Below, one piece after another: positions 1-64,000 of a stretch of 64,000 bases of DNA. The DNA is taken from contig NZ_JANHDH010000005.1 of NCBI RefSeq assembly GCF_026616195.1, positions 1 to 64,000 of the forward strand. The letters are read 5' to 3'. The notes beneath the pieces are model-generated. The model made no database searches and had not been told where the DNA came from. It worked only from the letters and a program-made list of their open reading frames with translations. The DNA comes from Haloarchaeobius amylolyticus. GTDB taxonomy: Archaea; Halobacteriota; Halobacteria; Halobacteriales; Natrialbaceae. The position numbers and the translations under genes are program-made. Each line of letters begins with the position of its first letter. Position 1 is the stretch's first letter.

Positions 1-28
1 CGCGGTTCTGGTAACTTGTTCTCTTCTG

Positions 29-84
29 GCGCGCTCTCGCTCGCGCCCCAGGGGACGCGAGCGAAGGCGCAAGCGAGAGCGCGC
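29..84. repeat. GC-rich inverted repeat upstream of OB-fold gene
   Basis: Arms at 29-47 and 66-84 pair at 18 of 19 positions around an 18-base spacer, giving a very stable hairpin about 105 bases before the first gene. It may end transcription of a gene lying left of the window. A role as an operator cannot be excluded. Confidence 0.55.
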
Positions 85-189
85 GATGGATGAGTTGGTC
101 GTCGACGAGAGCCAGGGCTGGAGAGTCGTGGTGGTCGGGAAAAGACGCCGAGTGAGCGCCTTCTGCGGTAATTCGGATCAGAACTACCA

Positions 190-1011
190 ATGTATAATAG
201 CAACAAGCTCAGTGAAGAAGGTTCGGTTCCAGAACGATACAGAGACCCCACGGATGCGTACGTGGTTGAGGAGACGCCGACGCTCGAGGCGACTGTGGAA
301 CTGGAGATCCAAGCGAAGGTGGACTGCAATCACCCCGACGTGAACCCGGAAGCGATGACTCTCGAAGCAGAGGAACGGATGGTGGCGCGCGAGCTGGAGA
401 TAGGGCGAACGCGAGAACGGTTGGATCGGTCACAGGAGTCGACTCGTGAGGCGGAGTGTCGAACCGACGTAGAAGCGCAGGCAGCGACGCTGGAGGGCGT
501 CTGGGAGCCCCAACCCGACCCGAGAGAGAAGCTCAGTCGCGAAGAGCTGGGGAAGGTGAACGAGAAGGCGGCGAAGATTCACAGTCGCATCGAACACGGC
601 AGTTCTAGGGCAGCCATCGCCAGGCAGTTGGCAGAGCGCGTCGCAGACGGTGGGAGCGTCCTGAGCGCAATCATTGCCGTGAGTGAAGCCGAGCGTGACC
701 GGCCTGGTACCATCGTCCCCATCGCCAGTCTCAAAGACGTGCAGCGGCGCGAGGTGAGTATTCAGGGTCGTGTGAAAACGCTGTGGGAGCCTGCTCACCC
801 ATCGATTCAGCAAGTCGGGCTCATCGAGGACGAAACTGGAACGACGAAATTTACGTCCTGGGTCAGGAGCAACGCGAAAATGGTCGAAGAAGGTGAGCTC
901 GTTCGGATGCGGAACGTCGCGAAGAACTGGTATCAGGGGCGCGTCTCGGTGGCCGTGACGGGCTGGTCGCGGCTGATCTTCCCCGAGCGCGGCCGGTGGT
1001 GGGAACAGTAG
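190..1011 (+). CDS. OB-fold (RPA-like) DNA-binding protein, copy 1
   Basis: A 273-residue acidic protein. Residues about 60-105 are rich in E, R and A, consistent with a coiled or disordered stretch. The C-terminal 150 residues look like a single OB fold: a strand ending EVSIQGRV, then QVGLIEDETG, then a tail with FPERGRWWE. This resembles single-stranded DNA-binding proteins common on haloarchaeal plasmids, so a role in plasmid replication or repair is likely but inferred. A close paralogue, frameshifted in its N-terminal half, lies at 15289-15801. The stop is followed by a T-rich tract (1027-1038) and a 41-base flank repeated after the second copy. The ATG at 190 gives the full coiled region. 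Function beyond DNA binding is unknown. Confidence 0.8.
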   Translation: MYNSNKLSEEGSVPERYRDPTDAYVVEETPTLEATVELEIQAKVDCNHPDVNPEAMTLEAEERMVARELEIGRTRERLDRSQESTREAECRTDVEAQAATLEGVWEPQPDPREKLSREELGKVNEKAAKIHSRIEHGSSRAAIARQLAERVADGGSVLSAIIAVSEAERDRPGTIVPIASLKDVQRREVSIQGRVKTLWEPAHPSIQQVGLIEDETGTTKFTSWVRSNAKMVEEGELVRMRNVAKNWYQGRVSVAVTGWSRLIFPERGRWWEQ

Positions 1012-1073
1012 TCGACGCCGGCGGTCCTTTCTTTTTCGTCGACTCCACCACCCAACACCCACCTCCCCACCCA

Positions 1074-1114
1074 CCGCTCCGTGCTCGCTGCGCTGCGCGC
1101 GCAGCCACGACCTT
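1074..1114. repeat. 3' flank direct repeat, copy 1 (contains 14-bp palindrome)
   Basis: These 41 bases recur at 15866-15906 with one difference. Both copies lie just downstream of an OB-fold gene and just before an AT-richer cargo gene. The perfect palindrome GCTGCGCGCGCAGC sits at 1092-1105. A T-rich tract precedes it at 1027-1038, so the unit may include a terminator. Confidence 0.7.
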
Positions 1115-1177
1115 CATTGATGAAGTTACCGAACGCTTACAACTAAGAGAGGTGTGGCTAATAAACAACATCTGACT

Positions 1178-2617
1178 ATGACCTCTGCTTGGCAATCAAA
1201 AATCCGTTCCGTGCTGTGGTTCTCTTTCCTGAGCCTTTGCATTATAGCGTCTCTCTCAATTCTCTCAGCTCCCGTATTTTCTACAGGACAAAGTCAAATT
1301 GAAGAAAAATATCCAGTCCAGACCGCTCCAGAGAAATGCATCTCATCCAGTGGGTCACCACTGCCAGCTGACCGGAGTTTCACTGCTAGTCAATACGGCT
1401 CATCTTCGGATTTCCCAATCACTGCTTCTGTTTCGAGGATTGAATCGAATGCGTCCCTCTTCAGAATCAATTACTCCATCAGCCCGTCCTACGATGGAAA
1501 CTTACAATTAAAACCATTGAAAGGTGCGGCTCCAGTCGAAAACCACGGTTTCGTAAAGGGCTCATTTGGATCAGGATACATCTGGAACAAGTCGACTCGC
1601 ACACCATCACTCGTTTTCGAGCTAGTCTCATTTGAAGACGGTCTCGAATACCCTCGAGGAGAGAACTGGATGATCGGCCCCTCGCTGCAGCATACAGGAA
1701 ACGTAACACTCCAGATGAACCCAAACGGTTCGATTGGCCCCGACTTCATGTACATCGGAGATTACTCTACTGAAATAAAGAAGGTGGGATGCCAGAAACT
1801 ACTCTTAGTTGTCCCCGACCCTTTGAAACCTGAGCTGAGTGTCTCGAAATCCAGAATCGTGAATACCGTCGCTGAGTCTTCTAGACGGTTGAATGTTGGT
1901 GCTGCACGTAACGTCGTCCGAATGTATGCGGTTGAAGGAAGTTTAGGTCAGTATGGGAATAATGAACCTAGCGGGTATACAACCACATCTGGAAATTTCC
2001 TTGCAACAGCATCTCAAGGCTTCGATCGCGCAGATAACGTCTGGATTCACGAGTACGTACATACTCGTCAAGATTATATTGCCATATCAGGCTCCCAGTG
2101 GACTGTCGAGGGAACAGCAACGTATCTTACCGCTCGACTGGCGGTAGAACAGGGTCTTGCTACGCCCAGGCAGTACGATTCGGTACTCGCACGTTCTGAA
2201 GTTTTACCGAACGGGACCAGTCTCAATGAAAATCATCAGCGGACAAAGTACGCTTATTTCTGGGGTGCCAGCACGCTTTCCTCGCTGGAACATGAATTGG
2301 ACGAATCAAATGCAACAATAGAAGACCTGCTACGGTTCATGAACCGTCAAGCCACAGTACAACAACCAATGTTGGACGACTGGTCCAAAGAAAGGACAAA
2401 TAAGAATTACAGCCTGCACACTGTGGTCTTCTCCGGAAAGTCGCCGGAACCTCGGTATCTACTAGGGCCATCATGGTTGCCACCTGAAGCCAGAATCGTT
2501 ATACCTCTATTCGCAACTTTGCCTTTGAGAATCTTCTCACTGGCTCTATTGATTATCAGTCTCTACCGACTCAATGAAGGCTACGTCGGTATCTCTCTAG
2601 AAGATATTCAAGACTGA
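1178..2617 (+). CDS. Membrane-anchored secreted gluzincin-type metalloprotease
   Basis: A 479-residue protein with an N-terminal hydrophobic segment (residues about 10-35, signal or anchor) and a C-terminal membrane segment (about 440-462), so most of it should face outside. The zinc protease signature HEYVH is at residues 291-295, followed by WTVEG with a candidate third ligand at Glu311. The layout resembles the peptidase MA-like family. Several Asn-X-Ser/Thr sites could be glycosylated. The GTG at 1154 is also in frame, but ATG 1178 places the hydrophobic segment normally. It stands alone, is AT-richer than its neighbours, and lies right after the 41-base flank repeat, which suggests acquired cargo. 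The substrate is unknown. Confidence 0.75.
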   Translation: MTSAWQSKIRSVLWFSFLSLCIIASLSILSAPVFSTGQSQIEEKYPVQTAPEKCISSSGSPLPADRSFTASQYGSSSDFPITASVSRIESNASLFRINYSISPSYDGNLQLKPLKGAAPVENHGFVKGSFGSGYIWNKSTRTPSLVFELVSFEDGLEYPRGENWMIGPSLQHTGNVTLQMNPNGSIGPDFMYIGDYSTEIKKVGCQKLLLVVPDPLKPELSVSKSRIVNTVAESSRRLNVGAARNVVRMYAVEGSLGQYGNNEPSGYTTTSGNFLATASQGFDRADNVWIHEYVHTRQDYIAISGSQWTVEGTATYLTARLAVEQGLATPRQYDSVLARSEVLPNGTSLNENHQRTKYAYFWGASTLSSLEHELDESNATIEDLLRFMNRQATVQQPMLDDWSKERTNKNYSLHTVVFSGKSPEPRYLLGPSWLPPEARIVIPLFATLPLRIFSLALLIISLYRLNEGYVGISLEDIQD

Positions 2618-2679
2618 ATCTAAATCCCCTAGTTCGTCATTTGACAACCTCCTCTGAAATTCGAGCCTTTCCCACAGCA

Positions 2680-2707
2680 TTTTATCGCTCCCTCAGGGGT
2701 GAGGGAG
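2680..2707 (+). promoter_or_regulatory. GC-rich leader element, copy a
   Basis: TTTTATCGC followed by CCCTCAGGGG and GAGGGAG. It is one of six related elements that precede core plasmid genes. The TTTTATC lies about 37 bases before the ATG and could be the TATA-like core. The C-run/G-run part can fold into a short hairpin in DNA or RNA. Confidence 0.6.
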
Positions 2708-2716
2708 AATCCTCAG

Positions 2717-2992
2717 ATGTCGACAGACACAGACCCAACTAACGACGAACAGAACAGACTTCCAGACGATTTCGAGACAACCGAGCACGTCACGCGAACC
2801 GACACGGGAGCATCAATCAAGCTCACGATGACCCGGGGGACGGGCACTCGGGACCAAGACCGACTCGAAGGGAAGGTGAAAGCACCGACTGTCGAGCAGG
2901 CGAAAGCAGACGTCGACGTGCTGTTCCCGAAACTGTGCCGCCTCGCTGAAGCCGCACGAGCGTTCGACCCGAGCATCGACACCAGCGAATAA
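2717..2992 (+). CDS. Small acidic haloarchaeal plasmid protein
   Basis: A 91-residue protein starting at ATG 2717, 10 bases after the leader element. The middle reads as a short beta region (ASIKLTMTRGTGTRDQDRLEGKVKA) and the end as an amphipathic helix. I recognise the type as a family recurrent on haloarchaeal plasmids but know no function for it. It is followed 17 bases later by another small gene on the same strand, probably co-transcribed. Confidence 0.65.
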   Translation: MSTDTDPTNDEQNRLPDDFETTEHVTRTDTGASIKLTMTRGTGTRDQDRLEGKVKAPTVEQAKADVDVLFPKLCRLAEAARAFDPSIDTSE

Positions 2993-3009
2993 GCATCCTC
3001 TCACGACCC

Positions 3010-3270
3010 ATGACACCACATCCATACGAATCCGACAGCCACGAACAGTTCGAACGACGCCAGCTCGCCCGAGACCGTGACCCTACCAGTGCACTCCAAA
3101 TCGCAGAGGAGGACGCCCGACACATCGTCACCGACCTCGTCGACGCCGGCATCGTCGCCCCCAATCCAGAAACGAAGCAGTTCAGACACCGTCCGACCGG
3201 AGAGGTATTCCGCTCTTGCATCTGTCTCGCGTACTTCCATCGCGGTTGGCTAGCCGGCGTCGACAGCTGA
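3010..3270 (+). CDS. Small protein with possible winged-helix fold
   Basis: An 86-residue protein. Residues about 28-70 (SALQIAEEDARHIVTDLVDAG, then a short beta hairpin) could form a winged helix. Two cysteines (CIC) lie near the end. It sits between the 91-residue gene and the ArdC-like gene on the same strand. The leader element for the next gene begins 4 bases after its stop. No family recognised with confidence. Confidence 0.55.
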   Translation: MTPHPYESDSHEQFERRQLARDRDPTSALQIAEEDARHIVTDLVDAGIVAPNPETKQFRHRPTGEVFRSCICLAYFHRGWLAGVDS

Positions 3271-3273
3271 GCC

Positions 3274-3302
3274 ATTTTATCTCCCCCTGGCGGGTGAGGG
3301 GG
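3274..3302 (+). promoter_or_regulatory. GC-rich leader element, copy b
   Basis: TTTTATCTCCCCCTGGCGGG then TGAGGGGG. The TTTTATC lies about 55 bases before the ATG of the ArdC-like gene. Confidence 0.6.
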
Positions 3303-3329
3303 ACTTCGAGTTCTCCTCGGAGACATTCG

Positions 3330-4313
3330 ATGTCGATAGAATCCTACCAGACAGAGGCTAGTGGCAACCGCACCAAAAACCAGGAGACCACCCACACGCA
3401 GTTCGACGACTCTGACACCCGTCGCGACGAGATGCACGGCTCACTCGAAGCGTGGGTCGAACAGTTTGCGGAGCTCTCAGACGAAGCCAGAGCAAGCGCA
3501 GAACTGCAGGAGTGGTTAGACGTCCAGTCGCACTTCCACGACTACTCCTACCGGAACACGCTGCTCATCAAGCACCAGTGTCCCGACGCGACGAAGGTCG
3601 CCGGATACAACACATGGCTGAACGAGTTCGACCGCCACGTCCAAGAGGGCGAATCCGCCATCTGGATCTGGGCACCCATCATCACGAGCAAGTGTCCCGG
3701 CTGTGGGAATTCACCGTCCTACCACGACAGTATCGACTGTGAGTACGACGAAACGCCGCCAGACGAGTGGAACGATGGTCTCGTCGGGTTCAAACCTGTT
3801 CCAGTGTTCGATGTCTCTCAGACAGACGGTGAACCACTCCCCGAACTCGAAACCGAATCACAGAGTGACGGGAGCGAAGAGGGACTCCTCGATGCACTCC
3901 TGAGTGCGGATTCGAGCCTCGGTGCCCGTGCGGCCATTGTCCCACCTGAAGACTGGGAACATGGAGGTGCTGCCGGCGTCTGTACTGAACGAAGTGCCTA
4001 CGACTGCTCGCTGCGCGTCGAGGTGAAAGACGACGAGAACGAAGCACAGGTCGCGAGTTTACTCGCCCACGAGTACGCACACGCACTCCTGCACTTCGAC
4101 GTGGAGGACCGGGAGGAACAAAAGAAACGCGAGGTCGAAGCTGAGAGCGTAGCCTACGTCGTCTCACAGCACTTCGGTCTGGATGCCTCGAACAGCGCGC
4201 TGTACGTTGCTGCTTGGGACGGTGATCCAGCCGAAGCGATTCGTGGACGTCTTCAGCGTATAGTACAGGCCGCTCGGGAGATTGTGAATACGGTCGAACG
4301 AAACATAGCCTGA
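3330..4313 (+). CDS. ArdC-like antirestriction protein with zincin domain
   Basis: A 327-residue protein in two parts. Residues about 35-180 match the pattern of the ArdC N-terminal single-strand-binding domain: a YSYRNTLLI-type helix, TKVAGYNTW, EGESAIWIWAPI, then VGFKPVPVFDVSQTDGEPLPEL. A zinc-ribbon-like pair, CPGC, is inserted. The C-terminal part has the metallopeptidase motif HEYAH at 247-251 and a later Glu272, as in ImmA/IrrE-type zincins. ArdC proteins protect incoming plasmid DNA from host restriction. That role fits a conjugative element but is inferred here. Start ATG 3330 follows leader copy b; longer in-frame starts run through the leader and the preceding gene. Confidence 0.8.
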   Translation: MSIESYQTEASGNRTKNQETTHTQFDDSDTRRDEMHGSLEAWVEQFAELSDEARASAELQEWLDVQSHFHDYSYRNTLLIKHQCPDATKVAGYNTWLNEFDRHVQEGESAIWIWAPIITSKCPGCGNSPSYHDSIDCEYDETPPDEWNDGLVGFKPVPVFDVSQTDGEPLPELETESQSDGSEEGLLDALLSADSSLGARAAIVPPEDWEHGGAAGVCTERSAYDCSLRVEVKDDENEAQVASLLAHEYAHALLHFDVEDREEQKKREVEAESVAYVVSQHFGLDASNSALYVAAWDGDPAEAIRGRLQRIVQAAREIVNTVERNIA

Positions 4314-4370
4314 ATCAGTAGGGGATAGCTCTATTGGACTCGAACGAATATAGGAGGACGAATTGGACCC

Positions 4371-4592
4371 ATGCAAGGCGAATCAACGCCGATACCCCCC
4401 TTCGCCGAGGACTGTCTCGATGTCCTTTCCGGGACTATCTCCCCGCCTGAGCCGGGCATCGACGAAGCAAGCGCGAAAGACGCGCTCATGAACGAAGGCT
4501 TCACACGAGCCAATGCTCGCGAGGCGCTCGAAGTACTGGAGATGCGTGGGTACATCTATCGCGTCAACTCCGAGATTCGAGTTACAGACTAA
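4371..4592 (+). CDS. Small winged-helix-like protein
   Basis: A 73-residue protein. The pattern AKDALMNEGFTRANAREALEVLEMRGYIYRV looks like helix, recognition helix and beta wing. A purine-rich GGAGG lies at 4353-4357, 13 bases before the ATG. It is probably a DNA-binding regulator; target unknown. Confidence 0.6.
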   Translation: MQGESTPIPPFAEDCLDVLSGTISPPEPGIDEASAKDALMNEGFTRANAREALEVLEMRGYIYRVNSEIRVTD

Positions 4593-4728
4593 GAAACTCA
4601 TTTTCGGGACCTAATCTGACTGTCCTCTTCCGCACACAGTACCGACTATGTCGTCGATACGGGCACCTCAGCTTCGAGACTCAAAGAGTGAGCCATCTTT
4701 TAAATACCAGACCGACTCCAACCAAATT

Positions 4729-4926
4729 ATGACAGGCAAATCGTGGTACAACGCTGACCTTGACCTAGCTGACCTCGTCGATGGACTCGATGAGGAATAC
4801 GTGGTTGCACGCATCAAAGTTCAAAAAGATATCTCAGATGAAGAACGCCAGATCCTGGCATCCCATTTCCGTGGACTCGCTGCATCACTATCTGAAAGAA
4901 CCCACCAAGAAAGACGTGGTCACTAA
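4729..4926 (+). CDS. Small hypothetical protein
   Basis: The reading frame is open from 4648, but a clear TATA box (TTTTAAAT, 4698-4705) lies about 25-30 bases before ATG 4729. The start is therefore set there, giving a 65-residue, nearly leaderless product. It begins MTGKSWYNADLDLADLVDGL and has a C-terminal helix. No family recognised. Confidence 0.5.
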   Translation: MTGKSWYNADLDLADLVDGLDEEYVVARIKVQKDISDEERQILASHFRGLAASLSERTHQERRGH

Positions 4927-4951
4927 GACCGTCCACACGCGGTAGTTCCCG

Positions 4952-5581
4952 TTATCGTATATCCGCTGGTGTCCACGAAGGGTCAGTCGACAGATACTGA
5001 TCGACTATATCTACGGGCTCGCTAGCCTCTATTTCATACTTAGTGATAGAATCTCCGTCGGGAATGTCCATCTCATAGTAGTCAGCTTCCAGTTGGATGG
5101 ATTCGCCTGTTTCAGTCTCTTCGATGGTCAACGTACACGGTTTGGGAGCTGGACCAATTCCCTCTTCTAAGTTTGCAGATGCGAGCAAGTATCTAATCTT
5201 ACCATCGTCTCCATCCTCACGTCGGATGCTTAGGTATCCAGGGAGGTATTTGATTGTGTCTTCATCTTGGTCTGCTGTTATTTTTAGCACACTGCCCGGT
5301 GGTGCAGTCAAACTAATAATCCTTCTGGCAGGTATAGCCCTGATTCCTGTCACGGAAAAACAGAGATACGCAAGAGATTCGAAGTCTGACAGTGCCCCGA
5401 CTTTATACACTAGTGTTTGAATTATCATAGACACAGTCAGGTTTCGTCTTAGCCGTGTCCCTAAGGAGATATGCCGAAAAAATACTAGAGTAACCTCCGC
5501 AGACCCCAGTTCAAACAGTGGGATGGTGGAGTCAACCGAATGGAATAGATGCGGACTTGAGTTCACCCACCATGTGGCCAC
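4952..5581 (-). CDS. Hypothetical protein paired with Tat lipoprotein
   Basis: About 209 residues. The first 80 are hydrophobic in patches and the remainder looks beta-rich (PPGSVLKITAD..., YLPGYLSIRRED..., KPCTLTIEE). Its start overlaps the 3' end of the upstream lipoprotein gene by 19 bases, so translational coupling or a somewhat later start is possible. It is AT-rich compared with the core genes. No recognised family. Being in a two-gene operon with an exported lipoprotein, it may be a partner or immunity-type protein, but this is only a guess. Confidence 0.5.
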   Translation of the reverse strand: MATWWVNSSPHLFHSVDSTIPLFELGSAEVTLVFFRHISLGTRLRRNLTVSMIIQTLVYKVGALSDFESLAYLCFSVTGIRAIPARRIISLTAPPGSVLKITADQDEDTIKYLPGYLSIRREDGDDGKIRYLLASANLEEGIGPAPKPCTLTIEETETGESIQLEADYYEMDIPDGDSITKYEIEASEPVDIVDQYLSTDPSWTPADIR

Positions 5582-6984
5582 TCTGAGAGAATCTGATTAC
5601 ACTCAGGGGAATCTACGATATCATCCAATTGCATGTAATCGGCGATACCGTCTTCGTTGAGAAGTTGATACTGCCGAATCCACCGGACTATCTTTGAGTC
5701 GGAAAACCAATATCCTGCGTTGGAGCTATAGTACTCAATCACCCTCTTCGATTTACTCCTGAGATATTCCTTCAATGTCGGAGCCACTTGCTCTAGGAGG
5801 GCATAAACGCCATTGATGATTAAGAGGTAAAGCCTCTTTCCACCGACTTTTCTTATATAGCCTAGTAAGAATTCATCAAGTGCAGACACGATAGTTGAGG
5901 AAACACGGGCCACAACTCCATAGCTGAGTAATGCGATATCTGCTACCAAGAAACCTAATGAGATTATGAAAGACTCCATCAGAGTGGTTGCTTTCTCGCT
6001 TTCTAAATTCCCTTTATTTAATTCCTGTACACGGCAAGCGTTCGAACAAACAGAGACAAGAGAACCTAGGATAGGAGCATAACTAGCTGTCCACCGAGAA
6101 GCAGATCGGAGCATCTGATCCAGATTCTCTGGTATCTCTACATCATAGATAGAAAGAGCGGACATAACCCTATTTGTGACATTGGCTATCCTCGAGGCTT
6201 CAGAAGACAGTTCAGTAGTTGTTTTCGTACTTATTGCCCCGACACCTGAAAGGCCACAGATTGTTCCTGCCAACTGATGAAGCTCCCTTTTCGGTTCTGC
6301 TGCCTCCAACATCTGCTTGTAGAGGTTATTCATGTTCTCGGCAGCTCGTCTTTCTGCCCTTGCATATTCGTCACTGAGTATTCTAAGGTGGACATCGGCC
6401 GAAAGAGAAGTATATTTTTGACCCACTTGTTCCGGGTTCCAGATATTTGAGGCATCAAATATTAACTTGAAATCTTGTTTGGGGATTAGCAAGCGTTTAT
6501 ACTGAACTCCTTCATCAACTGCCGAGCTTGCAACTTGATTAGAATCTATACTTTGATACCCGTCACTGATGTCCTTACACCGGTCGAGCGCCTCAAGACA
6601 TCCCTTTTCGTTTTTTACATAGGTTCGATAAGATTCGTAATCGTAATCCGATATCATTCTAATGTCAAGAGGGATGTCCTCACGAGAAGCGCTGGTCACG
6701 TCCACTTCATATTCCAGTACTAAGCATTCTGATGCGATTTCTCGATCTAAAGTGGAGAATGAAACCGGAAAATAAGGGGTGTCAGAGTTGAGTTCGAGGT
6801 GGCCATGTCGTTCCAGTTCTACGACTTCACGCTTCGCACTAGGGAACGACGTCTGAGAACTTGATGATGAAATATCTTGGAGTTCGGCTTTCTGGCCGCC
6901 TACCCTCTCTCTTGAACAGCCAGAAAGCAGAGGGCTGGATGCAGCTAAGGTTGAGAGGAAAGCTCTCCTCTTGTAGGAAGTCAT
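5563..6984 (-). CDS. Tat-exported lipoprotein with helical C-terminal domain
   Basis: A 473-residue protein beginning with a twin-arginine signal and lipobox (KRRAFLSTLAASSPLLSGC), so it should be exported folded and lipid-anchored. Residues about 60-210 appear beta-rich. The C-terminal half is helical with hydrophobic stretches (GFLVADIALLSYGVVARVSS). That half shares a pattern with the end of the TSP3-repeat protein at 8801-10654: an RW/Y-T...Y-P-I-L/V-G-S segment, then a Cys-containing helix, then DIAL..GV. The two may be distantly related. AT-rich cargo between core genes. Function unknown. Confidence 0.65.
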   Translation of the reverse strand: MTSYKRRAFLSTLAASSPLLSGCSRERVGGQKAELQDISSSSSQTSFPSAKREVVELERHGHLELNSDTPYFPVSFSTLDREIASECLVLEYEVDVTSASREDIPLDIRMISDYDYESYRTYVKNEKGCLEALDRCKDISDGYQSIDSNQVASSAVDEGVQYKRLLIPKQDFKLIFDASNIWNPEQVGQKYTSLSADVHLRILSDEYARAERRAAENMNNLYKQMLEAAEPKRELHQLAGTICGLSGVGAISTKTTTELSSEASRIANVTNRVMSALSIYDVEIPENLDQMLRSASRWTASYAPILGSLVSVCSNACRVQELNKGNLESEKATTLMESFIISLGFLVADIALLSYGVVARVSSTIVSALDEFLLGYIRKVGGKRLYLLIINGVYALLEQVAPTLKEYLRSKSKRVIEYYSSNAGYWFSDSKIVRWIRQYQLLNEDGIADYMQLDDIVDSPECNQILSEWPHGG

Positions 6985-7438
6985 AATCCCACCGTCATTT
7001 CCAATATTGTTATTTCTTTTGGGTAGTAAAACCTCACTGGGTACGTCCCAAATCAGCGGCTCATTCTACCATCTCATGGGAGGGGATCAGTACCATGTTC
7101 GGACAATTTCTTCACTGTAAAGAAACCACCTGGAGAAGGCGGTCGAAGGTCACAAGTCCAAGGGTCAATGAGTTGGTCGTAGTACGCCTTCCCGGCATAG
7201 AATACCAGAGTCGTATTGATTCTGCTCAGCGTAAGTTCGCATCTTCGTGAAGTAGTCAAAGATGTAGAGGTCCTTCGGTTGAGCAGGCTCGTCTCGTTTC
7301 GACTTGCCACAGCTCACGAGGGCGATCTCTCGATGGGAATCCTAGACCATGCATCTGTGCTCTACATCTCGATAGTAAGTTCTTCTGCGTCTCCAAGCAA
7401 TCCTCAATCGAGACAATCGAGTACTATTGCTGACCAGG
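6985..7438. other. Region without a convincing gene
   Basis: Short open frames exist on both strands (7074-7310 minus, 7216-7458 plus) but they overlap each other and lack promoter signals or family resemblance. The minus-strand frame ends with a stretch (FYAGKAYYDQLI) that could be a remnant of a decayed gene. Otherwise I see only the repeat and leader that follow. Confidence 0.4.
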
Positions 7439-7480
7439 TTAACCAACAAATTCGATAGGTCTGGCTTCTCCGTTGGTTAA
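7439..7480. repeat. TTAACCAAC inverted repeat, copy 1
   Basis: Perfect 9-base arms TTAACCAAC and GTTGGTTAA separated by 24 bases. One of six in the window. It lies 37 bases before the leader element of tfb, a position suited to an upstream regulator site. Confidence 0.75.
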
Positions 7481-7516
7481 TTCAAAGGTGCTTCTGGTAC
7501 CCAACTCCCGCACGGT

Positions 7517-7545
7517 ATTTTTTCGCCCCCTGAAGGGTGCGGGGC
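7517..7545 (+). promoter_or_regulatory. GC-rich leader element, copy c
   Basis: ATTTTTTCGCCCCCTGAAGG then GTGCGGGGC, about 67 bases before the tfb start codon. Same family as the elements at 2680, 3274, 14045, 20090 and 20875. Confidence 0.6.
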
Positions 7546-7583
7546 GTTCCTAAAGAGTGCCCTGCGGAGCAGTGATTTCGACA

Positions 7584-8510
7584 ATGGCGAGTAGACACAT
7601 CTACGCGAGTGGCTTCGACGAAAACAAACGACTTCCGATCAACCTGCCGTGTCCCGAGTGCAACGGTGACCTCGAACGTGAGGAGCGACAAACCTACTGC
7701 ATCGAGTGCGGGCTTGTGGTTCGAGAGTACAACATCGACCATGGACCAGACTGGTACGACGGCCAGGGTCAAGAGTCGAACAAACACGTTGGCTCACCGT
7801 TGACGCCCGCCAGACATGACAAGGGACTCTCCTCGGAAATCGGGGAACGACGAGACGGGATGGGCAACCGACTTCCCGGGCGGACGAGGCGGCGCTTCAG
7901 CAGACTCAGGCGGTACCACAGCCAGGCCCGCCAGCCGACGAAGCGGTCACGAAACACGCTTCGAGGGCTTGTCGACGTGCGGCGGATTACGAGCGCACTT
8001 GAACTTCCGACAAGCGTCCGTGACCGGGCTGCCTCCCTGTTCCGCGAGTCGCAGTCCCGAGGGCTCCTGCCAGGACGCTCAGTCCACTCCTTCACCGCAG
8101 GGAGTGTGTACGCCGCGTGTCGGTGCTTCGACCTCCCACGGACGCTGGAGGAAGTCGAGAGCGTCGCTCGCTGTGACCGCTCTGCCCTCCGGAACGCCTA
8201 CCGCGTCATGAACGTCGAGTTGGGACTGGAAGTGACTCCCCCATCACCCGGTGCATTCATCCCGAAGTTAGCCTCCAGATTCGATGTCTCGGATTCAACC
8301 AGGCAGCAGGCAATCACACTCGCACGGCGACTCGAATCTGACGGAAAGGCAGTCGGGAAGCAACCCGTAGGAGTTGCAGCTGCGTGTCTCTACGAAGCCG
8401 GACAGCGAACTGGTGAGAGACTTCTGCAGAAAGAACTCGCGAGCGAAGCAGCTGTGTCAACCCCGACGATTCGAAGCAGACGAAACGAGATAGGAGAACT
8501 AGCTGATTGA
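7584..8510 (+). CDS. tfb: Transcription initiation factor TFB
   Basis: A 309-residue TFIIB homologue. The N-terminal zinc ribbon has cysteines at residues 23, 26, 39 and 42 (CPEC...CIEC), followed by the ECGLVV and DHGPDW segments typical of haloarchaeal TFB. Two cyclin-like repeats follow (about 110-200 and 210-300), the first containing AGSVYAACR and the second VGVAAACLYEAG. TFB recruits RNA polymerase to TATA/BRE promoters. Haloarchaea carry many TFB copies, and plasmid copies may direct plasmid-specific promoters. ATG 7584 gives the conserved MASRHIY start. A degraded relative lies at 20146-20705. Confidence 0.92.
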   Translation: MASRHIYASGFDENKRLPINLPCPECNGDLEREERQTYCIECGLVVREYNIDHGPDWYDGQGQESNKHVGSPLTPARHDKGLSSEIGERRDGMGNRLPGRTRRRFSRLRRYHSQARQPTKRSRNTLRGLVDVRRITSALELPTSVRDRAASLFRESQSRGLLPGRSVHSFTAGSVYAACRCFDLPRTLEEVESVARCDRSALRNAYRVMNVELGLEVTPPSPGAFIPKLASRFDVSDSTRQQAITLARRLESDGKAVGKQPVGVAAACLYEAGQRTGERLLQKELASEAAVSTPTIRSRRNEIGELAD

Positions 8511-8800
8511 ATACCAGTTGGAGTAGGGGAGGATGGTGGATAACCGATTCCTTAGGAGAAGCCGTTTACTTCCACAGGATGCTGCCTCATTTTGAAGTTC
8601 CTATCCAGAAACACCAGATCAGGAACAACTGGTTAGTGGGACAAGTCGATTAGAAAGAGTGGTTAGCTCTACAACATCCGACGACCGAGAAACTCGAATC
8701 AGGTACCAGTGTTCCTCGTGAAGCAGTCCAAGTAACCTTTAATGGAGATCCAGATTGTCGTATTTCTCGTCATATTTATGTTCCACCAATAAACAGTAGT

Positions 8801-10654
8801 ATGATAATGGAATTCGGGGGGAAGGAGATAGTCTTGGCCGTCGTAGTACTTTCAATCTGTATTGTTGGGTGGGGGGAAATTGATATTGATGGAGATGGTC
8901 TCAAAAACTCGGTCGAGGACCAACACGGTTTAGACAAATTCTCTATCGACACTGACGGTGATGGGCTGAATGATTCAATCGAGGTTGCGAGAGAAGATCT
9001 GGATGGGTCAGAATCCGATTCAGACGAGGATGGACTATCTGATAGTAAAGAACTCAGGTTCGGTTCGGACCCTTCGAAACCCGATACAGACGGTGACGGA
9101 GCGACGGATAAACAGGAATTCCGGTTCGGTTCAAACCCTAACGCAAAGCACTCCGACAAAGATGGTGTGCCAGACGGGGTGGAGATAAGTAACCTCTCAG
9201 ACCCAACAAAGTTGGACACGGACAAAGACGGCTTACCTGATCCTCAAGAGATCAGGAACGACAAAACGAAACCAAACCGCCCAGATACCGACTTCGATGG
9301 TCTTGAAGATAAATTCGAATTAGAAGGCGATACTGACCCGAATCATCCAGACACCGATTCTGACGGTCTAAACGACAGTGTAGAAATTCATGGGCCTACT
9401 GACCCGACTCTTCCTGACACCGATGGAGACGGACTTGAGGACGGGTTTGAGTCACGTCAGAATGGATTCGATCCGACACGAGTAGACACTGATGGTGACG
9501 GTCTCAATGACAAGACCGAATATGAGATCGATACAGACCCAGCGAACAGTGATACCGACGGTGATGGTCGGCCAGACAAACAGGAGTACGCTGCAGAGGG
9601 CCTAGACCCATCAAAAGTCGAATTAACGACCATCAGCGGTTCTGGAGAGGGTGGAATATCGACTGAGAGCCTTCGAACGAAGACATTGGACTCAGTCACA
9701 CAGATGGGTGATTTGGCCCAGAACCGGACAGAATGGAATCAAACGGTGACAGACACAGCGACTACGATTTGCAACAGCCACGATGAAGTCGTACCCCAGA
9801 CGGCCTCTAACATTACAGGGAATAGTAGCGAAATCTATCGTGATACATATCGCATCCAACACGCAGCGGGAGCGATGCAAACTCTCGGTGCGGACTTGAA
9901 CGTGAATTCGGTTGAAAATCGAATGCAAACTGCACGGAGATACACGAGTCTACTCTCTGATTATACCCCAATCGTAGGCAGTTATCAGCGTCTACACAAT
10001 GCCTCATGTGCGGTAAAACAAGGCAAAGAAGGTGCGAAGCAGGACTTCTATATTGCATCCGCGGAATTCACCGCAGATATCGCTCTTGCTAAGGAAGGAG
10101 TAATCTACAAGGCGTCATTCAAAACGACCGGAATGGCAGCTCGTGCTGTCGGACTGAATCGACTTTCCCGAATTTGTGGATACAAATGTGTGGGTCTCGT
10201 CCAAAGTGAACTCCACTGGTTCATCAGAGGAACCTACAATAACGCGCTTGATACTGCATCAATCAAAGCCATCAACGGGGATGTCTCACTCAGTAGTTGG
10301 AATGAATCGGTCCGTCAAGATGTCGCTCAATACGTAAGTGAACACACTGAGGCCAGGGTTATCGGTGAACAGTTAATCCAAGAGCAGCGAATCGTGTCTT
10401 GTGTCAACGACAATCTGGGGAAGGAAGATATACTCACCCTCGCGACCAGCCTTTCGACCGAGTCAGTGAAAACACTTCGAACGGTAATCGAGCATCAGAA
10501 GCTCCCAGAGGACGTGGATCTCGCGTTTCTTGAAGAGATTGATGGAGTCGAGAGTTGTTTGAATGGTACTAATTCCTCTCCTGAACCAAGGGTATCAACA
10601 CACCCTTCTACGGGATATGAGTTCACGCCTTCAATACGGAAACCTTGGTCCTAA
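8801..10654 (+). CDS. Exported TSP3-repeat calcium-binding protein
   Basis: A 617-residue protein with an N-terminal hydrophobic signal or anchor (residues about 8-25). Residues about 27-275 hold roughly ten thrombospondin type 3 repeats of the form D-x-D-x-D-G-L-x-D-x-x-E, each a calcium-binding loop, suited to a high-salt exterior. The last 330 residues are mostly helical with paired cysteines (ICGYKC) and hydrophobic stretches, and resemble in pattern the C-terminal half of the lipoprotein at 5563-6984. No enzyme motif is visible. AT-richer than the flanking tfb. It could be a secreted effector, adhesin or halocin-like protein; I cannot decide. Confidence 0.75.
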   Translation: MIMEFGGKEIVLAVVVLSICIVGWGEIDIDGDGLKNSVEDQHGLDKFSIDTDGDGLNDSIEVAREDLDGSESDSDEDGLSDSKELRFGSDPSKPDTDGDGATDKQEFRFGSNPNAKHSDKDGVPDGVEISNLSDPTKLDTDKDGLPDPQEIRNDKTKPNRPDTDFDGLEDKFELEGDTDPNHPDTDSDGLNDSVEIHGPTDPTLPDTDGDGLEDGFESRQNGFDPTRVDTDGDGLNDKTEYEIDTDPANSDTDGDGRPDKQEYAAEGLDPSKVELTTISGSGEGGISTESLRTKTLDSVTQMGDLAQNRTEWNQTVTDTATTICNSHDEVVPQTASNITGNSSEIYRDTYRIQHAAGAMQTLGADLNVNSVENRMQTARRYTSLLSDYTPIVGSYQRLHNASCAVKQGKEGAKQDFYIASAEFTADIALAKEGVIYKASFKTTGMAARAVGLNRLSRICGYKCVGLVQSELHWFIRGTYNNALDTASIKAINGDVSLSSWNESVRQDVAQYVSEHTEARVIGEQLIQEQRIVSCVNDNLGKEDILTLATSLSTESVKTLRTVIEHQKLPEDVDLAFLEEIDGVESCLNGTNSSPEPRVSTHPSTGYEFTPSIRKPWS

Positions 10655-10819
10655 TCCCCTTTCAAACGCTTAGTTGAACAAGTCGTTTATCCATAGGGAG
10701 CCAGAGCCACTTCTTGTACTGACTCAGTTCCTCACCAAATTGGAGAAGTTTAGTAAGGGCATCGTTACTCCGTTAATAAATACATTACAAATATATAATT
10801 AGCTTTCATCAAGCGGCTT

Positions 10820-12094
10820 GTGGCTAGTGGGTTTACGATTGCTGGAACGATAATCGCAGCAGTAGCAGGAATCATAGCGATTCACAAATTCGTGGTCCGC
10901 CGGCCACGTTTACAACTTACCGGAGAAATATCGGGCGTTACGCGTTACCAGAAACAGGTCTCTGGGATATTGAATTTAGGAATAGAAAATACTGGGTTTG
11001 GGAACGCTGAAGAGGTATATTTAGAGGTTCACACTCCAACGTGGGACTTTCCGAAAGAAGAAATCTCTGACGAGGATTCAATTTTGGAATTCGACCACGA
11101 TAGCCATGGATATATCGGAGCATCTGGCAAAAGACACAGGTTCAAAATAAGCGATATGCTCCACCCTGGATCTGAATATAAGTTAATCCACGGAGATATT
11201 CAACTTGAGCCCCATCGAAGTTATCATATAAAGTATGAGTCAAGTTCTCAGTCGCATGGGCCAAGAAAAGGGTCTCTGGAGATTCTCACAGACTATGATA
11301 CTGTCAGGATATCCCATGATTCACCCTACTTCTGGACCCCTTACGCTAGAAGGATACTAGACATTGGAACCGCCATCGGTAGCATCGTACCATTCTCACT
11401 TACTCAGCCTCAAGTTCAAATCCGCGACGAGGGAATAGTACACAAGGCTGGCTCTTTTTTTGAATGGTTTGTAACGCCAGTCGTAGAGGTTGAAACTAAA
11501 GAGGAATCAAAAATATCGGCATATTCAATCACAGTTCACGGAACAATTTGGATGAGAAAGGGCTCTTCAAAGACCGCTGTTGGTTCTATAGATTTGTCTC
11601 GTTGCTCGGTCCCACCAGGAGACACAGTGGTTTTTGTTATGGAAGATCAAAATCGGCGCGCAAAACAAACCCTCGCTTGTAGTTCTGAATATAAAGTATT
11701 CAAACAGATTCCGCTCCGGTACACTCCAAAAGAGCCGCCTTACCCTTCGTTTCCCTTATCAGATATAGAGATTGATTGGTCCGTTGAGTATGAGGTGCCT
11801 GAAAAGGGAGATCAAAGAGGTATTGAAATCCAATCATACCAGATGGAGACAAATACCTTTGGGGGCCCCACTCAGGTCAAAATACGTGGAAAAATCAGAA
11901 ATGAGAACGCTAAGGGCAGAGGATTCTTTGTAATTGGAAGAGTGTATGATTCGTCGGGGAAATTAATTGGCACTCCAAATCGGCGAATTCAGATATCTTC
12001 TGATAGCGTAACTGAGTTCAATATTAGTTGTTATTTACCAATAGAGGAGAGCAAAATTTCCACTTGCAGGGTTGTACTACAGCGAACACTCTGA
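10820..12094 (+). CDS. Membrane-anchored beta-rich protein (FxLYD-like C-terminus)
   Basis: A 424-residue protein starting with GTG. Residues about 5-22 form a single membrane helix (TIAGTIIAAVAGIIAIHKF), followed by a basic stop (RRPR). The remainder is beta-rich. The last 90 residues (VKIRGKIRNENAKGRGFFVIG, YDSSGKLIGT) resemble FxLYD-type beta-sandwich domains found in exported archaeal proteins. Strongly AT-rich. It follows the TSP3 gene on the same strand after 165 bases with its own AT-rich upstream region, and may work with it at the cell surface. Function unknown. Confidence 0.6.
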   Translation: MASGFTIAGTIIAAVAGIIAIHKFVVRRPRLQLTGEISGVTRYQKQVSGILNLGIENTGFGNAEEVYLEVHTPTWDFPKEEISDEDSILEFDHDSHGYIGASGKRHRFKISDMLHPGSEYKLIHGDIQLEPHRSYHIKYESSSQSHGPRKGSLEILTDYDTVRISHDSPYFWTPYARRILDIGTAIGSIVPFSLTQPQVQIRDEGIVHKAGSFFEWFVTPVVEVETKEESKISAYSITVHGTIWMRKGSSKTAVGSIDLSRCSVPPGDTVVFVMEDQNRRAKQTLACSSEYKVFKQIPLRYTPKEPPYPSFPLSDIEIDWSVEYEVPEKGDQRGIEIQSYQMETNTFGGPTQVKIRGKIRNENAKGRGFFVIGRVYDSSGKLIGTPNRRIQISSDSVTEFNISCYLPIEESKISTCRVVLQRTL

Positions 12095-12268
12095 CACCGG
12101 AAGTGTAAGACTTCCTCTTAGACGTGTCCCTAAGGGGACGTTCTCAAAACACCACCCACACCCTCGGGGGCAGGGAGGGGGTGGGGTCAGGCCGAGTCAG
12201 CGGGAGAAATGCGCGCGCGAACCGGGAATTCAGGGGTTCTGGACAGTGTTGCCACTACGCTGGCTGCT

Positions 12269-13897
12269 TCAGTCGAGGTAGTGCCACGCCGTTGTGGCAA
12301 ACGATTTCGTCTCGTCTGAGTCAACCGAGCGAAGATCACTGGTCACCTTCTTCTCGAATCGAACCTTGGCTATCCGATATCGTGCCTCCGGCATGTCTGC
12401 GGCTTTCCAGAGCTTGAATCCCTCGCGGAGCTTCCGACGGATATCGTCGACGACGCCGAAATCCAACTGTAACTCCGTACTCTCTCGGTCCGTCACGTCG
12501 ATGTCGTGCTTAGCTGCCCACGCGATGAACGCGCTCGTCGACGTATCGAGCCCACGCCTGGACGCCTCGATAGCCTTTGCACCCACTTCAGCAGCACGCT
12601 GAGTGGCCTCTCTCGCTTCCTTCACTGCATCGTAGACCAGGTCCGCGATGTAGTCCGAACGGAGTGCGACCTTCCCGTACTCACGCTCTACCAGCTCGGG
12701 AATCCGCTTCAGGGCACGCCGGACGCTTCCGGGATGTCTCCCAGTTTCGTCGGCAATATCCTTCGGGCTCACCTCTCCACCGTCGGTCACCAGCACTTCG
12801 AGCGACTCCCAAGCCGTTGGTGCGAGTCCATCCGCGATGTGCTTGATGACCACCGACTCCTGTCGGTGCTTGATTCGCGTGAAATCCAGTTCGACCAGGT
12901 TGCGGTCACGGTCTGACTCCCCTAGCTGGAAGTACTCACCTTCGACGTAGGTCCCACCACCTTGACGAATCGGGAGACCTGCTTCGGCAAGTACGCTCAA
13001 CAGGGTCTCCTCGAGTTCTCGATTCAGTTGTTCGATGTCGTCCTCGGACGCAGAGAGCTGTTCCCGCCAGAATGACTTCTGGTAGGACACGCCGACCTTC
13101 GGATGGGAGAGCGAGCCGCTGAGACTGACGGACTCCTTCGCGTAGTAGTGCTTGACCTCCTTCGGCAGGTCGTGCGTGGGGAACGCCTCAGCCACGCGTC
13201 GCGGGCCCAGAGTCGCCGTGTGGTAGTACCCTGGACGGTCGCGACCGTGCTCGTCGCTGTCGAACTGAACGAGTTTGCGCCGTCCCGTCCGGTCGTGTTC
13301 CAGAAGGTGGCCCAGTTGGGCTATCGGACCATCCCGTGCGTGGACTGGTCCACTCGCTTCCTCGTGGACCCGGACGTAACGCTCCGCGTCGAGAATCGTC
13401 GAGAAACCGTGCGGGTCCTCGAAGTACATGCTCTCGATGCCGACCGCGAGCACCGCGCGGCGAAGCAGCGGGAGGTACTGGTCGAACTCGATGTTCGACC
13501 CCTGGACGTGGAGGTTTACCGCCTCGTCGATGTCGGCTGAAATCGAGATCTCGTGACCACTCTCGGAACGCATACCCTGCCAGCGCGGGGCGAGATGGAC
13601 GTGGAACGACCGCTGTCCAACGGGGTCTTCCGCGCTCTCGACGTGCAGGTCGAACTCGCGCATCTCTTCCAGACGGAACTCGGTACCGCTCGGGAGCCGC
13701 GTGCCGGGGTGTTCGGGACCGGAGTCACGGTAAGAGAGTCGAGAGACCCACTTCTCCCCGTCGAAGTCGAATTCGGCTTCCTGACTCCCGCCACCGTCCT
13801 TGATGCGCCGGTCGCACGCGAAGAACGGGGCGAGTCCGTGCTGATCGAAGAGGAAGTGCGCCGCGAACTCGTGGGGTGCGGTCTCGATCAGCTGCAC
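12269..13897 (-). CDS. Haloarchaeal plasmid protein with internal winged helix
   Basis: A 542-residue acidic protein of a type I recognise from haloarchaeal plasmids (I recall it as DUF7845, not verified). It begins MQLIETAPHEFAAHFLFDQHGLAPFF. Residues about 395-445 form a helix-turn-helix (SPKDIADETGRHPGSVRRALKRI). The C-terminal 100 residues are helical. High GC, like the core genes. It is divergent from the SWIM gene, with about 200 bases between them. A DNA-binding or partition-related role is plausible, not shown. Confidence 0.7.
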   Translation of the reverse strand: MQLIETAPHEFAAHFLFDQHGLAPFFACDRRIKDGGGSQEAEFDFDGEKWVSRLSYRDSGPEHPGTRLPSGTEFRLEEMREFDLHVESAEDPVGQRSFHVHLAPRWQGMRSESGHEISISADIDEAVNLHVQGSNIEFDQYLPLLRRAVLAVGIESMYFEDPHGFSTILDAERYVRVHEEASGPVHARDGPIAQLGHLLEHDRTGRRKLVQFDSDEHGRDRPGYYHTATLGPRRVAEAFPTHDLPKEVKHYYAKESVSLSGSLSHPKVGVSYQKSFWREQLSASEDDIEQLNRELEETLLSVLAEAGLPIRQGGGTYVEGEYFQLGESDRDRNLVELDFTRIKHRQESVVIKHIADGLAPTAWESLEVLVTDGGEVSPKDIADETGRHPGSVRRALKRIPELVEREYGKVALRSDYIADLVYDAVKEAREATQRAAEVGAKAIEASRRGLDTSTSAFIAWAAKHDIDVTDRESTELQLDFGVVDDIRRKLREGFKLWKAADMPEARYRIAKVRFEKKVTSDLRSVDSDETKSFATTAWHYLD

Positions 13898-14044
13898 CGC
13901 GGCTCACCCCCGTCAAGCGTCGAATCGAATAGACCCCTCGCTACGGGGGTAGTCGTTACGGCATGTAAACCGAGAAGGGTATGCCGCCTCCCGGCACTGT
14001 CCCTCCGACAACGAAACTAACCTCGGCCTACACCAGCCAATAGC

Positions 14045-14074
14045 GTTTTATCACCCCCTGAGGGGTGCGGGGGG
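14045..14074 (+). promoter_or_regulatory. GC-rich leader element, copy d
   Basis: GTTTTATCACCCCCTGAGGG then GTGCGGGGGG, about 55 bases before the SWIM gene start. It has the best-formed CCCCTGAGGGG hairpin of the family. Confidence 0.65.
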
Positions 14075-14099
14075 CTGAAACGGCCTCTCGTCGATTAGA

Positions 14100-14528
14100 A
14101 TGTCGACAAACCCACTCTCCAAACTGAAATACCTGACCCGCGTCGGGAAGCGAGCACAGTACGAAGCCTTCGAGTTCGAACTCACGCCGGCAGGCGTTCG
14201 CATCCGAAACTGCAGCCACGCGAACCCGAGTGAACACGAATACCTCGTCACCGTCGACGACGGTGTTCCATCATCGTGCACCTGCCCTGCCAACGCGAAC
14301 TACGACGGGGCCTGTAAGCACCGTATCGCCGTCGCGATCAGACAGCCAGTCCTCGAATCAGCTACCCAGAACCAACTAGTCGCTGACGGCGGGACGCGGC
14401 CTGCAAAGTCCTCGGTTGACTCCGAGGACAGCTCTTCACTAGAGGATTGTGACTGCGACAGTCTCACCGACGGCTTCCCCTGCTGGCCGTGTTACCGCGA
14501 TGAAAAGCGAGACTTCGAGAACGAATAG
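14100..14528 (+). CDS. SWIM zinc-finger protein
   Basis: A 142-residue protein. Residues about 25-85 contain a SWIM-type zinc finger: CTC followed by CKHRIAVAI, a fold used to bind DNA or protein. The C-terminal part is acidic with a cysteine cluster (CDCDSLTDGFPCWPC). It follows leader copy d and precedes the 162-residue gene and an OB-fold gene on the same strand, a set that looks like one operon. A 5'-truncated, stop-containing copy lies at 19800-20016. Confidence 0.8.
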   Translation: MSTNPLSKLKYLTRVGKRAQYEAFEFELTPAGVRIRNCSHANPSEHEYLVTVDDGVPSSCTCPANANYDGACKHRIAVAIRQPVLESATQNQLVADGGTRPAKSSVDSEDSSSLEDCDCDSLTDGFPCWPCYRDEKRDFENE

Positions 14529-14574
14529 CCCACGCTGTCGCCGGCGTTGAACAACCAACCTTCACTCACGAAGA

Positions 14575-15063
14575 ATGCATCAACTCATCTACGCACTCGT
14601 CCAGGCATCGACCGAAGAACAAGCACTCCAAGACGCCCACTGCGTCTTCGACCGACTCGTCGGATGTAGACCAGAAGCAACGCCTGTGTTCGACTACTAC
14701 GTCACATTCGACGACCGGAGCTCTCGCTGTGCCGGCCCGGCGCGTTGGGGCGACCTTCCAGTTGCAGTTCCAGCCGGATCCCCGAGAGGGGCTGAACTCA
14801 TCGAACGTGGCTGGAAAGATACGCTCAACCAGTTCGAACGCAACCTCGGCATCGTCCAAGACGCGATTGCGCAGTACTCGACGGAAGAAATCATGCAGGA
14901 CACCGACCTCGTCAGACACGCTTTCTACAACGTCGGCCGCTACCAGGGGCCGACCATCGCACTCTACGACGGACACGGCTGCGGAATCCGCCATCGGCGA
15001 CAACTCAACTCCGTCCTTGAACGTGAGAACATCTGGGTTGTCCCCGCTGACGTGCATTACTGA
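14575..15063 (+). CDS. Conserved haloarchaeal plasmid protein, function unknown
   Basis: A 162-residue protein beginning MHQLIYALVQASTEEQAL, with VFDYYVTFDD in the middle and TIALYDGHGCGIRHRRQL near the end. I recognise the type from haloarchaeal plasmids but not a function. It lies 46 bases after the SWIM gene and 20 bases before the disrupted coiled part of the second OB-fold gene, so co-transcription is likely. Confidence 0.7.
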   Translation: MHQLIYALVQASTEEQALQDAHCVFDRLVGCRPEATPVFDYYVTFDDRSSRCAGPARWGDLPVAVPAGSPRGAELIERGWKDTLNQFERNLGIVQDAIAQYSTEEIMQDTDLVRHAFYNVGRYQGPTIALYDGHGCGIRHRRQLNSVLERENIWVVPADVHY

Positions 15064-15288
15064 TTGCAGCTCCGGACTGTTACAGAAAATCAAATCCGCC
15101 GACGAGCTAATTTACAGTGCGACCCTCGAACAGAAAGAGCGCATTCGTGCGCGGGAAGCCGAACTGGAGCGCATCAGTGCCCAGGCAGAGATGGGGACGC
15201 AAGACGGTCGGGAGAAGCGGACGCGAGACATCGCGGCGAGGCTGAGCGGCGTGCAGAGTTCCAGAAGCGGGCGGCGAGCGTGAATCCG

Positions 15289-15801
15289 ATGGCTGACCCG
15301 GAGCGAGGCGATCCTCGTGCAAAACTCACGCAGGAGCAGTTGGCGGCGGTGAACAAGCAGTCTGTGCGGCTGGCGAAGAAGCTGGATGGCTGGTCGCGAG
15401 CAGCGATTGGTCGGCGGCTGGGTGAAGCCGTCGTCGGTGGGAAAGACCTGATGAGCGCGGTCTTCGGAGTGTTCGAGGAGTTGCAGACCGCACCGGGGTC
15501 AGTGGTTCCCATCGGGAAGCTTGAGGACGTCGATCGCAAAGAGGTGAGCATCGAGGGTCGTGTGACACAGCTTTGGGAGTCGTCGAGTTCAGCGATTTCC
15601 CAAGTCGGCCTCATCGAAGACGAAAGTGGACGGACGAATCTGACGTCGTGGGTTACGAGTGACCAACCCTGGATCGAAGAGGGCGAGCGCGTGCGGATCC
15701 ACGGCGCGGCGAGAAATTGGTACGAAGGACGCGTCTCACTGGCCGTCACTGGGTGGAGCACCATACATTTCCCTGAGCGCGGTCGGTGGTGGGAAGCGTA
15801 G
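15289..15801 (+). CDS. OB-fold DNA-binding protein, copy 2 (5' part frameshifted)
   Basis: A 170-residue product from ATG 15289. It matches the C-terminal two thirds of the protein at 190-1011, including EVSIEGRV, QVGLIEDESG and FPERGRWWE. The coiled N-terminal part of the family is readable just upstream but in another frame (about 15083-15283, ATLEQKERIRAREAELERI) and runs to a stop at 15283. A frameshift near 15240-15280 therefore split the gene. Either the short OB-fold product is still made or the copy is dying. The stop is followed by a T-rich tract (15820-15828) and the 41-base flank repeat. Confidence 0.65.
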   Translation: MADPERGDPRAKLTQEQLAAVNKQSVRLAKKLDGWSRAAIGRRLGEAVVGGKDLMSAVFGVFEELQTAPGSVVPIGKLEDVDRKEVSIEGRVTQLWESSSSAISQVGLIEDESGRTNLTSWVTSDQPWIEEGERVRIHGAARNWYEGRVSLAVTGWSTIHFPERGRWWEA

Positions 15802-15865
15802 CCAGCGTACGCGGCCTTCTTTTTTGCTACGTGCCGGACCGACCCAGACCCCACCGCCCCACCCT

Positions 15866-15906
15866 CCGCTCCGTGCTCGCTACGCTGCGCGCGCAGCCAC
15901 GACCTT
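15866..15906. repeat. 3' flank direct repeat, copy 2
   Basis: Matches 1074-1114 at 40 of 41 bases, including the palindrome GCTGCGCGCGCAGC (15884-15897). Like copy 1 it lies between an OB-fold gene and AT-rich cargo. Confidence 0.7.
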
Positions 15907-16051
15907 AACAAAGGATTGAAAATAACTCTACGTATTGGATAACCGAAACCCAGATATCATGAGTCTATTCAGCTGACAGCGTAGGGATCGTCTTTCAGCA
16001 TATCTTACTCGTCAACATAGATGCAGAGAACTAGTCACAGCCTTCTTTCGT

Positions 16052-18400
16052 CTAATTAGCCTCCGATTCCAGATATTCATGGTACTCAGCACCTTTAGTA
16101 CTGATATCTTCATAGAATTCGGTCTCAACTACTTGTTGCAACTGCCGCCATGTCTGACTTGATGAGAGCTTCTTGATACCATGTCCACGTCCAGTTGGAT
16201 AACCCAGTTCTTCATGCCACGGTCGAATCGCTTGTCCACCATAGTCCGGTATGTCATAGAAATCAGCAACGAGCCGCTCATCAAGTATTTCCTGCGTCTT
16301 CTTTAGGTCATCAAACTGCGCAGCTATGCAACCACACAGTTTTAGATGCTTGTAGATCCAACGGGTGTCGTCCTCGCCGAACCTGCTTTTTGCCTTTCCG
16401 TAGAAGTCATCTACTTGCTTGAAAATCTCCGAAAGTCTCTCATCATTGCCTTGGAAGAAGAAAATTGCAATAAGAAGGAAATCTCCAAAATAATGTCTAA
16501 CCGTAGAATCCGGTCTGCTATACCTTGCACCGTCTATTTCCCGTAACATCAAACTCAGGAAGTCAGAAGTCAGCCCATCCACCAAATCGGTTTTCTCTAC
16601 AAATTTTACCTGAATGTCGTTGCAGAAGATGAACAACATCTGGGGATAAGCGGAATATACATCGTGGTAATTCGTGTCCGGAAAAAGACTCGCCATGTCA
16701 CTTAAAAACTCAACTAACGCCTCACAACAATCAATAAATTCAGATTCCAAACGGGCATTATCAAAACCTACTGCCTCACGTGGATCAGTACTGAACTCCT
16801 CTGGAGGGGAAGTCGTGATTGACCCAAGTCCAGCAGCCATATCTGGTGTTAAAGAATACAGACCATAGTATCGAAATTGAGTCAGGAAAGATTCCGAGCC
16901 GAAAAATACGGCTTCGAGCAATCCCTTATCAAACTGGTTGCTCTTCCATGCCGTGGAAAAGAGTTCAAGAATTTCGTCTAATGGTTTCTCGACTTGATGG
17001 CTCTGAAAATAGAGTTCCTCGGAAATCAGAGAATCTACCATAGAGATGTAGTGCCATTGGAATTGAGAGAGGCACACCCTTAGTGGCATACTTGCTTTAT
17101 TCGCCAGACTCCATTTCCCGATCCTTTCCAAGTAGGACGAATACTGCCAGTAGTGTGAATGACCAGTAGCAGTTTTAGTTTCCAATGATAAGACCACTGT
17201 CCGATTGATTTCTCGGATCGACTTTCCCAGAGCATCTGTCCGGTCCATCTCAGGATACGTGATTTTGAATATATCCCATAATGATTGAAGCCACAAAGAA
17301 GTCTGGACTGCGTTCTCAGTGTTTCTAAAGGTTGATCTCGACAAACCCCCCAAGGATTCAGATAGTGGTTCCAAATATTTCTGACTCGTATAGTCCTTTC
17401 CTGTTCTCTCGATTATGAACTGAAATTGGTCGTTTAACTCCCTCACGAAATTATCTTCGACAGGCGAAATCAACATTCCCAAATATTTCGTCCCAATGTT
17501 TTCCAAAGATTGGACACATGTGATCACAAGAATGTGATCGTTATTTTCAATCGCACGGATCGACGTGTTGGTAATTAATAAAGTATCTTGGTTGAGTTCT
17601 GTAAGAAACTTCTCATCCTTCAGCGGTACGCGGGCAGATGATTGGTAGATGTTGTCTCTAGTGACTTTTCCATTGATGCGGTCCTCTACCCTGCCGATTG
17701 CATTTGAAACATCTAAATAATGACCCGTGACGAGAGACAATGAAACCAGATAGAGAAATGAAGAAAAAGTCAAAATATAGCTCAGGGATTGAAGTACACC
17801 TGACCATTGAAAGTATAGTCCAGAAAGGTTGTATAAGGCGATGAGCAGCAGCCCCATGAATATCAAAATGAGATAGAAATCTCTGTAGATCTCCTTCGAG
17901 AGACCCGGATTATACTCTTGAGTTGTATTTTGGATGACGAAGATCAAGATGATGAAGACGAAGCCAATCATATTCACAAGAAGCAATAGCGAATTCGAGA
18001 AAAACGCGTTCTCCTTCGAAATAGCAAATAATTCGACTACCTGAGAATTGGGATAGCTTATTGAAATCCCCACAAACACCAACGGTAAAATTGAGATGGT
18101 CCAAAAGGATATTTTCCCCCAAGAGTATAGGTCCAGATTCGATCTCCAAGCTTGAAATCTTGCTATCCTGGACTCTAAAAATATTCTCACCTGATTATGA
18201 GTCCACTGCCATTTTGCAACGATCGCTCTCCGCAGGAGAGACAGAGTTATCGCAACACCAAGTGCAATAATGCTTCCCCCCATCAGATACAGTCTCGGTC
18301 CAGAGTTGTTGGCGAAAGCTGTGAAGACCAATGTCCCTCCCAATGAGGAGGTATAAATTACAAAAACCTTCTTTGCCAATTGGACGAACATTAGTGCCAA
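16052..18400 (-). CDS. Large six-helix membrane protein with helical cytoplasmic tail
   Basis: A 782-residue protein. I count about six membrane helices in residues 10-230 (for example ISFWTISILPLVFVGISI and FYLILIFMGLLLIALYNL). A soluble, helix-rich region of about 550 residues follows with no catalytic motif I recognise. The arrangement recalls DUF2254-like membrane proteins but I cannot assign it. Strongly AT-rich next to the GC-rich OB-fold gene. It lies downstream of the Tat lipoprotein gene on the same strand (76-base gap), so the two may be an operon. Confidence 0.65.
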   Translation of the reverse strand: MALMFVQLAKKVFVIYTSSLGGTLVFTAFANNSGPRLYLMGGSIIALGVAITLSLLRRAIVAKWQWTHNQVRIFLESRIARFQAWRSNLDLYSWGKISFWTISILPLVFVGISISYPNSQVVELFAISKENAFFSNSLLLLVNMIGFVFIILIFVIQNTTQEYNPGLSKEIYRDFYLILIFMGLLLIALYNLSGLYFQWSGVLQSLSYILTFSSFLYLVSLSLVTGHYLDVSNAIGRVEDRINGKVTRDNIYQSSARVPLKDEKFLTELNQDTLLITNTSIRAIENNDHILVITCVQSLENIGTKYLGMLISPVEDNFVRELNDQFQFIIERTGKDYTSQKYLEPLSESLGGLSRSTFRNTENAVQTSLWLQSLWDIFKITYPEMDRTDALGKSIREINRTVVLSLETKTATGHSHYWQYSSYLERIGKWSLANKASMPLRVCLSQFQWHYISMVDSLISEELYFQSHQVEKPLDEILELFSTAWKSNQFDKGLLEAVFFGSESFLTQFRYYGLYSLTPDMAAGLGSITTSPPEEFSTDPREAVGFDNARLESEFIDCCEALVEFLSDMASLFPDTNYHDVYSAYPQMLFIFCNDIQVKFVEKTDLVDGLTSDFLSLMLREIDGARYSRPDSTVRHYFGDFLLIAIFFFQGNDERLSEIFKQVDDFYGKAKSRFGEDDTRWIYKHLKLCGCIAAQFDDLKKTQEILDERLVADFYDIPDYGGQAIRPWHEELGYPTGRGHGIKKLSSSQTWRQLQQVVETEFYEDISTKGAEYHEYLESEAN

Positions 18401-18475
18401 CTGACTTGATAGTTCCAGGTCCTATAATTGTATCCAAATCCAGTTAGAAGTGAAGATATAGTCTCGAACAGGCGC

Positions 18476-19072
18476 TCACAGAAGGGCTATTGTTTGATCT
18501 TCGAATATAAACAAGATAGCCCAGATTGTACCAGCGAAATCACCGTCCCTGACTACAAACTGAACTCGATCTATATCCATGACCTGAGTGGACCCTCCGT
18601 TGTCAGCCGACGGTAACTTCTTGAGTTGTTCCTGCAGTTCATACCCTGATCCAGTTTCAGTTGCTAATACCCCGCTCTCTTTCCCCTTATACTCATTTCC
18701 AAGGAAGATAGCGCGATAGCTGGAGTTTGAAGAACGAAATCGTATTTCGATCTCAGCGTCGTCATCTAACTGCTCAACATCAGCATTGATGTATACACTG
18801 CTTCTGGAAGCCTCAGAGATAGAAACCGGGATTTCACCGACTACTTCCCCATCAGCAACCGAGTCTTCGGTCGAAATCTTCAACCCAGAATTGTTGTTAT
18901 TCTTGACATTATTGGCAGTGAGCTTGGCAGACCCACTTGACGAAACGGACAGGTCTGATGAATCAACCACCCCTGGCCGCTGGCTGGTCCTTCCGAGACA
19001 CCCGGTCATGGAACCCAACACTGCTGCGGCGACCAGAAACTTTCGACGGCTTGTATTTTCAATTCCGACCAT
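18476..19072 (-). CDS. Tat-exported lipoprotein
   Basis: A 198-residue protein with a twin-arginine signal and lipobox (SRRKFLVAAAVLGSMTGC), then a serine-rich linker and a beta-rich domain. It should be anchored outside the membrane. Its promoter region is shared with the divergent wHTH-membrane gene at 19173. It probably works with the membrane protein encoded downstream; the role is unknown. Confidence 0.65.
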   Translation of the reverse strand: MVGIENTSRRKFLVAAAVLGSMTGCLGRTSQRPGVVDSSDLSVSSSGSAKLTANNVKNNNNSGLKISTEDSVADGEVVGEIPVSISEASRSSVYINADVEQLDDDAEIEIRFRSSNSSYRAIFLGNEYKGKESGVLATETGSGYELQEQLKKLPSADNGGSTQVMDIDRVQFVVRDGDFAGTIWAILFIFEDQTIALL

Positions 19073-19172
19073 TGTGTTAGGAAATCTAGTAGCCGATGGA
19101 TTAACCCCGGATAATATTTTACACCCTGAATTATATTATCAAGCAGAGTTTATTGAGCGGTATAATTTGGCG

Positions 19173-19799
19173 ATGTCTGGCGATTCCACCGACTCACATC
19201 CAGCAAGGAAGATTGACCGAGGGGAGCTCAAAGGTAAGTTAGGTGAACTCAACGAGGATGTACCCGCATTGACTAGGAGAGTGCTCGCAACCGAGTTTCC
19301 TGAAGTTGAACCACAGACTGTGGGTAACAACTTAGACGAATTGGCAAATATCGGAGAAATTTGCAGATTCAACGATGGCGATACGAAACTCTACTGGTAC
19401 CCCCGTGAACGCGACGAGGGTGGGACAGTCAAGTACAACGAACTTATCGACGATTCGATTGACTGGGGAGAAATCGACGTGACTACTGTTCCTAAACAGG
19501 TTGCCCAAGAAATCGCTGCCGAACGACTCCCATATTATCAACCCCGGAGCTTCTGGACTCAAACCACCTATGCCAGCCAACTCGGCGTGATGATCGCCTT
19601 CGGAATGGTCATACTGGGGATCGGTGGGCTCGTTGGCGGTACTCTAGGACTGGGACAGAACACTGCCGCTAGGATATTCCAAGCAGGGCTATGGCTGTCA
19701 CTATTCGCAATGATCGGCTTCGTGATTTCGTTAGCCCTGGACAATCTTGCCGCACAAGATCGCGTTCCGGTGGATCCACTTTCGAAATTCCGGCGATAA
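19173..19799 (+). CDS. Winged-helix protein with two membrane segments
   Basis: A 208-residue protein. Residues about 12-85 look like a winged helix (LNEDVPALTRRVLATEF, then an NNLDELANIGEICRF helix and a wing ending YWYPRE). Two hydrophobic helices lie at about 135-160 and 168-190. A TATA-like TTATATTAT at 19131-19139 supports ATG 19173, although the frame is open far upstream across the opposite-strand gene. It could be a membrane-linked regulator of the divergent lipoprotein and membrane-protein operon. Confidence 0.6.
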   Translation: MSGDSTDSHPARKIDRGELKGKLGELNEDVPALTRRVLATEFPEVEPQTVGNNLDELANIGEICRFNDGDTKLYWYPRERDEGGTVKYNELIDDSIDWGEIDVTTVPKQVAQEIAAERLPYYQPRSFWTQTTYASQLGVMIAFGMVILGIGGLVGGTLGLGQNTAARIFQAGLWLSLFAMIGFVISLALDNLAAQDRVPVDPLSKFRR

Positions 19800-20016
19800 G
19801 CATGGAGTGTCCCGCTGACGCGGTGAAAGATGGTCCGTGTAAACACCGGATAGTCGCAGCCATTCAACCTCAAGTCCCCGATATCGCGACGAAGATGTGA
19901 GCTGTCGCCGACGGAGGCGTCGGAACCGACAGAAATCGACTGGCAGGTCAATCTGGTGACGAAGACACAACGGAGTTCGATTGTGAGGACCTGGCCGACA
20001 ACTTTCCATGCTAGGA
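19800..20016 (+). pseudogene. 5'-truncated SWIM zinc-finger pseudogene
   Basis: From ATG 19802 the translation reads ECPADAVKDGPCKHRIVAAI, matching residues about 62-82 of the intact SWIM protein (14100-14528). It then continues through stops with the same acidic, cysteine-containing tail (DCEDLADNFPC). The first half of the gene is missing exactly where the AT-rich cargo ends, so the cargo probably replaced it. Confidence 0.75.
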
Positions 20017-20089
20017 TTGCGTACGGAATGGCCGCCAAAATCTCCTTGAGTCGTTCAGCAGACGCCCGCACACAGCCTTAGTCTCGGCT

Positions 20090-20118
20090 GTTTATCTCCC
20101 CTGAGAGGGGTGCGGGGT
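20090..20118 (+). promoter_or_regulatory. GC-rich leader element, copy e
   Basis: GTTTATCTCCCCTGAGAGGG then GTGCGGGGT, about 56 bases before the first codon of the TFB pseudogene. It keeps its structure although the gene behind it is dead. Confidence 0.6.
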
Positions 20119-20145
20119 GCAGACAAGACATCTCGCAAACTACCG

Positions 20146-20705
20146 ATGGCGACGAGACACATCGACGACACTGGCTTCGGCGAAGACGTACCGAACAACA
20201 ACACACCGTGTCCCGGGTGAAAGGGGCCAGGTGAGAACGAATGCAGTCGAGACAATCTGTAAGGATTGTGGACTCATCATCTACGAGCAGAAAATCGACT
20301 ACGGACCGGAGTGACGATCGTTCGAAGACGACTAAGAAACCCCGAATCGTACAGGCGCACCACTCACCGTCACACGTCACGGCCGAGGACTATCGACGGA
20401 TATCGGTCGCGGGAAAGATGCGAACGGGGACGAACTGTCTGTGCAAAAGCGTCAGGGACTGTCCCGAATGCGGCGGGAACAGAATCGTGGGCGGTTCCAG
20501 TCGAAAGCCGAACGAAGTCTCGCACATGGCTTGAGCGAAGTTCGAAGAACCGCGAGCGTCCTCAAACACTCGGATTCGATTCGTGACCAGGCGTGTCAAC
20601 TGTTCCGGAGCGTTCAGAATGAAGACAGCTTTGAGACCGATCAATCGAGGTGATAGTTGCAGCAAGCGTCTACAGGGCCTGTCCAAGCGAGGCTTGGAAC
20701 AGGCC
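20146..20705 (+). pseudogene. TFB pseudogene
   Basis: It starts MATRHIDDTGFGEDV, as in the tfb gene at 7584, then hits a stop after CPG. Later pieces in shifted frames match TFB in order: ETICKDCGLIIYEQKIDYGP (zinc ribbon second half), TGAPLT, then a long stretch with IRDQACQLFRS and finally IVAASVYRAC. At least two frameshifts and two stops are present. It is a decayed second tfb, next to the decayed second SWIM gene. Confidence 0.8.
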
Positions 20706-20800
20706 ACTCACACCATCGGGTTACTGCAGTCGATAAACCGTGTGAGCGCACCGTTATTGACACTCATCGATAGCGTTGCTATCGACTCGTTCCACAAATC

Positions 20801-20808
20801 TATATAAG
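20801..20808 (+). promoter_or_regulatory. TATA box upstream of inverted repeat 2
   Basis: TATATAAG at 20801-20808, 12 bases before the TTAACCAAC repeat at 20820. A short inverted repeat, TCGATAGC-GTT-GCTATCGA, lies just upstream at 20767-20785. The next repeat would then sit near the transcription start. Confidence 0.45.
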
Positions 20809-20819
20809 GGCCAAAACAA

Positions 20820-20859
20820 TTAACCAACAAGGTCAGAAACCACCGAGACTGTTGGTTAA
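20820..20859. repeat. TTAACCAAC inverted repeat, copy 2
   Basis: Perfect 9-base arms with a 22-base spacer, 16 bases before leader copy f. Confidence 0.75.
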
Positions 20860-20874
20860 GCCGCGTCGATGCCT

Positions 20875-20901
20875 GTTTTTCAGCCCCTGAAGGGTGCGGG
20901 G
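20875..20901 (+). promoter_or_regulatory. GC-rich leader element, copy f
   Basis: TTTTTCAGCCCCTGAAGGGT then GCGGGG, about 53 bases before the GTG start of the next gene. Confidence 0.55.
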
Positions 20902-20927
20902 CGACATCGTCTCGCGGATGATCTCCT

Positions 20928-21941
20928 GTGTCCATACACAAGCTTCCAGAAGCAGGTAGCGACAGCACTTCGAAAACAATCGCTGATGCACGACAGGCAG
21001 ACTACGTCGCGTTCCTCCACAGAGTTCCCTTCGCCATCGACGCCCTGAATCTCGGGTTTCTGACCGGATTTCGTGAAGATTGCTCGTACCAACAGCAGCG
21101 ATTTGACCGACTTGACCTGCCTGTCGGGATGCTCGACAACGACTTCAGAAATCCCAACCTCAACCGGTACATCGAGCGCGTCTGTGAACACGAACCGAGA
21201 GTAGGCGTTATCGGTGACGCCTACGACGCCGCTAAAGCAGAGACGTACGTTCAGACCGTCAGGGAGCTCCAGGAGACAGTTCCAAAGACAGAGTTCATCA
21301 TCGTCCCGAAATGCAGAGAAGCAATCGATGCGATTCCCGACGATATCGTCCTCGGGTACTCACGTGGTTACGCCGATATCCTAACGCACGAATTCTCGGA
21401 CTTCATGGACTGGCGTGGTCGTCGCGTTCACATCCTCGGTGGAAGTCCGCCCAAACAACTCCACGTCATTGACCAGCTCACCCGGCCAACCCTCACGGGT
21501 GATTCTCCCGCTGACATCGTCGGACTTGACTGGAACGGTCTGCATCGCGGTGCGCAATTCGGTGAGTTCTGGACAGCGAACGGATGGAGCGCTGACGGTC
21601 GCGATGCGGATCACATGACGATACGAAAGACCGTCCGACACAGTCTCGGGCGGGTTCGTACGTTCTGGGAATCTCAGGGGGTCTGGCCGGAATCCACCTC
21701 TCCAGCGGAACGTCATCGTATCGAGTACCAAGGACCGTCCCCTGACGACCTTCGCAGCGATACCTGCTCTGAGTGCGGTGGAAGTGTCTGGTCGTCGGAC
21801 CGCGCTCCCTACGTCGCTGAATACGACACCGGCGACATCTGTGGATACTGCAACTACGACTGCTACTTCTCCCACCGCCACCAGAACCGGCTCGAAGAAA
21901 TCGTCGACGAGCGAAGCGTGTATCTCCCACCAGCCAGCTGA
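20928..21941 (+). CDS. Conserved haloarchaeal plasmid/virus protein with C-terminal zinc ribbon
   Basis: A 337-residue protein starting with GTG. The first 240 residues are of a type I know from haloarchaeal plasmids and viruses (recalled as DUF6610, not verified): YVAFLHRVPFAIDALNLGFL, PKCREAIDAIP, LGYSRGYAD, HILGGSPPKQ and ADIVGLDWNG. The C-terminus adds a probable zinc ribbon (CSECGG...CGYCNYDC). No enzymatic role is established. It sits behind both an inverted repeat and a leader element, and a third inverted repeat starts 4 bases after its stop. Confidence 0.75.
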   Translation: MSIHKLPEAGSDSTSKTIADARQADYVAFLHRVPFAIDALNLGFLTGFREDCSYQQQRFDRLDLPVGMLDNDFRNPNLNRYIERVCEHEPRVGVIGDAYDAAKAETYVQTVRELQETVPKTEFIIVPKCREAIDAIPDDIVLGYSRGYADILTHEFSDFMDWRGRRVHILGGSPPKQLHVIDQLTRPTLTGDSPADIVGLDWNGLHRGAQFGEFWTANGWSADGRDADHMTIRKTVRHSLGRVRTFWESQGVWPESTSPAERHRIEYQGPSPDDLRSDTCSECGGSVWSSDRAPYVAEYDTGDICGYCNYDCYFSHRHQNRLEEIVDERSVYLPPAS

Positions 21942-21944
21942 ATC

Positions 21945-21985
21945 TTAACCAACGAATCTAAGTTTATGTCGATTGTGTTGGTTAA
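21945..21985. repeat. TTAACCAAC inverted repeat, copy 3
   Basis: Perfect 9-base arms, 23-base spacer containing AAGTTTATG, a possible TATA box. Ends 14 bases before the ATG of a truncated gene at 22000. Confidence 0.75.
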
Positions 21986-21999
21986 CCCGACCGAGATCC

Positions 22000-22077
22000 A
22001 TGCCCGACTCCCCGCCAGACCCACCAGAAGTGCTCCCGGACGACATCGGCACTGACCGGGCCTCCCGGCTTGACTGA
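22000..22077 (+). pseudogene. Truncated copy of the small proline-rich gene at 23770
   Basis: A 25-codon frame (MPDSPPDPPEVLPDDIGT...) that matches the start of the intact protein at 23770 (MSSDPPTPPPEVPAGI). It is preceded at the same distance by the same inverted repeat and then ends. The toxin-antitoxin pair begins 25 bases later, so insertion of that pair, or recombination, probably cut the gene. Confidence 0.6.
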
Positions 22078-22101
22078 CTGGGACAGGCGTTCTCCGTGTG
22101 T

Positions 22102-22614
22102 TCAACCATTGCAGCAACACTCGTACGACTGCTGGCTAAAGTTCTTCACGTGCTCATGGATCGTTTCGGCAAGACTGAACATCATGTCGGCCTGCTCAGC
22201 GGTTGCAACCGTATCGCGATAATACGCTGCCGATCGATTATCCGTGTAGAGCGTCTGGAGACGGCGAGCCGTCTGCTCGGAGAAGACACCAAGCGCCGCG
22301 GCGCGGTTGTAGGCACGCGTATGGTTCTGAAAGTCGTTGACCGAGTCGTTCGACGCAGAGAGGGCGTAGAATTCCAGGGTCCGCTCGATGGCGGCGAACG
22401 ACATTTCGATCACACTCGTATGGTAGCCATCGTGTTCACGGAGAGTGCGGCACGCATCGAGAAGACGGCATGCCTTTCGAAGCTGTATGACCGATGGTTG
22501 GTTCGCCTCCGGGTCGAGGTGTGCCTCGTAGTCGGGTTCACCGGTCGTGTAGCCGCCGAATGCGTCCTCAGCTCGATCCAGCGCGTTGAGTATAGCCGAC
22601 GCATCCTCAGGCAT
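22102..22614 (-). CDS. HEPN-like partner of nucleotidyltransferase (toxin-type)
   Basis: A 170-residue helical protein from ATG at 22614. The order and 8-base overlap with the upstream nucleotidyltransferase gene are those of HEPN/MNT toxin-antitoxin operons. Helices include SVIEMSFAAIERTLEFYAL, and a later segment NRSAAYYRDT sits where HEPN RNases carry R-x4-6-H. Here the histidine is replaced by tyrosine, as I recall for some haloarchaeal relatives. RNase activity is therefore uncertain. Confidence 0.65.
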   Translation of the reverse strand: MPEDASAILNALDRAEDAFGGYTTGEPDYEAHLDPEANQPSVIQLRKACRLLDACRTLREHDGYHTSVIEMSFAAIERTLEFYALSASNDSVNDFQNHTRAYNRAAALGVFSEQTARRLQTLYTDNRSAAYYRDTVATAEQADMMFSLAETIHEHVKNFSQQSYECCCNG

Positions 22615-23302
22615 TGGACAACACGTCCTTCTTGAGCTTCCGGAGCGCCTCGCTCTCGTGGAGCGTGATGGCATCCGTAAAAATATCTGTAAGGCGGTCA
22701 GCATAGCCCTGGGCCGACTCAATTGACTCAACCATCACCTGGAACTCGTATCGCTCCCCATCGAACCGTTCCTGACCGAGTTCCGTCGCGATTTCGTTCG
22801 CTCGATGCTGCTCGCCGCGGGAATCCGCGACCAACACCCACAGATCGATATCGCTCTGCCTGTCCGCCTGTCCGCGGGCAACGCTCCCGAACACGAGGAC
22901 CCCTCGGACGTCGTCCAGTTCAGCCTGGAGTCGATCAAGTGCCGTTCGGATAGGCACGTGAAACTCCGGTTGCGGAACCCGAAGGACAGGATCATCCGGC
23001 TTGCTCACTCGGGTTCGATTGATCCCGACTGGCCGTCGATTGCCTTCGGACTCTGCAGTTACTAGGTCGTTGTCCTCGAGTACATCGACAGCACTCTTGA
23101 TTGAATACGTCGAATGATCGGTGAGCCGGCTCAACTCGCGGATCGTGAACGTCTCGTATGGGTTATCGAGGAGCAGTCGAAGGATATCGTTTGTAGCTTT
23201 ATGTCGAAAGAGCTCCGGATTCAGTGCCGGGACTGGAAGCTGAATAGCTGCTGCCTCGTTCGACCTTGAGGGCCCGTCATCCGAGCGATTCTGTTTTGCC
23301 AT
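22607..23302 (-). CDS. wHTH-nucleotidyltransferase (MNT-type antitoxin)
   Basis: A 231-residue protein. Residues about 35-90 are a winged helix (TIRELSRLTDHSTYSIKSAV) suited to autoregulation. Residues about 120-225 are a minimal nucleotidyltransferase with GSVARG at 139-144 and the metal-binding DID at 151-153. In HEPN/MNT systems the MNT protein silences the HEPN toxin, sometimes by AMPylation. A TTTAAATAC box at 23329-23337 (minus strand) supports leaderless ATG 23302 over the GTG at 23311. The operon is inserted at the edge of the replication origin. Confidence 0.8.
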   Translation of the reverse strand: MAKQNRSDDGPSRSNEAAAIQLPVPALNPELFRHKATNDILRLLLDNPYETFTIRELSRLTDHSTYSIKSAVDVLEDNDLVTAESEGNRRPVGINRTRVSKPDDPVLRVPQPEFHVPIRTALDRLQAELDDVRGVLVFGSVARGQADRQSDIDLWVLVADSRGEQHRANEIATELGQERFDGERYEFQVMVESIESAQGYADRLTDIFTDAITLHESEALRKLKKDVLSNA

Positions 23303-23348
23303 ACCTAACACGTTTGCTCTAACAACACAGTATTTAAAGAATCTTGCG

Positions 23349-23462
23349 ATGGACTACCAGGCAACCAACAAGGGACAGGGCGGTGGGAAGCTCAAGGAAC
23401 ACGGACTGAATCAGTCAGTCGAGAACGTCAAGGACGGGTTCGGCGAGTTTATAGCCGCTTAA
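23349..23462 (+). CDS. Very small ORF, possibly a gene remnant
   Basis: A 37-residue frame (MDYQATNKGQGGGKLKEHGL...) ending GFGEFIAA. It may be the tail of a broken mobile-element gene left beside the toxin-antitoxin insertion. No family recognised and no promoter seen. Confidence 0.25.
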   Translation: MDYQATNKGQGGGKLKEHGLNQSVENVKDGFGEFIAA

Positions 23463-23712
23463 CCTGCCCCACCCCACTACTTCCAGTGTCTCAGCTGAGC
23501 TCCTTCTACCAATGAGCCGCAATCATTCTAGAATTACTAGAATAAGCTTAAGACAGATTGGCAAGAGCCGTAACGATATACTGTTGGGAACTAAGACGGT
23601 AACCCCCCGCGAAGCGGTGGGATGGTGTCGCTGTTTCTCTGAACACTGGAAGTAGTAGGGTGGGAGAGTATACATCGGTGATAAGAGAGGATCCGTAACG
23701 CTCAGCACCATC

Positions 23713-23753
23713 TTAACCAACAAATCTATCAAATCGGCGTCTGTGTTGGTTAA
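23713..23753. repeat. TTAACCAAC inverted repeat, copy 4
   Basis: Perfect 9-base arms, 23-base spacer with ATCTATCAAAT. It ends 16 bases before ATG 23770 and so would cover the promoter of that gene. Confidence 0.8.
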
Positions 23754-23769
23754 CACGGGCCAAGTTAGT

Positions 23770-24084
23770 ATGTCCTCCGACCCACCAACACCTCCACCGG
23801 AAGTTCCCGCCGGTATCATCGATACACTCGACGACTCTTCAGCTGAGAAACTCCAGTGCATTGCTTCATATGCCGAGGAACTCGCCGAGTACAAAGAACG
23901 AGAAGCGCATCTCGCAGAGGAAGCCGCCGAAAACGAACGTCGCGACGACCTGCCCGATGACGTTCCCTCGAAAGCAACGATTACCATCAAGGAGATCAAC
24001 GACAACCGCTACTACTACTGGCAGTGGCGAGAAGGAGAGAAGATACGTTCAAAATACAAAGGACCAGTCGATTCGGGTAACTAG
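23770..24084 (+). CDS. Small haloarchaeal plasmid protein inside the origin
   Basis: A 104-residue protein from ATG 23770. The proline-rich start (DPPTPPPEVPAG) is followed by a long charged helix (about 25-65) and a beta-rich, aromatic end (TITIKEINDNRYYYWQWREGEK), which could bind nucleic acid. It is flanked by two TTAACCAAC inverted repeats, and a truncated copy with the same repeat lies at 22000. This linkage suggests that it, or a regulator of it, recognises the repeat; that is inference. Confidence 0.65.
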   Translation: MSSDPPTPPPEVPAGIIDTLDDSSAEKLQCIASYAEELAEYKEREAHLAEEAAENERRDDLPDDVPSKATITIKEINDNRYYYWQWREGEKIRSKYKGPVDSGN

Positions 24085-24207
24085 ACCTCGTTTGTCGGTG
24101 AGATGGAGAGACGGTGTTTTACTGGAAATAGTGGTGTGGTGGCTGGCAATTCGGTTTCGCCAGCTCATCGGACACGAGTAAACGTCGATGCTACTCACGG
24201 TTAGTTA

Positions 24208-24248
24208 TTAACCAACGAGTGAACAGTATTCCGCTCCACGTTGGTTAA
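24208..24248. repeat. TTAACCAAC inverted repeat, copy 5
   Basis: Perfect 9-base arms with a 23-base spacer, inside the origin between ORB-like repeats. No gene start follows within 700 bases, so a role other than promoter control is possible here. Confidence 0.75.
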
Positions 24249-24449
24249 CCTACCCAGAGCGTCTGACGAGTGTCAGACCCCACCATTTCCACTAATACAC
24301 TTACATGATGGGGCCAACGGGCCTAGCCACCCACTCTCCCCCCACTATTTCCAGTAAAACTAGTGGCGAAGGCCTCCCGAACTCTCTCATTAGTTTCTTT
24401 CACTAGAACCAGGCACAACAACAACACCGCTCTAGCTCTCCTACGGACT

Positions 24450-24505
24450 AGCTCAAACGCTATTAATATAAACTTTTCTCTAATTTAGAATTCCTTCTGA
24501 CTAGG
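24450..24505. other. AT-rich candidate unwinding element
   Basis: The stretch with GCTATTAATATAAAC and TCTCTAATTTAGAATTCC is much richer in A+T than its surroundings and lies between oppositely oriented ORB-like repeats. Confidence 0.6.
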
Positions 24506-24978
24506 TGGCTCTCTTTCGTCGTGCTTTACTGGAAATAGTGGGGAGGGGGTGTTCCGCTCTTCCCGTCAACTGTCACCCTCCGCAGTCTAGCGATTCGGGT
24601 TCTCGACGACTATACTGGAAACATCGGGGTGTCTTGAGTATATAAAGAACCGTTTACTGGAAATACTGGAACCCTGTGGTTCTTTCCTCTCGTGACCAAC
24701 CGCCTGGATTCACCGTGAATTACTGGAAACGGTGGGGTGGGTCGGTCAACCGTGAGGTGATGGTTTTACTGGAAATGGTGGGGTGAGGTTCCTCCTCGAG
24801 AGTCAGATCTGTCCGGGTTCTTTCCTCATGACAGTCAACACGACATTCTTCCAATTGACTGGAAACGGTGGGGTCAATATCGATTAGTGGAACTCTCACC
24901 CCATGGTGGTTATACTGGAAATAGCGGAAACGACGGTCGAAACAGTTATGATTCTAGCTTGAATCAGTCGAGCACAAC

Positions 24979-26217
24979 ATGACTCCCCGATTCCAGCCCG
25001 ACGACACGCTCTACAAAAGACGGAATACACTCAAAGTCGAGTACGTTCCAGACGACATCGTCGGGCGGGATAACGAGATCGAGGAGTACGAAGCAGCCCT
25101 GCAGCCGATTATCAACGGTGAGTACCCCGACAACATCTTCATCTACGGCAAGACAGGCGTCGGCAAAACCGCCGTAACGAACTTCCTCCTGAACGAGCTT
25201 CTGGAATCGGCGGAGCATTTCGAAGTCGACCTCTCTGTCATCTCGGTCAACTGCGACGGTCTCAGCACGAGCTACCAGGCCGCGATTAGTCTGGTGAACA
25301 ACCTCCGAGAACCTGAGCACCACATCGCCGAAACCGGTCACCCTCAATCCAAAGTCTATCGTCTGCTTTGGGATGAGCTCAACAAGCTCTCTGGGACCGT
25401 GATCATCGTTCTCGACGAGATTGACCACATTACGGACGACACGTTCCTCTACCAGATCACCCGTGCCGACAACAACGGATACATCGACAACATCCAGCTC
25501 GGCCTTGTCGGGATCAGTAACGACTCGACGTTCAGAGAGCAGCTCGACGCGAAGGTTCAGTCGTCGCTGTGTGAAACCGAGATTTCGTTCCCGCCGTACG
25601 GCACGGAAGAGCTCCAGAAGGTCCTCGAACAGCGGGCAGACATCGCGTTCCACGAGAGCGCACTCGAAGAGGGCGTGATTCCGCTGTGTGCAGCCCTCGG
25701 TCGCCAAGATGGTGGTGACGCCCGACGCGCGATTACACTCCTTCGGAAGGCGGGTGATCTTGCACGCACCGAGAACGCGGATTCAGTAACGACCGACCAC
25801 GTCGAACGCGCCCAGGAGAAACTCGAGGCACAGCAGAGCATGGACATCATGCGCGACCTCACCGAACACGAGCAACTCACACTCTATGCACTGACCACGC
25901 TCGCTGCCGAGGACGCTACCCCTGCCCGGTCGCGGAGCGTCTACCAGCGCTACAAAGAACTCTGCGAGTTGCAGGGTCGAGATCCACGTACTGCTCGCCG
26001 GATGCGCAGCTTCTTATCCGACTTCGAGATCCTCAATCTGACCCTCTCGCACATGGAACACCGTGGTCAGGACGGCGGAACATACCGCGAGCACGAACTC
26101 AACCGGGACATCGCGACTGTCGTCGACGCGCTACAGACGATCATCAGCGAGTTCGGTGCCCACCGGAGTATCATCGAGTACCTCCCCGACTCTGGTGAAG
26201 AGTTCGCTGCGATGTAG
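24979..26217 (+). CDS. orc1: Orc1/Cdc6 replication initiator
   Basis: A 412-residue AAA+ ATPase, the normal length for archaeal Orc1/Cdc6. Walker A GKTGVGKT is at residues 57-64, Walker B VLDEID around 144-149, and the sensor region contains GLVGISND. The C-terminal 110 residues form the winged helix that reads ORB repeats. It should load the MCM helicase at the adjacent origin (23.5-24.9 kb). Start ATG 24979 lies 48 bases after the last repeat. The pairing of gene and repeats defines an autonomous replicon. Confidence 0.95.
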   Translation: MTPRFQPDDTLYKRRNTLKVEYVPDDIVGRDNEIEEYEAALQPIINGEYPDNIFIYGKTGVGKTAVTNFLLNELLESAEHFEVDLSVISVNCDGLSTSYQAAISLVNNLREPEHHIAETGHPQSKVYRLLWDELNKLSGTVIIVLDEIDHITDDTFLYQITRADNNGYIDNIQLGLVGISNDSTFREQLDAKVQSSLCETEISFPPYGTEELQKVLEQRADIAFHESALEEGVIPLCAALGRQDGGDARRAITLLRKAGDLARTENADSVTTDHVERAQEKLEAQQSMDIMRDLTEHEQLTLYALTTLAAEDATPARSRSVYQRYKELCELQGRDPRTARRMRSFLSDFEILNLTLSHMEHRGQDGGTYREHELNRDIATVVDALQTIISEFGAHRSIIEYLPDSGEEFAAM

Positions 26218-26303
26218 TGTGGTGCCAGGGGTGCAAAGTTGGTTTATCTTGCCGAAACATTCGTCCACTACCCCACGAGTGAGGACTATGGGTCAAAAGA
26301 CAG

Positions 26304-26639
26304 CTAAGAAAGTCGCTTGACAAACTGGTGAACTACTTCGCGGGCCTCAGCAAGGTTGACCGTGGAGTGAGAAAATTCAGAGCTGATGAGTTCTGTGAAC
26401 CCGGGGCGGTGGTAATCAGGTCCGGCGGTCTCACTGGCTTCTACGTACCACTTCCCGTCGAGATACTGGAGCGAAACGACTCTAATCGGCACATCGGTAC
26501 CCACGAGTGAAACATCCTCCAAATCCCATGAGTATTCATCATCGGACATCGCCCGAACCCACTGGTAACTGTCCTTGTCGAATTTTGTTCGTTCCCATCG
26601 GTGGTCGTTCTCTTCGATAGATTGAGGAGGAAGATTCAC
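26304..26639 (-). CDS. Hypothetical small protein
   Basis: A 111-residue acidic protein with beta-rich middle (VPIRVVSLQYLDGKWYVEAS) and a C-terminal helix. It lies between orc1 and the first C5 methylase, convergent with orc1. No family recognised. Confidence 0.5.
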   Translation of the reverse strand: MNLPPQSIEENDHRWERTKFDKDSYQWVRAMSDDEYSWDLEDVSLVGTDVPIRVVSLQYLDGKWYVEASETAGPDYHRPGFTELISSEFSHSTVNLAEAREVVHQFVKRLS

Positions 26640-26847
26640 GTCATCTTCGGTCGATATACCCGAAATACTGGTCGGACCGGTTAAATAATGTAGGCCAGCT
26701 CGACCGACTTATGACTGCAATTACGACGCAGGTCAACCAACCAGATAACTAAATGTTTGAGTGACTCCCTTGGTCCCGCCACTGACTGCTCCAGAAGTAT
26801 CCATAGTTCCGAACTGCTTTGCTGGTGCCCCCTCAATCCTACAAATA

Positions 26848-28191
26848 ATGGAACGGCGGCCATCGGCAATTGATTTGTTTTGTGGAGCTGGAGGGTTCAC
26901 ACAGGGACTACTGAATGCAGGTTTCGATGTCTGCTGGGCAATTGACAGCGACACTGCTGCTGTAGAAACCTATCGACGAAATCACGGCGAGCATGTGCTC
27001 GGAAAAGATATTCGAGAGACGGATCCGGCGACGGATGGGCCAGACATTGAGCCGGGTACGCTTGACCTCGTCGCAGGTGGTCCACCGTGTCCATCGTTCT
27101 CTACTATTGGCCGGGCAAAACTTGGTTCGCTGGAAAACAGATCGACCGATGAAGACGACAGGAATGTCCTCTATCGCGACTTCCTCCGGTACGTCGACTA
27201 TTTCGAGCCAGCTGCCTTCATAATGGAGAACGTTACTGGCCTGATCAGTGATACCGCAGTCATCGAAACAGACACGATTCAGCAGTCCCTGCCAACAGAT
27301 TCTGCGTCCACTGGGGAACCGGTCGGCAAGGAAACCCCGGTCCCCGAGATCATCCTTGAGGAGATGGAAGCGCTCGGGTATCACGCTGACTGGGAAGTGA
27401 TTGACGCAGCTGACTACGGGGTTCCTCAGCATCGAGAACGGGTTTTCTTCATCGGGGCACGTGAGGGCGACATACTTCCCGACCTACAGCAGTGGAAAAC
27501 ACACCGCGAACCGACGGACGAGAGGGAACGAAAAATGGGTGTCAGGAACACTCCCGGAGCGTTCAAAGAGTCCTCTCAGACCACGTTCGATACGGAGCCA
27601 GAAGTTCCACCTATTTCCCGAGAAAACACGGCCAGACGACCGTATGTGACGGTTGCGGACGCAATCATGGATCTGCCTCCGGTCTCACCTGATGGAGAGA
27701 TGCCGCCGAAAGAAGCAACGGAATACACCCTCCCTCCGGTGTCACCATATCAGGAATGGCTACGTGATATCCCGGAAGATGAAGACTGGGACGATCAAAC
27801 GCTCCGGAACCACAGTTGTCGGTGGCACAACCATTTGGACCTCTCCATCTACAAATTGCTTGGGCACGGTGTCGGATGGAATATTGGGGACGTAAGCCAG
27901 GAGCTCCAGCCTTACCGCGATGATGTCTTCCCAGACAAGTACAAGAAACAGAACCCCTCTAGGCCAGCATCAACCATTCTGGCGCATATTCAGAAGGACG
28001 GTCACATGTTTATCCACCCCACAGAAGCACGATCGTTGACTGTCCGAGAGGCCGCGCGGTTACAGTCATTTCGTGACTCGTACTGGTTCCCCGAGAGCCG
28101 GACAAACGCGTATCGACTTGTCGGCAACGCTGTTCCACCACGGTTGGCGCACGCTGTAGGCCATGCGATTAGAGAAGAAGTTCTTGAGTGA
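26848..28191 (+). CDS. DNA (cytosine-5) methyltransferase
   Basis: A 447-residue Dcm-type enzyme that transfers methyl from SAM to cytosine C5. Motif I is DLFCGAGG (9-16); motif IV GGPPCPSFS has the nucleophile Cys81; ENV lies at 127-129. QHRERVFFIG (motif VIII) and GNAVPP (motif X) follow at the expected order, with a target-recognition region of about 130 residues between. ATG 26848 puts motif I at the N-terminus as usual, though the frame is open from GTG 26761. No restriction partner is adjacent. It is the left member of the defence island. It may protect host DNA from DISARM or the HNH protein, or act as an orphan. Confidence 0.93.
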   Translation: MERRPSAIDLFCGAGGFTQGLLNAGFDVCWAIDSDTAAVETYRRNHGEHVLGKDIRETDPATDGPDIEPGTLDLVAGGPPCPSFSTIGRAKLGSLENRSTDEDDRNVLYRDFLRYVDYFEPAAFIMENVTGLISDTAVIETDTIQQSLPTDSASTGEPVGKETPVPEIILEEMEALGYHADWEVIDAADYGVPQHRERVFFIGAREGDILPDLQQWKTHREPTDERERKMGVRNTPGAFKESSQTTFDTEPEVPPISRENTARRPYVTVADAIMDLPPVSPDGEMPPKEATEYTLPPVSPYQEWLRDIPEDEDWDDQTLRNHSCRWHNHLDLSIYKLLGHGVGWNIGDVSQELQPYRDDVFPDKYKKQNPSRPASTILAHIQKDGHMFIHPTEARSLTVREAARLQSFRDSYWFPESRTNAYRLVGNAVPPRLAHAVGHAIREEVLE

Positions 28192-28204
28192 TGTCTCGGG
28201 GGCT

Positions 28205-28978
28205 CTACCGAGGACGCGGATTATCGGCGACAGCGGTGATGTATCCGTGAGCAAACTCGATTATATCGAGATCCAATTCGCTTCGGTCTTCGATGCGGAA
28301 GTGGAAGAGACGATTGCGGTGTTCTCCAATACTGCTGACCAGCTGTCGGACGAAATCCTGCCGCTCGTGAAAGAATTCGTCGAACCCGTCATCCCAGTTT
28401 TTCGAAAATAGAAACTCGTAGTGACTGAAGCTGCACTCATCGAGGCTCTCAACGAGACGTAGATGACCAGAATCCGAAGATAGATTTTTCAACACTCCTG
28501 GAACCTCATCGCCATACACATCCTGAATGATGCTACGGATGGCGTTCTCAATTCCTTCAATCAACAGAAAGGGCTGGGTTGATTTCCTCCAGAACTCGCG
28601 GATGTCGTAGTCGGTGACAATTCTGTATCCGTCTGGGGAGTCCACGAGCACGTATGAGCGTTCGCCAAGAATACTGAACAGAGTATTGAACTCGTCGTCG
28701 TGGTCGACGATTCGTGGTTTTTCAACCGCGAGTTCGGCTGTCCGGTTGCTCAGCCTCTTCGGCGCGTCAAACAGTTCGTCAGTCGCAAGCAAGGCTCTCG
28801 AAATCGACTGATACGATACGGCCCCGATGAGTTCACCACCGCGGGTGATTCCAACCTGAGAGTACTGCTGTGCCAGCATCAGTTCGATCACGTCCCGAAG
28901 GCTTGTCTCCGCAGTAACCGTCTCAAAAGAGGGAGCGTCGATCTCACCAACCGTATCAAACACCATAGGGGTACACAT
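28205..28978 (-). CDS. CBS-domain protein with C-terminal HEPN-like domain
   Basis: A 257-residue protein. Residues about 5-130 form a CBS pair (DAPSFETVTAETSLRDVIEL, then VGITRGGELIGAVSY and YVLVDSPDGYRIVTDYDI), a module that binds adenosine nucleotides or SAM. Residues about 140-250 are helical and carry RNRLFHF at 221-227, fitting the HEPN RNase signature R-x4-H. This suggests a nucleotide-controlled RNase effector of the kind used in abortive defence. It lies downstream of drmD on the same strand after 255 bases and converges with the C5 methylase. The HEPN call rests on one motif and helical content. Confidence 0.65.
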   Translation of the reverse strand: MCTPMVFDTVGEIDAPSFETVTAETSLRDVIELMLAQQYSQVGITRGGELIGAVSYQSISRALLATDELFDAPKRLSNRTAELAVEKPRIVDHDDEFNTLFSILGERSYVLVDSPDGYRIVTDYDIREFWRKSTQPFLLIEGIENAIRSIIQDVYGDEVPGVLKNLSSDSGHLRLVESLDECSFSHYEFLFSKNWDDGFDEFFHERQDFVRQLVSSIGEHRNRLFHFRIEDRSELDLDIIEFAHGYITAVADNPRPR

Positions 28979-29233
28979 GAACCCCTTTCAGAAAAATATG
29001 AGCGGGTGCCTGATAGAGTCGTCCTGGATGAGCTACAAAAGCAACTGATCAATGCGTTCATCTACCGTTTAACCGGAAATGACCAATTCGCGAAGATGAC
29101 CTGTCTGGCCCGCACGACTTGGCAGTACTCTCGCAAGACCTTGTTCAGACGAGTATCTGAGTTGCAACGATTTCATATGCGATTGCGCGTGGAATGCGTC
29201 AAATAGAGTCCACCGGACAACCGGGTTCTGTGG

Positions 29234-32176
29234 CTAATTCTCGAAGGCGTCGATAACGACGGCCATGTTGATGAGCTCTAGTTCGTCAGGAATTACCTGT
29301 TCCTCCTCTTCAAGTCTCGCTATCTCCGAATCTCGTTCTTTCTTTAATTCCTTGAGCTGGCTCTGTGCCTTCGCGAGGACGATACGCATGTCTTCATTCG
29401 GCTTCGTGTCGCGCTCTTCGAAACGCTCGATCCGGTCTTCGATATCGTCGATACGGTACTCGAAGTATTTTTGTGTATGCTCCCGCCGAATGCGCGCTTC
29501 TCGCTGCCGGTTTTCTCGTGCCTCGGCTGCCAGACCCTCTATGACCTCCCATGCGACAGTCTCCGCCCGGTCCACGAGCTCGTCAGAACACGTAGAAATC
29601 GCTCCGACAGCGGGATAATCGTTGGCGGCGGAAGGTGGGAGACCACCTGTGATGTTGATGTCCCCGGTCTTCTCAACGCCGTCTGGTGTCACGTAGACTT
29701 GGACGAGGCGCTCAGTGACCGTCTCGCCAGTCCCCGAGAGGTATCCGACCCGGAAGTGACAGAGCAGGCCCGGTGTTTCCAGGTCTCTGCCTCCCGTTAG
29801 AACGGCGGTCTGTCCCCCGACCACATCACTGTCAAGACAGAACTGCATCATCGACCGTACGACCGGATGGTCGAGGGCGATGAATTCGAGTGACTCGTCC
29901 TCGACTGCGTTCTTCCGGTCGAACGTCGAAGCATCGTACCGGTCCTTCACTTCGCCCCCCGAGATGGGGTCCGGAACGACGAGGTCGAATATCTCACCAC
30001 CGTCCTCGGCGGGGCCGGACCGTACGTTGACAATCCGACCACCGAACTCGTTGCACACGGTCCGGACGAGGTACTCCACGTCTGCCTCGCTGATCGTGTC
30101 CTCTGCACTCTCGTCGATGATGTCGAGGATCTCTCGGTCCTCCTCACTCAGGTCAAATCGGTCACGGATGAGCAGTTCTTCGTCGACGCGGCGAACGGCC
30201 TCCTCCTGATCTTCGACAATCGCATCGAGGTCAGCAGCAATCGAATCCGCCCCGTCCTTCTGCGTGATGGCGGTCATGATCTGCTCCTCGAGGTCGACGT
30301 TCTCCAGCACCAGTCCGAGGACATCAGAACTCATGCCCAGAGTTTCCTCGATCTCGTCGAGTTTGCTCAGCAGAAGCTCAAGGATGTCGCTCTCCCGTGT
30401 ATCGTCGACGAACAGGTTCCGGATCTCGACCGTGCGTTCCTGCCCGTAGCGGTGGAGTCGACCGATGCGCTGGTCGATTCGCGTCGGATTCCACGGGAGG
30501 TCGTAGTTGACCATGATGTGCGCGAACTGGAGGTTCAGCCCCTCCCGGGCCGCGTCCGTCGCGAGCATGATGTTGGCCTCCTTCTCGAACTTCTTCAGCT
30601 GGCGTCTCCGCTCGGGCTGTGAGAGGTCGCCGTAGACTTGAGCGACGTCGTGCTCGCTGAACAGCCGGTCTCTGAGGTATTCTAGTGTGTCCGTGTACTC
30701 GGTGAAGATGAGGACCTTCTCGTCTGGGTCCTCGGCTAGGACGCCGTCGACGAACTCGCGGAGCTGTTCGGCCTTGGAGTCGACGTCGATCGCCTTCGCC
30801 TGGTTGTACAGGTCCCGGACGATTTGCAACTCCTGTTTGACCTTCGCCGGGTCACTCGATGCCGCCACACTCCCGAGCTCCTCCTCGACCTTCTCCCGCT
30901 GCGCGTCGGTCAGCATATCGGGGTCCTCGCGATACTGCGGGAGGAGACTCTTCGTGATTTGCGATAGGTCTCCCGGGTCTGCACCACCGGCCTGGATGGA
31001 TTTCATCCGGTTCTTGAGCGACTTCCTGATGGCGTGAATCGACGAAACGAGCCGCTTCTGGTAGAGGACCATCGCGAAGCCCGCGGTGTCGTTGTCCTCC
31101 CTGTGGGCGAGATTGTAGTGCTCGGTGATGTACTCGGTGACGTTCTCGTAGAGCTCCCGTTCCTCGGGTGTAAACGTGACCGGCAGCGTCTCGATGTTCT
31201 TCTCTGGGAACATCTTCGAGCCGTCGGACTCGTACATCTCGCTCTTCAGCCGACGGATCATCAGGTCCCGCAGGCCCTCCTTGTTGACGTCGTGCTCGTC
31301 ACGGAAGCGGTAGGGATCAAGCAGGGAGATCATGAAGTAAAACTGGTCGCGTTTCCCCTTGTGCGGCGTCCCGGTGAGGAAGAGAAGCCCATCCGAGTTC
31401 TGTGACACCGCCTCGCCGACGCGGTAGCGCTCGGTCCTGTTGATCCCGCGCTTGCCCTCACGGCGGGCTGTGAGGTGGTGAGATTCGTCGAAGATTGCGA
31501 TATCCCACTCTTCGTCCAGATTCTCCAGCGCCGCGAGCATATCGTCCTGCTTGGCGAAGTCGATGGAGGTGATGATACGGTCGTCGTGTGTCCAGACATT
31601 TTTGTTCGGGTGGGCACCGCGCTTCGCGTCGACGTAGTCGCGGTCGTACACGACGTAGTTGCTGTCGAACTTCTCGCGGAGTTCCTCCTGCCACTGGGTC
31701 GTGAGGGGTGCAGGAGCGACGATCAGCACCCTGTCGGCCTGTCCACGGGCGGCGAGTTCCTCGATGACGATGGCGGCCTCGATGGTCTTGCCGAGACCGA
31801 CCTCGTCACCGATTAGATACCGATGATCGTACGAGGTGAGAATCTCGTAGGCGGCCTTCACCTGGTGTGGTGCGATGTCGATGCGGCTGCTCTCCAGTGT
31901 GACGAACCGGTCCTGCCGATGGGCCAGATCGAGTTCCGCAGCCCGCGACCGGAGGTTGAAACGGTCGGGCGCGTCGAACTCGCGGTTCGCCAGTAACGTG
32001 TCGCTCCCCTCCACTTTGTCAACGACCGCGCTGGGGCGCTTGGTCTGTCCACTGTCGGTCAGAATCGTGAGCAGACACTGGCCACTCGGGCGGTGGTTGG
32101 CCTTTGCAATTTCGCCATTACCACCCGCGAAACTTACGCGGTCACCGACTTCGAATCCACATTCGCAACTGGTCAC
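29234..32176 (-). CDS. drmD: DISARM DrmD, SNF2-family helicase
   Basis: About 980 residues. Walker A is in GDEVGLGKT (123-131) and the DESH box at 230-233; helicase C-terminal motifs include VAQVYGDLSQPERR, MLATDAAREGLNLQFA and NPTRIDQRIGRLHRYGQ. The last 250 residues are charged and coiled. SNF2 helicases of this length mark class 1 DISARM as DrmD, and drmMI, drmA, drmB and drmC are all nearby. The frame is open to 32323. GTG 32176 is preferred because it leaves a 106-base divergent promoter region shared with the HNH gene, but ATG 32272 is an alternative. It acts on DNA, probably helping to recognise or translocate on invading molecules. Confidence 0.88.
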   Translation of the reverse strand: MTSCECGFEVGDRVSFAGGNGEIAKANHRPSGQCLLTILTDSGQTKRPSAVVDKVEGSDTLLANREFDAPDRFNLRSRAAELDLAHRQDRFVTLESSRIDIAPHQVKAAYEILTSYDHRYLIGDEVGLGKTIEAAIVIEELAARGQADRVLIVAPAPLTTQWQEELREKFDSNYVVYDRDYVDAKRGAHPNKNVWTHDDRIITSIDFAKQDDMLAALENLDEEWDIAIFDESHHLTARREGKRGINRTERYRVGEAVSQNSDGLLFLTGTPHKGKRDQFYFMISLLDPYRFRDEHDVNKEGLRDLMIRRLKSEMYESDGSKMFPEKNIETLPVTFTPEERELYENVTEYITEHYNLAHREDNDTAGFAMVLYQKRLVSSIHAIRKSLKNRMKSIQAGGADPGDLSQITKSLLPQYREDPDMLTDAQREKVEEELGSVAASSDPAKVKQELQIVRDLYNQAKAIDVDSKAEQLREFVDGVLAEDPDEKVLIFTEYTDTLEYLRDRLFSEHDVAQVYGDLSQPERRRQLKKFEKEANIMLATDAAREGLNLQFAHIMVNYDLPWNPTRIDQRIGRLHRYGQERTVEIRNLFVDDTRESDILELLLSKLDEIEETLGMSSDVLGLVLENVDLEEQIMTAITQKDGADSIAADLDAIVEDQEEAVRRVDEELLIRDRFDLSEEDREILDIIDESAEDTISEADVEYLVRTVCNEFGGRIVNVRSGPAEDGGEIFDLVVPDPISGGEVKDRYDASTFDRKNAVEDESLEFIALDHPVVRSMMQFCLDSDVVGGQTAVLTGGRDLETPGLLCHFRVGYLSGTGETVTERLVQVYVTPDGVEKTGDINITGGLPPSAANDYPAVGAISTCSDELVDRAETVAWEVIEGLAAEARENRQREARIRREHTQKYFEYRIDDIEDRIERFEERDTKPNEDMRIVLAKAQSQLKELKKERDSEIARLEEEEQVIPDELELINMAVVIDAFEN

Positions 32177-32282
32177 TGATAGGTACGATGTGACTCTCGG
32201 ATTTAATGTCTTTGCGGATAAAAGTCGCCACAGTGCACCCGGTGTCTCGAATGACCACTCACACTCCCCCATCCCGAGAACC

Positions 32283-33329
32283 ATGAACAGGGCCTTCAGA
32301 ATTGGCGAGCGATACCGAGACAAGGGGAGCTACAGGAATCCAGACGACCAGTTCCTGCGCTGGATCCGGGGACCGCTGAGCAGTGGCATCAAAAATACGG
32401 GTGGCATTCGCGACTTAGGGACGGACCGCAGTGACACTCCCGCGGCACTGGTACTCGTCTCGAACGACAAGGGCGTCTCTCAGCACGACGACCCGTGGGA
32501 GGACACGCTTGCCGTCGATTCGGGATACATCAGCTACTGGGGCGACGCCAAGGCAGAGAACCCCTACGACGAGTCGAAACAGAACGAGAAGATCAAGGAC
32601 GCGTTCGACAGGAAAGCGTCCGGTCGGCGTGAGGAGGTCCCGCCAGTTCTTGTGTTTCGGAAACCAGAGTCCGGTGTCGTAGAGTTCTGTGGACTCTGCG
32701 TTCCCGACCATCTCGAGATCCGTTCGTATCAGGACGACTCGGGCGCACAGATTCCGAACTATTTCTTCCATTTCTCGATCCTCAACACGCAGTCAGTACC
32801 TGTTTCCTGGCTCCACGACCGTGCACGGACGAACAGTTCTGAGAACGCCCCCGAGGTGTGGAAGCAGTGGGTGCGGACCGGGGACGTCAAGCAGTGGCCG
32901 ACCGGAGAATTGCTCGACTCTGTCGGGGGGACTATCCGTCGCTACGAGCAACCGGAAGTTGTCGTGAGCGACGCGTTCAGGGCTGAAACGTTTGAGCGGT
33001 ACGGGAAGGCGTGTACGATGACCGGCATCCGAGAAGAAGCCCTGCTCGACCTGGCACACGTGTTGCCCCGGAGCCAGCGACCAGAACTCGCCGAGCATCC
33101 GGAGAACGTGTTCGTGCTAAACTCGCTCCATCACCGGGCGTTCGACGCCGGTCTATTTACCTTGGATACTGATTACAGGATACGGGTCAGTCCGACATTC
33201 GATCCCGGCCATCCGTTTCTCAGGGAAACTATAGTCGAACAACAAGGAGATCAGCTGTCATTACCACCGGGGGTCCGGTTAGGACTAGGGTTCATCGAGG
33301 ACCTGAACGCAGATCTGGGTTGGTTGTAA
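32283..33329 (+). CDS. HNH_2 endonuclease with possible SRA-like sensor domain
   Basis: A 348-residue protein. Residues about 240-300 contain an HNH_2-type nuclease: CTMTG, LAHVLPRSQ, then NVFVLNSLHHRAFDAGLFTLD. The N-terminal 130 residues (GSYRNPDDQFLRWIRGPL, PAALVLVSNDKG, SGYISYWGDAK, ESKQNEKIKDAF) have the order of elements seen in SRA/PUA-like readers attached to HNH nucleases, which bind modified cytosine. That part is my inference. If right, this is a type IV-like modification-dependent nuclease sitting between drmD and drmMI. It is divergent from drmD and convergent with the TBP gene. Confidence 0.75.
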   Translation: MNRAFRIGERYRDKGSYRNPDDQFLRWIRGPLSSGIKNTGGIRDLGTDRSDTPAALVLVSNDKGVSQHDDPWEDTLAVDSGYISYWGDAKAENPYDESKQNEKIKDAFDRKASGRREEVPPVLVFRKPESGVVEFCGLCVPDHLEIRSYQDDSGAQIPNYFFHFSILNTQSVPVSWLHDRARTNSSENAPEVWKQWVRTGDVKQWPTGELLDSVGGTIRRYEQPEVVVSDAFRAETFERYGKACTMTGIREEALLDLAHVLPRSQRPELAEHPENVFVLNSLHHRAFDAGLFTLDTDYRIRVSPTFDPGHPFLRETIVEQQGDQLSLPPGVRLGLGFIEDLNADLGWL

Positions 33330-33387
33330 TTCACCTTATATTGAGCTTTTGAAAACACGTAAATACACCATAAGATTGAATAGACCC

Positions 33388-33939
33388 TTAGATACCATTG
33401 TTTTTTAACGTATCATCGATCTCATCATAAGCGTCCTCGAGCACTTCTAAGTCTGGATCGCCATCTATAACCACAGATCCGGAAGCGAACAATATAGCAA
33501 ACCAGTCTCTATTCTTTGGCCGATAAAACAAGCCCGGGAATTGTTCGGGTTCATATTCAGTTTCATCAAGTCCCAAAGAAACCGCTGCGGTGGAGAGATC
33601 GAGGGGTCGCTCTAGGTTCCCCGTTGTAACAAAGAATCGTATCTCTATGGAAGGTTCAATCTCAAGCCCGGTAATCGATTCCAGTTCATCACAAAATCTT
33701 TGGAATGTCAGGTTAGTTTCTTGGACAGATTTACCACCAGCTATACTGAATTTCCCAGAACGGAATAACATAATTGTCGGGTCAAACTCATGAGATCTTA
33801 GTACTATTGCGGCATACGATTCGGGTTCATACTGAATATCGAATTTTTCAAATTCAGCTGTCGATACCGAATGGAGATCAATCTCCGTCCCGATGGCACC
33901 ACCTCCTACTACATTTTTGATGGTTAGTTTCTCACTCAT
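33388..33939 (-). CDS. tbp: Divergent TATA-binding protein (TBP) in the DISARM locus
   Basis: A 183-residue protein, the usual length of archaeal TBP. It has two repeats: IKNVVGGGAIGTEIDL...FRSGKFSIAGGKS and FFVTTGNLERPLDLS...YEPEQFPGLFYRP...FASGSVVIDG. The second repeat keeps the diagnostic EYEPEQFPGL; the first is diverged. TBP bends TATA-box DNA and recruits TFB. It lies 126 bases downstream of drmMI on the same strand, and both share an AT-rich block. It could supply locus-specific transcription, or act as a DNA-distorting component; the latter is speculation. Confidence 0.88.
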   Translation of the reverse strand: MSEKLTIKNVVGGGAIGTEIDLHSVSTAEFEKFDIQYEPESYAAIVLRSHEFDPTIMLFRSGKFSIAGGKSVQETNLTFQRFCDELESITGLEIEPSIEIRFFVTTGNLERPLDLSTAAVSLGLDETEYEPEQFPGLFYRPKNRDWFAILFASGSVVIDGDPDLEVLEDAYDEIDDTLKNNGI

Positions 33940-34065
33940 CGTTGTCTAGTGTGAAAATCACAGAACCCACAGAGCTTTTTGAACCATGGATAATATCAGA
34001 CGATACAATTCAAATATAAATGCAAATCAAGTTTGCTCAAGTGTTTATAGAGAGTTCAAATTGCA

Positions 34066-37000
34066 TCAACTGTTCTTTAGTGACTCTTCAATAATAGACC
34101 GTTGGTCGTCATCAATTCCATATGCAGTATAAACCATGTCATCAATAATCTCTTCTGACTCCATTTGACGCTCTTCAAGTTTGTTGTGTTTAGATTTAGC
34201 CTGTAAAAATTGGTCCAACCCCTTCGATATGTCTTCAATCTCCGGTAGCGTTAGTTTCTCTAGGCGATCTATCAATGAGTTTGTTTTCGTCGCGGTTTCG
34301 CGAAAGCTGGCGAATCCGTTACCTTGTTCTACTGCATACGGCACAAACTCTAGAACAAGTTCTTCCACTTTGTCGTCAGCTCCCACGAACTCCAGTGCCG
34401 GGATAAAATCTGTTTCTGTGTATCCCCAACGGTCAGTCTCATAACCTTCTTTGTCCTCAGGCTTATATCGAGCTGTAACATTGAGTGATATTTTTGAGCC
34501 ATGGTCTACAATTTCACAATCGCCAATACGTAGGTTTTCTCGCTTTTCTGCTGTATCTACTAGAATCGTATCATTCACTCCAGTGGCTGGCTGGAATGAG
34601 GCTAAGTCCCCTAAACTGTCTCCCCATTGATAATTGCCCAAATAGTCCGGTAGAGAGGTGTTGATCTCTCTTTTGTTTTCAATTGTCGAGATTATATCTT
34701 CAGTCAGTGATATTAGGCCTTGCTCAAGCGAATCACTTTCATTAAGTAACTGGTGGTCAGAGGCCATCTCGATAGGCTCACTGAGCTTTTTGCCACATAT
34801 GGGTAAAATCTCAAGGTATCGTTTCGCGTAGGAGTAATACCCTCCGCGGAATCGAGAAGTTTCTTTCTTTAGTGTCCAGTCTAAAAGAGAGCTATTGAGT
34901 AACGCGAGGAGTGCCGGGTAGCTCAACTTGTCCTTATCCACAGTTATTCCATAACCGCCAGCAGTCCCGCCGCCGACGAATGTTATCAGCCCTTTCCGAT
35001 CCAGGGCTAAGGACGCTTCTTTAGCAAGGACCTGTGTGAGGAGTTTCGGAGATTCGAACTTATCTAGGTTTTGTGGCCTTCCATATTGCCACCAAGTTGT
35101 TTCATCGACACCAGAACGGTCAATCAGTCGATCGCGATTTTGAGAAAGGTATTTCCATGTCTTTGGATATTTGCTTTCCATCTCTTGTTTAGTAATAAGC
35201 GAGTACTCTCCTTTCTCAGAGTCAGTATTGTATGGGAAAATGACACGGGAATCGTATTGTGTAATAGTCCACTTTTGCATATCTTGACCCCGGAGCAGAG
35301 GCTTCGTAATCTCCTTTTCAATTTCAATTTCTTCGCCAATCTCTTTTGAATAGGCTTCTATAGTGTCCCCAGTTTCATCAATTACGTCCAGAATATAGAC
35401 CGGATCAGCACTAGTTTGTAGACCTACGAAAATAGTATCTGTGAAATCTTCCAAAACGGGGAAATCATCTAGATAGTCCAGTATTTTTCTTTCACCGGGG
35501 AGTGCGAAAACCCAAGGAGAGCTATCCAGTCGGTCGATAGATTCAGTGTATGAATACAGGTCATCGCGGATGACCTGATCCGATGACCGAACTTCCCTTA
35601 GCTGGTCAACAGTTCCGTCTAAATCCAATATTTCTGCATAACGGAAGCTCTCATTTTCTGTTTTTTGCAGAAATAGTAACACCGTGTAAGTACTAGCTCC
35701 GGGGAATACCTGTTGATCCCCAAAGTCAATTAATTCATAAACTGCCCTGTTTTTGGCGAGATACTCTCGCAAATTTTCACCATATTCACCTTGAATCCAT
35801 TTCTTTGTTTCAATAAACCCGAACAGGCCATCCTCTCGGAGAAGTTCATATCCTGCCTCAGTAAATGGAACCGCTAAATCGTAGTTCTGGTGAGTCGTGT
35901 CATAATATGTGTCAAGATATTCGGCTAACGACTTGTCTGTCTTTTTGAGATTCTGAATACGTACGTAAGGGGGATTACCGATAATAGCATCGAAGCCAGC
36001 GATTTTAGCATCGTCTCCCTCACTTGTATAGAATACCTCTGGATATTCGAGCTTCCAGTGGAAATAGTTGTGATCCTTTGCCCATTCTTGAGCATCCCCA
36101 AACCACTGCATTTGCTCAATATTTTTCCACTTTTCGTCATCCTCTAGAGCTGCTGCCATCCGCTCATACGCATCCGAGGGTAGATTGTCCAGACCGAACC
36201 TCTCTGCGGTATGAACATTTGTCATAGATTCCAGTCGTTGGCGGAGCTTGTTTTGCTCGAACTCGTCGTATTTCGCCTCCATCAGCTTGACGTCGGCGAG
36301 ATCCTGATTCTCGATAGAAACAAATTCCTGATATATATGCATAAGTTGTTCAATAGTTCCCTTCCGAGCGATTCCAAACTCGGCTAGAGTTGTGTTCCCA
36401 TCGGTACCTCCGCTCTCCGACTCTAGTTCTTCGATCTCCTCGATGTTACTCCCCACGAGAGAGTTTCCAGTCTTGAGGTGATGATCGAGGAACGCTAATG
36501 GTTGTTCGGCAGCGAGCGTCCGAAGCCATAGAGAAACCTTTGCGAGTTCCGTTGCGAGCGGGTTCAGGTCAACGCCATAGATACACCGCTGGGCAACCTT
36601 CCTCCGCGCCCAGTTGATATCCCGGAGTTCACCTTCTTCAGTCCGGGGGTCGCTAATCGCGTCGTCGTCGCCCCGCTTGACTGCCTGCTGGTCCTGCCGC
36701 TCCTGCGCGTCGATAATCTCACGGGCGAGATAGTCAACAGCGTTCACGAGGAAGTGCCCGCTCCCCATCGCCGGGTCGAGTACCTTGAGGTCGAACACAC
36801 GGTCGGCGAACTCCCCGGCAAAGCCACCCTGCTTGTATGATTCAGTCCCGACCAGATCCTCCCGGATACCGTCGACGAGTGGCCCAAGTGTCTCGTCGAC
36901 GATGTATTCGACGACGTACTCCGGCGTGTAGTAGGAACCAGTGGCCTTCCGCTCCCCAGCGTCCGTACGGAGGTACACATCACCTTCCGCAACCTCGATA

Positions 37001-38379
37001 TCGTCACCGTCGCCGGCAGGCGAGTACTCGCCGTCGTCGACCGTCAGTGGCTCGTCGGCAACGTCGAGTTTGTACTCCAGCAGTCCCTCGTAGATCGACC
37101 CGAGGTGGCGTTCGTCTAGTGAGGAGTAGTCGACGAAGACCTGGCCGTCGCCCTCGTCGGCGTCACGACGGGTCAGGAGGTCGATCACCTCTGCGAGGTG
37201 CGCGTCGTCAGCCTCGTGGCTCGCGAGGAACTGTGCCTCCGCGCTGTCGTCCGGGTCGGGGGTGGTTCGGAACAGCCCACCGTTGTAGGCCGGGATGTAG
37301 AGCTGGTCCTTCGGGATGTTCTTCCCCTGGCTTCCCTGGTCGATGAGGACGAAAAGTTCCTCGAGCCGGTCCCAGAGGTGCGTCTGGAAGGTCTGGTAGT
37401 GTTGCTGCGTCTCGTCGCGGTTGTCCGCGACCGTCTGCTTCAGCTCGTTCAGGCTGTAGCTATCACTGTAGATGTCGTTGCCAGTGGGGAGGAGGTCGCG
37501 TCCCTCACTCTCTGCGTACAGAACGAAGATGAGCCGGTACAGGTAGATGAGCGAACTGTCGTGGATCAGCGACAGGTCGTCCTCGTCGAGGTCGTCGTTC
37601 GTGTCGAGGAACCCCTCCGCGAGAACGCGGATGGCCTCGTAGATGTTGTTCTGGAGGTCTTCCCCGATCGCTTCCGCGAAGACGCTGGATTCGTCGTAGA
37701 CGTCGTCGAGGAAACAGTCTCCTGACCGGTCAGGTAGGAAGGCCTGCTGTCGGAAGAAGAGATAGAAGTCTTTGAAATCCTCGATGCCACCCTCCCCTTC
37801 GACGACCTCGAAGAGTTCGGGCAGGTCGATCTCGTAGTAGGAGTCCAGGCGGTGACTCGTCGGCCCGTAGTAGAGCCGCCACTGCTTCCCGTTCGTCAGG
37901 ACTGCCCACTGGGGTGGGGTCTCCTGAAGGTAGGCGTGAATCTGGTAGCTCGGGTTCTCGAAGTCGCGTTTCTCCTCGCCACGGGTGTCGAGCTTCCGAC
38001 CCCATCGCTTGGCGTCCGCAACGGCGATGGCCTCCTCGTAGAAGTCTTCCCGGTCGAATGCCGCGTCCGCGGCGTCTGCACTCGGGAAGAAGCCGTAGTC
38101 CGGGCGACGGGCGTTCCGCATGACCGTCTCCTCAATTTCGAACGGAATCCCGAGAATGTCGAAGACAGGGCGAATGAAATTGCGCTCCAGCTGAGCCTCG
38201 TTGTAATCCTCGACCCGGTCCTGTTTGTCTTCCCAGAGTTCGTTGATCTCGTCGTACGCTTCACGGACCTCGGCCTCGCCAACTTCCTGCCAGGGCTCTG
38301 TCTGCCGGAGATGCTCCGTGAGGTAGTGGTTGGAAAAGAGGTCCCGATTCGTGCGATAGGGGTGAGATTGCTGAGACAT
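34066..38379 (-). CDS. drmMI: DISARM DrmMI, N6-adenine DNA methyltransferase with nuclease-like N-terminus
   Basis: A 1437-residue Eco57I/type IIG-like protein. An N-terminal segment has RPDYGFF (92-98) and AVADAKRW (119-126), the PD...DxK pattern of type I/IIG nuclease domains, then WAVLTNGKQWRLYY. Methylase motif I is DPAMGSGHF (from residue 535) and the catalytic NPPY is at 802-805. Target recognition should lie in the last 600 residues. In class 1 DISARM this enzyme marks self DNA. ATG 38379 (MSQQSHPYR) is preferred over upstream starts in the GC-rich intergenic repeat. Base composition falls sharply around 36.3-36.6 kb, so the 3' half looks exchanged. Confidence 0.9.
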   Translation of the reverse strand: MSQQSHPYRTNRDLFSNHYLTEHLRQTEPWQEVGEAEVREAYDEINELWEDKQDRVEDYNEAQLERNFIRPVFDILGIPFEIEETVMRNARRPDYGFFPSADAADAAFDREDFYEEAIAVADAKRWGRKLDTRGEEKRDFENPSYQIHAYLQETPPQWAVLTNGKQWRLYYGPTSHRLDSYYEIDLPELFEVVEGEGGIEDFKDFYLFFRQQAFLPDRSGDCFLDDVYDESSVFAEAIGEDLQNNIYEAIRVLAEGFLDTNDDLDEDDLSLIHDSSLIYLYRLIFVLYAESEGRDLLPTGNDIYSDSYSLNELKQTVADNRDETQQHYQTFQTHLWDRLEELFVLIDQGSQGKNIPKDQLYIPAYNGGLFRTTPDPDDSAEAQFLASHEADDAHLAEVIDLLTRRDADEGDGQVFVDYSSLDERHLGSIYEGLLEYKLDVADEPLTVDDGEYSPAGDGDDIEVAEGDVYLRTDAGERKATGSYYTPEYVVEYIVDETLGPLVDGIREDLVGTESYKQGGFAGEFADRVFDLKVLDPAMGSGHFLVNAVDYLAREIIDAQERQDQQAVKRGDDDAISDPRTEEGELRDINWARRKVAQRCIYGVDLNPLATELAKVSLWLRTLAAEQPLAFLDHHLKTGNSLVGSNIEEIEELESESGGTDGNTTLAEFGIARKGTIEQLMHIYQEFVSIENQDLADVKLMEAKYDEFEQNKLRQRLESMTNVHTAERFGLDNLPSDAYERMAAALEDDEKWKNIEQMQWFGDAQEWAKDHNYFHWKLEYPEVFYTSEGDDAKIAGFDAIIGNPPYVRIQNLKKTDKSLAEYLDTYYDTTHQNYDLAVPFTEAGYELLREDGLFGFIETKKWIQGEYGENLREYLAKNRAVYELIDFGDQQVFPGASTYTVLLFLQKTENESFRYAEILDLDGTVDQLREVRSSDQVIRDDLYSYTESIDRLDSSPWVFALPGERKILDYLDDFPVLEDFTDTIFVGLQTSADPVYILDVIDETGDTIEAYSKEIGEEIEIEKEITKPLLRGQDMQKWTITQYDSRVIFPYNTDSEKGEYSLITKQEMESKYPKTWKYLSQNRDRLIDRSGVDETTWWQYGRPQNLDKFESPKLLTQVLAKEASLALDRKGLITFVGGGTAGGYGITVDKDKLSYPALLALLNSSLLDWTLKKETSRFRGGYYSYAKRYLEILPICGKKLSEPIEMASDHQLLNESDSLEQGLISLTEDIISTIENKREINTSLPDYLGNYQWGDSLGDLASFQPATGVNDTILVDTAEKRENLRIGDCEIVDHGSKISLNVTARYKPEDKEGYETDRWGYTETDFIPALEFVGADDKVEELVLEFVPYAVEQGNGFASFRETATKTNSLIDRLEKLTLPEIEDISKGLDQFLQAKSKHNKLEERQMESEEIIDDMVYTAYGIDDDQRSIIEESLKNS

Positions 38380-38509
38380 GTGTGCTGAACTGATGGCGTC
38401 ATGGCGTCGCCATCTGTGAATATTCAGACAGGCACATTCCTGCCCTATAACAGTTAGTGAAAAACGGGTGTCGAACGAATTTGACTCTGGCTCTCCCGCG
38501 TGTGCGCTC

Positions 38510-38527
38510 GCGCGTTGCGCAACGCGC
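38510..38527. repeat. 18-bp GC palindrome between drmMI and drmA
   Basis: GCGCGTTGCGCAACGCGC is a perfect palindrome in a run of CpG-rich sequence (38500-38550), between the divergent drmMI and drmA genes. Confidence 0.7.
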
Positions 38528-38559
38528 ACGCGCAGCGCGAACGCGCACGTCGCTAAAAT

Positions 38560-38609
38560 CTCAGACCAGCACCGAGCTTACGCTCTTTTGTTTGAGGTGC
38601 TGGTCTGAG
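38560..38609. promoter_or_regulatory. 14-bp perfect inverted repeat at the drmA promoter
   Basis: CTCAGACCAGCACC (38560-38573) and its exact complement (38596-38609) with a 22-base spacer. A TATA-like AAGTATAAG (38614-38622) starts 5 bases after the right arm, and drmA starts at 38653. The right arm thus covers the BRE position. This looks like an operator for drmABC and perhaps drmMI. Confidence 0.75.
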
Positions 38610-38652
38610 GCAAAAGTATAAGTGGGATGACCCGAGATGTGCTAGGCGCAAC

Positions 38653-41600
38653 ATGACAGGGTCCGAGCCAGATCCGGACGCCGGCCCTCCGGACGACGAA
38701 GAACGCATCGCACGACACCTCCGAAAACGCATCACTGACCGGGTGAGCGGCAATCTCGAGGGCGAGGACGCTCGGGTCAAGCGGGACGCCCCGAGCGACA
38801 AATTCTTCGCCGGAGCACTGGCCCCGGAGGGGAACAGCGACCTCGAGGACAGCGACGACGACCTCCAGTCGAAGATGGAGCCCAGCGCCATCGGTACCAT
38901 GACCCGCATCCGAAACGGGTCCGCGGGTGACACGATCTCCATCGACATCACGGGGAGCGTGTGGGTGCGCGTGAACCCGACCTACGAGGAGATGGACCGA
39001 CGCGAGGAGTACGTCTCGCTGGCCGACCGCGACGACGACGAGACCGAGAACACCACGCTCCTCCCCGTCTTCGAACGCCTCGAACTGGAGGTGCCGTCGA
39101 TCGAGGTACCCTACGAGGCCATCGCGGGTGGAACCCGAACAACGCCGGAAGTCGTTCGGGAACGCGCCTCCGAGGCGATTCGGGCAGCCGTCGACGACGC
39201 TCGCGAGCGAGCTGTGGCACGCGACGACATCTACCTCGACAACGGCGACGACAAGCCCGACGAAGACGTCCCGAACTACGTCCTCGAGAACGAGACCGCG
39301 TTCAACGACTACCTCGCGGAGCGGGACGGGACGCCGGCGATACCGGACTGGGACCTGTCCGTTCAGGTCACCACCACCGAGGACCGTGAGAGCAACGGTG
39401 GCGAACTCCTGCTCGACATCGAGGTCACGAACACGGGCCGGCAGTCGAAGCGAGACTACGTCTACACGCTCCGCGACCCGACGCTGTTCGAGGTTCAGCT
39501 CGACCTGCAAGCGAACGGCGACGTAGAGTTCACGCCGTTCACCTTCGACCCGCTTCCCGAGGACTTCCGCTACAACCGGGACCTGTGGGGACACGGACGG
39601 AACTGCACCATCAACGCTCCCGGCTACAAGGAGACCCTCGGTGATGCGACGCCCGGGCGATCCGCCCCTCGTGCGGACCCGCACACGGACCACCTCCGGA
39701 CGGACTTCATCCCCGAGTACCGCCAGCTCGTCTACGAGTCCGCTGATCGAGGCGTGAAACCCGCGTTCAGCGAACTCGCGGATCTTCAGGGTGGCGGATA
39801 CGAGGTGCTGGAGTCGGTCGCGGACGCCATGGACGAGTACCTCGAAACCGCCTACCCGGAAGCCCTCCGGGAATACAGCAAGCGGGGCGACTGGACGGAC
39901 GCCGACCGCGAGGACTTCGAGGAGGACAAGGCTGCGTTCGAGCGCGAGATCACCCGGTTCCGACGTGGCATCCGCGTGCTTCGCGAGCACCCGGACACGG
40001 TCGGGCGCGCGTTCGAACTGATGAACGAGTCGATGGACCGGATGCACGACTTCAACACGTGGCGACTGTTCCAGCTCGTGTTCATCGTCATGCTCGTCCC
40101 CGACATCGCGGGCCGCGAGTACGAGGAATGGGACGAGATCAGCTGGCGTGACGAGGAGGAGCTCTCAGAGCGGTTCGAGGAGGCCGAGGGCGCCCTCGAC
40201 GTCGTCGACGTGCTCTGGTTCCCGACGGGCGGCGGGAAGTCCGAGGCCTTCTTCGGTGTTGCGGTCTGGAACATGTTCTTCGACCGCATCCGCGGCAAGC
40301 ACTTCGGGGTGACGACGTGGACACGGTTCCCACTCCGACTTTTGTCGCTCCAGCAACTCCAGCGGATGTCGGAGACCATCATGTACGCCGATCTCGTTCG
40401 GCGTGACCAGGACGACATCGGGAGCCGCCCGTCCCGTCCGTTCAGTGTCGGGTTCCTCGTCGGCAAGAAGAACACCCCGAACGCGCTCACGGGCTACAAC
40501 AACGACAACTTCACGCGCTACAAGCAGGACGAGAAGCTCCGGGAGGAGTCGAAAGTCGTTCCGAGCTGCCCGGCCTGTGGTGCCCGGGTCAAGATGCGCG
40601 TCACTGAAGAGGACCACCGCCTCGCGCACGTCTGCACCGGGACCCCGTTCGAGTGTGACTGGCAGAAGCGCGAGACCACGGCCCAGGAGGTCTACGCGGA
40701 AGACGAACTCCCGATCCACGTCGTCGACAACGAACTCTACCGTTACGCGCCGAGCATCCTCGCCGGGACCATCGACAAGATCACCGCGGTCGGGTACCAG
40801 CGGAAGATGGCGCACATCCTGACCGGAGAGATGGAGTACGAGTGCCCGACGCACGGCTTCGCCAGTCTCGGTGAGTGTACGGAGAAGTACGGCTGTGACA
40901 TCGACAAGAACGAGTTCGAGTTGATGGCGTCGCCGATAGACGTGTACGACCCGGCACCATCCCTGATGGTTCCCGACGAACTCCACCTCCTCGAAGAGAG
41001 CGTGGGGAGTTTCGACGGCCACTACGAGACGGGCGTCCAGACGCTCCAGGAGATAGTCGACGCCGGGAAGACGAAGATACTCGCTCCCACGGCGACGATC
41101 ACGGCCTACGAGGACCAGGTGTACCACCTGTTCCTTCGGCCCGCAGAGCGCTTCCCGTCGCCGGGGCCATTCCTGCGCGAGAACTTCTACGCGATGGAGC
41201 AGCCCGAGACACAGCGCTACTACATGGGGCTCATCCCGCACGGGAAGACGCACATCAACTCCATCATCGACGTCCTGTTCACCTTCCACGAGGAAGTCCA
41301 GGACCTCCTCAGGGTGGCGATGGAGTCCCCCGAGGACCTCCTTACGGGCGTCGCTCTGGAGGGGACTGACACCAGTGAGGCCCTGTCAGCAGACTCCATC
41401 TCGGAGATCATCGACATCCTCACGCTCTACAGCACGAGCCTGACGTACCTGCTGTCGAAGAAAGATGGAGACCGTCTGGACCAGTCGTTCGTCAGCCAGC
41501 TGAACGCGTACTTCCGTGGGGAAGGTCGCCCACCGCTCAACTCCGAGCGCATGACCGGTGGGACGCCCTTCGAGGAGGTCCAGACCATCCTGGACCAGCT

Positions 41601-42456
41601 CGACGACCCGTGGCAGGAGGACGAAGACGAGTCCCTCCTGCACAGCCTCGCCGACGACGACCTCGTCGACGAGGAGGACATCCCGGACATCATGGAACTC
41701 CGTGATGTGCTCGCGGCGGAGCTCGACGATGACAGAACTCCGCGGACGGAGTTCCGGGTTGCTCTTCGTGCGGCGTCCCCCGAAGTCCGAGAAGGACTCG
41801 CGTGGCTACTCGCGTATCGTCCGAATACGGTGACGGCTACCAGCATGATCAGCCACGGGGTGGACGTGGAGCGGTTCAACATGATGGTGTTCTTCGGAAT
41901 GCCACGCGCCACGGCCGAGTACATCCAGTCGAGCTCCCGCGCTGGGCGGTCCCACCCCGGACTCGTCTTCAACATCCTTCACCCCATCCGGGAGCGCGAC
42001 CTGAGCCACTACCACTTCTTCGAGAAATACCACCAGTTCCTCGACCGACTCGTCGAACCAGTCTCTGTCAACCGGTGGGCGAAGAACAGCGTCAAGCGGA
42101 CGCAGCCGGGGCTGTTCATGGCACTCCTGCTCAACCACTACATGTACACCGACGACGGGGAGATGATGTACTTCGGTGACCGGGCCGAAGAGTTCCTCTC
42201 GACGGTCGACGACGTCGACCTCGAGAACCTCCTCGTGGACATGTACGGTGGGTCGGAGGTCCCACCGGAGTTCAGCGACGACGTGAGGCAGCTCACCCGC
42301 AGTGCGATCTCCGAGGTCCAGTTGAGTGACCGTCAGTGGACGAGCGAACGCCTCCCCGGGTCTCCGATGCGGAGCCTCCGTGACGTCGACGCACAGCTCC
42401 CGATCGATCCGGAGTGGAAGTACAAGGACATCCTCAGCACCTACAACAACCGATAA
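38653..42456 (+). CDS. drmA: DISARM DrmA helicase
   Basis: A 1267-residue superfamily 2 helicase. Walker A PTGGGK is at 524-529 and the DEAD-type motif DELH at 775-778. The helicase C-terminal part contains ISHGVDVERFNMMVFFGMPR and YIQSSSRAGRSHPG, highly typical of DrmA. A cysteine cluster around residues 638-675 (CPACG...C...C) may bind zinc. DrmA with DrmB forms the DNA-engaging core of DISARM, which blocks entry or integration of phage DNA. The gene is GC-rich and starts 31 bases after a TATA-like box. drmB begins 2 bases after its stop, indicating translational coupling. Confidence 0.93.
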   Translation: MTGSEPDPDAGPPDDEERIARHLRKRITDRVSGNLEGEDARVKRDAPSDKFFAGALAPEGNSDLEDSDDDLQSKMEPSAIGTMTRIRNGSAGDTISIDITGSVWVRVNPTYEEMDRREEYVSLADRDDDETENTTLLPVFERLELEVPSIEVPYEAIAGGTRTTPEVVRERASEAIRAAVDDARERAVARDDIYLDNGDDKPDEDVPNYVLENETAFNDYLAERDGTPAIPDWDLSVQVTTTEDRESNGGELLLDIEVTNTGRQSKRDYVYTLRDPTLFEVQLDLQANGDVEFTPFTFDPLPEDFRYNRDLWGHGRNCTINAPGYKETLGDATPGRSAPRADPHTDHLRTDFIPEYRQLVYESADRGVKPAFSELADLQGGGYEVLESVADAMDEYLETAYPEALREYSKRGDWTDADREDFEEDKAAFEREITRFRRGIRVLREHPDTVGRAFELMNESMDRMHDFNTWRLFQLVFIVMLVPDIAGREYEEWDEISWRDEEELSERFEEAEGALDVVDVLWFPTGGGKSEAFFGVAVWNMFFDRIRGKHFGVTTWTRFPLRLLSLQQLQRMSETIMYADLVRRDQDDIGSRPSRPFSVGFLVGKKNTPNALTGYNNDNFTRYKQDEKLREESKVVPSCPACGARVKMRVTEEDHRLAHVCTGTPFECDWQKRETTAQEVYAEDELPIHVVDNELYRYAPSILAGTIDKITAVGYQRKMAHILTGEMEYECPTHGFASLGECTEKYGCDIDKNEFELMASPIDVYDPAPSLMVPDELHLLEESVGSFDGHYETGVQTLQEIVDAGKTKILAPTATITAYEDQVYHLFLRPAERFPSPGPFLRENFYAMEQPETQRYYMGLIPHGKTHINSIIDVLFTFHEEVQDLLRVAMESPEDLLTGVALEGTDTSEALSADSISEIIDILTLYSTSLTYLLSKKDGDRLDQSFVSQLNAYFRGEGRPPLNSERMTGGTPFEEVQTILDQLDDPWQEDEDESLLHSLADDDLVDEEDIPDIMELRDVLAAELDDDRTPRTEFRVALRAASPEVREGLAWLLAYRPNTVTATSMISHGVDVERFNMMVFFGMPRATAEYIQSSSRAGRSHPGLVFNILHPIRERDLSHYHFFEKYHQFLDRLVEPVSVNRWAKNSVKRTQPGLFMALLLNHYMYTDDGEMMYFGDRAEEFLSTVDDVDLENLLVDMYGGSEVPPEFSDDVRQLTRSAISEVQLSDRQWTSERLPGSPMRSLRDVDAQLPIDPEWKYKDILSTYNNR

Positions 42457-42458
42457 CA

Positions 42459-44417
42459 ATGTCAATGGAACGTAGCAAGTCGCAGGTACTCTACCAGTTC
42501 CTGCCCGAGAACACGTTCGACTACAGCGGTCAGCGGGGCATCTGGAAGACTACGCGACTTGAAACGAGCGATGCGAGTGGTACCGTCAGCAAAGACTACA
42601 TCCTCGGTCGCGTCCTCGCACGCGTCCGAAACTGGGACGGGGGCCAGAATGGCTTCGTCTCGAACAACACCGACCACTACCACTTCGGCGTACCCGAAGG
42701 TGTCCGGGCCGAGCCGTTCCCCACGACCTACGAGTGCCAGAAGTGCGACAAAGCGCACGGGTACTACACTGCGGACGAGGTCAAGAACAACAACCCTGAT
42801 CTCACCTGTGAGCGATCCGGCTGTGACGGGAACCTCGAACAGTACCAGTTCGTGAGTGTTCACACGTGCGGGGAGATTCGTCGCCTCTACCCACAGAAGT
42901 GCCCAACTCACGGAGACCAGCACGTCATACTCAACCGCCGAAACAGTCAGCGTGTCCGGAACTTCCACTGGAGCTGCAATGTCAGTGGCTGTTCGTGGGA
43001 GACTCCCATCCGAAACTACCAGAACTGCAACTGTGATTACAGGGCTCCCGAAGCGGAGGAGAACGACGGGATGTACACGACGGTCCACCGGGCAGGGAGT
43101 GTCTTCTACCCGCACTACCTCTCCACGGTGAACCTGCACACCGCAGGCATCGGGCACCTCAGGAACTCCGAGGACGGAGCAAAGAGGGCGATCGCGAAGC
43201 TGTTCGGACTGTCCGATGCTGACTCCCTCCAGGACGTCAGCCTGCACCAGCGAACCGGAGAGGTGGAGGTGGACGACGAGAAGGTGGTGGAGATCTACAC
43301 CACACACGACGACATCACCACGCTCGACCAGGCGCGCGAGTACCTCCGTGAACAGGGGACGCTGGAGAGCCAGACCATCCTCGAGCGTCTCGGCGAGACA
43401 CTCGCACTCGATGCAGACGGCGAAACGTCCGAGCTCACCGAGGCGGGTGACGAGATTCTCCAGTACGTCCTCAGCCGCGAGTCGCTCACGACGGATACGC
43501 TGGACGAACTCGAATCGGACGCCCGGGACCGTGGCTTCTCCGACAAAGCAGACCGCATCAACAGCTACCACGACGACCTGGAGGCGCTCGGATTCGACGA
43601 CGTCCGCGTCATCGAGGACTTCCCCGTGCAGACGTTCGTCTACGGGTACACCCGTGGCAGCCGTGAGGAAGGAGAAGCGCGTATCAACGCGTTCTCACAG
43701 AGCGCGAGTGACGGGGACGGGACGCCGATTTTCGTCGACACGTCCGAGACAGAGGCGGTTCAGTTCGACCTAGACCCCGCACAGGTCCTACTGTGGCTCG
43801 CGCTCAACATCCCCGGGACGAGCGACCCGAGCGCGGTGAACGGAGACATCGTTCTCCCTGAGGTCAGCAGCCGTGACGACGCCGCGCTCGAGCACGCGAG
43901 AAGTGAAATCGAATCGCTCTCCACCGATGAGCAGTGGGCGTTCCTGCTCAACCACCTCGCGCCGGTCGAACGGTACGGCAAGTTCCAGACGGACCTCGAC
44001 GACTCGGTCGAGGAACAGGTCACGGAGCACGTGTTCCAGCTGGTCCACACGCTGAGTCACATCCTGCTGAAGCAGGCCAGTACCATCAGTGGGTTCGACC
44101 GCACGAACCTCAGCGAGTTCCTCTTCCCGCGCGCGCTATCTGTCGTCATCTACGCGAATAACCGGGAGGAATTCAACATCGGTGGGATGCACACGATGGT
44201 CGAACAGCAACTAGATAACCTCCTCGGACAGGCCGAAACGCACGGCAACGAGTGTGTGTACGACCCGGTCTGCTCACAGCGCGGTGGGGCGTGTCTCTCC
44301 TGCCTGCACGTGAGTGAGATCAGCTGTTCGTACTTCAACCAGGTCCTCTCCCGGGACTTCCTGTTCGGGAGCCGACCGAACACTGACAAGGACATCGCCG
44401 GATACTGGACACTGTAA
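42459..44417 (+). CDS. drmB: DISARM DrmB (DUF1998 protein)
   Basis: A 652-residue protein. Two zinc-binding-like regions lie early (CQKCDKAHGY...C...C and CGEIRRLYPQKCPTHG). The C-terminal 150 residues have the DUF1998 signature: HTLSHILLKQASTISGF, FPRALSVVIYANN, then a cysteine-rich end (CVYDPVC...CLSCLH...C). DrmB binds DrmA and is thought to form with it the sensing complex. It follows drmA by 2 bases and is followed by drmC after 43 bases on the same strand. ATG 42459 is chosen from the coupling to drmA. Confidence 0.93.
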   Translation: MSMERSKSQVLYQFLPENTFDYSGQRGIWKTTRLETSDASGTVSKDYILGRVLARVRNWDGGQNGFVSNNTDHYHFGVPEGVRAEPFPTTYECQKCDKAHGYYTADEVKNNNPDLTCERSGCDGNLEQYQFVSVHTCGEIRRLYPQKCPTHGDQHVILNRRNSQRVRNFHWSCNVSGCSWETPIRNYQNCNCDYRAPEAEENDGMYTTVHRAGSVFYPHYLSTVNLHTAGIGHLRNSEDGAKRAIAKLFGLSDADSLQDVSLHQRTGEVEVDDEKVVEIYTTHDDITTLDQAREYLREQGTLESQTILERLGETLALDADGETSELTEAGDEILQYVLSRESLTTDTLDELESDARDRGFSDKADRINSYHDDLEALGFDDVRVIEDFPVQTFVYGYTRGSREEGEARINAFSQSASDGDGTPIFVDTSETEAVQFDLDPAQVLLWLALNIPGTSDPSAVNGDIVLPEVSSRDDAALEHARSEIESLSTDEQWAFLLNHLAPVERYGKFQTDLDDSVEEQVTEHVFQLVHTLSHILLKQASTISGFDRTNLSEFLFPRALSVVIYANNREEFNIGGMHTMVEQQLDNLLGQAETHGNECVYDPVCSQRGGACLSCLHVSEISCSYFNQVLSRDFLFGSRPNTDKDIAGYWTL

Positions 44418-44460
44418 TCGGCTCCCAGCGTGTACGGTCACCGATTTATATACAATTCAT

Positions 44461-45405
44461 ATGAACGACGACGAATCAGAATCGACGTGGTTGCCCCTTG
44501 CTATTGCTGAGTACGTCGATCGTGACGAACAACTCCTCTCCCAGCTCGAAGGCCTGTTAGTCCTATCCGGTGGCCGTGATGAACTGGTAACACCTGCGGA
44601 GATTGCGAACGGAACAGATGTCTCCGTTGCCGCAACGACCGACGTATTTCGACAGCTCTCACAGACTGACGCGGTCACTCGCGAGTCGTTCAGAACGAGT
44701 GTCGAGGACAGTTCCTACCGGATCAACGTAGAAGCGTGCCGGAAGGTATTCGAGACAGCCAGGCACGCTGCACGCAGCGTCAACGCATACGAAGCCCGTC
44801 AACCACCAGCGACAGAGGCAACACCGCTGGTGACGTTCCCCGCGGATCCTGCCTTCGAGGAGGTGAGCCCGACATCGTTCGGGATGTCGTGGCTGATGCC
44901 AACTCTCACGCGGCAGATCAAGAGAAGCGAGACATCAATCACGCTGGTCGCACCGTTCTTTGAAAAAGACGGATTCGCACATCTCGAAGATGTGCTGCTC
45001 TCGGCCATGGAGCGAGGTGTGCGGGTGCGGGTGATTTCTCGGTATCTCACCGACACGGACTCGTACAACTACTCGGTACTGAAGTCATTCGCGGAGAGAG
45101 CGGATGAGCGAAACATCGACCGATCGCTCCTCAGGTGCGTGGACTATACTCGCTGGAGTCGTGGGACACCGCCGGCACAGCGTCGTCAAGATGGAGCTAC
45201 CCCTGCGTTCACACTCCATGCTAAGATCATGCTCTTCGACGATACAGCAGCGTACGTGGGGAGTGCGAACGTAACGGACTACGGATTTGAGCACTACCTC
45301 GAGACCGGTGTGCTCCTCGAAGGTCCACCCGTTGAGGGATTCGTTGACTTGGTGGAGTTTCTGCTCAACTCGGAGGCTGCGACAATAGTCTCATTGATTG
45401 ATTAG
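44461..45405 (+). CDS. drmC: DISARM DrmC, phospholipase D-like protein
   Basis: A 314-residue protein. The N-terminal third looks like a winged helix (TPAEIANGTDVSVAATTDVF). The C-terminal part carries one PLD-type HKD motif: HAKIMLFDD from His253, then VGSANVTDYG. In other DISARM systems drmC is a PLD nuclease-like gene that is dispensable for some activity. It is the last gene of the drmABC operon. An AT-rich TTTATATAC at 44444-44452 is too close to the ATG to be a normal promoter for it. Confidence 0.9.
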   Translation: MNDDESESTWLPLAIAEYVDRDEQLLSQLEGLLVLSGGRDELVTPAEIANGTDVSVAATTDVFRQLSQTDAVTRESFRTSVEDSSYRINVEACRKVFETARHAARSVNAYEARQPPATEATPLVTFPADPAFEEVSPTSFGMSWLMPTLTRQIKRSETSITLVAPFFEKDGFAHLEDVLLSAMERGVRVRVISRYLTDTDSYNYSVLKSFAERADERNIDRSLLRCVDYTRWSRGTPPAQRRQDGATPAFTLHAKIMLFDDTAAYVGSANVTDYGFEHYLETGVLLEGPPVEGFVDLVEFLLNSEAATIVSLID

Positions 45406-45512
45406 CATGGCCTTGTCTGATTAATGTATTCAGAATCGCCGTTAACAGCCCGCTCCAGAAACAGCACAAACTAGGAAGTGTATTCTGCCGAGGGGGTTCT
45501 GCTCGGCTGCTT

Positions 45513-46376
45513 TCAGTATCTCGGTCGTTCTGTTACAATGTCTATGAATTCTTGTCCTGAGAGATCCAGACGGTGAGCCTTCTTGAACCCACCCAGAAAT
45601 CCAGTTTCTCGATGTGACGCGGTTGAAACGACTCTGAGCTGTTCTTCAACATCTTCTGTGAATGCATGCCCCCCGGGCACAGTGTGACTTATATTATATC
45701 CCCTTCCAAGTAATTCTCCTGGGGCGCCCCCATCTACAATCATTAGATTGGGATGGATGGTTCCACTTTCTGAATATCGTTTGGCATGTGAATTCTTTGA
45801 ATGCGTACTCAGATGCGACTCCACGACATCGCGCGTGTCAGAGTCTAATTCCGAAACTATGACCCGACCATCATCGTTTGTGGGTGGGTTTTCTCCGAGA
45901 AGGGGTTCAAAGTCCACTATATCGTTCACTGTGAAATAACCGATAATGTATCGGTGAGGTGTTCCCGAGTCAGGCGTGGCCAATCCTGTATAGAAGGCCA
46001 GAACGTCGTTCTGTTCGGGATCGAGCTGTCTAATCTGGTTCTTGTTCGCAGTCTTTACTTCTCCATACGTGAACTTAGAGAAGTTTGGATCCCAGTGAAT
46101 TTGATGGGAGTTGATGTCAGCACCTCTTATTGTATCTCCCTTACTTTCTCGCGGCTTTATTTCATCCAGCACATCAGCGAGCGTGTCCTCAGAGCGGGTC
46201 GTTTTCTGTAAATGCCCTACCTCTGATTTGCGGCTAATGGTACCGAAGGTATTGGTTTCAGAAGATGGGTATGCCTCCGGGATGGGTACATATTCGAAGC
46301 TCCCGTCATCGTATATTTGTGGATACGGACTCGAATTGGACTGATCTGCCCCAACACCGATGAGTACGACCGTCAT
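45513..46376 (-). CDS. Nmad3-like putative nucleotide-modification protein
   Basis: A 287-residue protein with the start typical of the nucleotide-modification-associated domain 3 family as I remember it: VVLIGVGADQSNSSPYPQIY then FEYVPIPE. Later segments also fit: HWDPNFSKFTYGE, VLAFYTGLA, HRYIIGYFTV, NSHAKRY and LMIVDGGAPGELLGRGY. Nmad proteins were described next to DNA base-modifying genes, but a reaction has not been shown. The gene is AT-rich, convergent with drmC and divergent from the next gene, with 58 bases between. It suggests that modification beyond methylation occurs here. Confidence 0.7.
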   Translation of the reverse strand: MTVVLIGVGADQSNSSPYPQIYDDGSFEYVPIPEAYPSSETNTFGTISRKSEVGHLQKTTRSEDTLADVLDEIKPRESKGDTIRGADINSHQIHWDPNFSKFTYGEVKTANKNQIRQLDPEQNDVLAFYTGLATPDSGTPHRYIIGYFTVNDIVDFEPLLGENPPTNDDGRVIVSELDSDTRDVVESHLSTHSKNSHAKRYSESGTIHPNLMIVDGGAPGELLGRGYNISHTVPGGHAFTEDVEEQLRVVSTASHRETGFLGGFKKAHRLDLSGQEFIDIVTERPRY

Positions 46377-46434
46377 ATGACGAAGTCATCAGGTAGCAAT
46401 AAAGTATTTCTCACTGTTAATACAGTATGACACA

Positions 46435-47019
46435 ATGACAGACCCTGGGCCTGAGGAGCCGACAGGACGGGTAATGAAATTCATCCACGAGGGAGAATCA
46501 AAATTACCGGTACGGGATATCAAAGCGAACTACAAAAGTAGCACAGCAAAAGAACCGTATATCGAATACGGACTGGATAGAGGATTGGATGAGGGAGTAA
46601 TAATTGGGGCGGAGAATTACTGGGCTTGCTGTTATCAAAACGCTGTTGAGAAAGTGGTTGAACTTGATCAAGAGTACTTATTCCTAGCATCATACCCCCA
46701 CCATGCTGGAGGAGACGCGACTGAAAACGTTATTGTTGGTTATATTCGACATGAAGATCATGAATGGAGAACCGGAGATCGTGTTGCCGTCATTGGTGAA
46801 ATGAAACTGTATCCGTTTGAGCACGGCATCCCTCCGAGTGAGTTCGATTACAAACCAACGAAATGGTCTCTTGGTCCATATGGGCGAAATTTGAATGCCT
46901 CTCAAACGCAGGAAGTTATCGAGCATTTCAGCCAATTTCCAGATGTTACAGAAGAATGCCTAGAGCGAACGTTGGAACTTAAGCGTGAGAGCGGTTCCGG
47001 TGGGAATAGTAAGTGCTGA
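46435..47019 (+). CDS. Unrecognised protein paired with Nmad3-like gene
   Basis: A 194-residue protein of no family I know. Its middle, LFLASYPHHAGGDATENVIVGYIRHEDHEWRTG (read in two pieces around 80-112), parallels in order the VLAFYTGLA...HRYIIGYFTV segment of the divergent neighbour, so the two may share a small-molecule or base-binding fold. AT-rich like that neighbour. It ends with a charged helix and a C-terminal cysteine. Possibly a modified-base reader; this is speculative. Confidence 0.55.
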   Translation: MTDPGPEEPTGRVMKFIHEGESKLPVRDIKANYKSSTAKEPYIEYGLDRGLDEGVIIGAENYWACCYQNAVEKVVELDQEYLFLASYPHHAGGDATENVIVGYIRHEDHEWRTGDRVAVIGEMKLYPFEHGIPPSEFDYKPTKWSLGPYGRNLNASQTQEVIEHFSQFPDVTEECLERTLELKRESGSGGNSKC

Positions 47020-47065
47020 ATTCTGTCACCCATAACATTCCAACCATGTACGAGGAAGTAGAAAA

Positions 47066-47845
47066 TCAAGACCAGTATTCCTTGAAGTAGGTGCAACTAG
47101 GAGCGAGGGAGCAACTGGGACATTCCGGGTTGTCATTCGTACAGATGAGGGCACCGAGGTCTAACAACGCCAAATTGAATGCTCGAGCGAGTGCCGGGTC
47201 CGACGGAACGAGCGCGTCAAGAAGGCGATAGACACGGGTGCTCTTGTGCGGCTGCGCCGGTAGGGGATAATCGAAGACACGGCCGGTAATCCTCGCAGTG
47301 TTGGTATCGACCAGTGCCAGCGGTTCGTCGAACGCAAATAGCAAACAAGCACGGGCGGTGTAGGGTCCTACTCTCCACGGTCGCTGGAGAGCCTGAAGGT
47401 CTTCTGGCACCTCACCGTCATACTCTGCACAGAGTTCCGCCGCTTCACGAAGGGTCCTGACCCGATGATTTGCGAATCCGAGAGGACGAACGGTATTCTC
47501 GAGTTCTATCTCCTCTGCGGTGATGACCTCCTGGGGGTCAGGGAAACAGTCGAAGAAATCAGCATAGAGATCGGCGACTGCATCACTTCGGGTTCGCTGA
47601 AGCAGTATCTCAGTCGCATAGATGTGCCATGAATCGGTAGCCAACCGCCACGGATATTCTCGCCCGTACTCTTCGAGCCACTCCAGAAGGGGAGGAATCG
47701 CCTGTATGAATGATTCAACTGCGTTGTCTGCATTCGGCACGTCAGCTGATGCCAGCTCCTTACTGGCGGTTTTCCTGTCGATGTATTCGTGTAGTTCGTC
47801 AACTGTGACCTGCGTACGTCCGAACGGGAGATCAACAGTTGTCAT
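47066..47845 (-). CDS. Mig-like HhH-GPD mismatch (T/G) DNA glycosylase
   Basis: A 259-residue HhH-GPD glycosylase. REYPWR leads into TEILLQRT (78-85), VGPYTA (159-164) has Tyr162 where endonuclease III has its catalytic lysine, and LVDTN has Asp180, the conserved aspartate. The end has an iron-sulphur loop C-x6-C-x2-C-x5-C (235, 242, 245, 251). EILLQRT and the Tyr/Asp pair fit Mig, the thymine glycosylase encoded beside a C5 methylase on a Methanothermobacter plasmid, better than MutY. It should remove thymine from T/G pairs made by deamination of 5-methylcytosine. It is divergent from the fused methylase gene, 174 bases away. Confidence 0.85.
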   Translation of the reverse strand: MTTVDLPFGRTQVTVDELHEYIDRKTASKELASADVPNADNAVESFIQAIPPLLEWLEEYGREYPWRLATDSWHIYATEILLQRTRSDAVADLYADFFDCFPDPQEVITAEEIELENTVRPLGFANHRVRTLREAAELCAEYDGEVPEDLQALQRPWRVGPYTARACLLFAFDEPLALVDTNTARITGRVFDYPLPAQPHKSTRVYRLLDALVPSDPALARAFNLALLDLGALICTNDNPECPSCSLAPSCTYFKEYWS

Positions 47846-48019
47846 TGTTCAATCTACGGATAGCCTACGCTTTAGAGAAGCGGTCCGCGAATCAATTTCT
47901 GTACTGCTATCCTGAGAGAGCTGTCATCAGCCGCGCTCAAGATGTGTCCCACCGGTTGCCTGAATTTCTGGAACCGCATGACCAGGAAGTTTAAATCATT
48001 CCACGGAGAAAAGGTGCTT

Positions 48020-50263
48020 ATGTCCGGACCGGCCACTTCTTGCGGTTCTCCATCCGAGCAGGTACGTTCGGCTCCAGAAGCCGAACGCAGACTGCATAAA
48101 CAGATACTTCTGGATAATATTGATTTCCTCATAGACACCCTGACTGCGGAGCACGTTCGGCGTCAACAGCATCCTCCTGCCGGCTGCCCTCGTGCTACGC
48201 CTGAAAACATCGCTCGAAATCAGTCAAAAACCGGTGACCCCTGCCAGTATCACGCCATTCAGAGGAGGGGTAACGAGTCAGACAAAGAGTGTCCGTGTGG
48301 CGACCCGCTGGTTGACAGCGACGATCCGCTTGATACCGTTGCTACGGTAGTCCTCGGGAAGCAGGCGATCTCTCCTTCAGAACGGTTCTTCGACCGAGTC
48401 CCGAGACGGACAGTGGCCAACCTCCGCGAGAGCCACGGGACCTGGGAAAACATCGCAACGCTGGATCAGGAAGACCTGCATGAGGCCGTCCGTGCTGCAA
48501 GTCCTCGGAAGGGAGTGAGCACGAAACGGATCGAGTGCTTGCAGTCACTGCTGGAGGCTGTGACGGAGACACACTATACAGAGGGTACAACACTTCGTGG
48601 GTTCTCAAGAGTCCAGTACTCCACCTATGTCAAATTCCTCCAAACTATTCCAGGCGTCGAAGAGCAGGACGCTTGGTGGATCGTTCAGACCGCATTTGAC
48701 AAGCCGGTCTGGCCCGCCGATCCGCTGATTGACGAGCTGCTGGTCTCGCTGGGTTTGCTTGACCCCGCTTCTTCGCTGGATTCCACCGGGCGTCACACCG
48801 ATTTAGAGGACGAGCTGATCGATCGTCAGATTCCAGTCCTGTACCGTGCGCTTGCAACCCACGCTGTCAATTCGGATGCTGGTAACTGTGGTGAAAACTG
48901 TGAAATTCGGAAGTTCTTGCTAACATACCGGCTTGAGGAACAGCGAAAAGAGCGTGAGGGCCCCGTTGTCGTCGACCTGTTCGCCGGAGCAGGAGGACTG
49001 TCACACGGTCTTTCTCAAGCAGGATATGATGTCCGCTGGGCGATTGATATCGAGCCCGATGCGGTTGCGACATACCGCCTGAACCATCCGGAGATTCCAC
49101 ACCAGAATGTAGTCTGTGGCGACGTGAGAGAGATCGATATCGCTGCGGAGGTTCGGAATGCTGCGCCCGACCCGGACGTTATTGTGGGAGGGCCCCCCTG
49201 TCAGTCCCTCTCTCAGGCAGGCTACCGGTCTCGTCGAGCGAAAGACGACGACTATAGCGTGCTTGACGACGACCGGACGAACCTGTACACAAAGTATGTC
49301 GAGGCTGTCGACGAGCTTCGTCCGAAGGCCATCGTGATGGAGAACGTGGAAGGGATGGTCAACAAGGTCGGAGATACGGATGTACGCGTAATCGACTGGA
49401 TAATCGAGGACCTGAAAGCTCTTGATAAGAACGGAGAAGGGTACCAGGTCGGGTTCCGCCTTCAGGACATGACTGAGCTCGGAATTCCGCAGGAACGTGA
49501 ACGTGTGCTGCTCATCGGAATTCGGAACGATCTCGTCGTCAGTGAAAACGAGGTAGAGGACCTGCTGGATAGTCTCAAAAGCACGGATTGTGACCGGACC
49601 ATCCGACAGGGTCTGTCCGGACTTCCACGTCTACGTCGTGGAGAAGGCGGGCGAGTCCTGGCCGAGACTGGCCGAGGGTCGAAAAGCCAGTACGTGAAGC
49701 AGAACAGACTCCATGAGGGGACCGAACTCTGCTTCAATCACCAGGCACGCGAACACCCGATGGAAAAAGACAGAATCCTGTTCGATGAAGGGCTACAGCC
49801 GGGAGACACCGGATGGGATGTCAAGTACGACTCTGATGGCGAGTATGCCGAATATATCGAGTACGACGTCGGAACCGCCGACAATCCTCGCTTTCGGGAC
49901 AAATATCGGAAGCTCGAATGGTCGAAACCCTCACCGACAATAGTCGCTCACCTCGCCAAGGACGCGAATGGGTTTGTACTACCCGACTACTACGAACACG
50001 CCCGTCCGGACCGTGAACATGCAGACCCTAGACGAAACCGAGGAATTACCCCTCGAGAGGCAGCGAGATTGCAATCGTTCCCGGACCACTATATCTTCCT
50101 CGGGCCGTTTACCAGCTGGTTCCGTCAGATCGGGAATGCAGTCCCTCCTGTCGCAGGAAAAATTATCGGTACTGCTCTGTGGGCCGTATTTTCTGATGAG
50201 ATTGATGAGACCGCTCCCACAGCTGAACAGCATCCGGCTGCGGAAATTGCATCCGATGACTGA
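48020..50263 (+). CDS. HhH-GPD glycosylase-like domain fused to DNA cytosine-5 methyltransferase
   Basis: A 747-residue protein. Residues about 100-300 have a HhH-GPD layout: DTVATVVLGKQAIS, the hairpin LQTIPGVEEQDAWWIV (207-222) and PADPLIDELLVSLGLL with Asp234/Asp238. The lysine of endonuclease III is absent, and the canonical four-cysteine cluster is not seen, although CPC (91-93) and C-x3-C (290-294) remain. Residues 316 to the end are a complete C5 methylase: DLFAGAGG, GGPPCQS with Cys394, MENVEG, QERERVLLIG and GNAVPP. A TTTAAAT box at 47990-47996 supports leaderless ATG 48020. The first domain may guide or repair the same sites; it may lack activity. Confidence 0.85.
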   Translation: MSGPATSCGSPSEQVRSAPEAERRLHKQILLDNIDFLIDTLTAEHVRRQQHPPAGCPRATPENIARNQSKTGDPCQYHAIQRRGNESDKECPCGDPLVDSDDPLDTVATVVLGKQAISPSERFFDRVPRRTVANLRESHGTWENIATLDQEDLHEAVRAASPRKGVSTKRIECLQSLLEAVTETHYTEGTTLRGFSRVQYSTYVKFLQTIPGVEEQDAWWIVQTAFDKPVWPADPLIDELLVSLGLLDPASSLDSTGRHTDLEDELIDRQIPVLYRALATHAVNSDAGNCGENCEIRKFLLTYRLEEQRKEREGPVVVDLFAGAGGLSHGLSQAGYDVRWAIDIEPDAVATYRLNHPEIPHQNVVCGDVREIDIAAEVRNAAPDPDVIVGGPPCQSLSQAGYRSRRAKDDDYSVLDDDRTNLYTKYVEAVDELRPKAIVMENVEGMVNKVGDTDVRVIDWIIEDLKALDKNGEGYQVGFRLQDMTELGIPQERERVLLIGIRNDLVVSENEVEDLLDSLKSTDCDRTIRQGLSGLPRLRRGEGGRVLAETGRGSKSQYVKQNRLHEGTELCFNHQAREHPMEKDRILFDEGLQPGDTGWDVKYDSDGEYAEYIEYDVGTADNPRFRDKYRKLEWSKPSPTIVAHLAKDANGFVLPDYYEHARPDREHADPRRNRGITPREAARLQSFPDHYIFLGPFTSWFRQIGNAVPPVAGKIIGTALWAVFSDEIDETAPTAEQHPAAEIASDD

Positions 50264-50369
50264 GACACTTGATCGGTTCGCAGAGTTGACCAGTGGGTCG
50301 CTCAGTTGAATCTGAATCTGGTAATTGGCATTACCGTCTAATGCGTCTGTAATTCAGTGAATCACTGAT

Positions 50370-50819
50370 TCATTGATCAGCGTCTTGCTTTGCGAGCTCG
50401 CAAATCTTCTCCTTTGTCTCCTCTCTATACTCGCCAAAGGCGACCTCGAAGACGCCTCGGTAGAAGTGTTTGTTCTTCTCCAGTGTGACGTCCTCGCGCT
50501 TCAGCTGCTTCTTCAGGCGAGTAAATGTGATCTCGATGTCTTCGCTCTGCTCTGGTTCCACGTATATCGTGGCAGAATCCCAATCCTCGCGGATATTCAG
50601 CGGCTCATTGTCTGATTCTTCTGGTATACTCGTAGACGAGTCGTCGCTCGTCGTGGATGCAGTTTCTTGGTTGTTTGACCGCTGTTCAGTGGCCGCTACA
50701 GTATCGCTGCTTTCCGCTTCTGGGTCTGACGACGTCTCCGCGCCTCCCTCTTCGGCGCTATCTTCGTCGTCCTCTTCGCCTGATGGATCCTCAAATCGCT
50801 CGTCCATTCCTCGGGGCAT
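50370..50819 (-). CDS. Acidic ParA partner, probable centromere-binding protein
   Basis: A 149-residue protein. The first 80 residues are extremely acidic and probably disordered; the last 65 (YVEPEQSEDIEITFTRLKKQLKREDVTLEKNKHFYRGVF) look like a compact alpha/beta domain. It begins 2 bases after the parA stop on the same strand, the position of the DNA-binding partner in haloarchaeal par operons. It has no ParB motif. The TGAWTCA array upstream of parA is its likely binding site. Confidence 0.7.
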   Translation of the reverse strand: MPRGMDERFEDPSGEEDDEDSAEEGGAETSSDPEAESSDTVAATEQRSNNQETASTTSDDSSTSIPEESDNEPLNIREDWDSATIYVEPEQSEDIEITFTRLKKQLKREDVTLEKNKHFYRGVFEVAFGEYREETKEKICELAKQDADQ

Positions 50820-50821
50820 AC

Positions 50822-51733
50822 TTACGCCTCCACCTGCGTCTTGTCGAACGCCCGTTCCATCGTCTGTGCAACTTCCAGGAAGAGGTCACGCTCTACTTGC
50901 TGATCGTTCGCGTCCTCCCACTCGAAAATATCTCGTCCGTTGTCCCACGCGCGTTGAATCGCCACTCGCATCGGGAGCTTGAAAATCGGTGCCATCGACG
51001 CGAAAGATTCGTCGAAGGCGTTGAGGAACTTTTTCGACTGACCGTCGTCCCGGTACATATTCGCCAGGAGTCCGACGATCGCAATCTCGATCTGCTGGTT
51101 GTCTTCGATTGACTCCAGCTGGTCCCACAGGTCGTCAAGTGCGTCCCGTGATGTTGCTTGGGTCTGTGCAGCCAGGAAAACGTTCTGGGCCGCGATGAAC
51201 GCTGCGTCGGTCAGTACGGAGAGGTCTGGTGGGCAGTCGATTACGATGAAATCGTAGTTGTAGCCGCCGTCGACCATCTCCTCGAGTGCGAGTTTCAGCG
51301 AGAGGCGAGCGTTCGCATCATCCATCCAATCTCGAGCAAGGCCCATGTCCTTGTGACTGGGAATCAGGTCAAAGTTCAGATGGTCGTACTCGTCAGCCTC
51401 GATCACGATTTCTGAAAGACTAGTATCGTGCGTGCGCGGATTGTCGACGAGTACGTCGAGGAGGTTCGCGTCATCGGTAACAAGTGTGTTGGGGAGTTCG
51501 TTCTTCGGGCTGGAGGGGTCGTTGTCGTCGCCTGGCCCCAGACCGAGGCCTTTCGTCATGTCGGCCTGTGGGTCCATATCGATTGCAAGAACATCGTGGC
51601 CGCGAGTTGCCAGCGCCGCTGCGCTGTTGATCGTTGCCGTTGTCTTCCCAGTCCCGCCTTTCTGGTTCCCGAAGGCAATCGTCGGGATACCAGTCGATGG
51701 TGTGACGCCCCATCCACGAGGTGTCTCGGTCAT
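50822..51733 (-). CDS. parA: ParA partition ATPase
   Basis: A 303-residue Walker-type ATPase. The deviant Walker A KGGTGKTT is at residues 25-32, the second motif DMDPQADMTKGLGL follows near 55, and the Walker B-like FIVIDCPPDLSVLTD lies mid-protein. It moves plasmid copies apart together with the small acidic partner encoded next to it. A TGAATCA/TGACTCA pair sits 12-26 bases before its start, suggesting autoregulation by the partner. Confidence 0.93.
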   Translation of the reverse strand: MTETPRGWGVTPSTGIPTIAFGNQKGGTGKTTATINSAAALATRGHDVLAIDMDPQADMTKGLGLGPGDDNDPSSPKNELPNTLVTDDANLLDVLVDNPRTHDTSLSEIVIEADEYDHLNFDLIPSHKDMGLARDWMDDANARLSLKLALEEMVDGGYNYDFIVIDCPPDLSVLTDAAFIAAQNVFLAAQTQATSRDALDDLWDQLESIEDNQQIEIAIVGLLANMYRDDGQSKKFLNAFDESFASMAPIFKLPMRVAIQRAWDNGRDIFEWEDANDQQVERDLFLEVAQTMERAFDKTQVEA

Positions 51734-51744
51734 AGTTCGATCAT

Positions 51745-52133
51745 TGAATCAATGACTCATAAATCCATGTCAGACACTCAGTCGTATCTATCTTAACCTG
51801 GTTCTGCCGAATACGGGCGACTGAATAGCTGTAGGGCGCAATTCCTCGTTCTCCGTTCTCTATCACTGAATCATTGATTCTTGGATTCAATGATTCACAA
51901 TATCCAGAATTCCTTGATTCATTGATTTATTGCGCGGGTTACAGTCCCTGAATCCGCAATTCAAGTTCTCAGACACTCACTGATTCACTGATTCAATGAT
52001 TCCGTTACTCTTTGATTTCTTGACTCTCATATCTTTGTGTCGCCGTTGACTCTCTGAATCATGCAATCTCTGACTCACGACTTCCAGTACTCACTACTTC
52101 ATGGATTCTGTGATTCAATGATTCAAAGAATCA
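51745..52133. repeat. TGAWTCA heptamer array, candidate centromere
   Basis: About fifteen TGATTCA/TGAATCA heptamers or one-base variants. They come in clusters with an exact 8-base step: 51745/51753, 51867/51875/51883/51891, 51915/51923, 51981/51989/51997 and 52111/52119/52127. Single copies lie at about 51949, 52055 and 52071. The heptamer is itself nearly palindromic. Position between parA and the recombinase gene and the phasing fit a parS/centromere bound cooperatively by the ParA partner. Confidence 0.8.
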
Positions 52134-52176
52134 ATTGTCAATCAAGGAGTGACCACGGGAAGGGTGGTAGATGATG

Positions 52177-53484
52177 CTACGTTCTCTCTCCGAAGGCTTC
52201 GTCCAGTTGTTCTCGCATGAACTCGCGCCGGACTCGACGGGAACGTGAGTCAGAGAGGTAATTCTGCATCACCACCCGAGGATCGCTACTCCCCTGCTCT
52301 GCAGCGATTTCGTCGACGCCTTCAAGTACACCTTCGAGTACTGCGGTATAGGTGTCGTACCAGAACCGACGACAGAGCTGCGGACTCGGTCGCTCTCCAG
52401 CGATTCGCTCCGGGAGACCTGCTTTCGATGCAAGCTTCTGGAACCAATTACGAATCGTATCTCGGGTCACGTACGGCGTTTCTCCTTGTGGGGACGGGAA
52501 CAGGTATCCAGTCCACTCCTCATCTTCCGCTAGTTCGTCGATCCGGGAGTCGAACACGTCCATCCCGTAGAGGAGAGACACCTCACCGGGCCCGTTCTTA
52601 CGGCTCTCGAACGTGATGAAGGGGACGTCGTCTTCGGGAACATCACGGTGGAACTGCGAGACGTGGAGTGCTGCGACCTCACTCGCTCGAAGTCCCCAGC
52701 CAGCTAACGCCACGATGAGCAGTTGGTCTCGCGTTGTCTCCGCCACCTGCATCAGCTCCCGGATATGATTTGCCGAAAGGGACGGTGTCGGGGAATCTTC
52801 GACTTCCCACTTGAATTCGTCGTAGAGGCCGCTTGCAGGGTTCATCGAGGCAACCCGCCGACCGACCAGATGCTGATACCACGCGTCGACGACGCGCCGC
52901 ACACGCTGGAGCGTCTGGGCACTGTACTCTCGCTCAGTTCCCTCGTTCAACCAGTCGAATGCTGCATAGACCGCGTCAACGGCTTCGTAGGCTGGATTTT
53001 CTTGGCCTCGTTGAATCGGTGTGAGGAGGTCGTCTGTACCGTTTGCCTCTCGGTAAGCACGGACGTAGAGATTCAGTCGCGTTCGGAGGGCGTCGACGGA
53101 CGACGTCGAAAGACTGTATCGTGATTTCCGTCGGTTGAGGAACTGTTCGAGGGCGTCGATTGTCGCATCGTCCGTTGTTGCCCATGAGTAGCCTTCTTCA
53201 CCGTCACCGAGCCCGAGGTCCTCGGTCCAGAACTCACTGAACGAACGGTCGTGATGGCGACGGAGCGCCGCGAGGAATGACCGTGCATCGTGATCTCGAA
53301 ACCATTGATGGGTGGGCTTCTCGCTTGATGGGTCGATATCCTCTGCTTCGAGGCAGGGGGCGATCTCGTTCCAGTACAGGTCCGTGAAGTCCTCGAGCGA
53401 ACACGAGGTCCATCGGACACCCTCGAATGATGGCACCTGCTCAGCGTCGGTCTCGCCCTCCTGTTCGACATCAGACCGACTCAT
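52177..53484 (-). CDS. Tyrosine recombinase / integrase
   Basis: A 435-residue protein. A helical SAM-like arm-binding region (about 105-240) is followed by the catalytic domain: Arg266 in GWGLRASEV, a probable Lys296, Arg372 in SPQLCRRFWYDTY, and nucleophile Tyr409 in VVMQNYL. The histidine normally three residues before the second arginine appears as Gln369, an uncommon change. It could resolve plasmid dimers or integrate the element; its place next to the partition region favours resolution. No attachment site was recognised. Confidence 0.85.
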   Translation of the reverse strand: MSRSDVEQEGETDAEQVPSFEGVRWTSCSLEDFTDLYWNEIAPCLEAEDIDPSSEKPTHQWFRDHDARSFLAALRRHHDRSFSEFWTEDLGLGDGEEGYSWATTDDATIDALEQFLNRRKSRYSLSTSSVDALRTRLNLYVRAYREANGTDDLLTPIQRGQENPAYEAVDAVYAAFDWLNEGTEREYSAQTLQRVRRVVDAWYQHLVGRRVASMNPASGLYDEFKWEVEDSPTPSLSANHIRELMQVAETTRDQLLIVALAGWGLRASEVAALHVSQFHRDVPEDDVPFITFESRKNGPGEVSLLYGMDVFDSRIDELAEDEEWTGYLFPSPQGETPYVTRDTIRNWFQKLASKAGLPERIAGERPSPQLCRRFWYDTYTAVLEGVLEGVDEIAAEQGSSDPRVVMQNYLSDSRSRRVRREFMREQLDEAFGERT

Positions 53485-54197
53485 GATAGTGTTCTCTGCA
53501 GGCTTCGACCGGTTGCAACTGGGTTTCTGCAGAAATTGGCTAGAAGCCCAATCGCGCTGCGGTATGGCGATTCTAAGAGTGGCATATTCGGGTTACTTAA
53601 CGTTTCAGTTGGATTCCTTATCAGTTTGTGGGTTCGGCTGACCGAGAGAGTCTGCGTAACCCACGACAAATTCGGCTATGAAATGCGCAACAAGAATAAA
53701 CCATATATTGCGATACAATTTCTGTTTTGGCCATCCCCTCCTCAGAGATTCACAGTATGGTTTCTACCGAGGACTTAGATTAGAATGGCCTCAACGTCAT
53801 CGCCAGGCCGCGAATGGGTGGGTACGTGCGAGATGACCATCGGCGTGTGCCTTCTGAGTTGGGATAGTATCTCTGAACCTGTCTCTGACGGAGAATTTAT
53901 TCGCAGGAGTCTCGTACGAACAGTCAATGCAACTCGCCGGATTTGAGGTCGCGGTTTCCCATACCGAGTGGAGCGAACGGTCGCTCTCAGAGGGGCGCTC
54001 GAAGCACCGATGGAGCGGGTAGAGGGAGGAGTTTACCAGCTACCAAGCCATGTCGCAAAACAGGCCGACGGATTCCCAGTTGAGGCGATCGGATTCTCGC
54101 AGCGGTAGCTCCATCCAGTCATTAGACAGTCTGGTCATCTCCTCCGTAGTCATGATACAGCACTAGGTTTATACTGATCGGAGCGCTCCCTTCACGT
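53485..54197. other. Gene-poor region
   Basis: About 700 bases with no convincing gene. An 80-codon frame at 53536-53778 lacks protein-like composition. GC-rich hairpin-forming runs occur near 53960-54010 (CGAGTGGAGCGAACGG, GGAGCGGG). It may be remains of a deleted gene between the recombinase and the Fic/Doc-like gene. Confidence 0.45.
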
Positions 54198-54302
54198 ATG
54201 AGCCTCGAAGAGACGGTTGATTACCTCGCTGAGGAACTTGACCTCGAGCGAAGTGCCCACGTCCGAGAGGTCGGTCAGTCGGTCGCAGAGCTTCGCGACT
54301 GA
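54198..54302 (+). CDS. Mini-ORF, possible truncated antitoxin
   Basis: A 34-residue frame (MSLEETVDYLAEELDLERSA...) predicted to be one amphipathic helix. Its stop codon directly abuts the stop of the convergent Fic/Doc-like gene. It resembles the start of short antitoxins but is too short to assign. Confidence 0.3.
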   Translation: MSLEETVDYLAEELDLERSAHVREVGQSVAELRD

Positions 54303-55193
54303 TCAAAACAGGTCTCTGAAATCCCGTTCGACGAGCCCAGACTCCAGATAGTCGATGAACTCCTGCTTTGTCGGCCCCGTTTTCTTGAGGAGATTGTCTC
54401 GCTCTGCGCGCTCCAAGACTGCGCGAGCAAACTCTGTACAGTGATCTTCATGCCGAGTGGCGTACGTCGACAGTGCGTCACGCCAGTGCATATCCAGATC
54501 GAACTCGTCTAACTGAATCTGAATCCCGTCTTTTCGCTCCACAAGGTCGACGCCAAGCTCTTGCAGTTGCTTGAATCGAATGTTGTTCCGTCGAACAGTG
54601 ATGAGGCGCTTCGAGTCGACGATATAGGGATCAACCCACTCCTGCCAGGTTTCATCATCGAGGTGAGTGCGAGGCATTTCGAAATCTGGCTCCACACTCT
54701 CGATACAGAACTGCAGCATCGCAATCCCCGTCCGATGATTCGCATTCGGCAGCGAATGCCGGAGAATGAGATTTGACATCACCTCACCGGCGACCTGTGG
54801 GAGTGGTGCGCCCCACGAGACGTGGTCAAGTGCCTGCCGAATCTTCTGTGGTTCAAACTCCTTGTAGAGGCGGAACTCTTCTTCTTCTCCTCTCACGTCT
54901 ACAGCCGCTTCGAGCAATTCCACTAATCGAAACGCGACGACCTGCCCCTCACGGGGAAGCTCGGCGATTCGATCGCTGAGCCATTTCTGGTCGAAATCAA
55001 TCTCGTTTGCTTCTTTGATCTCCGTGTCGCTCTCATAGAGGACGTAGACGGGGGTATCAAACGGATAGCCGATGAGCTTCGTCGTACCGTCCGAATCCTT
55101 ACGACGGGAAAGAATCTCAGATTGAGAGGCCGAGCTATACTTCAGCGAGAAGTTCTCGGCTTGGGGATGGTGATAGTAGACGACACGAGCCAT
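54303..55193 (-). CDS. Fic/Doc-like protein with degenerate motif
   Basis: A 296-residue protein. LILRHSLPNANHRTGIAML (142-160) resembles the Fic/Doc signature H-x-F-x-[DN]-[GA]-N-[KH]-R-T: His146, the NANHRT core and following helix are present, but the phenylalanine is missing. Helices before it (EVMSNLILRH) fit the fold. Fic/Doc enzymes attach AMP or phosphate to protein targets and often act as toxins. The N-terminal 110 residues and C-terminal 110 are not recognised. No antitoxin gene is clear, apart from the mini-ORF. Confidence 0.6.
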   Translation of the reverse strand: MARVVYYHHPQAENFSLKYSSASQSEILSRRKDSDGTTKLIGYPFDTPVYVLYESDTEIKEANEIDFDQKWLSDRIAELPREGQVVAFRLVELLEAAVDVRGEEEEFRLYKEFEPQKIRQALDHVSWGAPLPQVAGEVMSNLILRHSLPNANHRTGIAMLQFCIESVEPDFEMPRTHLDDETWQEWVDPYIVDSKRLITVRRNNIRFKQLQELGVDLVERKDGIQIQLDEFDLDMHWRDALSTYATRHEDHCTEFARAVLERAERDNLLKKTGPTKQEFIDYLESGLVERDFRDLF

Positions 55194-55433
55194 CTGTGCA
55201 GAGGGCTTGGTGATACGTGCTTAAATCAACTCGGCGTTCGCGCAATCAGGGCCCCGGCGCTGCTCTGTCTCGGTATCACAGCTGTCTGAAAGATTGAAGG
55301 GTGTTTGGATTTGGAATTACAACTCGATTCAGCCATAGATTCGCTTGGAAGTAGAGTTAGGGGACTTGGTGTCGCAATATCCTCCACGACTGTAGATATA
55401 TAGTTGTGGAGAGTCAATCAAACGACGGATCAG

Positions 55434-56480
55434 ATGGGAAGAACCTCCGAAGCCGACGCTGACGTGGTCGAACCCTCTAGAGAGATCCTTTCTGTACAGC
55501 AGCTCAATCAGCGTATCTCAGACGTCGTAGATACATCCGAACCGCTCCAGGATGTCCGCTGTTATGGTGAGGTCACGAATCTCGGAGGGAGTAGTGCAGC
55601 CCTCTACTTCACGCTCACCGACGGCACACACGAGCTTCCGTGTATGCTCTGGCGGAGCCGCTATCGGAACATGGACATTGAACTCGAGGATGGTCTCGAA
55701 GTCATCGTTCACGGTGACATCGATTACTGGGTCGAAGGTGGGAAACTCGACATCAAGCCGTGGCGGATCACAGTCGTCGGCGAGGGGGAACAGGCTGCCG
55801 CTCTCGAACGTCTCACATCCGAGCTCGAACAGCGCGGATGGTTCGATGACGAGCACAAGAAAGACCCACCACGATTTCCGGATCGAGTCGGCGTCGTCAC
55901 TTCCCTCCAGGGCGATGCCCGATACGACATTCAGGACTCGGTCCATAGTCGAAACCCCACAATTGACCTCGTGATGAAGGATGCGAGCGTCCAGGGGCCG
56001 AACGCGCCGACGTCACTCGCAAACGGAATCCACCATCTTGACCGCAACCAGGACGTCGATTCCATCATCGTGGGTCGAGGCGGCGGAAGCGACACCGACC
56101 TGATGGCGTTCAACCACGAGTCCGTCGCAGAGGCCATCTTCACGTCTAACACCCCGGTTGTCGCCGCCGTCGGTCACGCAGAAGACCGGACGATAGCAGG
56201 ACGCGTTGCGGATCGAAACGCGATCACGCCGACTGACGCCGGTGAGTACGTTACTGCGGACGTGGAGCAGTTCCTCTCTGGCGAGGTGGACAGATTAGAG
56301 CAAGAATTGGAAGCTGCCTACGAGTCGTTCAGGCGGGAGTTCGAACACGAAAGAGAACTGGAGCAAGCCGCTGCGGAGGCGGGTGGGCCAACAGGAATGA
56401 GCCCAGCCTACTACAAGGCAATCATCGCGGTCCTCATCGTGCTCTTGCTGGTCGTGCTCGTATTGTGGCTGTTCACGTGA
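55434..56480 (+). CDS. xseA: Exonuclease VII large subunit with C-terminal membrane anchor
   Basis: A 348-residue XseA. An N-terminal OB fold (ILSVQQLNQRISDVV, CYGEVTNLGGSSAALYFTLTD) binds single-stranded DNA. The catalytic part has FPDRVGVVTS, IIVGRGGGSDTDLMAFN and VVAAVGHAEDRTIAGRVADRNAITPTDAGEYV (in order from about 145 to 285). The coiled C-terminal region is short and ends in a hydrophobic helix (about 326-346, AIIAVLIVLLLVVLVLWLF), which is not part of bacterial XseA. It would tether the nuclease to the membrane. A TATA-like GATATATAG lies about 35 bases upstream of ATG 55434. xseB follows by 2 bases. Confidence 0.88.
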   Translation: MGRTSEADADVVEPSREILSVQQLNQRISDVVDTSEPLQDVRCYGEVTNLGGSSAALYFTLTDGTHELPCMLWRSRYRNMDIELEDGLEVIVHGDIDYWVEGGKLDIKPWRITVVGEGEQAAALERLTSELEQRGWFDDEHKKDPPRFPDRVGVVTSLQGDARYDIQDSVHSRNPTIDLVMKDASVQGPNAPTSLANGIHHLDRNQDVDSIIVGRGGGSDTDLMAFNHESVAEAIFTSNTPVVAAVGHAEDRTIAGRVADRNAITPTDAGEYVTADVEQFLSGEVDRLEQELEAAYESFRREFEHERELEQAAAEAGGPTGMSPAYYKAIIAVLIVLLLVVLVLWLFT

Positions 56481-56482
56481 CC

Positions 56483-56665
56483 ATGGCTAAAGACACAGAG
56501 ATTTCGGAGAATGTCGAGCGAATCAACACCCTCATCGAGCAGCTGGAATCCGGTGACCATTCGAAGTCCACTGGGGAGGAGCTCTTTCAGGAGGGACAGG
56601 GTCGTCTTGCGAAGCTCCGTGAACTCGTCAACGATGGGGATGGCGAGACCATCGAGCTGGACTGA
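56483..56665 (+). CDS. xseB: Exonuclease VII small subunit
   Basis: A 60-residue protein with the XseB pattern: NVERINTLIEQLESGD, then a loop with SKSTGEELFQEGQGRLAKLREL. Small subunits of this type form helical hairpins that wrap the coiled part of XseA. It starts 2 bases after xseA, so the pair is translationally coupled. ATG 56483 gives the normal family length. Confidence 0.82.
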   Translation: MAKDTEISENVERINTLIEQLESGDHSKSTGEELFQEGQGRLAKLRELVNDGDGETIELD

Positions 56666-56684
56666 CAGACCTGCTCTGGATGGC

Positions 56685-56726
56685 TTAACCAACGTGGGAC
56701 GGCACTTCACCAATTTTGTTGGTTAA
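56685..56726. repeat. TTAACCAAC inverted repeat, copy 6
   Basis: Perfect 9-base arms, 24-base spacer, just after xseB and about 150 bases before the next gene. It is 32 kb from its nearest relative in the origin. Confidence 0.75.
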
Positions 56727-56875
56727 GACGTGTACGATGCTGTCCTCCAGTCAAAACCTCCCGATCTATTTCTAGCTTAGTAACACTCGTAATATCCAGA
56801 AAATGTGCATTTCTCATCCAAATATTCGGTCAATATTTACCACGACTCCGTTGGTGCATACCCATACTCGTACGT

Positions 56876-57073
56876 ATGATAACCCGGTCAGTCACCATCG
56901 AAGACATCGATGACCTGTACCTGATGTGGAACGACCACATCGACGCCTCCGCCCTCTATCGCCGTGCTCTCCGGGAGGAAATGGAAGTCCGCGATGTTGA
57001 CCCCGACGACCTCCGCACCCTCCTCAAATGGGCCCGCGAGCAGAGTTACACGAAAGAAGAAATCGCAAACTAA
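56876..57073 (+). pseudogene. Truncated copy of the 57248 gene (in-frame stop)
   Basis: A 65-residue frame nearly identical in layout to the next gene (MITRSVTIEDIDDLYLMWNDH vs MITRSVTIEAIDDLYLEWNDH). It ends at TAA 57071-57073, right where the intact copy continues ETNRVADLEVLV. Reading through the stop gives TNRYADLKALVEDG, so one nonsense change shortened it. A shortened protein may still be made. Confidence 0.6.
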
Positions 57074-57247
57074 ACCAACCGGTACGCCGATCTGAAAGCA
57101 CTCGTCGAAGACGGCCATCTCTTTTCACTCTTGGCCCGCCAAGACAGCTTATATTCCAAGATAATAATTTAGAAAACTATTTATCTGCACTTCCTTTATT
57201 CTTGTAATATAGCACGGATTAAACCTGTGCTGACCCCACCACAACAC

Positions 57248-57493
57248 ATGATAACACGGTCAGTCACCATCGAAGCCATCGATGACCTATACTTGGAGTG
57301 GAACGACCATCTCAACTGCTCAGCTCTCTACAGGCGGGCACTCCGCGAGGAGATGCAGCTCCGAGACGTCAACCCGCACGAATTGAGAGACCTGCTCAAC
57401 CGCGCTCAAGAGCAGGGCTACACGCTCGAAGAAATCGCCGCGGAAACCAACCGAGTCGCCGACCTGGAAGTGCTCGTCAAGGACACAGAGTAA
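57248..57493 (+). CDS. Small helical protein at the head of the conjugation cluster
   Basis: An 81-residue protein that is mostly helical, with ALYRRALREEMQLRDVNPHELRDLL and LEEIAAETNRVADLEVL, reminiscent of a small HTH protein. It is a tandem duplicate of the truncated gene before it. It lies 16 bases before the pilin-like gene and may regulate or belong to that operon. Confidence 0.6.
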   Translation: MITRSVTIEAIDDLYLEWNDHLNCSALYRRALREEMQLRDVNPHELRDLLNRAQEQGYTLEEIAAETNRVADLEVLVKDTE

Positions 57494-57509
57494 CTACAAC
57501 TGAATCACA

Positions 57510-57920
57510 ATGACACAGCCCGACACTCACAATACAGCAAAATCGAACACCAAACCATCCCACCGTCGAACACTCGCGCGGAAGATCGCAATCAGCACGA
57601 TCCTCCTGAGTCTCATTGCTGTACAGCCTGTCGCTGCTCAGAACGCAGTCTGTAACGCAGACAAGCTCCCGGGCATGATCGAGGGATTCTTCCAGATAAC
57701 TACGGCGGTCGGCATCATTGGCCTTGCAATCGTCTGGCAGGCGGACTCTCTCATGAGTATGTTCACGCTCAACCCTGAGCAGAAGAAGGGCCTCAGGCAG
57801 CACCAGCGCTCGGCAGTCAAATCCACGATGGTCCTCCTCGTTCTCGGCCCGCTCTACACCACCGCGGGTGGGATGATGGGCCTCCCGCTGGCAGACTGCG
57901 TGAACCTCGCTCCCTGGTGA
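57510..57920 (+). CDS. Pilin-like (VirB2/TrbC-type) membrane protein
   Basis: A 136-residue protein with a signal peptide (residues about 22-45, ending AVQPVAAQ) and two membrane helices (about 58-80 and 100-125) separated by a short basic loop. Size and layout fit VirB2-like subunits of type IV secretion, but the family is diverse. It is the first gene of a tightly packed run ending in a VirB4-like ATPase. Confidence 0.6.
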   Translation: MTQPDTHNTAKSNTKPSHRRTLARKIAISTILLSLIAVQPVAAQNAVCNADKLPGMIEGFFQITTAVGIIGLAIVWQADSLMSMFTLNPEQKKGLRQHQRSAVKSTMVLLVLGPLYTTAGGMMGLPLADCVNLAPW

Positions 57921-57947
57921 ACACCTACCCCCATTATCAAGAGCCAG

Positions 57948-59681
57948 ATGCAGCGAGATACCGCCGTTGTACTAGCCGCCCTTCTTGTGACGAGTCTCGT
58001 CGCTGGGATAGTCACGGCCAACCCACCACGGCCAGGAACCGAGGGGAACGGACTCACAGAAAACGAGTCCGCAACCCTGTGGTCCCGAGATGCGGATAAC
58101 TACATCAGCGAAGCAGAGTACCAGCGACGCTACGGCGAGAGCCGGACAGTCCTGCACGAGCTTGCGAACGGGACGGACATCACGTTCAAGCGACCACCCG
58201 CCACTGCCGAGACCTGGTCACGGAATGACTTCACGGACCTAGCACCGGGTGGTGTACAGACATCGGTTCACCCACCGACCGCGAGTCTCACAGATCGGGC
58301 CTTCATCAGAGACGCCCATGCCTCCATCTTCGGCGTCCACCCCTCGACGAGAGGGCACCTCGAAGATGGTGAGACACCGCTCTACATCGCACCGAGCGGC
58401 ACGCTCCGCGGCTTCGTCGATTACCGGGTTCGCGTGCCCAACAGGACCACCACCAACAATACGACAATCCGGTGGTCGCTGACTGACCACGCTATCGAGG
58501 AGGTGCGACTTACGAAGGACGGGCAGACCATCGCCCAGTCGAGCGGTGACCACACACCCGAGTTCGACTACCAGATCGAAGACGACTGGAGTACCACGCT
58601 GGCTATCGAGGCAGACATCGATGTCGAGTTGCAGCGAATCAACAGGACGACGGTCGGCAACGAGACCAATGTCACTGTTCGCTACTACGACGAGACGGTC
58701 ACCGTCTCCGATTCAATCGATGTCGAAGTGTACGACCTCAAAGCGTACCCACACTACGCAGAGTACCCCAACGGGGATACCGGCGTCTCGATGTTCCAGA
58801 CACGCCCCTGGCAAGGCTACACGCTCTCTGAGGATGGGACTGCGAGAGTTCGGGGAGTCTGGCGATTCTACACCGCGCGAAACACCGACTGGGATACCCT
58901 CGTACAGTCGACTGAGCGCAGTAGCAACACAGTCACCTCGGATGCAATCCCAGTGTACGTTCACGCGTATCCATCGCGAATCGGTCCACGAGCCGAGCCC
59001 GTGCTCGATGGTCCTGAGATACTGAACGTCTGGGGCCAATCTCGCCCGTCTCCTGCTGGGAGCATCGGCGAGAACGTCCACATCGAAATCGTCGAACAGG
59101 AGTACACGACCTCCTATGGGCTTGCCGTTCGGACAGGCCCACTCAACCGTGAAGACATCCACGTAGCCGGCATCGTTCGTGGTGTCAACGCTACCATCGT
59201 CGAGCCCGACTCCGGGTCGGAGCGCCAACTTCGAGAGAGCAACCTCACCGCGGAGGTCATCGAAAAAACGGATTCAGCAGCGACCGTCCGAATCGAGCTT
59301 CGGGACAACGAGACTGGCGCACCGATCGCTCTCAGAGAACACCCGCGTCTGGACCCTATCGGCGGCCGTACTCGCGACGGCTACATCACGATAGGCGAGC
59401 AGCGAGTCGAGACCAACGCGTCGGGCGTTGCCATCCTCACGCTCCAGCAGACCGGGACATACACTGCTAGATACCATCCAGGGTCATGGCTCAGTCACGA
59501 CCCGGCGTACGTGAGTGACACGGCCTCCGTCCGCTGGAATCCACTCGGGACTCCCACCTGGTGGTTCGACCTCCTCTTTGGGGTCAGCTGGCGGTTACTC
59601 CCGTTCTTCGTCACCTACTACGCAGGGACACGACTCCTGCGAATATTCTTCCCAGAATACGTTTTCGAGAAACTTCCATGA
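57948..59681 (+). CDS. Large exported surface protein of the conjugation cluster
   Basis: A 577-residue protein with an N-terminal signal peptide (VVLAALLVTSLVAGIVTA), a beta-rich exterior with many Asn-X-Ser/Thr sites, and a C-terminal membrane segment (residues about 540-560, WWFDLLFGVSWRLLPFFVTYYAG). A domain near 440-520 (RIELRDNETGAPI, TLQQTGTYTARY) looks like a bacterial Ig-type fold. Probably an external part of the transfer machine or a mating adhesin. Its stop overlaps the next start (ATGA). Confidence 0.65.
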   Translation: MQRDTAVVLAALLVTSLVAGIVTANPPRPGTEGNGLTENESATLWSRDADNYISEAEYQRRYGESRTVLHELANGTDITFKRPPATAETWSRNDFTDLAPGGVQTSVHPPTASLTDRAFIRDAHASIFGVHPSTRGHLEDGETPLYIAPSGTLRGFVDYRVRVPNRTTTNNTTIRWSLTDHAIEEVRLTKDGQTIAQSSGDHTPEFDYQIEDDWSTTLAIEADIDVELQRINRTTVGNETNVTVRYYDETVTVSDSIDVEVYDLKAYPHYAEYPNGDTGVSMFQTRPWQGYTLSEDGTARVRGVWRFYTARNTDWDTLVQSTERSSNTVTSDAIPVYVHAYPSRIGPRAEPVLDGPEILNVWGQSRPSPAGSIGENVHIEIVEQEYTTSYGLAVRTGPLNREDIHVAGIVRGVNATIVEPDSGSERQLRESNLTAEVIEKTDSAATVRIELRDNETGAPIALREHPRLDPIGGRTRDGYITIGEQRVETNASGVAILTLQQTGTYTARYHPGSWLSHDPAYVSDTASVRWNPLGTPTWWFDLLFGVSWRLLPFFVTYYAGTRLLRIFFPEYVFEKLP

Positions 59682-60520
59682 CGCACGATACCCCACGAAT
59701 CAGTAGACGCACCGCCCTTCGAACAGTCGCCGGCATCTCCAGTGCTGCAGTCGCTGGCTGCCTCAGTGGCGAAGAAGAAGCAACAGGCACGCAGAGTAGC
59801 TCAACTTCGGGTCCCGACGAGCAGAGCCCGCTCAAGCGAGTCGGTGTTGACGGGACTGCCCTCGTCGTCGAGTTCGCTTCTGAAGCAGAGGTGGACCAGG
59901 TCAACCTCATCCAACCCGATGGGGAACTCTTCGGGACGCGAGATGCGCCAGCTGGCGTTGAGCAGGTGTCCTTCGAACTCGGGACTTCGTACACGCCTGG
60001 AGAATACGAGATTCTGGCTCTCAGTGAGGAAGAGACGATTGCTGAGACCTCTTTTGAGATTCGCCCGAAGCTCGAGATTCGCGAGGTTGGCCTTTTCCGG
60101 AATCACCCGGAGAAACCCTGGGACGAGGTCTACGGCGAGAGCGAGACGAATCGTATCAGGAACGGAGAAGCGTTCGTTACAGTAGAGAATTCAGGAACTG
60201 GCCCAGAGGCAGTGGTCGAACTTCGGTTCGCAGGAGGGGTGCCTAATCCAATTGAAAACCCACGAGGTAGCGGGATTCATGAGAAAGAGCAGGTTATAGT
60301 TCCCGCTGGGGAGTCCCTTGATTTGTACAGTAATTCATTCCCGTTCGGTGCGGAGATTGGGAAGGATGGCTTGGGGTGTTCTCAAGATGGGAACAGTGGT
60401 CAGTTCTCTGTGATTACCGAGACCCGCGTCGACAATGACGATTCTACGAAGGAGTTCAACGTAGAATACTCTGGTTCCGAGGACATGAGCGACTGCGATG
60501 TAACGATTAGCGAGGTGTAG
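59678..60520 (+). CDS. Tat-exported lipoprotein of the conjugation cluster
   Basis: A 280-residue protein with a twin-arginine signal and lipobox (SRRTALRTVAGISSAAVAGC). After a serine/threonine-rich linker come beta-rich domains. It overlaps the previous gene by 4 bases (ATGA) and the next starts 2 bases after it, so the three are coupled. It may fill the role of a VirB7-like outer-face lipoprotein; this is an analogy only. Confidence 0.65.
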   Translation: MTHDTPRISRRTALRTVAGISSAAVAGCLSGEEEATGTQSSSTSGPDEQSPLKRVGVDGTALVVEFASEAEVDQVNLIQPDGELFGTRDAPAGVEQVSFELGTSYTPGEYEILALSEEETIAETSFEIRPKLEIREVGLFRNHPEKPWDEVYGESETNRIRNGEAFVTVENSGTGPEAVVELRFAGGVPNPIENPRGSGIHEKEQVIVPAGESLDLYSNSFPFGAEIGKDGLGCSQDGNSGQFSVITETRVDNDDSTKEFNVEYSGSEDMSDCDVTISEV

Positions 60521-60522
60521 GG

Positions 60523-61584
60523 ATGCCGGATCTTATCGATGTCGTACTGGAGGGATTCAAGGACATCGTAAAGTGGGTAGTTGGGCTCTTCATGGAAGGT
60601 CTTCGGACAGGATATGAAACCTTGTCTGAAGCAATGTTCGGGACCCCGACGCCAGAGACCGATGGGGCGTTCATCTTCGGTGAACCAACCAACTTCCCTT
60701 GGCCAGCTCTAAGAGAGGCAACGGTCGGTGGAGAGGTCATGCTGATTTCTTTACTCCTTCTTGTAATGAGCGTCCAAGGGAGACACGCTGTTCGCATTTT
60801 CAATATCGGAACCACATACGAGGCCAGAAAGACAAAAAAGACGGCCTGGGCAGGCGCATTTCTGATTACCACTTGGTATTGGCTCGGCTCACTCACCCTG
60901 TATCTCGTCGATGGGTTCACAATCGCACTGATGCCGAACATCTCATCTCTAACCGATATCATTCTCGGCTTTCTCGGAGCTTCTCTGAGCAATCCTGTAC
61001 TTGCCCTCATTTTCGCATTTATTGGTGGAATCTCGATGTGGGCACTCGAAGCGCTGCTCTACATCCGTGAGATTCTTCTCTACGTCTACCTCTATGGGAT
61101 GCCGATTGCAATTGCACTCGCATACGGAAATCTCCCCGTCGTCTCCGATATCGCGATGGGCTTCTGCAAGCGATTCGTCCCTCTCGCTGTTCTCCCACTT
61201 CCGTCTGCGATGGTATTCAAAGGATACGATCTGCTCTACGGGGGCGGGACGTTCACACCACCCTCCGCGTTCCTGAAATACCTCGTCGCTGCCTCCCTCC
61301 CACTGATCTCGCTGTTCATCACCTGGAAGACGTTCAAGTATGCGACGCCGATGACGGCGAAAGTCATCGGCACGGCCTCTAGAGGCGCGGTTACCGTCGG
61401 CGCTGTCGCAGCCGGAGCATACGTCGGTGGGGCCAGCGTCGCGACGACCGCAGCCCGCTGGGGGCCAAAGGCAGCAGCAGGCCACGTCGTCGCCGAAAAA
61501 GCTGCCTCACGAGCCGAGAGCGGAGACGAAGAGACCAGCGCACCGTCGTACCGCCGAACCGAGAACGACCCCGGATTTTACTGA
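60523..61584 (+). CDS. VirB6/TrbL-like polytopic membrane protein
   Basis: A 353-residue protein with about six to seven membrane helices between residues 60 and 310 (for example VMLISLLLLVMSVQG, TDIILGFLGASLSNPVLALIFAFIGGISMW, VAASLPLISLFITW). A soluble alanine-rich tail follows. Number of helices and place before a VirB4-like gene fit a VirB6/TrbL inner-membrane channel component. Assignment rests on context more than sequence. Confidence 0.65.
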   Translation: MPDLIDVVLEGFKDIVKWVVGLFMEGLRTGYETLSEAMFGTPTPETDGAFIFGEPTNFPWPALREATVGGEVMLISLLLLVMSVQGRHAVRIFNIGTTYEARKTKKTAWAGAFLITTWYWLGSLTLYLVDGFTIALMPNISSLTDIILGFLGASLSNPVLALIFAFIGGISMWALEALLYIREILLYVYLYGMPIAIALAYGNLPVVSDIAMGFCKRFVPLAVLPLPSAMVFKGYDLLYGGGTFTPPSAFLKYLVAASLPLISLFITWKTFKYATPMTAKVIGTASRGAVTVGAVAAGAYVGGASVATTAARWGPKAAAGHVVAEKAASRAESGDEETSAPSYRRTENDPGFY

Positions 61585-61590
61585 CCACAC

Positions 61591-62712
61591 ATGTCGACAG
61601 AGACAGACAAACCTGAACGACGTATCATGGACGAATTCGGTGAGGAGAGCCACATTCCCTACCTCAACATCGAGGAAGGCGACGTGGGTGTCCTTATCGC
61701 GTTCCCGATACTGGGCCTGTTCGCTGCAGGCTTTCTCGGAATCGAATCACTCGCACTTCCACTCGTCGCCACCGGCCTTGGCTTCGGCGCGGCCGTGATT
61801 TACGTCACGCCGAGTCACCTGAACGCCTGGACGTGGCTCTCGGATGTCTACCGATACCTGAAGCGACCACGGACGACGCTCAGTGCGCCAGCAGCGGAGG
61901 AGAGCGTCGACAGCCCACTCGCCCGCAACGAAGGCGGGCTCGCGAACTACACGCCATTCAAGCCGGACGAACGAACGCAGGACCTCACGCACGTCGAGCG
62001 GGCGTGGCCCGGCGCTGGAGCCATCCAGCGCAGTGACGGAGCGATGGAGGCTTTCATCGAACTCAGGCCCGGCAACATGGACTTCGCCATGTCCACAGAC
62101 TGGGCACAGCTCCAGGAGGCTGGTGCCGACTTCGCCAACAAGGAACTCGACGCGAAACTCAAATTCCACGCAACCACCCGCTCGTTCCCGGTCGACCGAA
62201 TCGTCGAGAACATCGAAGACCGACTCACCGACGAAGACGTTACACAGAACCCAGTCTTCCGTGAACTCCTCGAAGAGTATCGCGAGACTCGCCCGAGAGA
62301 GATGCGCGACCGGGGGACGCAACAACTCCGGTACTACCTCGGTGTGGAGGTCAGCCCGCTCGAAGTCTACAACCGTCATCAAGATGAGGCCACGCCGGCT
62401 GAGAAACTGACGAAGTTCCCCGTTCTCGGGTTCCTGTTCAACCCGTTCGTCACACGCCGCGAGGATTTCACGGAGGTCGAGAAGCGCGCGAAGATGTTCG
62501 AGAAGCTCGACGACCGTCTGGGGGACATCCGATCGGAGTTCGTGCAGAAAGCCCCAGGGTGGTCCGCACGGCGGCTCAGTACGGTCGAACTGTTCGTGTT
62601 GACGATGGACTTCTGGAACGGCGAAGAACACGACTACGACGATGCAGCGGCAGTCGTCCGTGATCAGCCACTCATCGGTCAATCTTCTCGGGAGGAGGGT
62701 CGCGATGAATAG
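61591..62712 (+). CDS. VirB3-like membrane protein fused to a VirB4 N-terminal-type region
   Basis: A 373-residue protein. Residues about 30-75 form two membrane helices (VGVLIAFPILGLFAAGFLG, LPLVATGLGFGAAVIYV), as in VirB3/PrgI. The rest (WPGAGAIQRSDGAMEAFIELRP, then FANKELDAKLKFHATTRSFPVDRIVENIE) resembles the N-terminal domain of VirB4/TraC ATPases. It starts 6 bases after the previous gene, and its end overlaps the next start by 8 bases (ATGAATAG). It probably acts as one unit with that ATPase. Confidence 0.65.
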   Translation: MSTETDKPERRIMDEFGEESHIPYLNIEEGDVGVLIAFPILGLFAAGFLGIESLALPLVATGLGFGAAVIYVTPSHLNAWTWLSDVYRYLKRPRTTLSAPAAEESVDSPLARNEGGLANYTPFKPDERTQDLTHVERAWPGAGAIQRSDGAMEAFIELRPGNMDFAMSTDWAQLQEAGADFANKELDAKLKFHATTRSFPVDRIVENIEDRLTDEDVTQNPVFRELLEEYRETRPREMRDRGTQQLRYYLGVEVSPLEVYNRHQDEATPAEKLTKFPVLGFLFNPFVTRREDFTEVEKRAKMFEKLDDRLGDIRSEFVQKAPGWSARRLSTVELFVLTMDFWNGEEHDYDDAAAVVRDQPLIGQSSREEGRDE

Positions 62713-64000
62713 CCTCGTCCTCCAGACCAGTGAGACACCGGTCGACCAGCTTGCCGAGTGGCTACTGAATCCCACGAGTCTCGAAGGCGCTCTTCTCTAT
62801 CTGCTTGGAGTCACCATCCTCGGAGTCGTTGGGAGAACGCTATCGAACCGATTCAATGACGACGAAGACGAAGTAGCGGAGGTAGAATTCTCGGATGTAC
62901 TCGATGAGGAGACGCTGGCAGCAGGCGCTACTGAGGGGCAGATCCTCGACGACATCGCAGAGTCCCACAAGTCGGTGATTGCCCCGGCAGCAATCGAGTG
63001 GGAGACTCGCGCCGCCCATGTGGGCGAGCAGTGGACGAGAACGCTCTACATTGCAGACTATCCAGACTACCCGAGTGATGGCTTCCTGAGCGACCTCTTC
63101 GAACTGACCGACGTCCAGTTTGACCTGACGGCCCATCTCACACCGAAGAATCAGGACCGGGCACGAGCGGAACTACAGGAACTCGCGGATGATCTCCAGG
63201 TCGACGCCGACCTCGAACAGAGCGTGCGGAGCGCCTACCTGCAGGCGCGCGCCAGTGAAGCCGCAGAGACCTACACCGTCGTCGAGGATGGCGCACGGGT
63301 GTTCGGCCTTGGGATGTTCATCACGGTCCGGGCAGACGACAAGGAGGCCCTCACGGAGTCGGTTCGGAAGATCAAGAGCGCGCTGCGTGACGATCCGGCG
63401 AATCTCACGCCGAAGACCGCCATCTGTCGTCAGGACCTCGCCCTGCAATCTGCCGCTCCGATTGGCACGAACGTCTTCGAGCGCGAGTCCATCGCCCTCG
63501 GCGGGGCCATTGGAGCATTGCTCGCCTCGCCACATAACGCGACAATCCTTGAGGAAGGCGGCGTGGAGTTCGGCATCCACAAGGACAACCAGAGTCCGGT
63601 CGTCATCGACCCCTTCGCCCGTGAGAACGGCTACGCCATGTTCACCGTCGGCGACACCGGCTCAGGGAAGTCGTTCGGGTCGAAACAGAACTTCATCCGC
63701 TCAATCGAGCAGAGCAAGGACCGCATCGGCATCATTCTCGAACCGCTGAACAACTGGGCTGGCGTCTCAGAGGCACTCGGTGCTAAGCGGATCACGGTCG
63801 GTGGGACACGCGGGTTGAACCCGCTGGAGATTCGTGAAACCCCAGAACACGTCCAGCGTGCGATGGGTGACGACGCCAGTCCGTTCAACGAGAAGCTCGA
63901 CGACTCGATGAGCTTCCTTGCGAACTTCTTTTCGCTCCGCGGTATCGAACTCAAAGACCGGCGAACCACGCTCGAACTCGGACTGCGTCACGCGTATAAG
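62705..64000 (+). CDS. virB4: VirB4/TraC-like conjugation ATPase (partial, runs off the window)
   Basis: The frame is open from ATG 62705 to the window edge: 432 codons without a stop. After a membrane segment (residues about 25-45) and a linker comes a VirB4-like middle domain (YTVVEDGARVFGLGMFITVRA, then PIGTNVFERESIALGGAIGALLASP). Walker A GDTGSGKS lies at residues 316-323 and is followed by LNNWAGVSEALGAKRITVGG. It should power substrate transfer or pilus assembly for conjugation. The second ATP-binding motif and the end lie outside the window. Confidence 0.85.
   Translation, partial: MNSLVLQTSETPVDQLAEWLLNPTSLEGALLYLLGVTILGVVGRTLSNRFNDDEDEVAEVEFSDVLDEETLAAGATEGQILDDIAESHKSVIAPAAIEWETRAAHVGEQWTRTLYIADYPDYPSDGFLSDLFELTDVQFDLTAHLTPKNQDRARAELQELADDLQVDADLEQSVRSAYLQARASEAAETYTVVEDGARVFGLGMFITVRADDKEALTESVRKIKSALRDDPANLTPKTAICRQDLALQSAAPIGTNVFERESIALGGAIGALLASPHNATILEEGGVEFGIHKDNQSPVVIDPFARENGYAMFTVGDTGSGKSFGSKQNFIRSIEQSKDRIGIILEPLNNWAGVSEALGAKRITVGGTRGLNPLEIRETPEHVQRAMGDDASPFNEKLDDSMSFLANFFSLRGIELKDRRTTLELGLRHAYK

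Follow-up and report, generated by a model that had tools for sequence, protein, structure and literature searches.

Two adjacent genes of a haloarchaeal DISARM locus, one encoding an Nmad3-family protein and the other a protein of an unnamed family (P2), form a genuine conserved pair that is sometimes fused, and this pair is an exchangeable cargo of the slot between drmC and drmMII. We propose, with a probability of about 0.52, that Nmad3 and P2 constitute a two-reader module for modified nucleic acid which DISARM may or may not carry, and which does not itself make a modification.

An exchangeable slot in the DISARM locus

The window, that is the whole 64,000-nucleotide stretch of Haloarchaeobius amylolyticus DNA analysed here, belongs to a 73.7-kb contig whose DISARM locus contains a DrmD/BrxH-like helicase, an AspBHI-N/HNH protein, DrmMI, DrmA, DrmB and DrmC. 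To the right of DrmC follow the Nmad3–P2 pair, a MutY/Mig-like glycosylase and a C5-cytosine methyltransferase, in this order:

44314..45405, plus strand: drmC, PLD nuclease of DISARM (DrmC, 1.2e-14); left boundary of the slot
45513..46376, minus strand: Nmad3-family protein, 287 residues (PF18754, 74.2 bits), predicted PUA/EVE-like fold, clade A
46377..46434, no strand: divergent intergenic segment of 58 bp, AT-rich, between both start codons
46435..47019, plus strand: P2, unnamed family, 194 residues, predicted YTH/EVE-like fold, C-terminal Cys
47066..47845, minus strand: MutY/Mig-like HhH-GPD glycosylase (PF00730, PADLOC PDLC03398; TIGR01084 below cut-off); right boundary of the slot
47942..50263, plus strand: C5-cytosine methyltransferase, DrmMII-like (PF00145, 5.1e-59; DrmMII, 4e-67)

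The sequence-only reading of this region had proposed both open reading frames of the pair within an AT-rich segment between drmC and the glycosylase, and this description is borne out: the frames were confirmed at 45513–46376 on the minus and 46435–47019 on the plus strand, and the G+C content of the segment that they occupy is 46.6% (window, 54.5%), a value undercut by 12% of equally long segments. The 58-bp spacer, with 34.5% G+C, is presumed to act as a bidirectional promoter. No repeats were found flanking the inserted segment. The Nmad3 protein passes the Pfam gathering score of PF18754 (74.2 bits for a cut-off of 27) and matches phrog_34025 of PHROGs (1.6e-33). The PF18754 match is confined to positions 2–143 of the 247 of the profile, corresponding to residues 3–154 of the protein; the window protein keeps the N-terminal core of the family, whereas its C-terminal part has diverged and its pairing with P2 sets it apart. 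For P2, searches of Pfam, PADLOC, PHROGs, NCBIfam and PDB sequences gave no match. Searches for viral relatives of the pair yielded none by tblastn in INPHARED and none in IMG/VR, and the literature search on Nmad3 returned no relevant article. In every full-length haloarchaeal P2 protein the last residue, after a disordered tail, is Cys, usually as part of Gly-Cys; the terminal Cys is absent from the Heimdall, Bacteroidetes and Ignavibacteriae copies.

In relatives of this DISARM subtype the interval between drmC and drmMII (45406–47941 in the window) behaves as a swap slot of differing contents. The portion between drmC and the glycosylase, 1.66 kb long in the window, is empty in genomes G159 and G208, where the two genes are convergent and their stop codons overlap by 4 bp. 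Genome G349, whose DrmA, DrmB and DrmD are 96–97% identical to those of the window, carries in the slot an 821-residue DUF262-type protein (PADLOC HEC-06/Orf5) and gives no glycosylase match, and G188 carries a 141-residue protein resembling a PD-(D/E)XK nuclease. The pair thus sits inside a complete-looking locus of the known DISARM composition (drmA/B/C, drmMI, drmMII) but is not part of its core, since the slot is empty or otherwise filled in relatives. A strong drmA (E < 1e-100) is present in 52 of 391 Halobacteria genomes, and P2 lies within about 15 kb of it in three (G000, G114 and G260) of the ten genomes that possess P2, that is in three of the 52 with drmA. This proximity is far above random placement, with P about 0.01 if island clustering is taken to raise the chance fifty-fold. 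Nearly all DISARM loci examined are without P2, which is therefore an accessory and not a core component. In the co-occurrence analysis with DISARM that the sequence-only reading had suggested, regular presence does not hold, the pair being optional, and what stands is the linkage of Nmad3 and P2 to each other.

The glycosylase was considered as a further member of the pair and rejected, since G159, G208, G145, G222 and others have it together with DrmMII but lack the pair. Mig-type enzymes repair deaminated 5-methylcytosine, and the association with DrmMII in loci lacking the pair fits such a repair function, not hypermodification.

Three other genes of the window deserve mention. Positions 31875–33329, inside the DISARM locus with its C5-cytosine methyltransferases, encode a modification-dependent restriction enzyme with an AspBHI N-terminal domain and an HNH domain, which is also present in G349, G188 and G208. 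The DISARM cluster also encloses, at 33388–33939, a gene for a TATA-box-binding protein, and one encoding a 31% identical protein is similarly placed in G208 (locus L067). The product of 28205–28978 resembles the C-terminal part of the NCBIfam model DS11_antiphage (CBS domain anti-phage protein), with a score below the curated cut-off.

Pairing and fusion across genomes

Relatives of P2 were found in 10 of the 391 Halobacteria genomes, the window's own counted in, and outside this class in Heimdallarchaeota, Bacteroidetes and Ignavibacteriae. In five haloarchaea a single open reading frame of about 430 residues joins Nmad3, as the N-terminal half, to P2, as the C-terminal half, and in four further loci the two genes are adjacent on the same strand:

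L045, Natrinema mahii: fused
L046, genome G280: fused
L047, plasmid of Halorientalis sp. IM1011: fused
L051, Salinarchaeum laminariae: fused
L058, Halosimplex pelagicum: fused
L048, Halorubrum halophilum: adjacent, same strand
L050, genome G129: adjacent, same strand
L060, Heimdallarchaeota MAG: adjacent, same strand
L062, Bacteroidetes MAG: adjacent, same strand

The P2 and Nmad3 genes overlap in three of the four adjacent loci. Of the remaining copies, one is a truncated P2 frame beside an intact Nmad3 (L049, genome G114) and one lies at a contig end (L059, Ignavibacteriae). Random occurrence of the two genes, which the sequence-only reading had named as speaking against its proposal, is not what we observe: with respect to each other they are adjacent or fused. 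In loci L043 and L044 a different protein of 210 residues (L043:8894–9526, no library match) precedes P2 in the place of Nmad3, and its sequence looks like that of a ribbon-helix-helix domain followed by a PUA-like domain. The P2 of the window shares with the P2 of these two loci an insert of 13 residues before the AENY motif and groups with them in the tree (support 91/94), whereas the nearest relatives of its Nmad3 are those of L048 and L050. These differing nearest relatives suggest that partners have probably been exchanged.

Nmad3 itself is far more widespread, being present in 309 of the 391 Halobacteria genomes, mostly as a single copy and mostly without DISARM; for contrast, Pfam EVE was found in 3 of 116. 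The tree separates two housekeeping clades of haloarchaeal Nmad3, and no informative gene recurs widely in the flanks of these genes; the most frequent clear neighbour is a hexapeptide-repeat protein in 9 of 30 loci. The near-universal occurrence of Nmad3 in haloarchaea makes a basic role in defence improbable. One may ask whether the pair is a standalone regulator, a toxin-antitoxin-like pair or a translation factor that has simply found a place in defence islands, P2 tuning a housekeeping role of Nmad3 that is possibly RNA-related. The near-universal, single-copy occurrence of Nmad3 in two housekeeping clades is in line with this idea, as is the Bacteroidetes pair, which is located among ordinary genes. 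Against it, P2 occurs sporadically and in few genomes, the Nmad3 partners of P2 are spread over three distant regions of the tree (window type, fusion type and Heimdall/Bacteroidetes), both window proteins are on long branches (for Nmad3 a terminal branch of 1.09, the median being 0.21), and many P2 loci adjoin restriction or nuclease genes. We regard this explanation as improbable, though to be kept in mind.

Remote homology and predicted fold

Single-sequence BLASTP detected nothing between P2 and Nmad3, and a smaller, clean comparison of their profiles was not significant. A larger profile-profile alignment, built from 13 P2 and 24 Nmad3 sequences after removal of gappy columns, is collinear over approximately 160 columns with a score of 33.6–33.9 (P 2.3e-4 for 33.9), a value that none of 200 column-shuffled controls reached. 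When the fused proteins were trimmed or removed in order to exclude shared boundary sequence, scores of 24–34 were obtained, above all 60 shuffles in each of four variants. The alignment superposes the motif ...YIIGYF... of Nmad3 on ...YIVGYI... of P2, so that the similar central pattern noted earlier in the two window proteins, a hydrophobic strand followed by IGY or VGY, turns out to be a family-wide feature. Nmad3 and P2 are thus probably remote homologues, as judged from these profiles.

Searches of PDB sequences with single proteins and with profiles gave nothing useful, and neither protein matches Pfam EVE, YTH or ASCH at E <= 1; profile comparison with three haloarchaeal EVE domains gave weak scores (P 0.04–0.27). 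Structure prediction of both proteins and their comparison, which the sequence-only reading had suggested, led in each case to neighbours from the PUA clan, with all scores falling short of the level regarded as safe (Foldseek E <= 0.001, Z 8). The AlphaFold model of P2 is of moderate confidence (pLDDT 73.9, pTM 0.76), and its 11 best Foldseek matches in the PDB are all YTH domains (best E 0.011). The VIA comparison of this model gave Z 7.4 for YTH domains (rmsd 3.3–4.3 over 121–141 residues), 7.2 for MJECL36, 7.0 for PH1033 and 5.9 for an ASCH protein. For the Nmad3 model (pLDDT 89.4, pTM 0.88), Foldseek places McrB N-terminal domains and ASCH proteins on top (E 0.11–0.36), and VIA recovers PUA-clan entries of EVE, YTH and ASCH type, among them MJECL36 (Z 7.2, rmsd 4.9 over 138 residues), PSPTO5229 (2eve, Z 6.0) and THYN1 with 5mC DNA (Z 5.9); among viral models the first neighbour is an ASCH protein. 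Characterised members of the PUA clan mostly bind modified bases, and what lends weight to the assignment, for which no single score is conclusive, is that two probable remote homologues, modelled independently, reach this one clan. EVE, YTH and ASCH proteins, including the McrB N-terminal readers and THYN1, are the nearest structural neighbours of both models, from which the pair differs in having no match to the curated sequence models, in Z scores below 8 and in that two different putative readers make up one module, sometimes one chain.

The same fold could also house an enzyme, for instance an ASCH/YqfB-like amidohydrolase or ribonuclease whose substrates would be modified nucleosides or RNA and whose active site would need both proteins. 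This rival has to be taken seriously, since many polar residues are invariant in each family (H18, R27, E40, E44, E60, N61 and C66 in P2; H94, D96, Y104, D124, N195 and H197 in Nmad3), conserved H, D, E, R and C among them, and catalysis might make use of these. Both models, moreover, have ASCH entries as structural neighbours, one of them the Zymomonas ASCH protein. YTH, EVE and McrB-N entries score equally well or better, however, and no enzyme family is matched by sequence; we consider an enzymatic role rather unlikely by comparison with a reader.

Genomic contexts of the pair

The neighbourhoods of the pair vary widely. In Natrinema mahii (L045) the fused gene adjoins a NucS-like gene, and its surroundings also include TGT, DUF6884, a GHKL ATPase and genes resembling DpdH and DpdJ; the region L045:7–16302 is possibly a divergent 7-deazaguanine DNA system. 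In L047, QueC and a nucleoside deoxyribosyltransferase-like gene are located beside the fusion. L048 and L050 share a gene for a protein of 339–342 residues that has no library match and in which a PD...ExK...Q motif was read by eye, making it a probable PD-(D/E)XK nuclease. In L048 this gene (6982–8001, 339 residues) adjoins P2–Nmad3, and in L050 it is on the other side of the pair; Mrr and PDC-M57B are also in the vicinity in L048. Type I specificity-like/NOV_C and PRTase-CE genes lie beside the pair in L060, and no defence genes were seen beside that of L062. Nuclease-like neighbours occur in L045, L048 and L050; in the window the one nuclease gene next door is drmC.

These surroundings bear on the suggestion, raised in the sequence-only reading, that the two proteins take part in base hypermodification and contribute to producing such a base for the island. 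Consistent with such a role are the name of the family, in which Nmad stands for nucleotide modification associated, and the 7-deazaguanine-type genes (TGT, DUF6884, DpdH/DpdJ-like, QueC) beside two fused copies. On the other hand, no base-modifying catalytic domain was recognised for Nmad3 or P2 in Pfam, NCBIfam, PHROGs or PADLOC, the predicted fold is a binding fold, no 7-deazaguanine gene occurs among the scanned neighbours in the window, and the methyltransferases and the glycosylase occur without the pair. Together with the near-universal occurrence of Nmad3, mostly without DISARM, and the absence of the pair from most DISARM loci, these observations do not sustain hypermodification, which ranks last in likelihood among the readings and which we hold to be very improbable. 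Of the earlier suggestion that the proteins make or read a modified base, the first half is disfavoured by the missing catalytic family, and the second is favoured by the PUA/EVE/YTH neighbourhood, by the conservation of the pair and by its restriction or DNA-modification neighbours in several loci.

Modification-dependent restriction is documented to use EVE, DCD and YTH domains as its specificity modules, and standalone EVE proteins accompany archaeal restriction systems (PMC7641849). As in Type IV restriction (EVE-HNH, EVE-McrB), the predicted reader adjoins a nuclease gene (NucS-like, PD-(D/E)XK-like, Mrr) in several loci; in contrast to it, the putative reader and nuclease are here separate genes, and the candidate nuclease partner varies. 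We found no article that links DISARM to standalone EVE proteins of haloarchaea; in one article a forthcoming publication is announced that deals with McrBC and DISARM-like systems.

A proposed two-reader module and its implications

In the two-reader model that we prefer, Nmad3 and P2, as divergent PUA/EVE/YTH-like members, would act together, as a complex or, where fused, as one chain, and would read modified nucleic acid and make no modification. The pair would flag DNA (or RNA) that carries, or that lacks, a particular mark, candidates being modified bases made by viruses or the N6-adenine and C5-cytosine methylation of the island itself. The flagged target would then be passed to a nuclease, which may be DrmC together with the DISARM complex here and a NucS-like or PD-(D/E)XK enzyme elsewhere. 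What we infer in this model is the binding of modified bases, the identity of the base, the physical interaction of Nmad3 with P2 in this organism, the coupling to a nuclease and the role in defence.

More tentatively, and at clearly lower odds, the pair may be an undescribed cross-domain unit of two readers that serves varied immune machines (DISARM, Dpd-like loci, pairs with PD-(D/E)XK or NucS nucleases) and whose ancestral reader would be the haloarchaeal housekeeping Nmad3. If this were true, DISARM would gain an optional extra sense for virus-modified DNA. To our knowledge, how DISARM-type systems handle virus genomes with modified bases is an open question, and an optional reader module in DISARM would make it testable by deletion of two genes. 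Moreover, Nmad3, present in about four in five haloarchaea, would obtain a first structural idea, and P2 would represent a new small family of archaea and bacteria.

Follow-up and report, generated by a model that had tools for sequence, protein, structure and literature searches.

Does this haloarchaeal locus join the marking of DNA and the repair of the resulting mutations in a single protein, or divide the two tasks between neighboring genes? The question arises in a window of 64,000 nucleotides (the whole stretch analyzed) from Haloarchaeobius amylolyticus, in which a C5 cytosine methylase with a long N-terminal extension lies divergent from a DNA glycosylase. A first-pass annotation of this DNA had read the extension as an HhH-GPD-like domain and the neighbor as a Mig-type T/G glycosylase, and had proposed that the fusion couples marking and repair in one protein.

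Domain organization of the fusion gene

The layout of the fusion gene and its surroundings is given in Table 1. The open reading frame opens at 47942, but the start is most likely at 48020 (747 aa), because Met27 is invariant in the 19 fusion sequences that we aligned and the 26 extra codons would cross a conserved TATA-like/CCWGG element. C5 methylase motifs I, IV (PCQ), VI (ENV), VIII (QxRxR) and X are invariant in all 19. The protein scores higher with the generic PADLOC MTase_II model than with DrmMII (273 versus 225 bits), and the Dcm model aligns to its catalytic half only. Three of the N-terminal cysteines (C82, C101 and C119) are invariant in 19/19 sequences and the fourth, C117, is present in 18/19. 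A model of the full-length protein was too poor (pLDDT 61) to indicate how the domains are arranged.

Table 1. Features of the fusion locus and the surrounding island (window coordinates).
Feature	Position	Strand	Evidence or remarks
Second, un-fused C5 methyltransferase (DrmMII-like)	26848..28191	+	NCBIfam/PADLOC profile matches
SNF2 helicase, DrmD/BrxHII-like	29234..32323	-	NCBIfam DISARM_DrmD 416 bits, under 610 cut-off; PADLOC BrxHII 553, DrmD 367
DrmMI/PglX-like adenine methyltransferase	34066..38529	-	PADLOC DrmMI 363 bits; NCBIfam BREX PglX under cut-off
DrmA helicase (DISARM)	38653..42456	+	PADLOC DrmA 497 bits
DrmB (DUF1998-type; DISARM)	42462..44417	+	PADLOC DrmB 173 bits; NCBIfam DrmB_fam 69 bits, under cut-off
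DrmC-like phospholipase D nuclease	44461..45405	+	Pfam PLDc_2 6e-14; PADLOC DrmC 53 bits
Predicted Mig-type T:G (U:G) mismatch DNA glycosylase, 259 aa	47066..47845	-	Divergent from fusion; profile and residue comparison
CCAGG (CCWGG) element	47982..47986		38 nt upstream of fusion start
TATA-box-like TTTAAAT	47990..47996	+	24-30 nt upstream of 48020; almost every relative has an AT-rich TTTA-type element here
Fusion gene: Cys-rich N-terminus, EndoIII-derived HhH-GPD-like domain, C5 cytosine methyltransferase	48020..50263	+	747 aa from conserved start; ORF opens at 47942
N-terminal element, four conserved Cys (C82, C101, C117, C119; 773-aa numbering)	48083..48301	+	Conservation in 19 sequences; putative metal site
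HhH-GPD-fold domain, catalytically degenerate: Lys-position Q242, Asp260, hairpin PGVEEQDAWW, no four-Cys Fe-S loop	48302..48943	+	Profile, hhalign, AlphaFold/Foldseek, alignment, dN/dS
C5 methyltransferase domain, catalytic motifs intact	48944..50260	+	Pfam DNA_methylase PF00145, residues 343-745, 5e-59; PADLOC MTase_II 273 bits, DrmMII 225 bits

An EndoIII-derived fold in the fused domain

The Pfam HhH-GPD model finds no match to the fused domain in any of the 19 members, so the fold is visible only by profile and fold comparison. A profile of the domain matches Deinococcus radiodurans EndoIII-1 (2e-5), and hhalign pairs it with haloarchaeal EndoIII-like proteins (97.5%, 8e-12). An AlphaFold model of the isolated domain reached a pLDDT of 77 and a pTM of 0.76; when used as a Foldseek query, this predicted structure matched EndoIII (probability 1.00, target TM about 0.6). 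Structure prediction thus gave the N-terminus of the fusion an HhH-GPD fold and no other, in agreement with the first-pass annotation. Ancestry from Mig was ruled out, as hhalign assigned 1.3% to Mig against the 97.5% to EndoIII-like proteins. By these comparisons, the fused domain is a descendant of the EndoIII lineage and not of Mig.

A CCWGG element at the fusion promoter

A palindromic CCWGG site occurs no more than 50 nt from the fusion start in 18 of the 19 loci, compared to 1.23 expected from local frequency. In 16 loci it lies at -37 to -39, beside the TATA-like element and usually just upstream of it; two divergent members have it at -18 and -10. Both A and T occur at the central position, depending on the locus. 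The same motif is rare or absent upstream of control genes (Mig, 0/8; DrmB, 0/8; DrmC, 1/8; DrmA, 3/12), and was not seen upstream of the second, un-fused methylase. The test was made after the element had been noticed, and the held-out set consisted of three loci, two with the site (DL31 and Halarchaeum CBA1220) and one lacking it (G743). Depletion of CCWGG was also considered as a footprint of methylation and rejected, the motif being similarly under-represented whether or not a locus carries the fusion.

A precedent is the EcoRII methylase, a CCWGG-specific enzyme whose fused repressor domain shuts off its own gene once its sites are methylated (PMC12707154). The promoter site is a candidate link to the target of the haloarchaeal enzyme: it suggests that the fusion may methylate CCWGG and may regulate itself. 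If CCWGG is the methylation target, Mig would play in archaea the part that Vsr plays for Dcm. Alternatively, the element may serve as an operator that has no bearing on what the enzyme methylates, given that the Dcm model covers the catalytic half only and that CCWGG counts do not discriminate between loci.

The promoter pattern is open to another reading, in which the Cys-rich element and the HhH-GPD-like domain serve chiefly as a repressor of the divergent Mig and methylase promoters, with CCWGG as its operator. The near-constant presence of the site, mostly beside the TATA-like element, and its scarcity at control genes fit this idea, and there are precedents for regulatory methylases (PMC12707154, PMC3978073). 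However, known repressor extensions are of the helix-turn-helix (HTH) type and not HhH-GPD, and the fusion has no N-terminal HTH repressor domain, its N-terminus adopting an HhH-GPD fold in the Foldseek comparison. Moreover, CCWGG is kept where Mig is absent, which indicates that it serves the fusion gene rather than the pair. We consider a chiefly repressive role unlikely.

Most catalytic residues of the fused domain are lost despite purifying selection

At position 242, where active relatives have the catalytic Lys or Tyr, the 19 sequences read Q, Q, G, D, D, D, D, A, G, D, S, S, S, D, S, T, E, R and H: nine residue types, and never K or Y. The catalytic Asp (Asp260) is present in 16/19 and replaced by G, N or S in the other three. 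The second hairpin glycine is mostly lost, and so is the Fe-S loop, of which at most two cysteines are left and none in some members. The FDKPVWP and WW motifs on the cleft side are strongly conserved. Values of dN/dS for the domain in closer pairs (0.07-0.13) are similar to, or modestly above, those for the methylase domain; the fused domain is under purifying selection. Because selection maintains the fold while leaving the catalytic positions free to change, we interpret the domain as a binding module, most likely a pseudo-glycosylase that contacts DNA or a partner protein.

The proposal that one protein both marks and repairs would require the fused domain to be an active, monofunctional glycosylase working with Asp alone. 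An HhH-GPD fold is present by Foldseek, and the retention of Asp260 in 16 members keeps such activity conceivable. Certain HhH glycosylases lack the catalytic Lys, and the conservation of FDKPVWP and WW at the cleft is what a working pocket would be expected to show. Indeed, a crenarchaeal HhH-GPD protein without the catalytic Asp is still active (PMC11754123). Against this stand the unconstrained Lys/Tyr position, the missing Asp in 3/19, the loss, for the most part, of the second hairpin glycine and of the four-Cys loop, the derivation from EndoIII and not Mig, and the separate, intact Mig that adjoins the fusion in many of the same loci. On this balance, the coupling of both activities in one polypeptide is not supported, and we regard it as quite improbable.

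A variant of the pseudo-glycosylase interpretation is more speculative. The old pocket may have been repurposed to sense whether the target site is hemimethylated, fully methylated or, once deaminated, T:G, and thereby to steer methylation, self-repression or the recruitment of Mig. We give this idea only a small chance; if true, a base-excision enzyme would have given rise to such a reader within an island directed against viruses.

The fusion occurs in haloarchaeal loci and is linked to DISARM genes

PADLOC detected the DISARM core, DrmA plus DrmB, and also DrmC and DrmMI/DrmMII methylases. Judged by these gene matches, the pair formed by Mig and the fusion sits in a predicted DISARM island, a setting that the first-pass annotation overlooked, as it did the CCWGG promoter element and the occurrence of the same Mig beside un-fused methylases in other genomes. 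The whole genome has just two C5 methylases, the fusion and the un-fused enzyme, both encoded in this island.

A survey of 392 Halobacteriales genomes, the comparison that the first-pass annotation had called for, revealed the glycosylase-fold/methylase fusion in 19 and DrmB in 48. DrmB is present in 18 of the 19 fusion genomes, in the same island (Fisher p 3e-17, a value that is too small since the genomes are related); G154 is the sole exception. Beyond these genomes, scans of limited sensitivity returned no fusion outside haloarchaea, either in a genome scan (9 loci, all haloarchaeal) or among plasmids (3 found, all haloarchaeal), and a phylum-wide sample, scanned with the same limitation, gave matches in Halobacteriales only. 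A search of IMG/VR returned no relative, so viral carriage was not seen. The DL31 and Halarchaeum plasmids bear the fusion under the annotation of a plain cytosine methyltransferase. The DL31 gene call begins inside the fused domain.

This combination of a C5 methylase and an EndoIII-derived domain appears to be undescribed so far. Searches of the literature on glycosylase/HhH proteins, DISARM and methyltransferases yielded no description of the fusion or of Mig in DISARM, a provisional result as subscription journals were mostly beyond reach, and the literature searched gave no biochemistry for these haloarchaeal proteins. The fusion is not mentioned in the searched passages of a YprA-family survey (PMC12458937), an archaeal restriction-modification survey (PMC10609329) or a review of glycosylase domains (PMC9266487).

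A Mig-type glycosylase pairs recurrently with C5 methylases

The neighboring glycosylase matches Pfam HhH-GPD (8e-14), and both its open reading frame and that of the methylase are intact and divergently oriented. Its four Fe-S loop cysteines (C235-x6-C242-x2-C245-x5-C251) are invariant in eight aligned sequences, as are Tyr162 and Asp180; in a wider set of relatives, Y162, D180 and E79, the equivalents of Tyr126, Asp144 and Glu42 of Mig.Mth, are invariant in 17/17. A profile built from the window protein and seven orthologues had the Mig.Mth structure 1KEA as its top PDB match (1.4e-47; best MutY, 1.6e-39). Mig and MutY enzymes are told apart by pocket positions that include 47, 50 and 187 (PMC2714593), and all 17 aligned relatives are of the Mig type, with Arg at 47, S/G/A at 50 and L/F at 187. 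Tyr on its own is not diagnostic of Mig, because some MutY enzymes carry it as well (PMC2714593). From these residues and profiles we conclude that the protein is a Mig-type glycosylase, with predicted activity on T:G mismatches. The first-pass annotation was therefore correct about its class, its intact Fe-S loop and Tyr/Asp active site, and its orientation; the pocket gave no sign of a MutY-like A/G specificity.

Mig is present, intact or broken, in 12 of the 19 fusion genomes. In eight, an intact copy diverges from the fusion, and in G191 an intact copy lies 16 kb away; the three broken copies are split by an insertion (G079), interrupted by a stop (G172) or reduced to a fragment (G159). 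Since seven fusion genomes have no Mig and three have a broken copy, Mig is dispensable. Among DrmB-bearing genomes, Mig occurs in 12/18 with the fusion versus 1/30 without it (p 3e-6, again too small because of relatedness). Eight further genomes have a member of the same Mig family divergent from an un-fused C5 methylase, which brings the divergent pairs to 16 loci in total and substantiates the Mig-methylase pairing proposed initially. Three proteins flanking the un-fused pairs match restriction enzymes, one above the model's cut-off (BsaWI, 4.6e-9) and two below theirs (EcoRII-C and XcyI). A tree separates the Migs linked to the fusion from those linked to plain methylases, with moderate support. 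Because Mig also stands beside un-fused methylases in eight genomes, it is best viewed as a recurring partner of C5 methylases, whose predicted repair role would not depend on the fused domain.

Membership in a DISARM island raises the thought that Mig might instead be an effector, a restriction glycosylase aimed at foreign DNA and not a repair enzyme for the host's own. Base-excision restriction enzymes do exist (PMC10273834), and the PADLOC model that matches Mig bears the label type II nicking endonuclease. Yet the pocket residues fit specificity for T:G mismatches, Mig pairs also with un-fused methylases beside restriction-enzyme-like genes, and it is missing or broken in many islands whose DISARM genes are otherwise intact, all of which makes this role very unlikely. 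The remaining possibility, that the neighbor is a MutY-like A:G glycosylase whose place beside methylases is incidental, draws on the NCBIfam MutY model (134 bits) and the shared Tyr, but is highly improbable given that this score falls under the 286.5 cut-off, that 1KEA outscores the best MutY by 26 bits, that Val45 and Gln182 of MutY are replaced as in Mig.Mth, that the MutY C-terminal domain is absent, and that in 16 loci the gene lies divergent from a C5 methylase.

A model for marking and repair by paired genes

Together, the results favor an account in which a haloarchaeal DISARM island carries two C5 methylases, one of them with a non-catalytic, EndoIII-derived module, and a Mig that supplies repair. 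The methylase domain of the fusion would mark a fixed motif, probably CCWGG, and the fused domain would bind DNA or a partner and so help the enzyme to engage its sites; in combination with the CCWGG site in the fusion promoter, it could let the fusion limit its own expression. Some of the 5-methylcytosine so produced would deaminate to thymine, and the divergently encoded Mig would excise this T from T:G mismatches. Marking and repair would then be coupled by gene pairing, not within one protein. We believe this composite account to be probable, with appreciable room for error in its parts.

The locus is one in which a defense island both makes 5-methylcytosine and carries an apparent repair enzyme for the resulting mutations, and in which a degenerate repair enzyme seems to have become an added module of a methylase. 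The fused domain illustrates how selection can preserve a DNA glycosylase fold even when most catalytic residues are gone. CCWGG is a candidate target motif for a DISARM-linked methylase, and the fusion a candidate case of self-control by an archaeal methylase.

Comparison with known systems

The closest relatives of the fused domain in fold and sequence lineage are D. radiodurans EndoIII-1 (DR2438 type) and the haloarchaeal EndoIII-like proteins. Unlike EndoIII, the domain lacks the catalytic Lys, the second hairpin glycine and the Fe-S cysteines, and it is joined to a C5 methylase and an extra Cys-rich element. The neighbor resembles Mig.Mth (Mig.MthI), which also has a linked C5 methylase, encoded on a Methanothermobacter plasmid; both are HhH-GPD proteins with an Fe-S cluster, Tyr/Asp and the Arg47/small-50/Leu187 pocket. 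The haloarchaeal enzyme differs in its hairpin (PWRVGPY, versus LPGVGKY in Mig.Mth), in an N-terminal extension of about 40-50 residues, and in its setting, inside a DISARM island and beside a methylase with a fused domain.

Escherichia coli Dcm-Vsr offers a parallel in function: a C5 methylase with a T:G repair enzyme, possibly for the same CCWGG motif. There the repair enzyme is the Vsr endonuclease, whereas here it is a predicted glycosylase, and the haloarchaeal pair lies within a defense island. The EcoRII, SsoII and Ecl18kI methylases share with the fusion an N-terminal extension and a recognition-like site (here CCWGG) at their own promoter; the extension of the fusion has an HhH-GPD fold in place of HTH, and its self-repression and CCWGG specificity are putative. 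Finally, the island resembles DISARM, as recognized here from its genes, in having DrmA, DrmB, DrmC, an adenine methylase, an SNF2 helicase and a C5 methylase. It departs from the DISARM literature searched in two additions, an extra C5 methylase bearing an EndoIII-derived domain at its N-terminus, and a predicted T:G glycosylase.

Genes surrounding the methylases and the Mig glycosylase

The island that holds the genes making 5-methylcytosine also encodes a protein in which an AspBHI N-terminal domain (match at 7e-36), presumably a modified-cytosine reader judging from its family, is joined to an HNH nuclease. A homologue of this gene adjoins a truncated gene for the Mig-type T:G mismatch glycosylase (Mig) in the haloarchaeal locus L097. 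Also within the DISARM island is a TATA-binding-protein (TBP) gene, whose product shares 37% identity with the TBP native to the genome; the DISARM islands of L045 and L048 contain TBP-like ORFs as well. The CBS-domain gene adjoining the second, un-fused C5 methylase has a weak Swt1-like HEPN match.

Between drmC and Mig, an Nmad3 (nucleotide modification associated) gene accompanies a divergent 194-aa ORF, and homologues of both are again found with each other in L044. Where the methylases are un-fused, in L088 and L095, small EVE-like proteins (a weak Pfam match, 0.011) are encoded directly downstream of Mig.

Locus L043 carries both the second C5 methylase and the fusion of a C5 methylase to an HhH-GPD-fold domain; DISARM genes were not found within the flanking stretches examined. 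In L036, Mig is split by an insertion of ~1.8 kb and the fusion is intact. ORFs with weak matches to GHKL-type (HATPase_c) ATPases are located close to the fusion in both loci.

Positions of the genes, ORFs and insertion described, within the window or the named locus
Sequence	Position	Strand	Feature
Window	28205-28978	-	CBS-domain gene
Window	32400-33329	+	AspBHI/HNH gene
Window	33388-33939	-	TBP gene
Window	45513-47019		Nmad3 gene, 194-aa ORF
L036	7361-8380		ORF with weak GHKL-type match
L036	13057-14886		Insertion splitting Mig
L043	11972-14704		ORF with weak GHKL-type match
L044	18237-19561		Nmad3 and 194-aa ORF homologues
L045	13883-14431		TBP-like ORF
L048	629-1177		TBP-like ORF
L048	1740-2291		TBP-like ORF
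L088	9082-9531		EVE-like
L095	10307-10729		EVE-like
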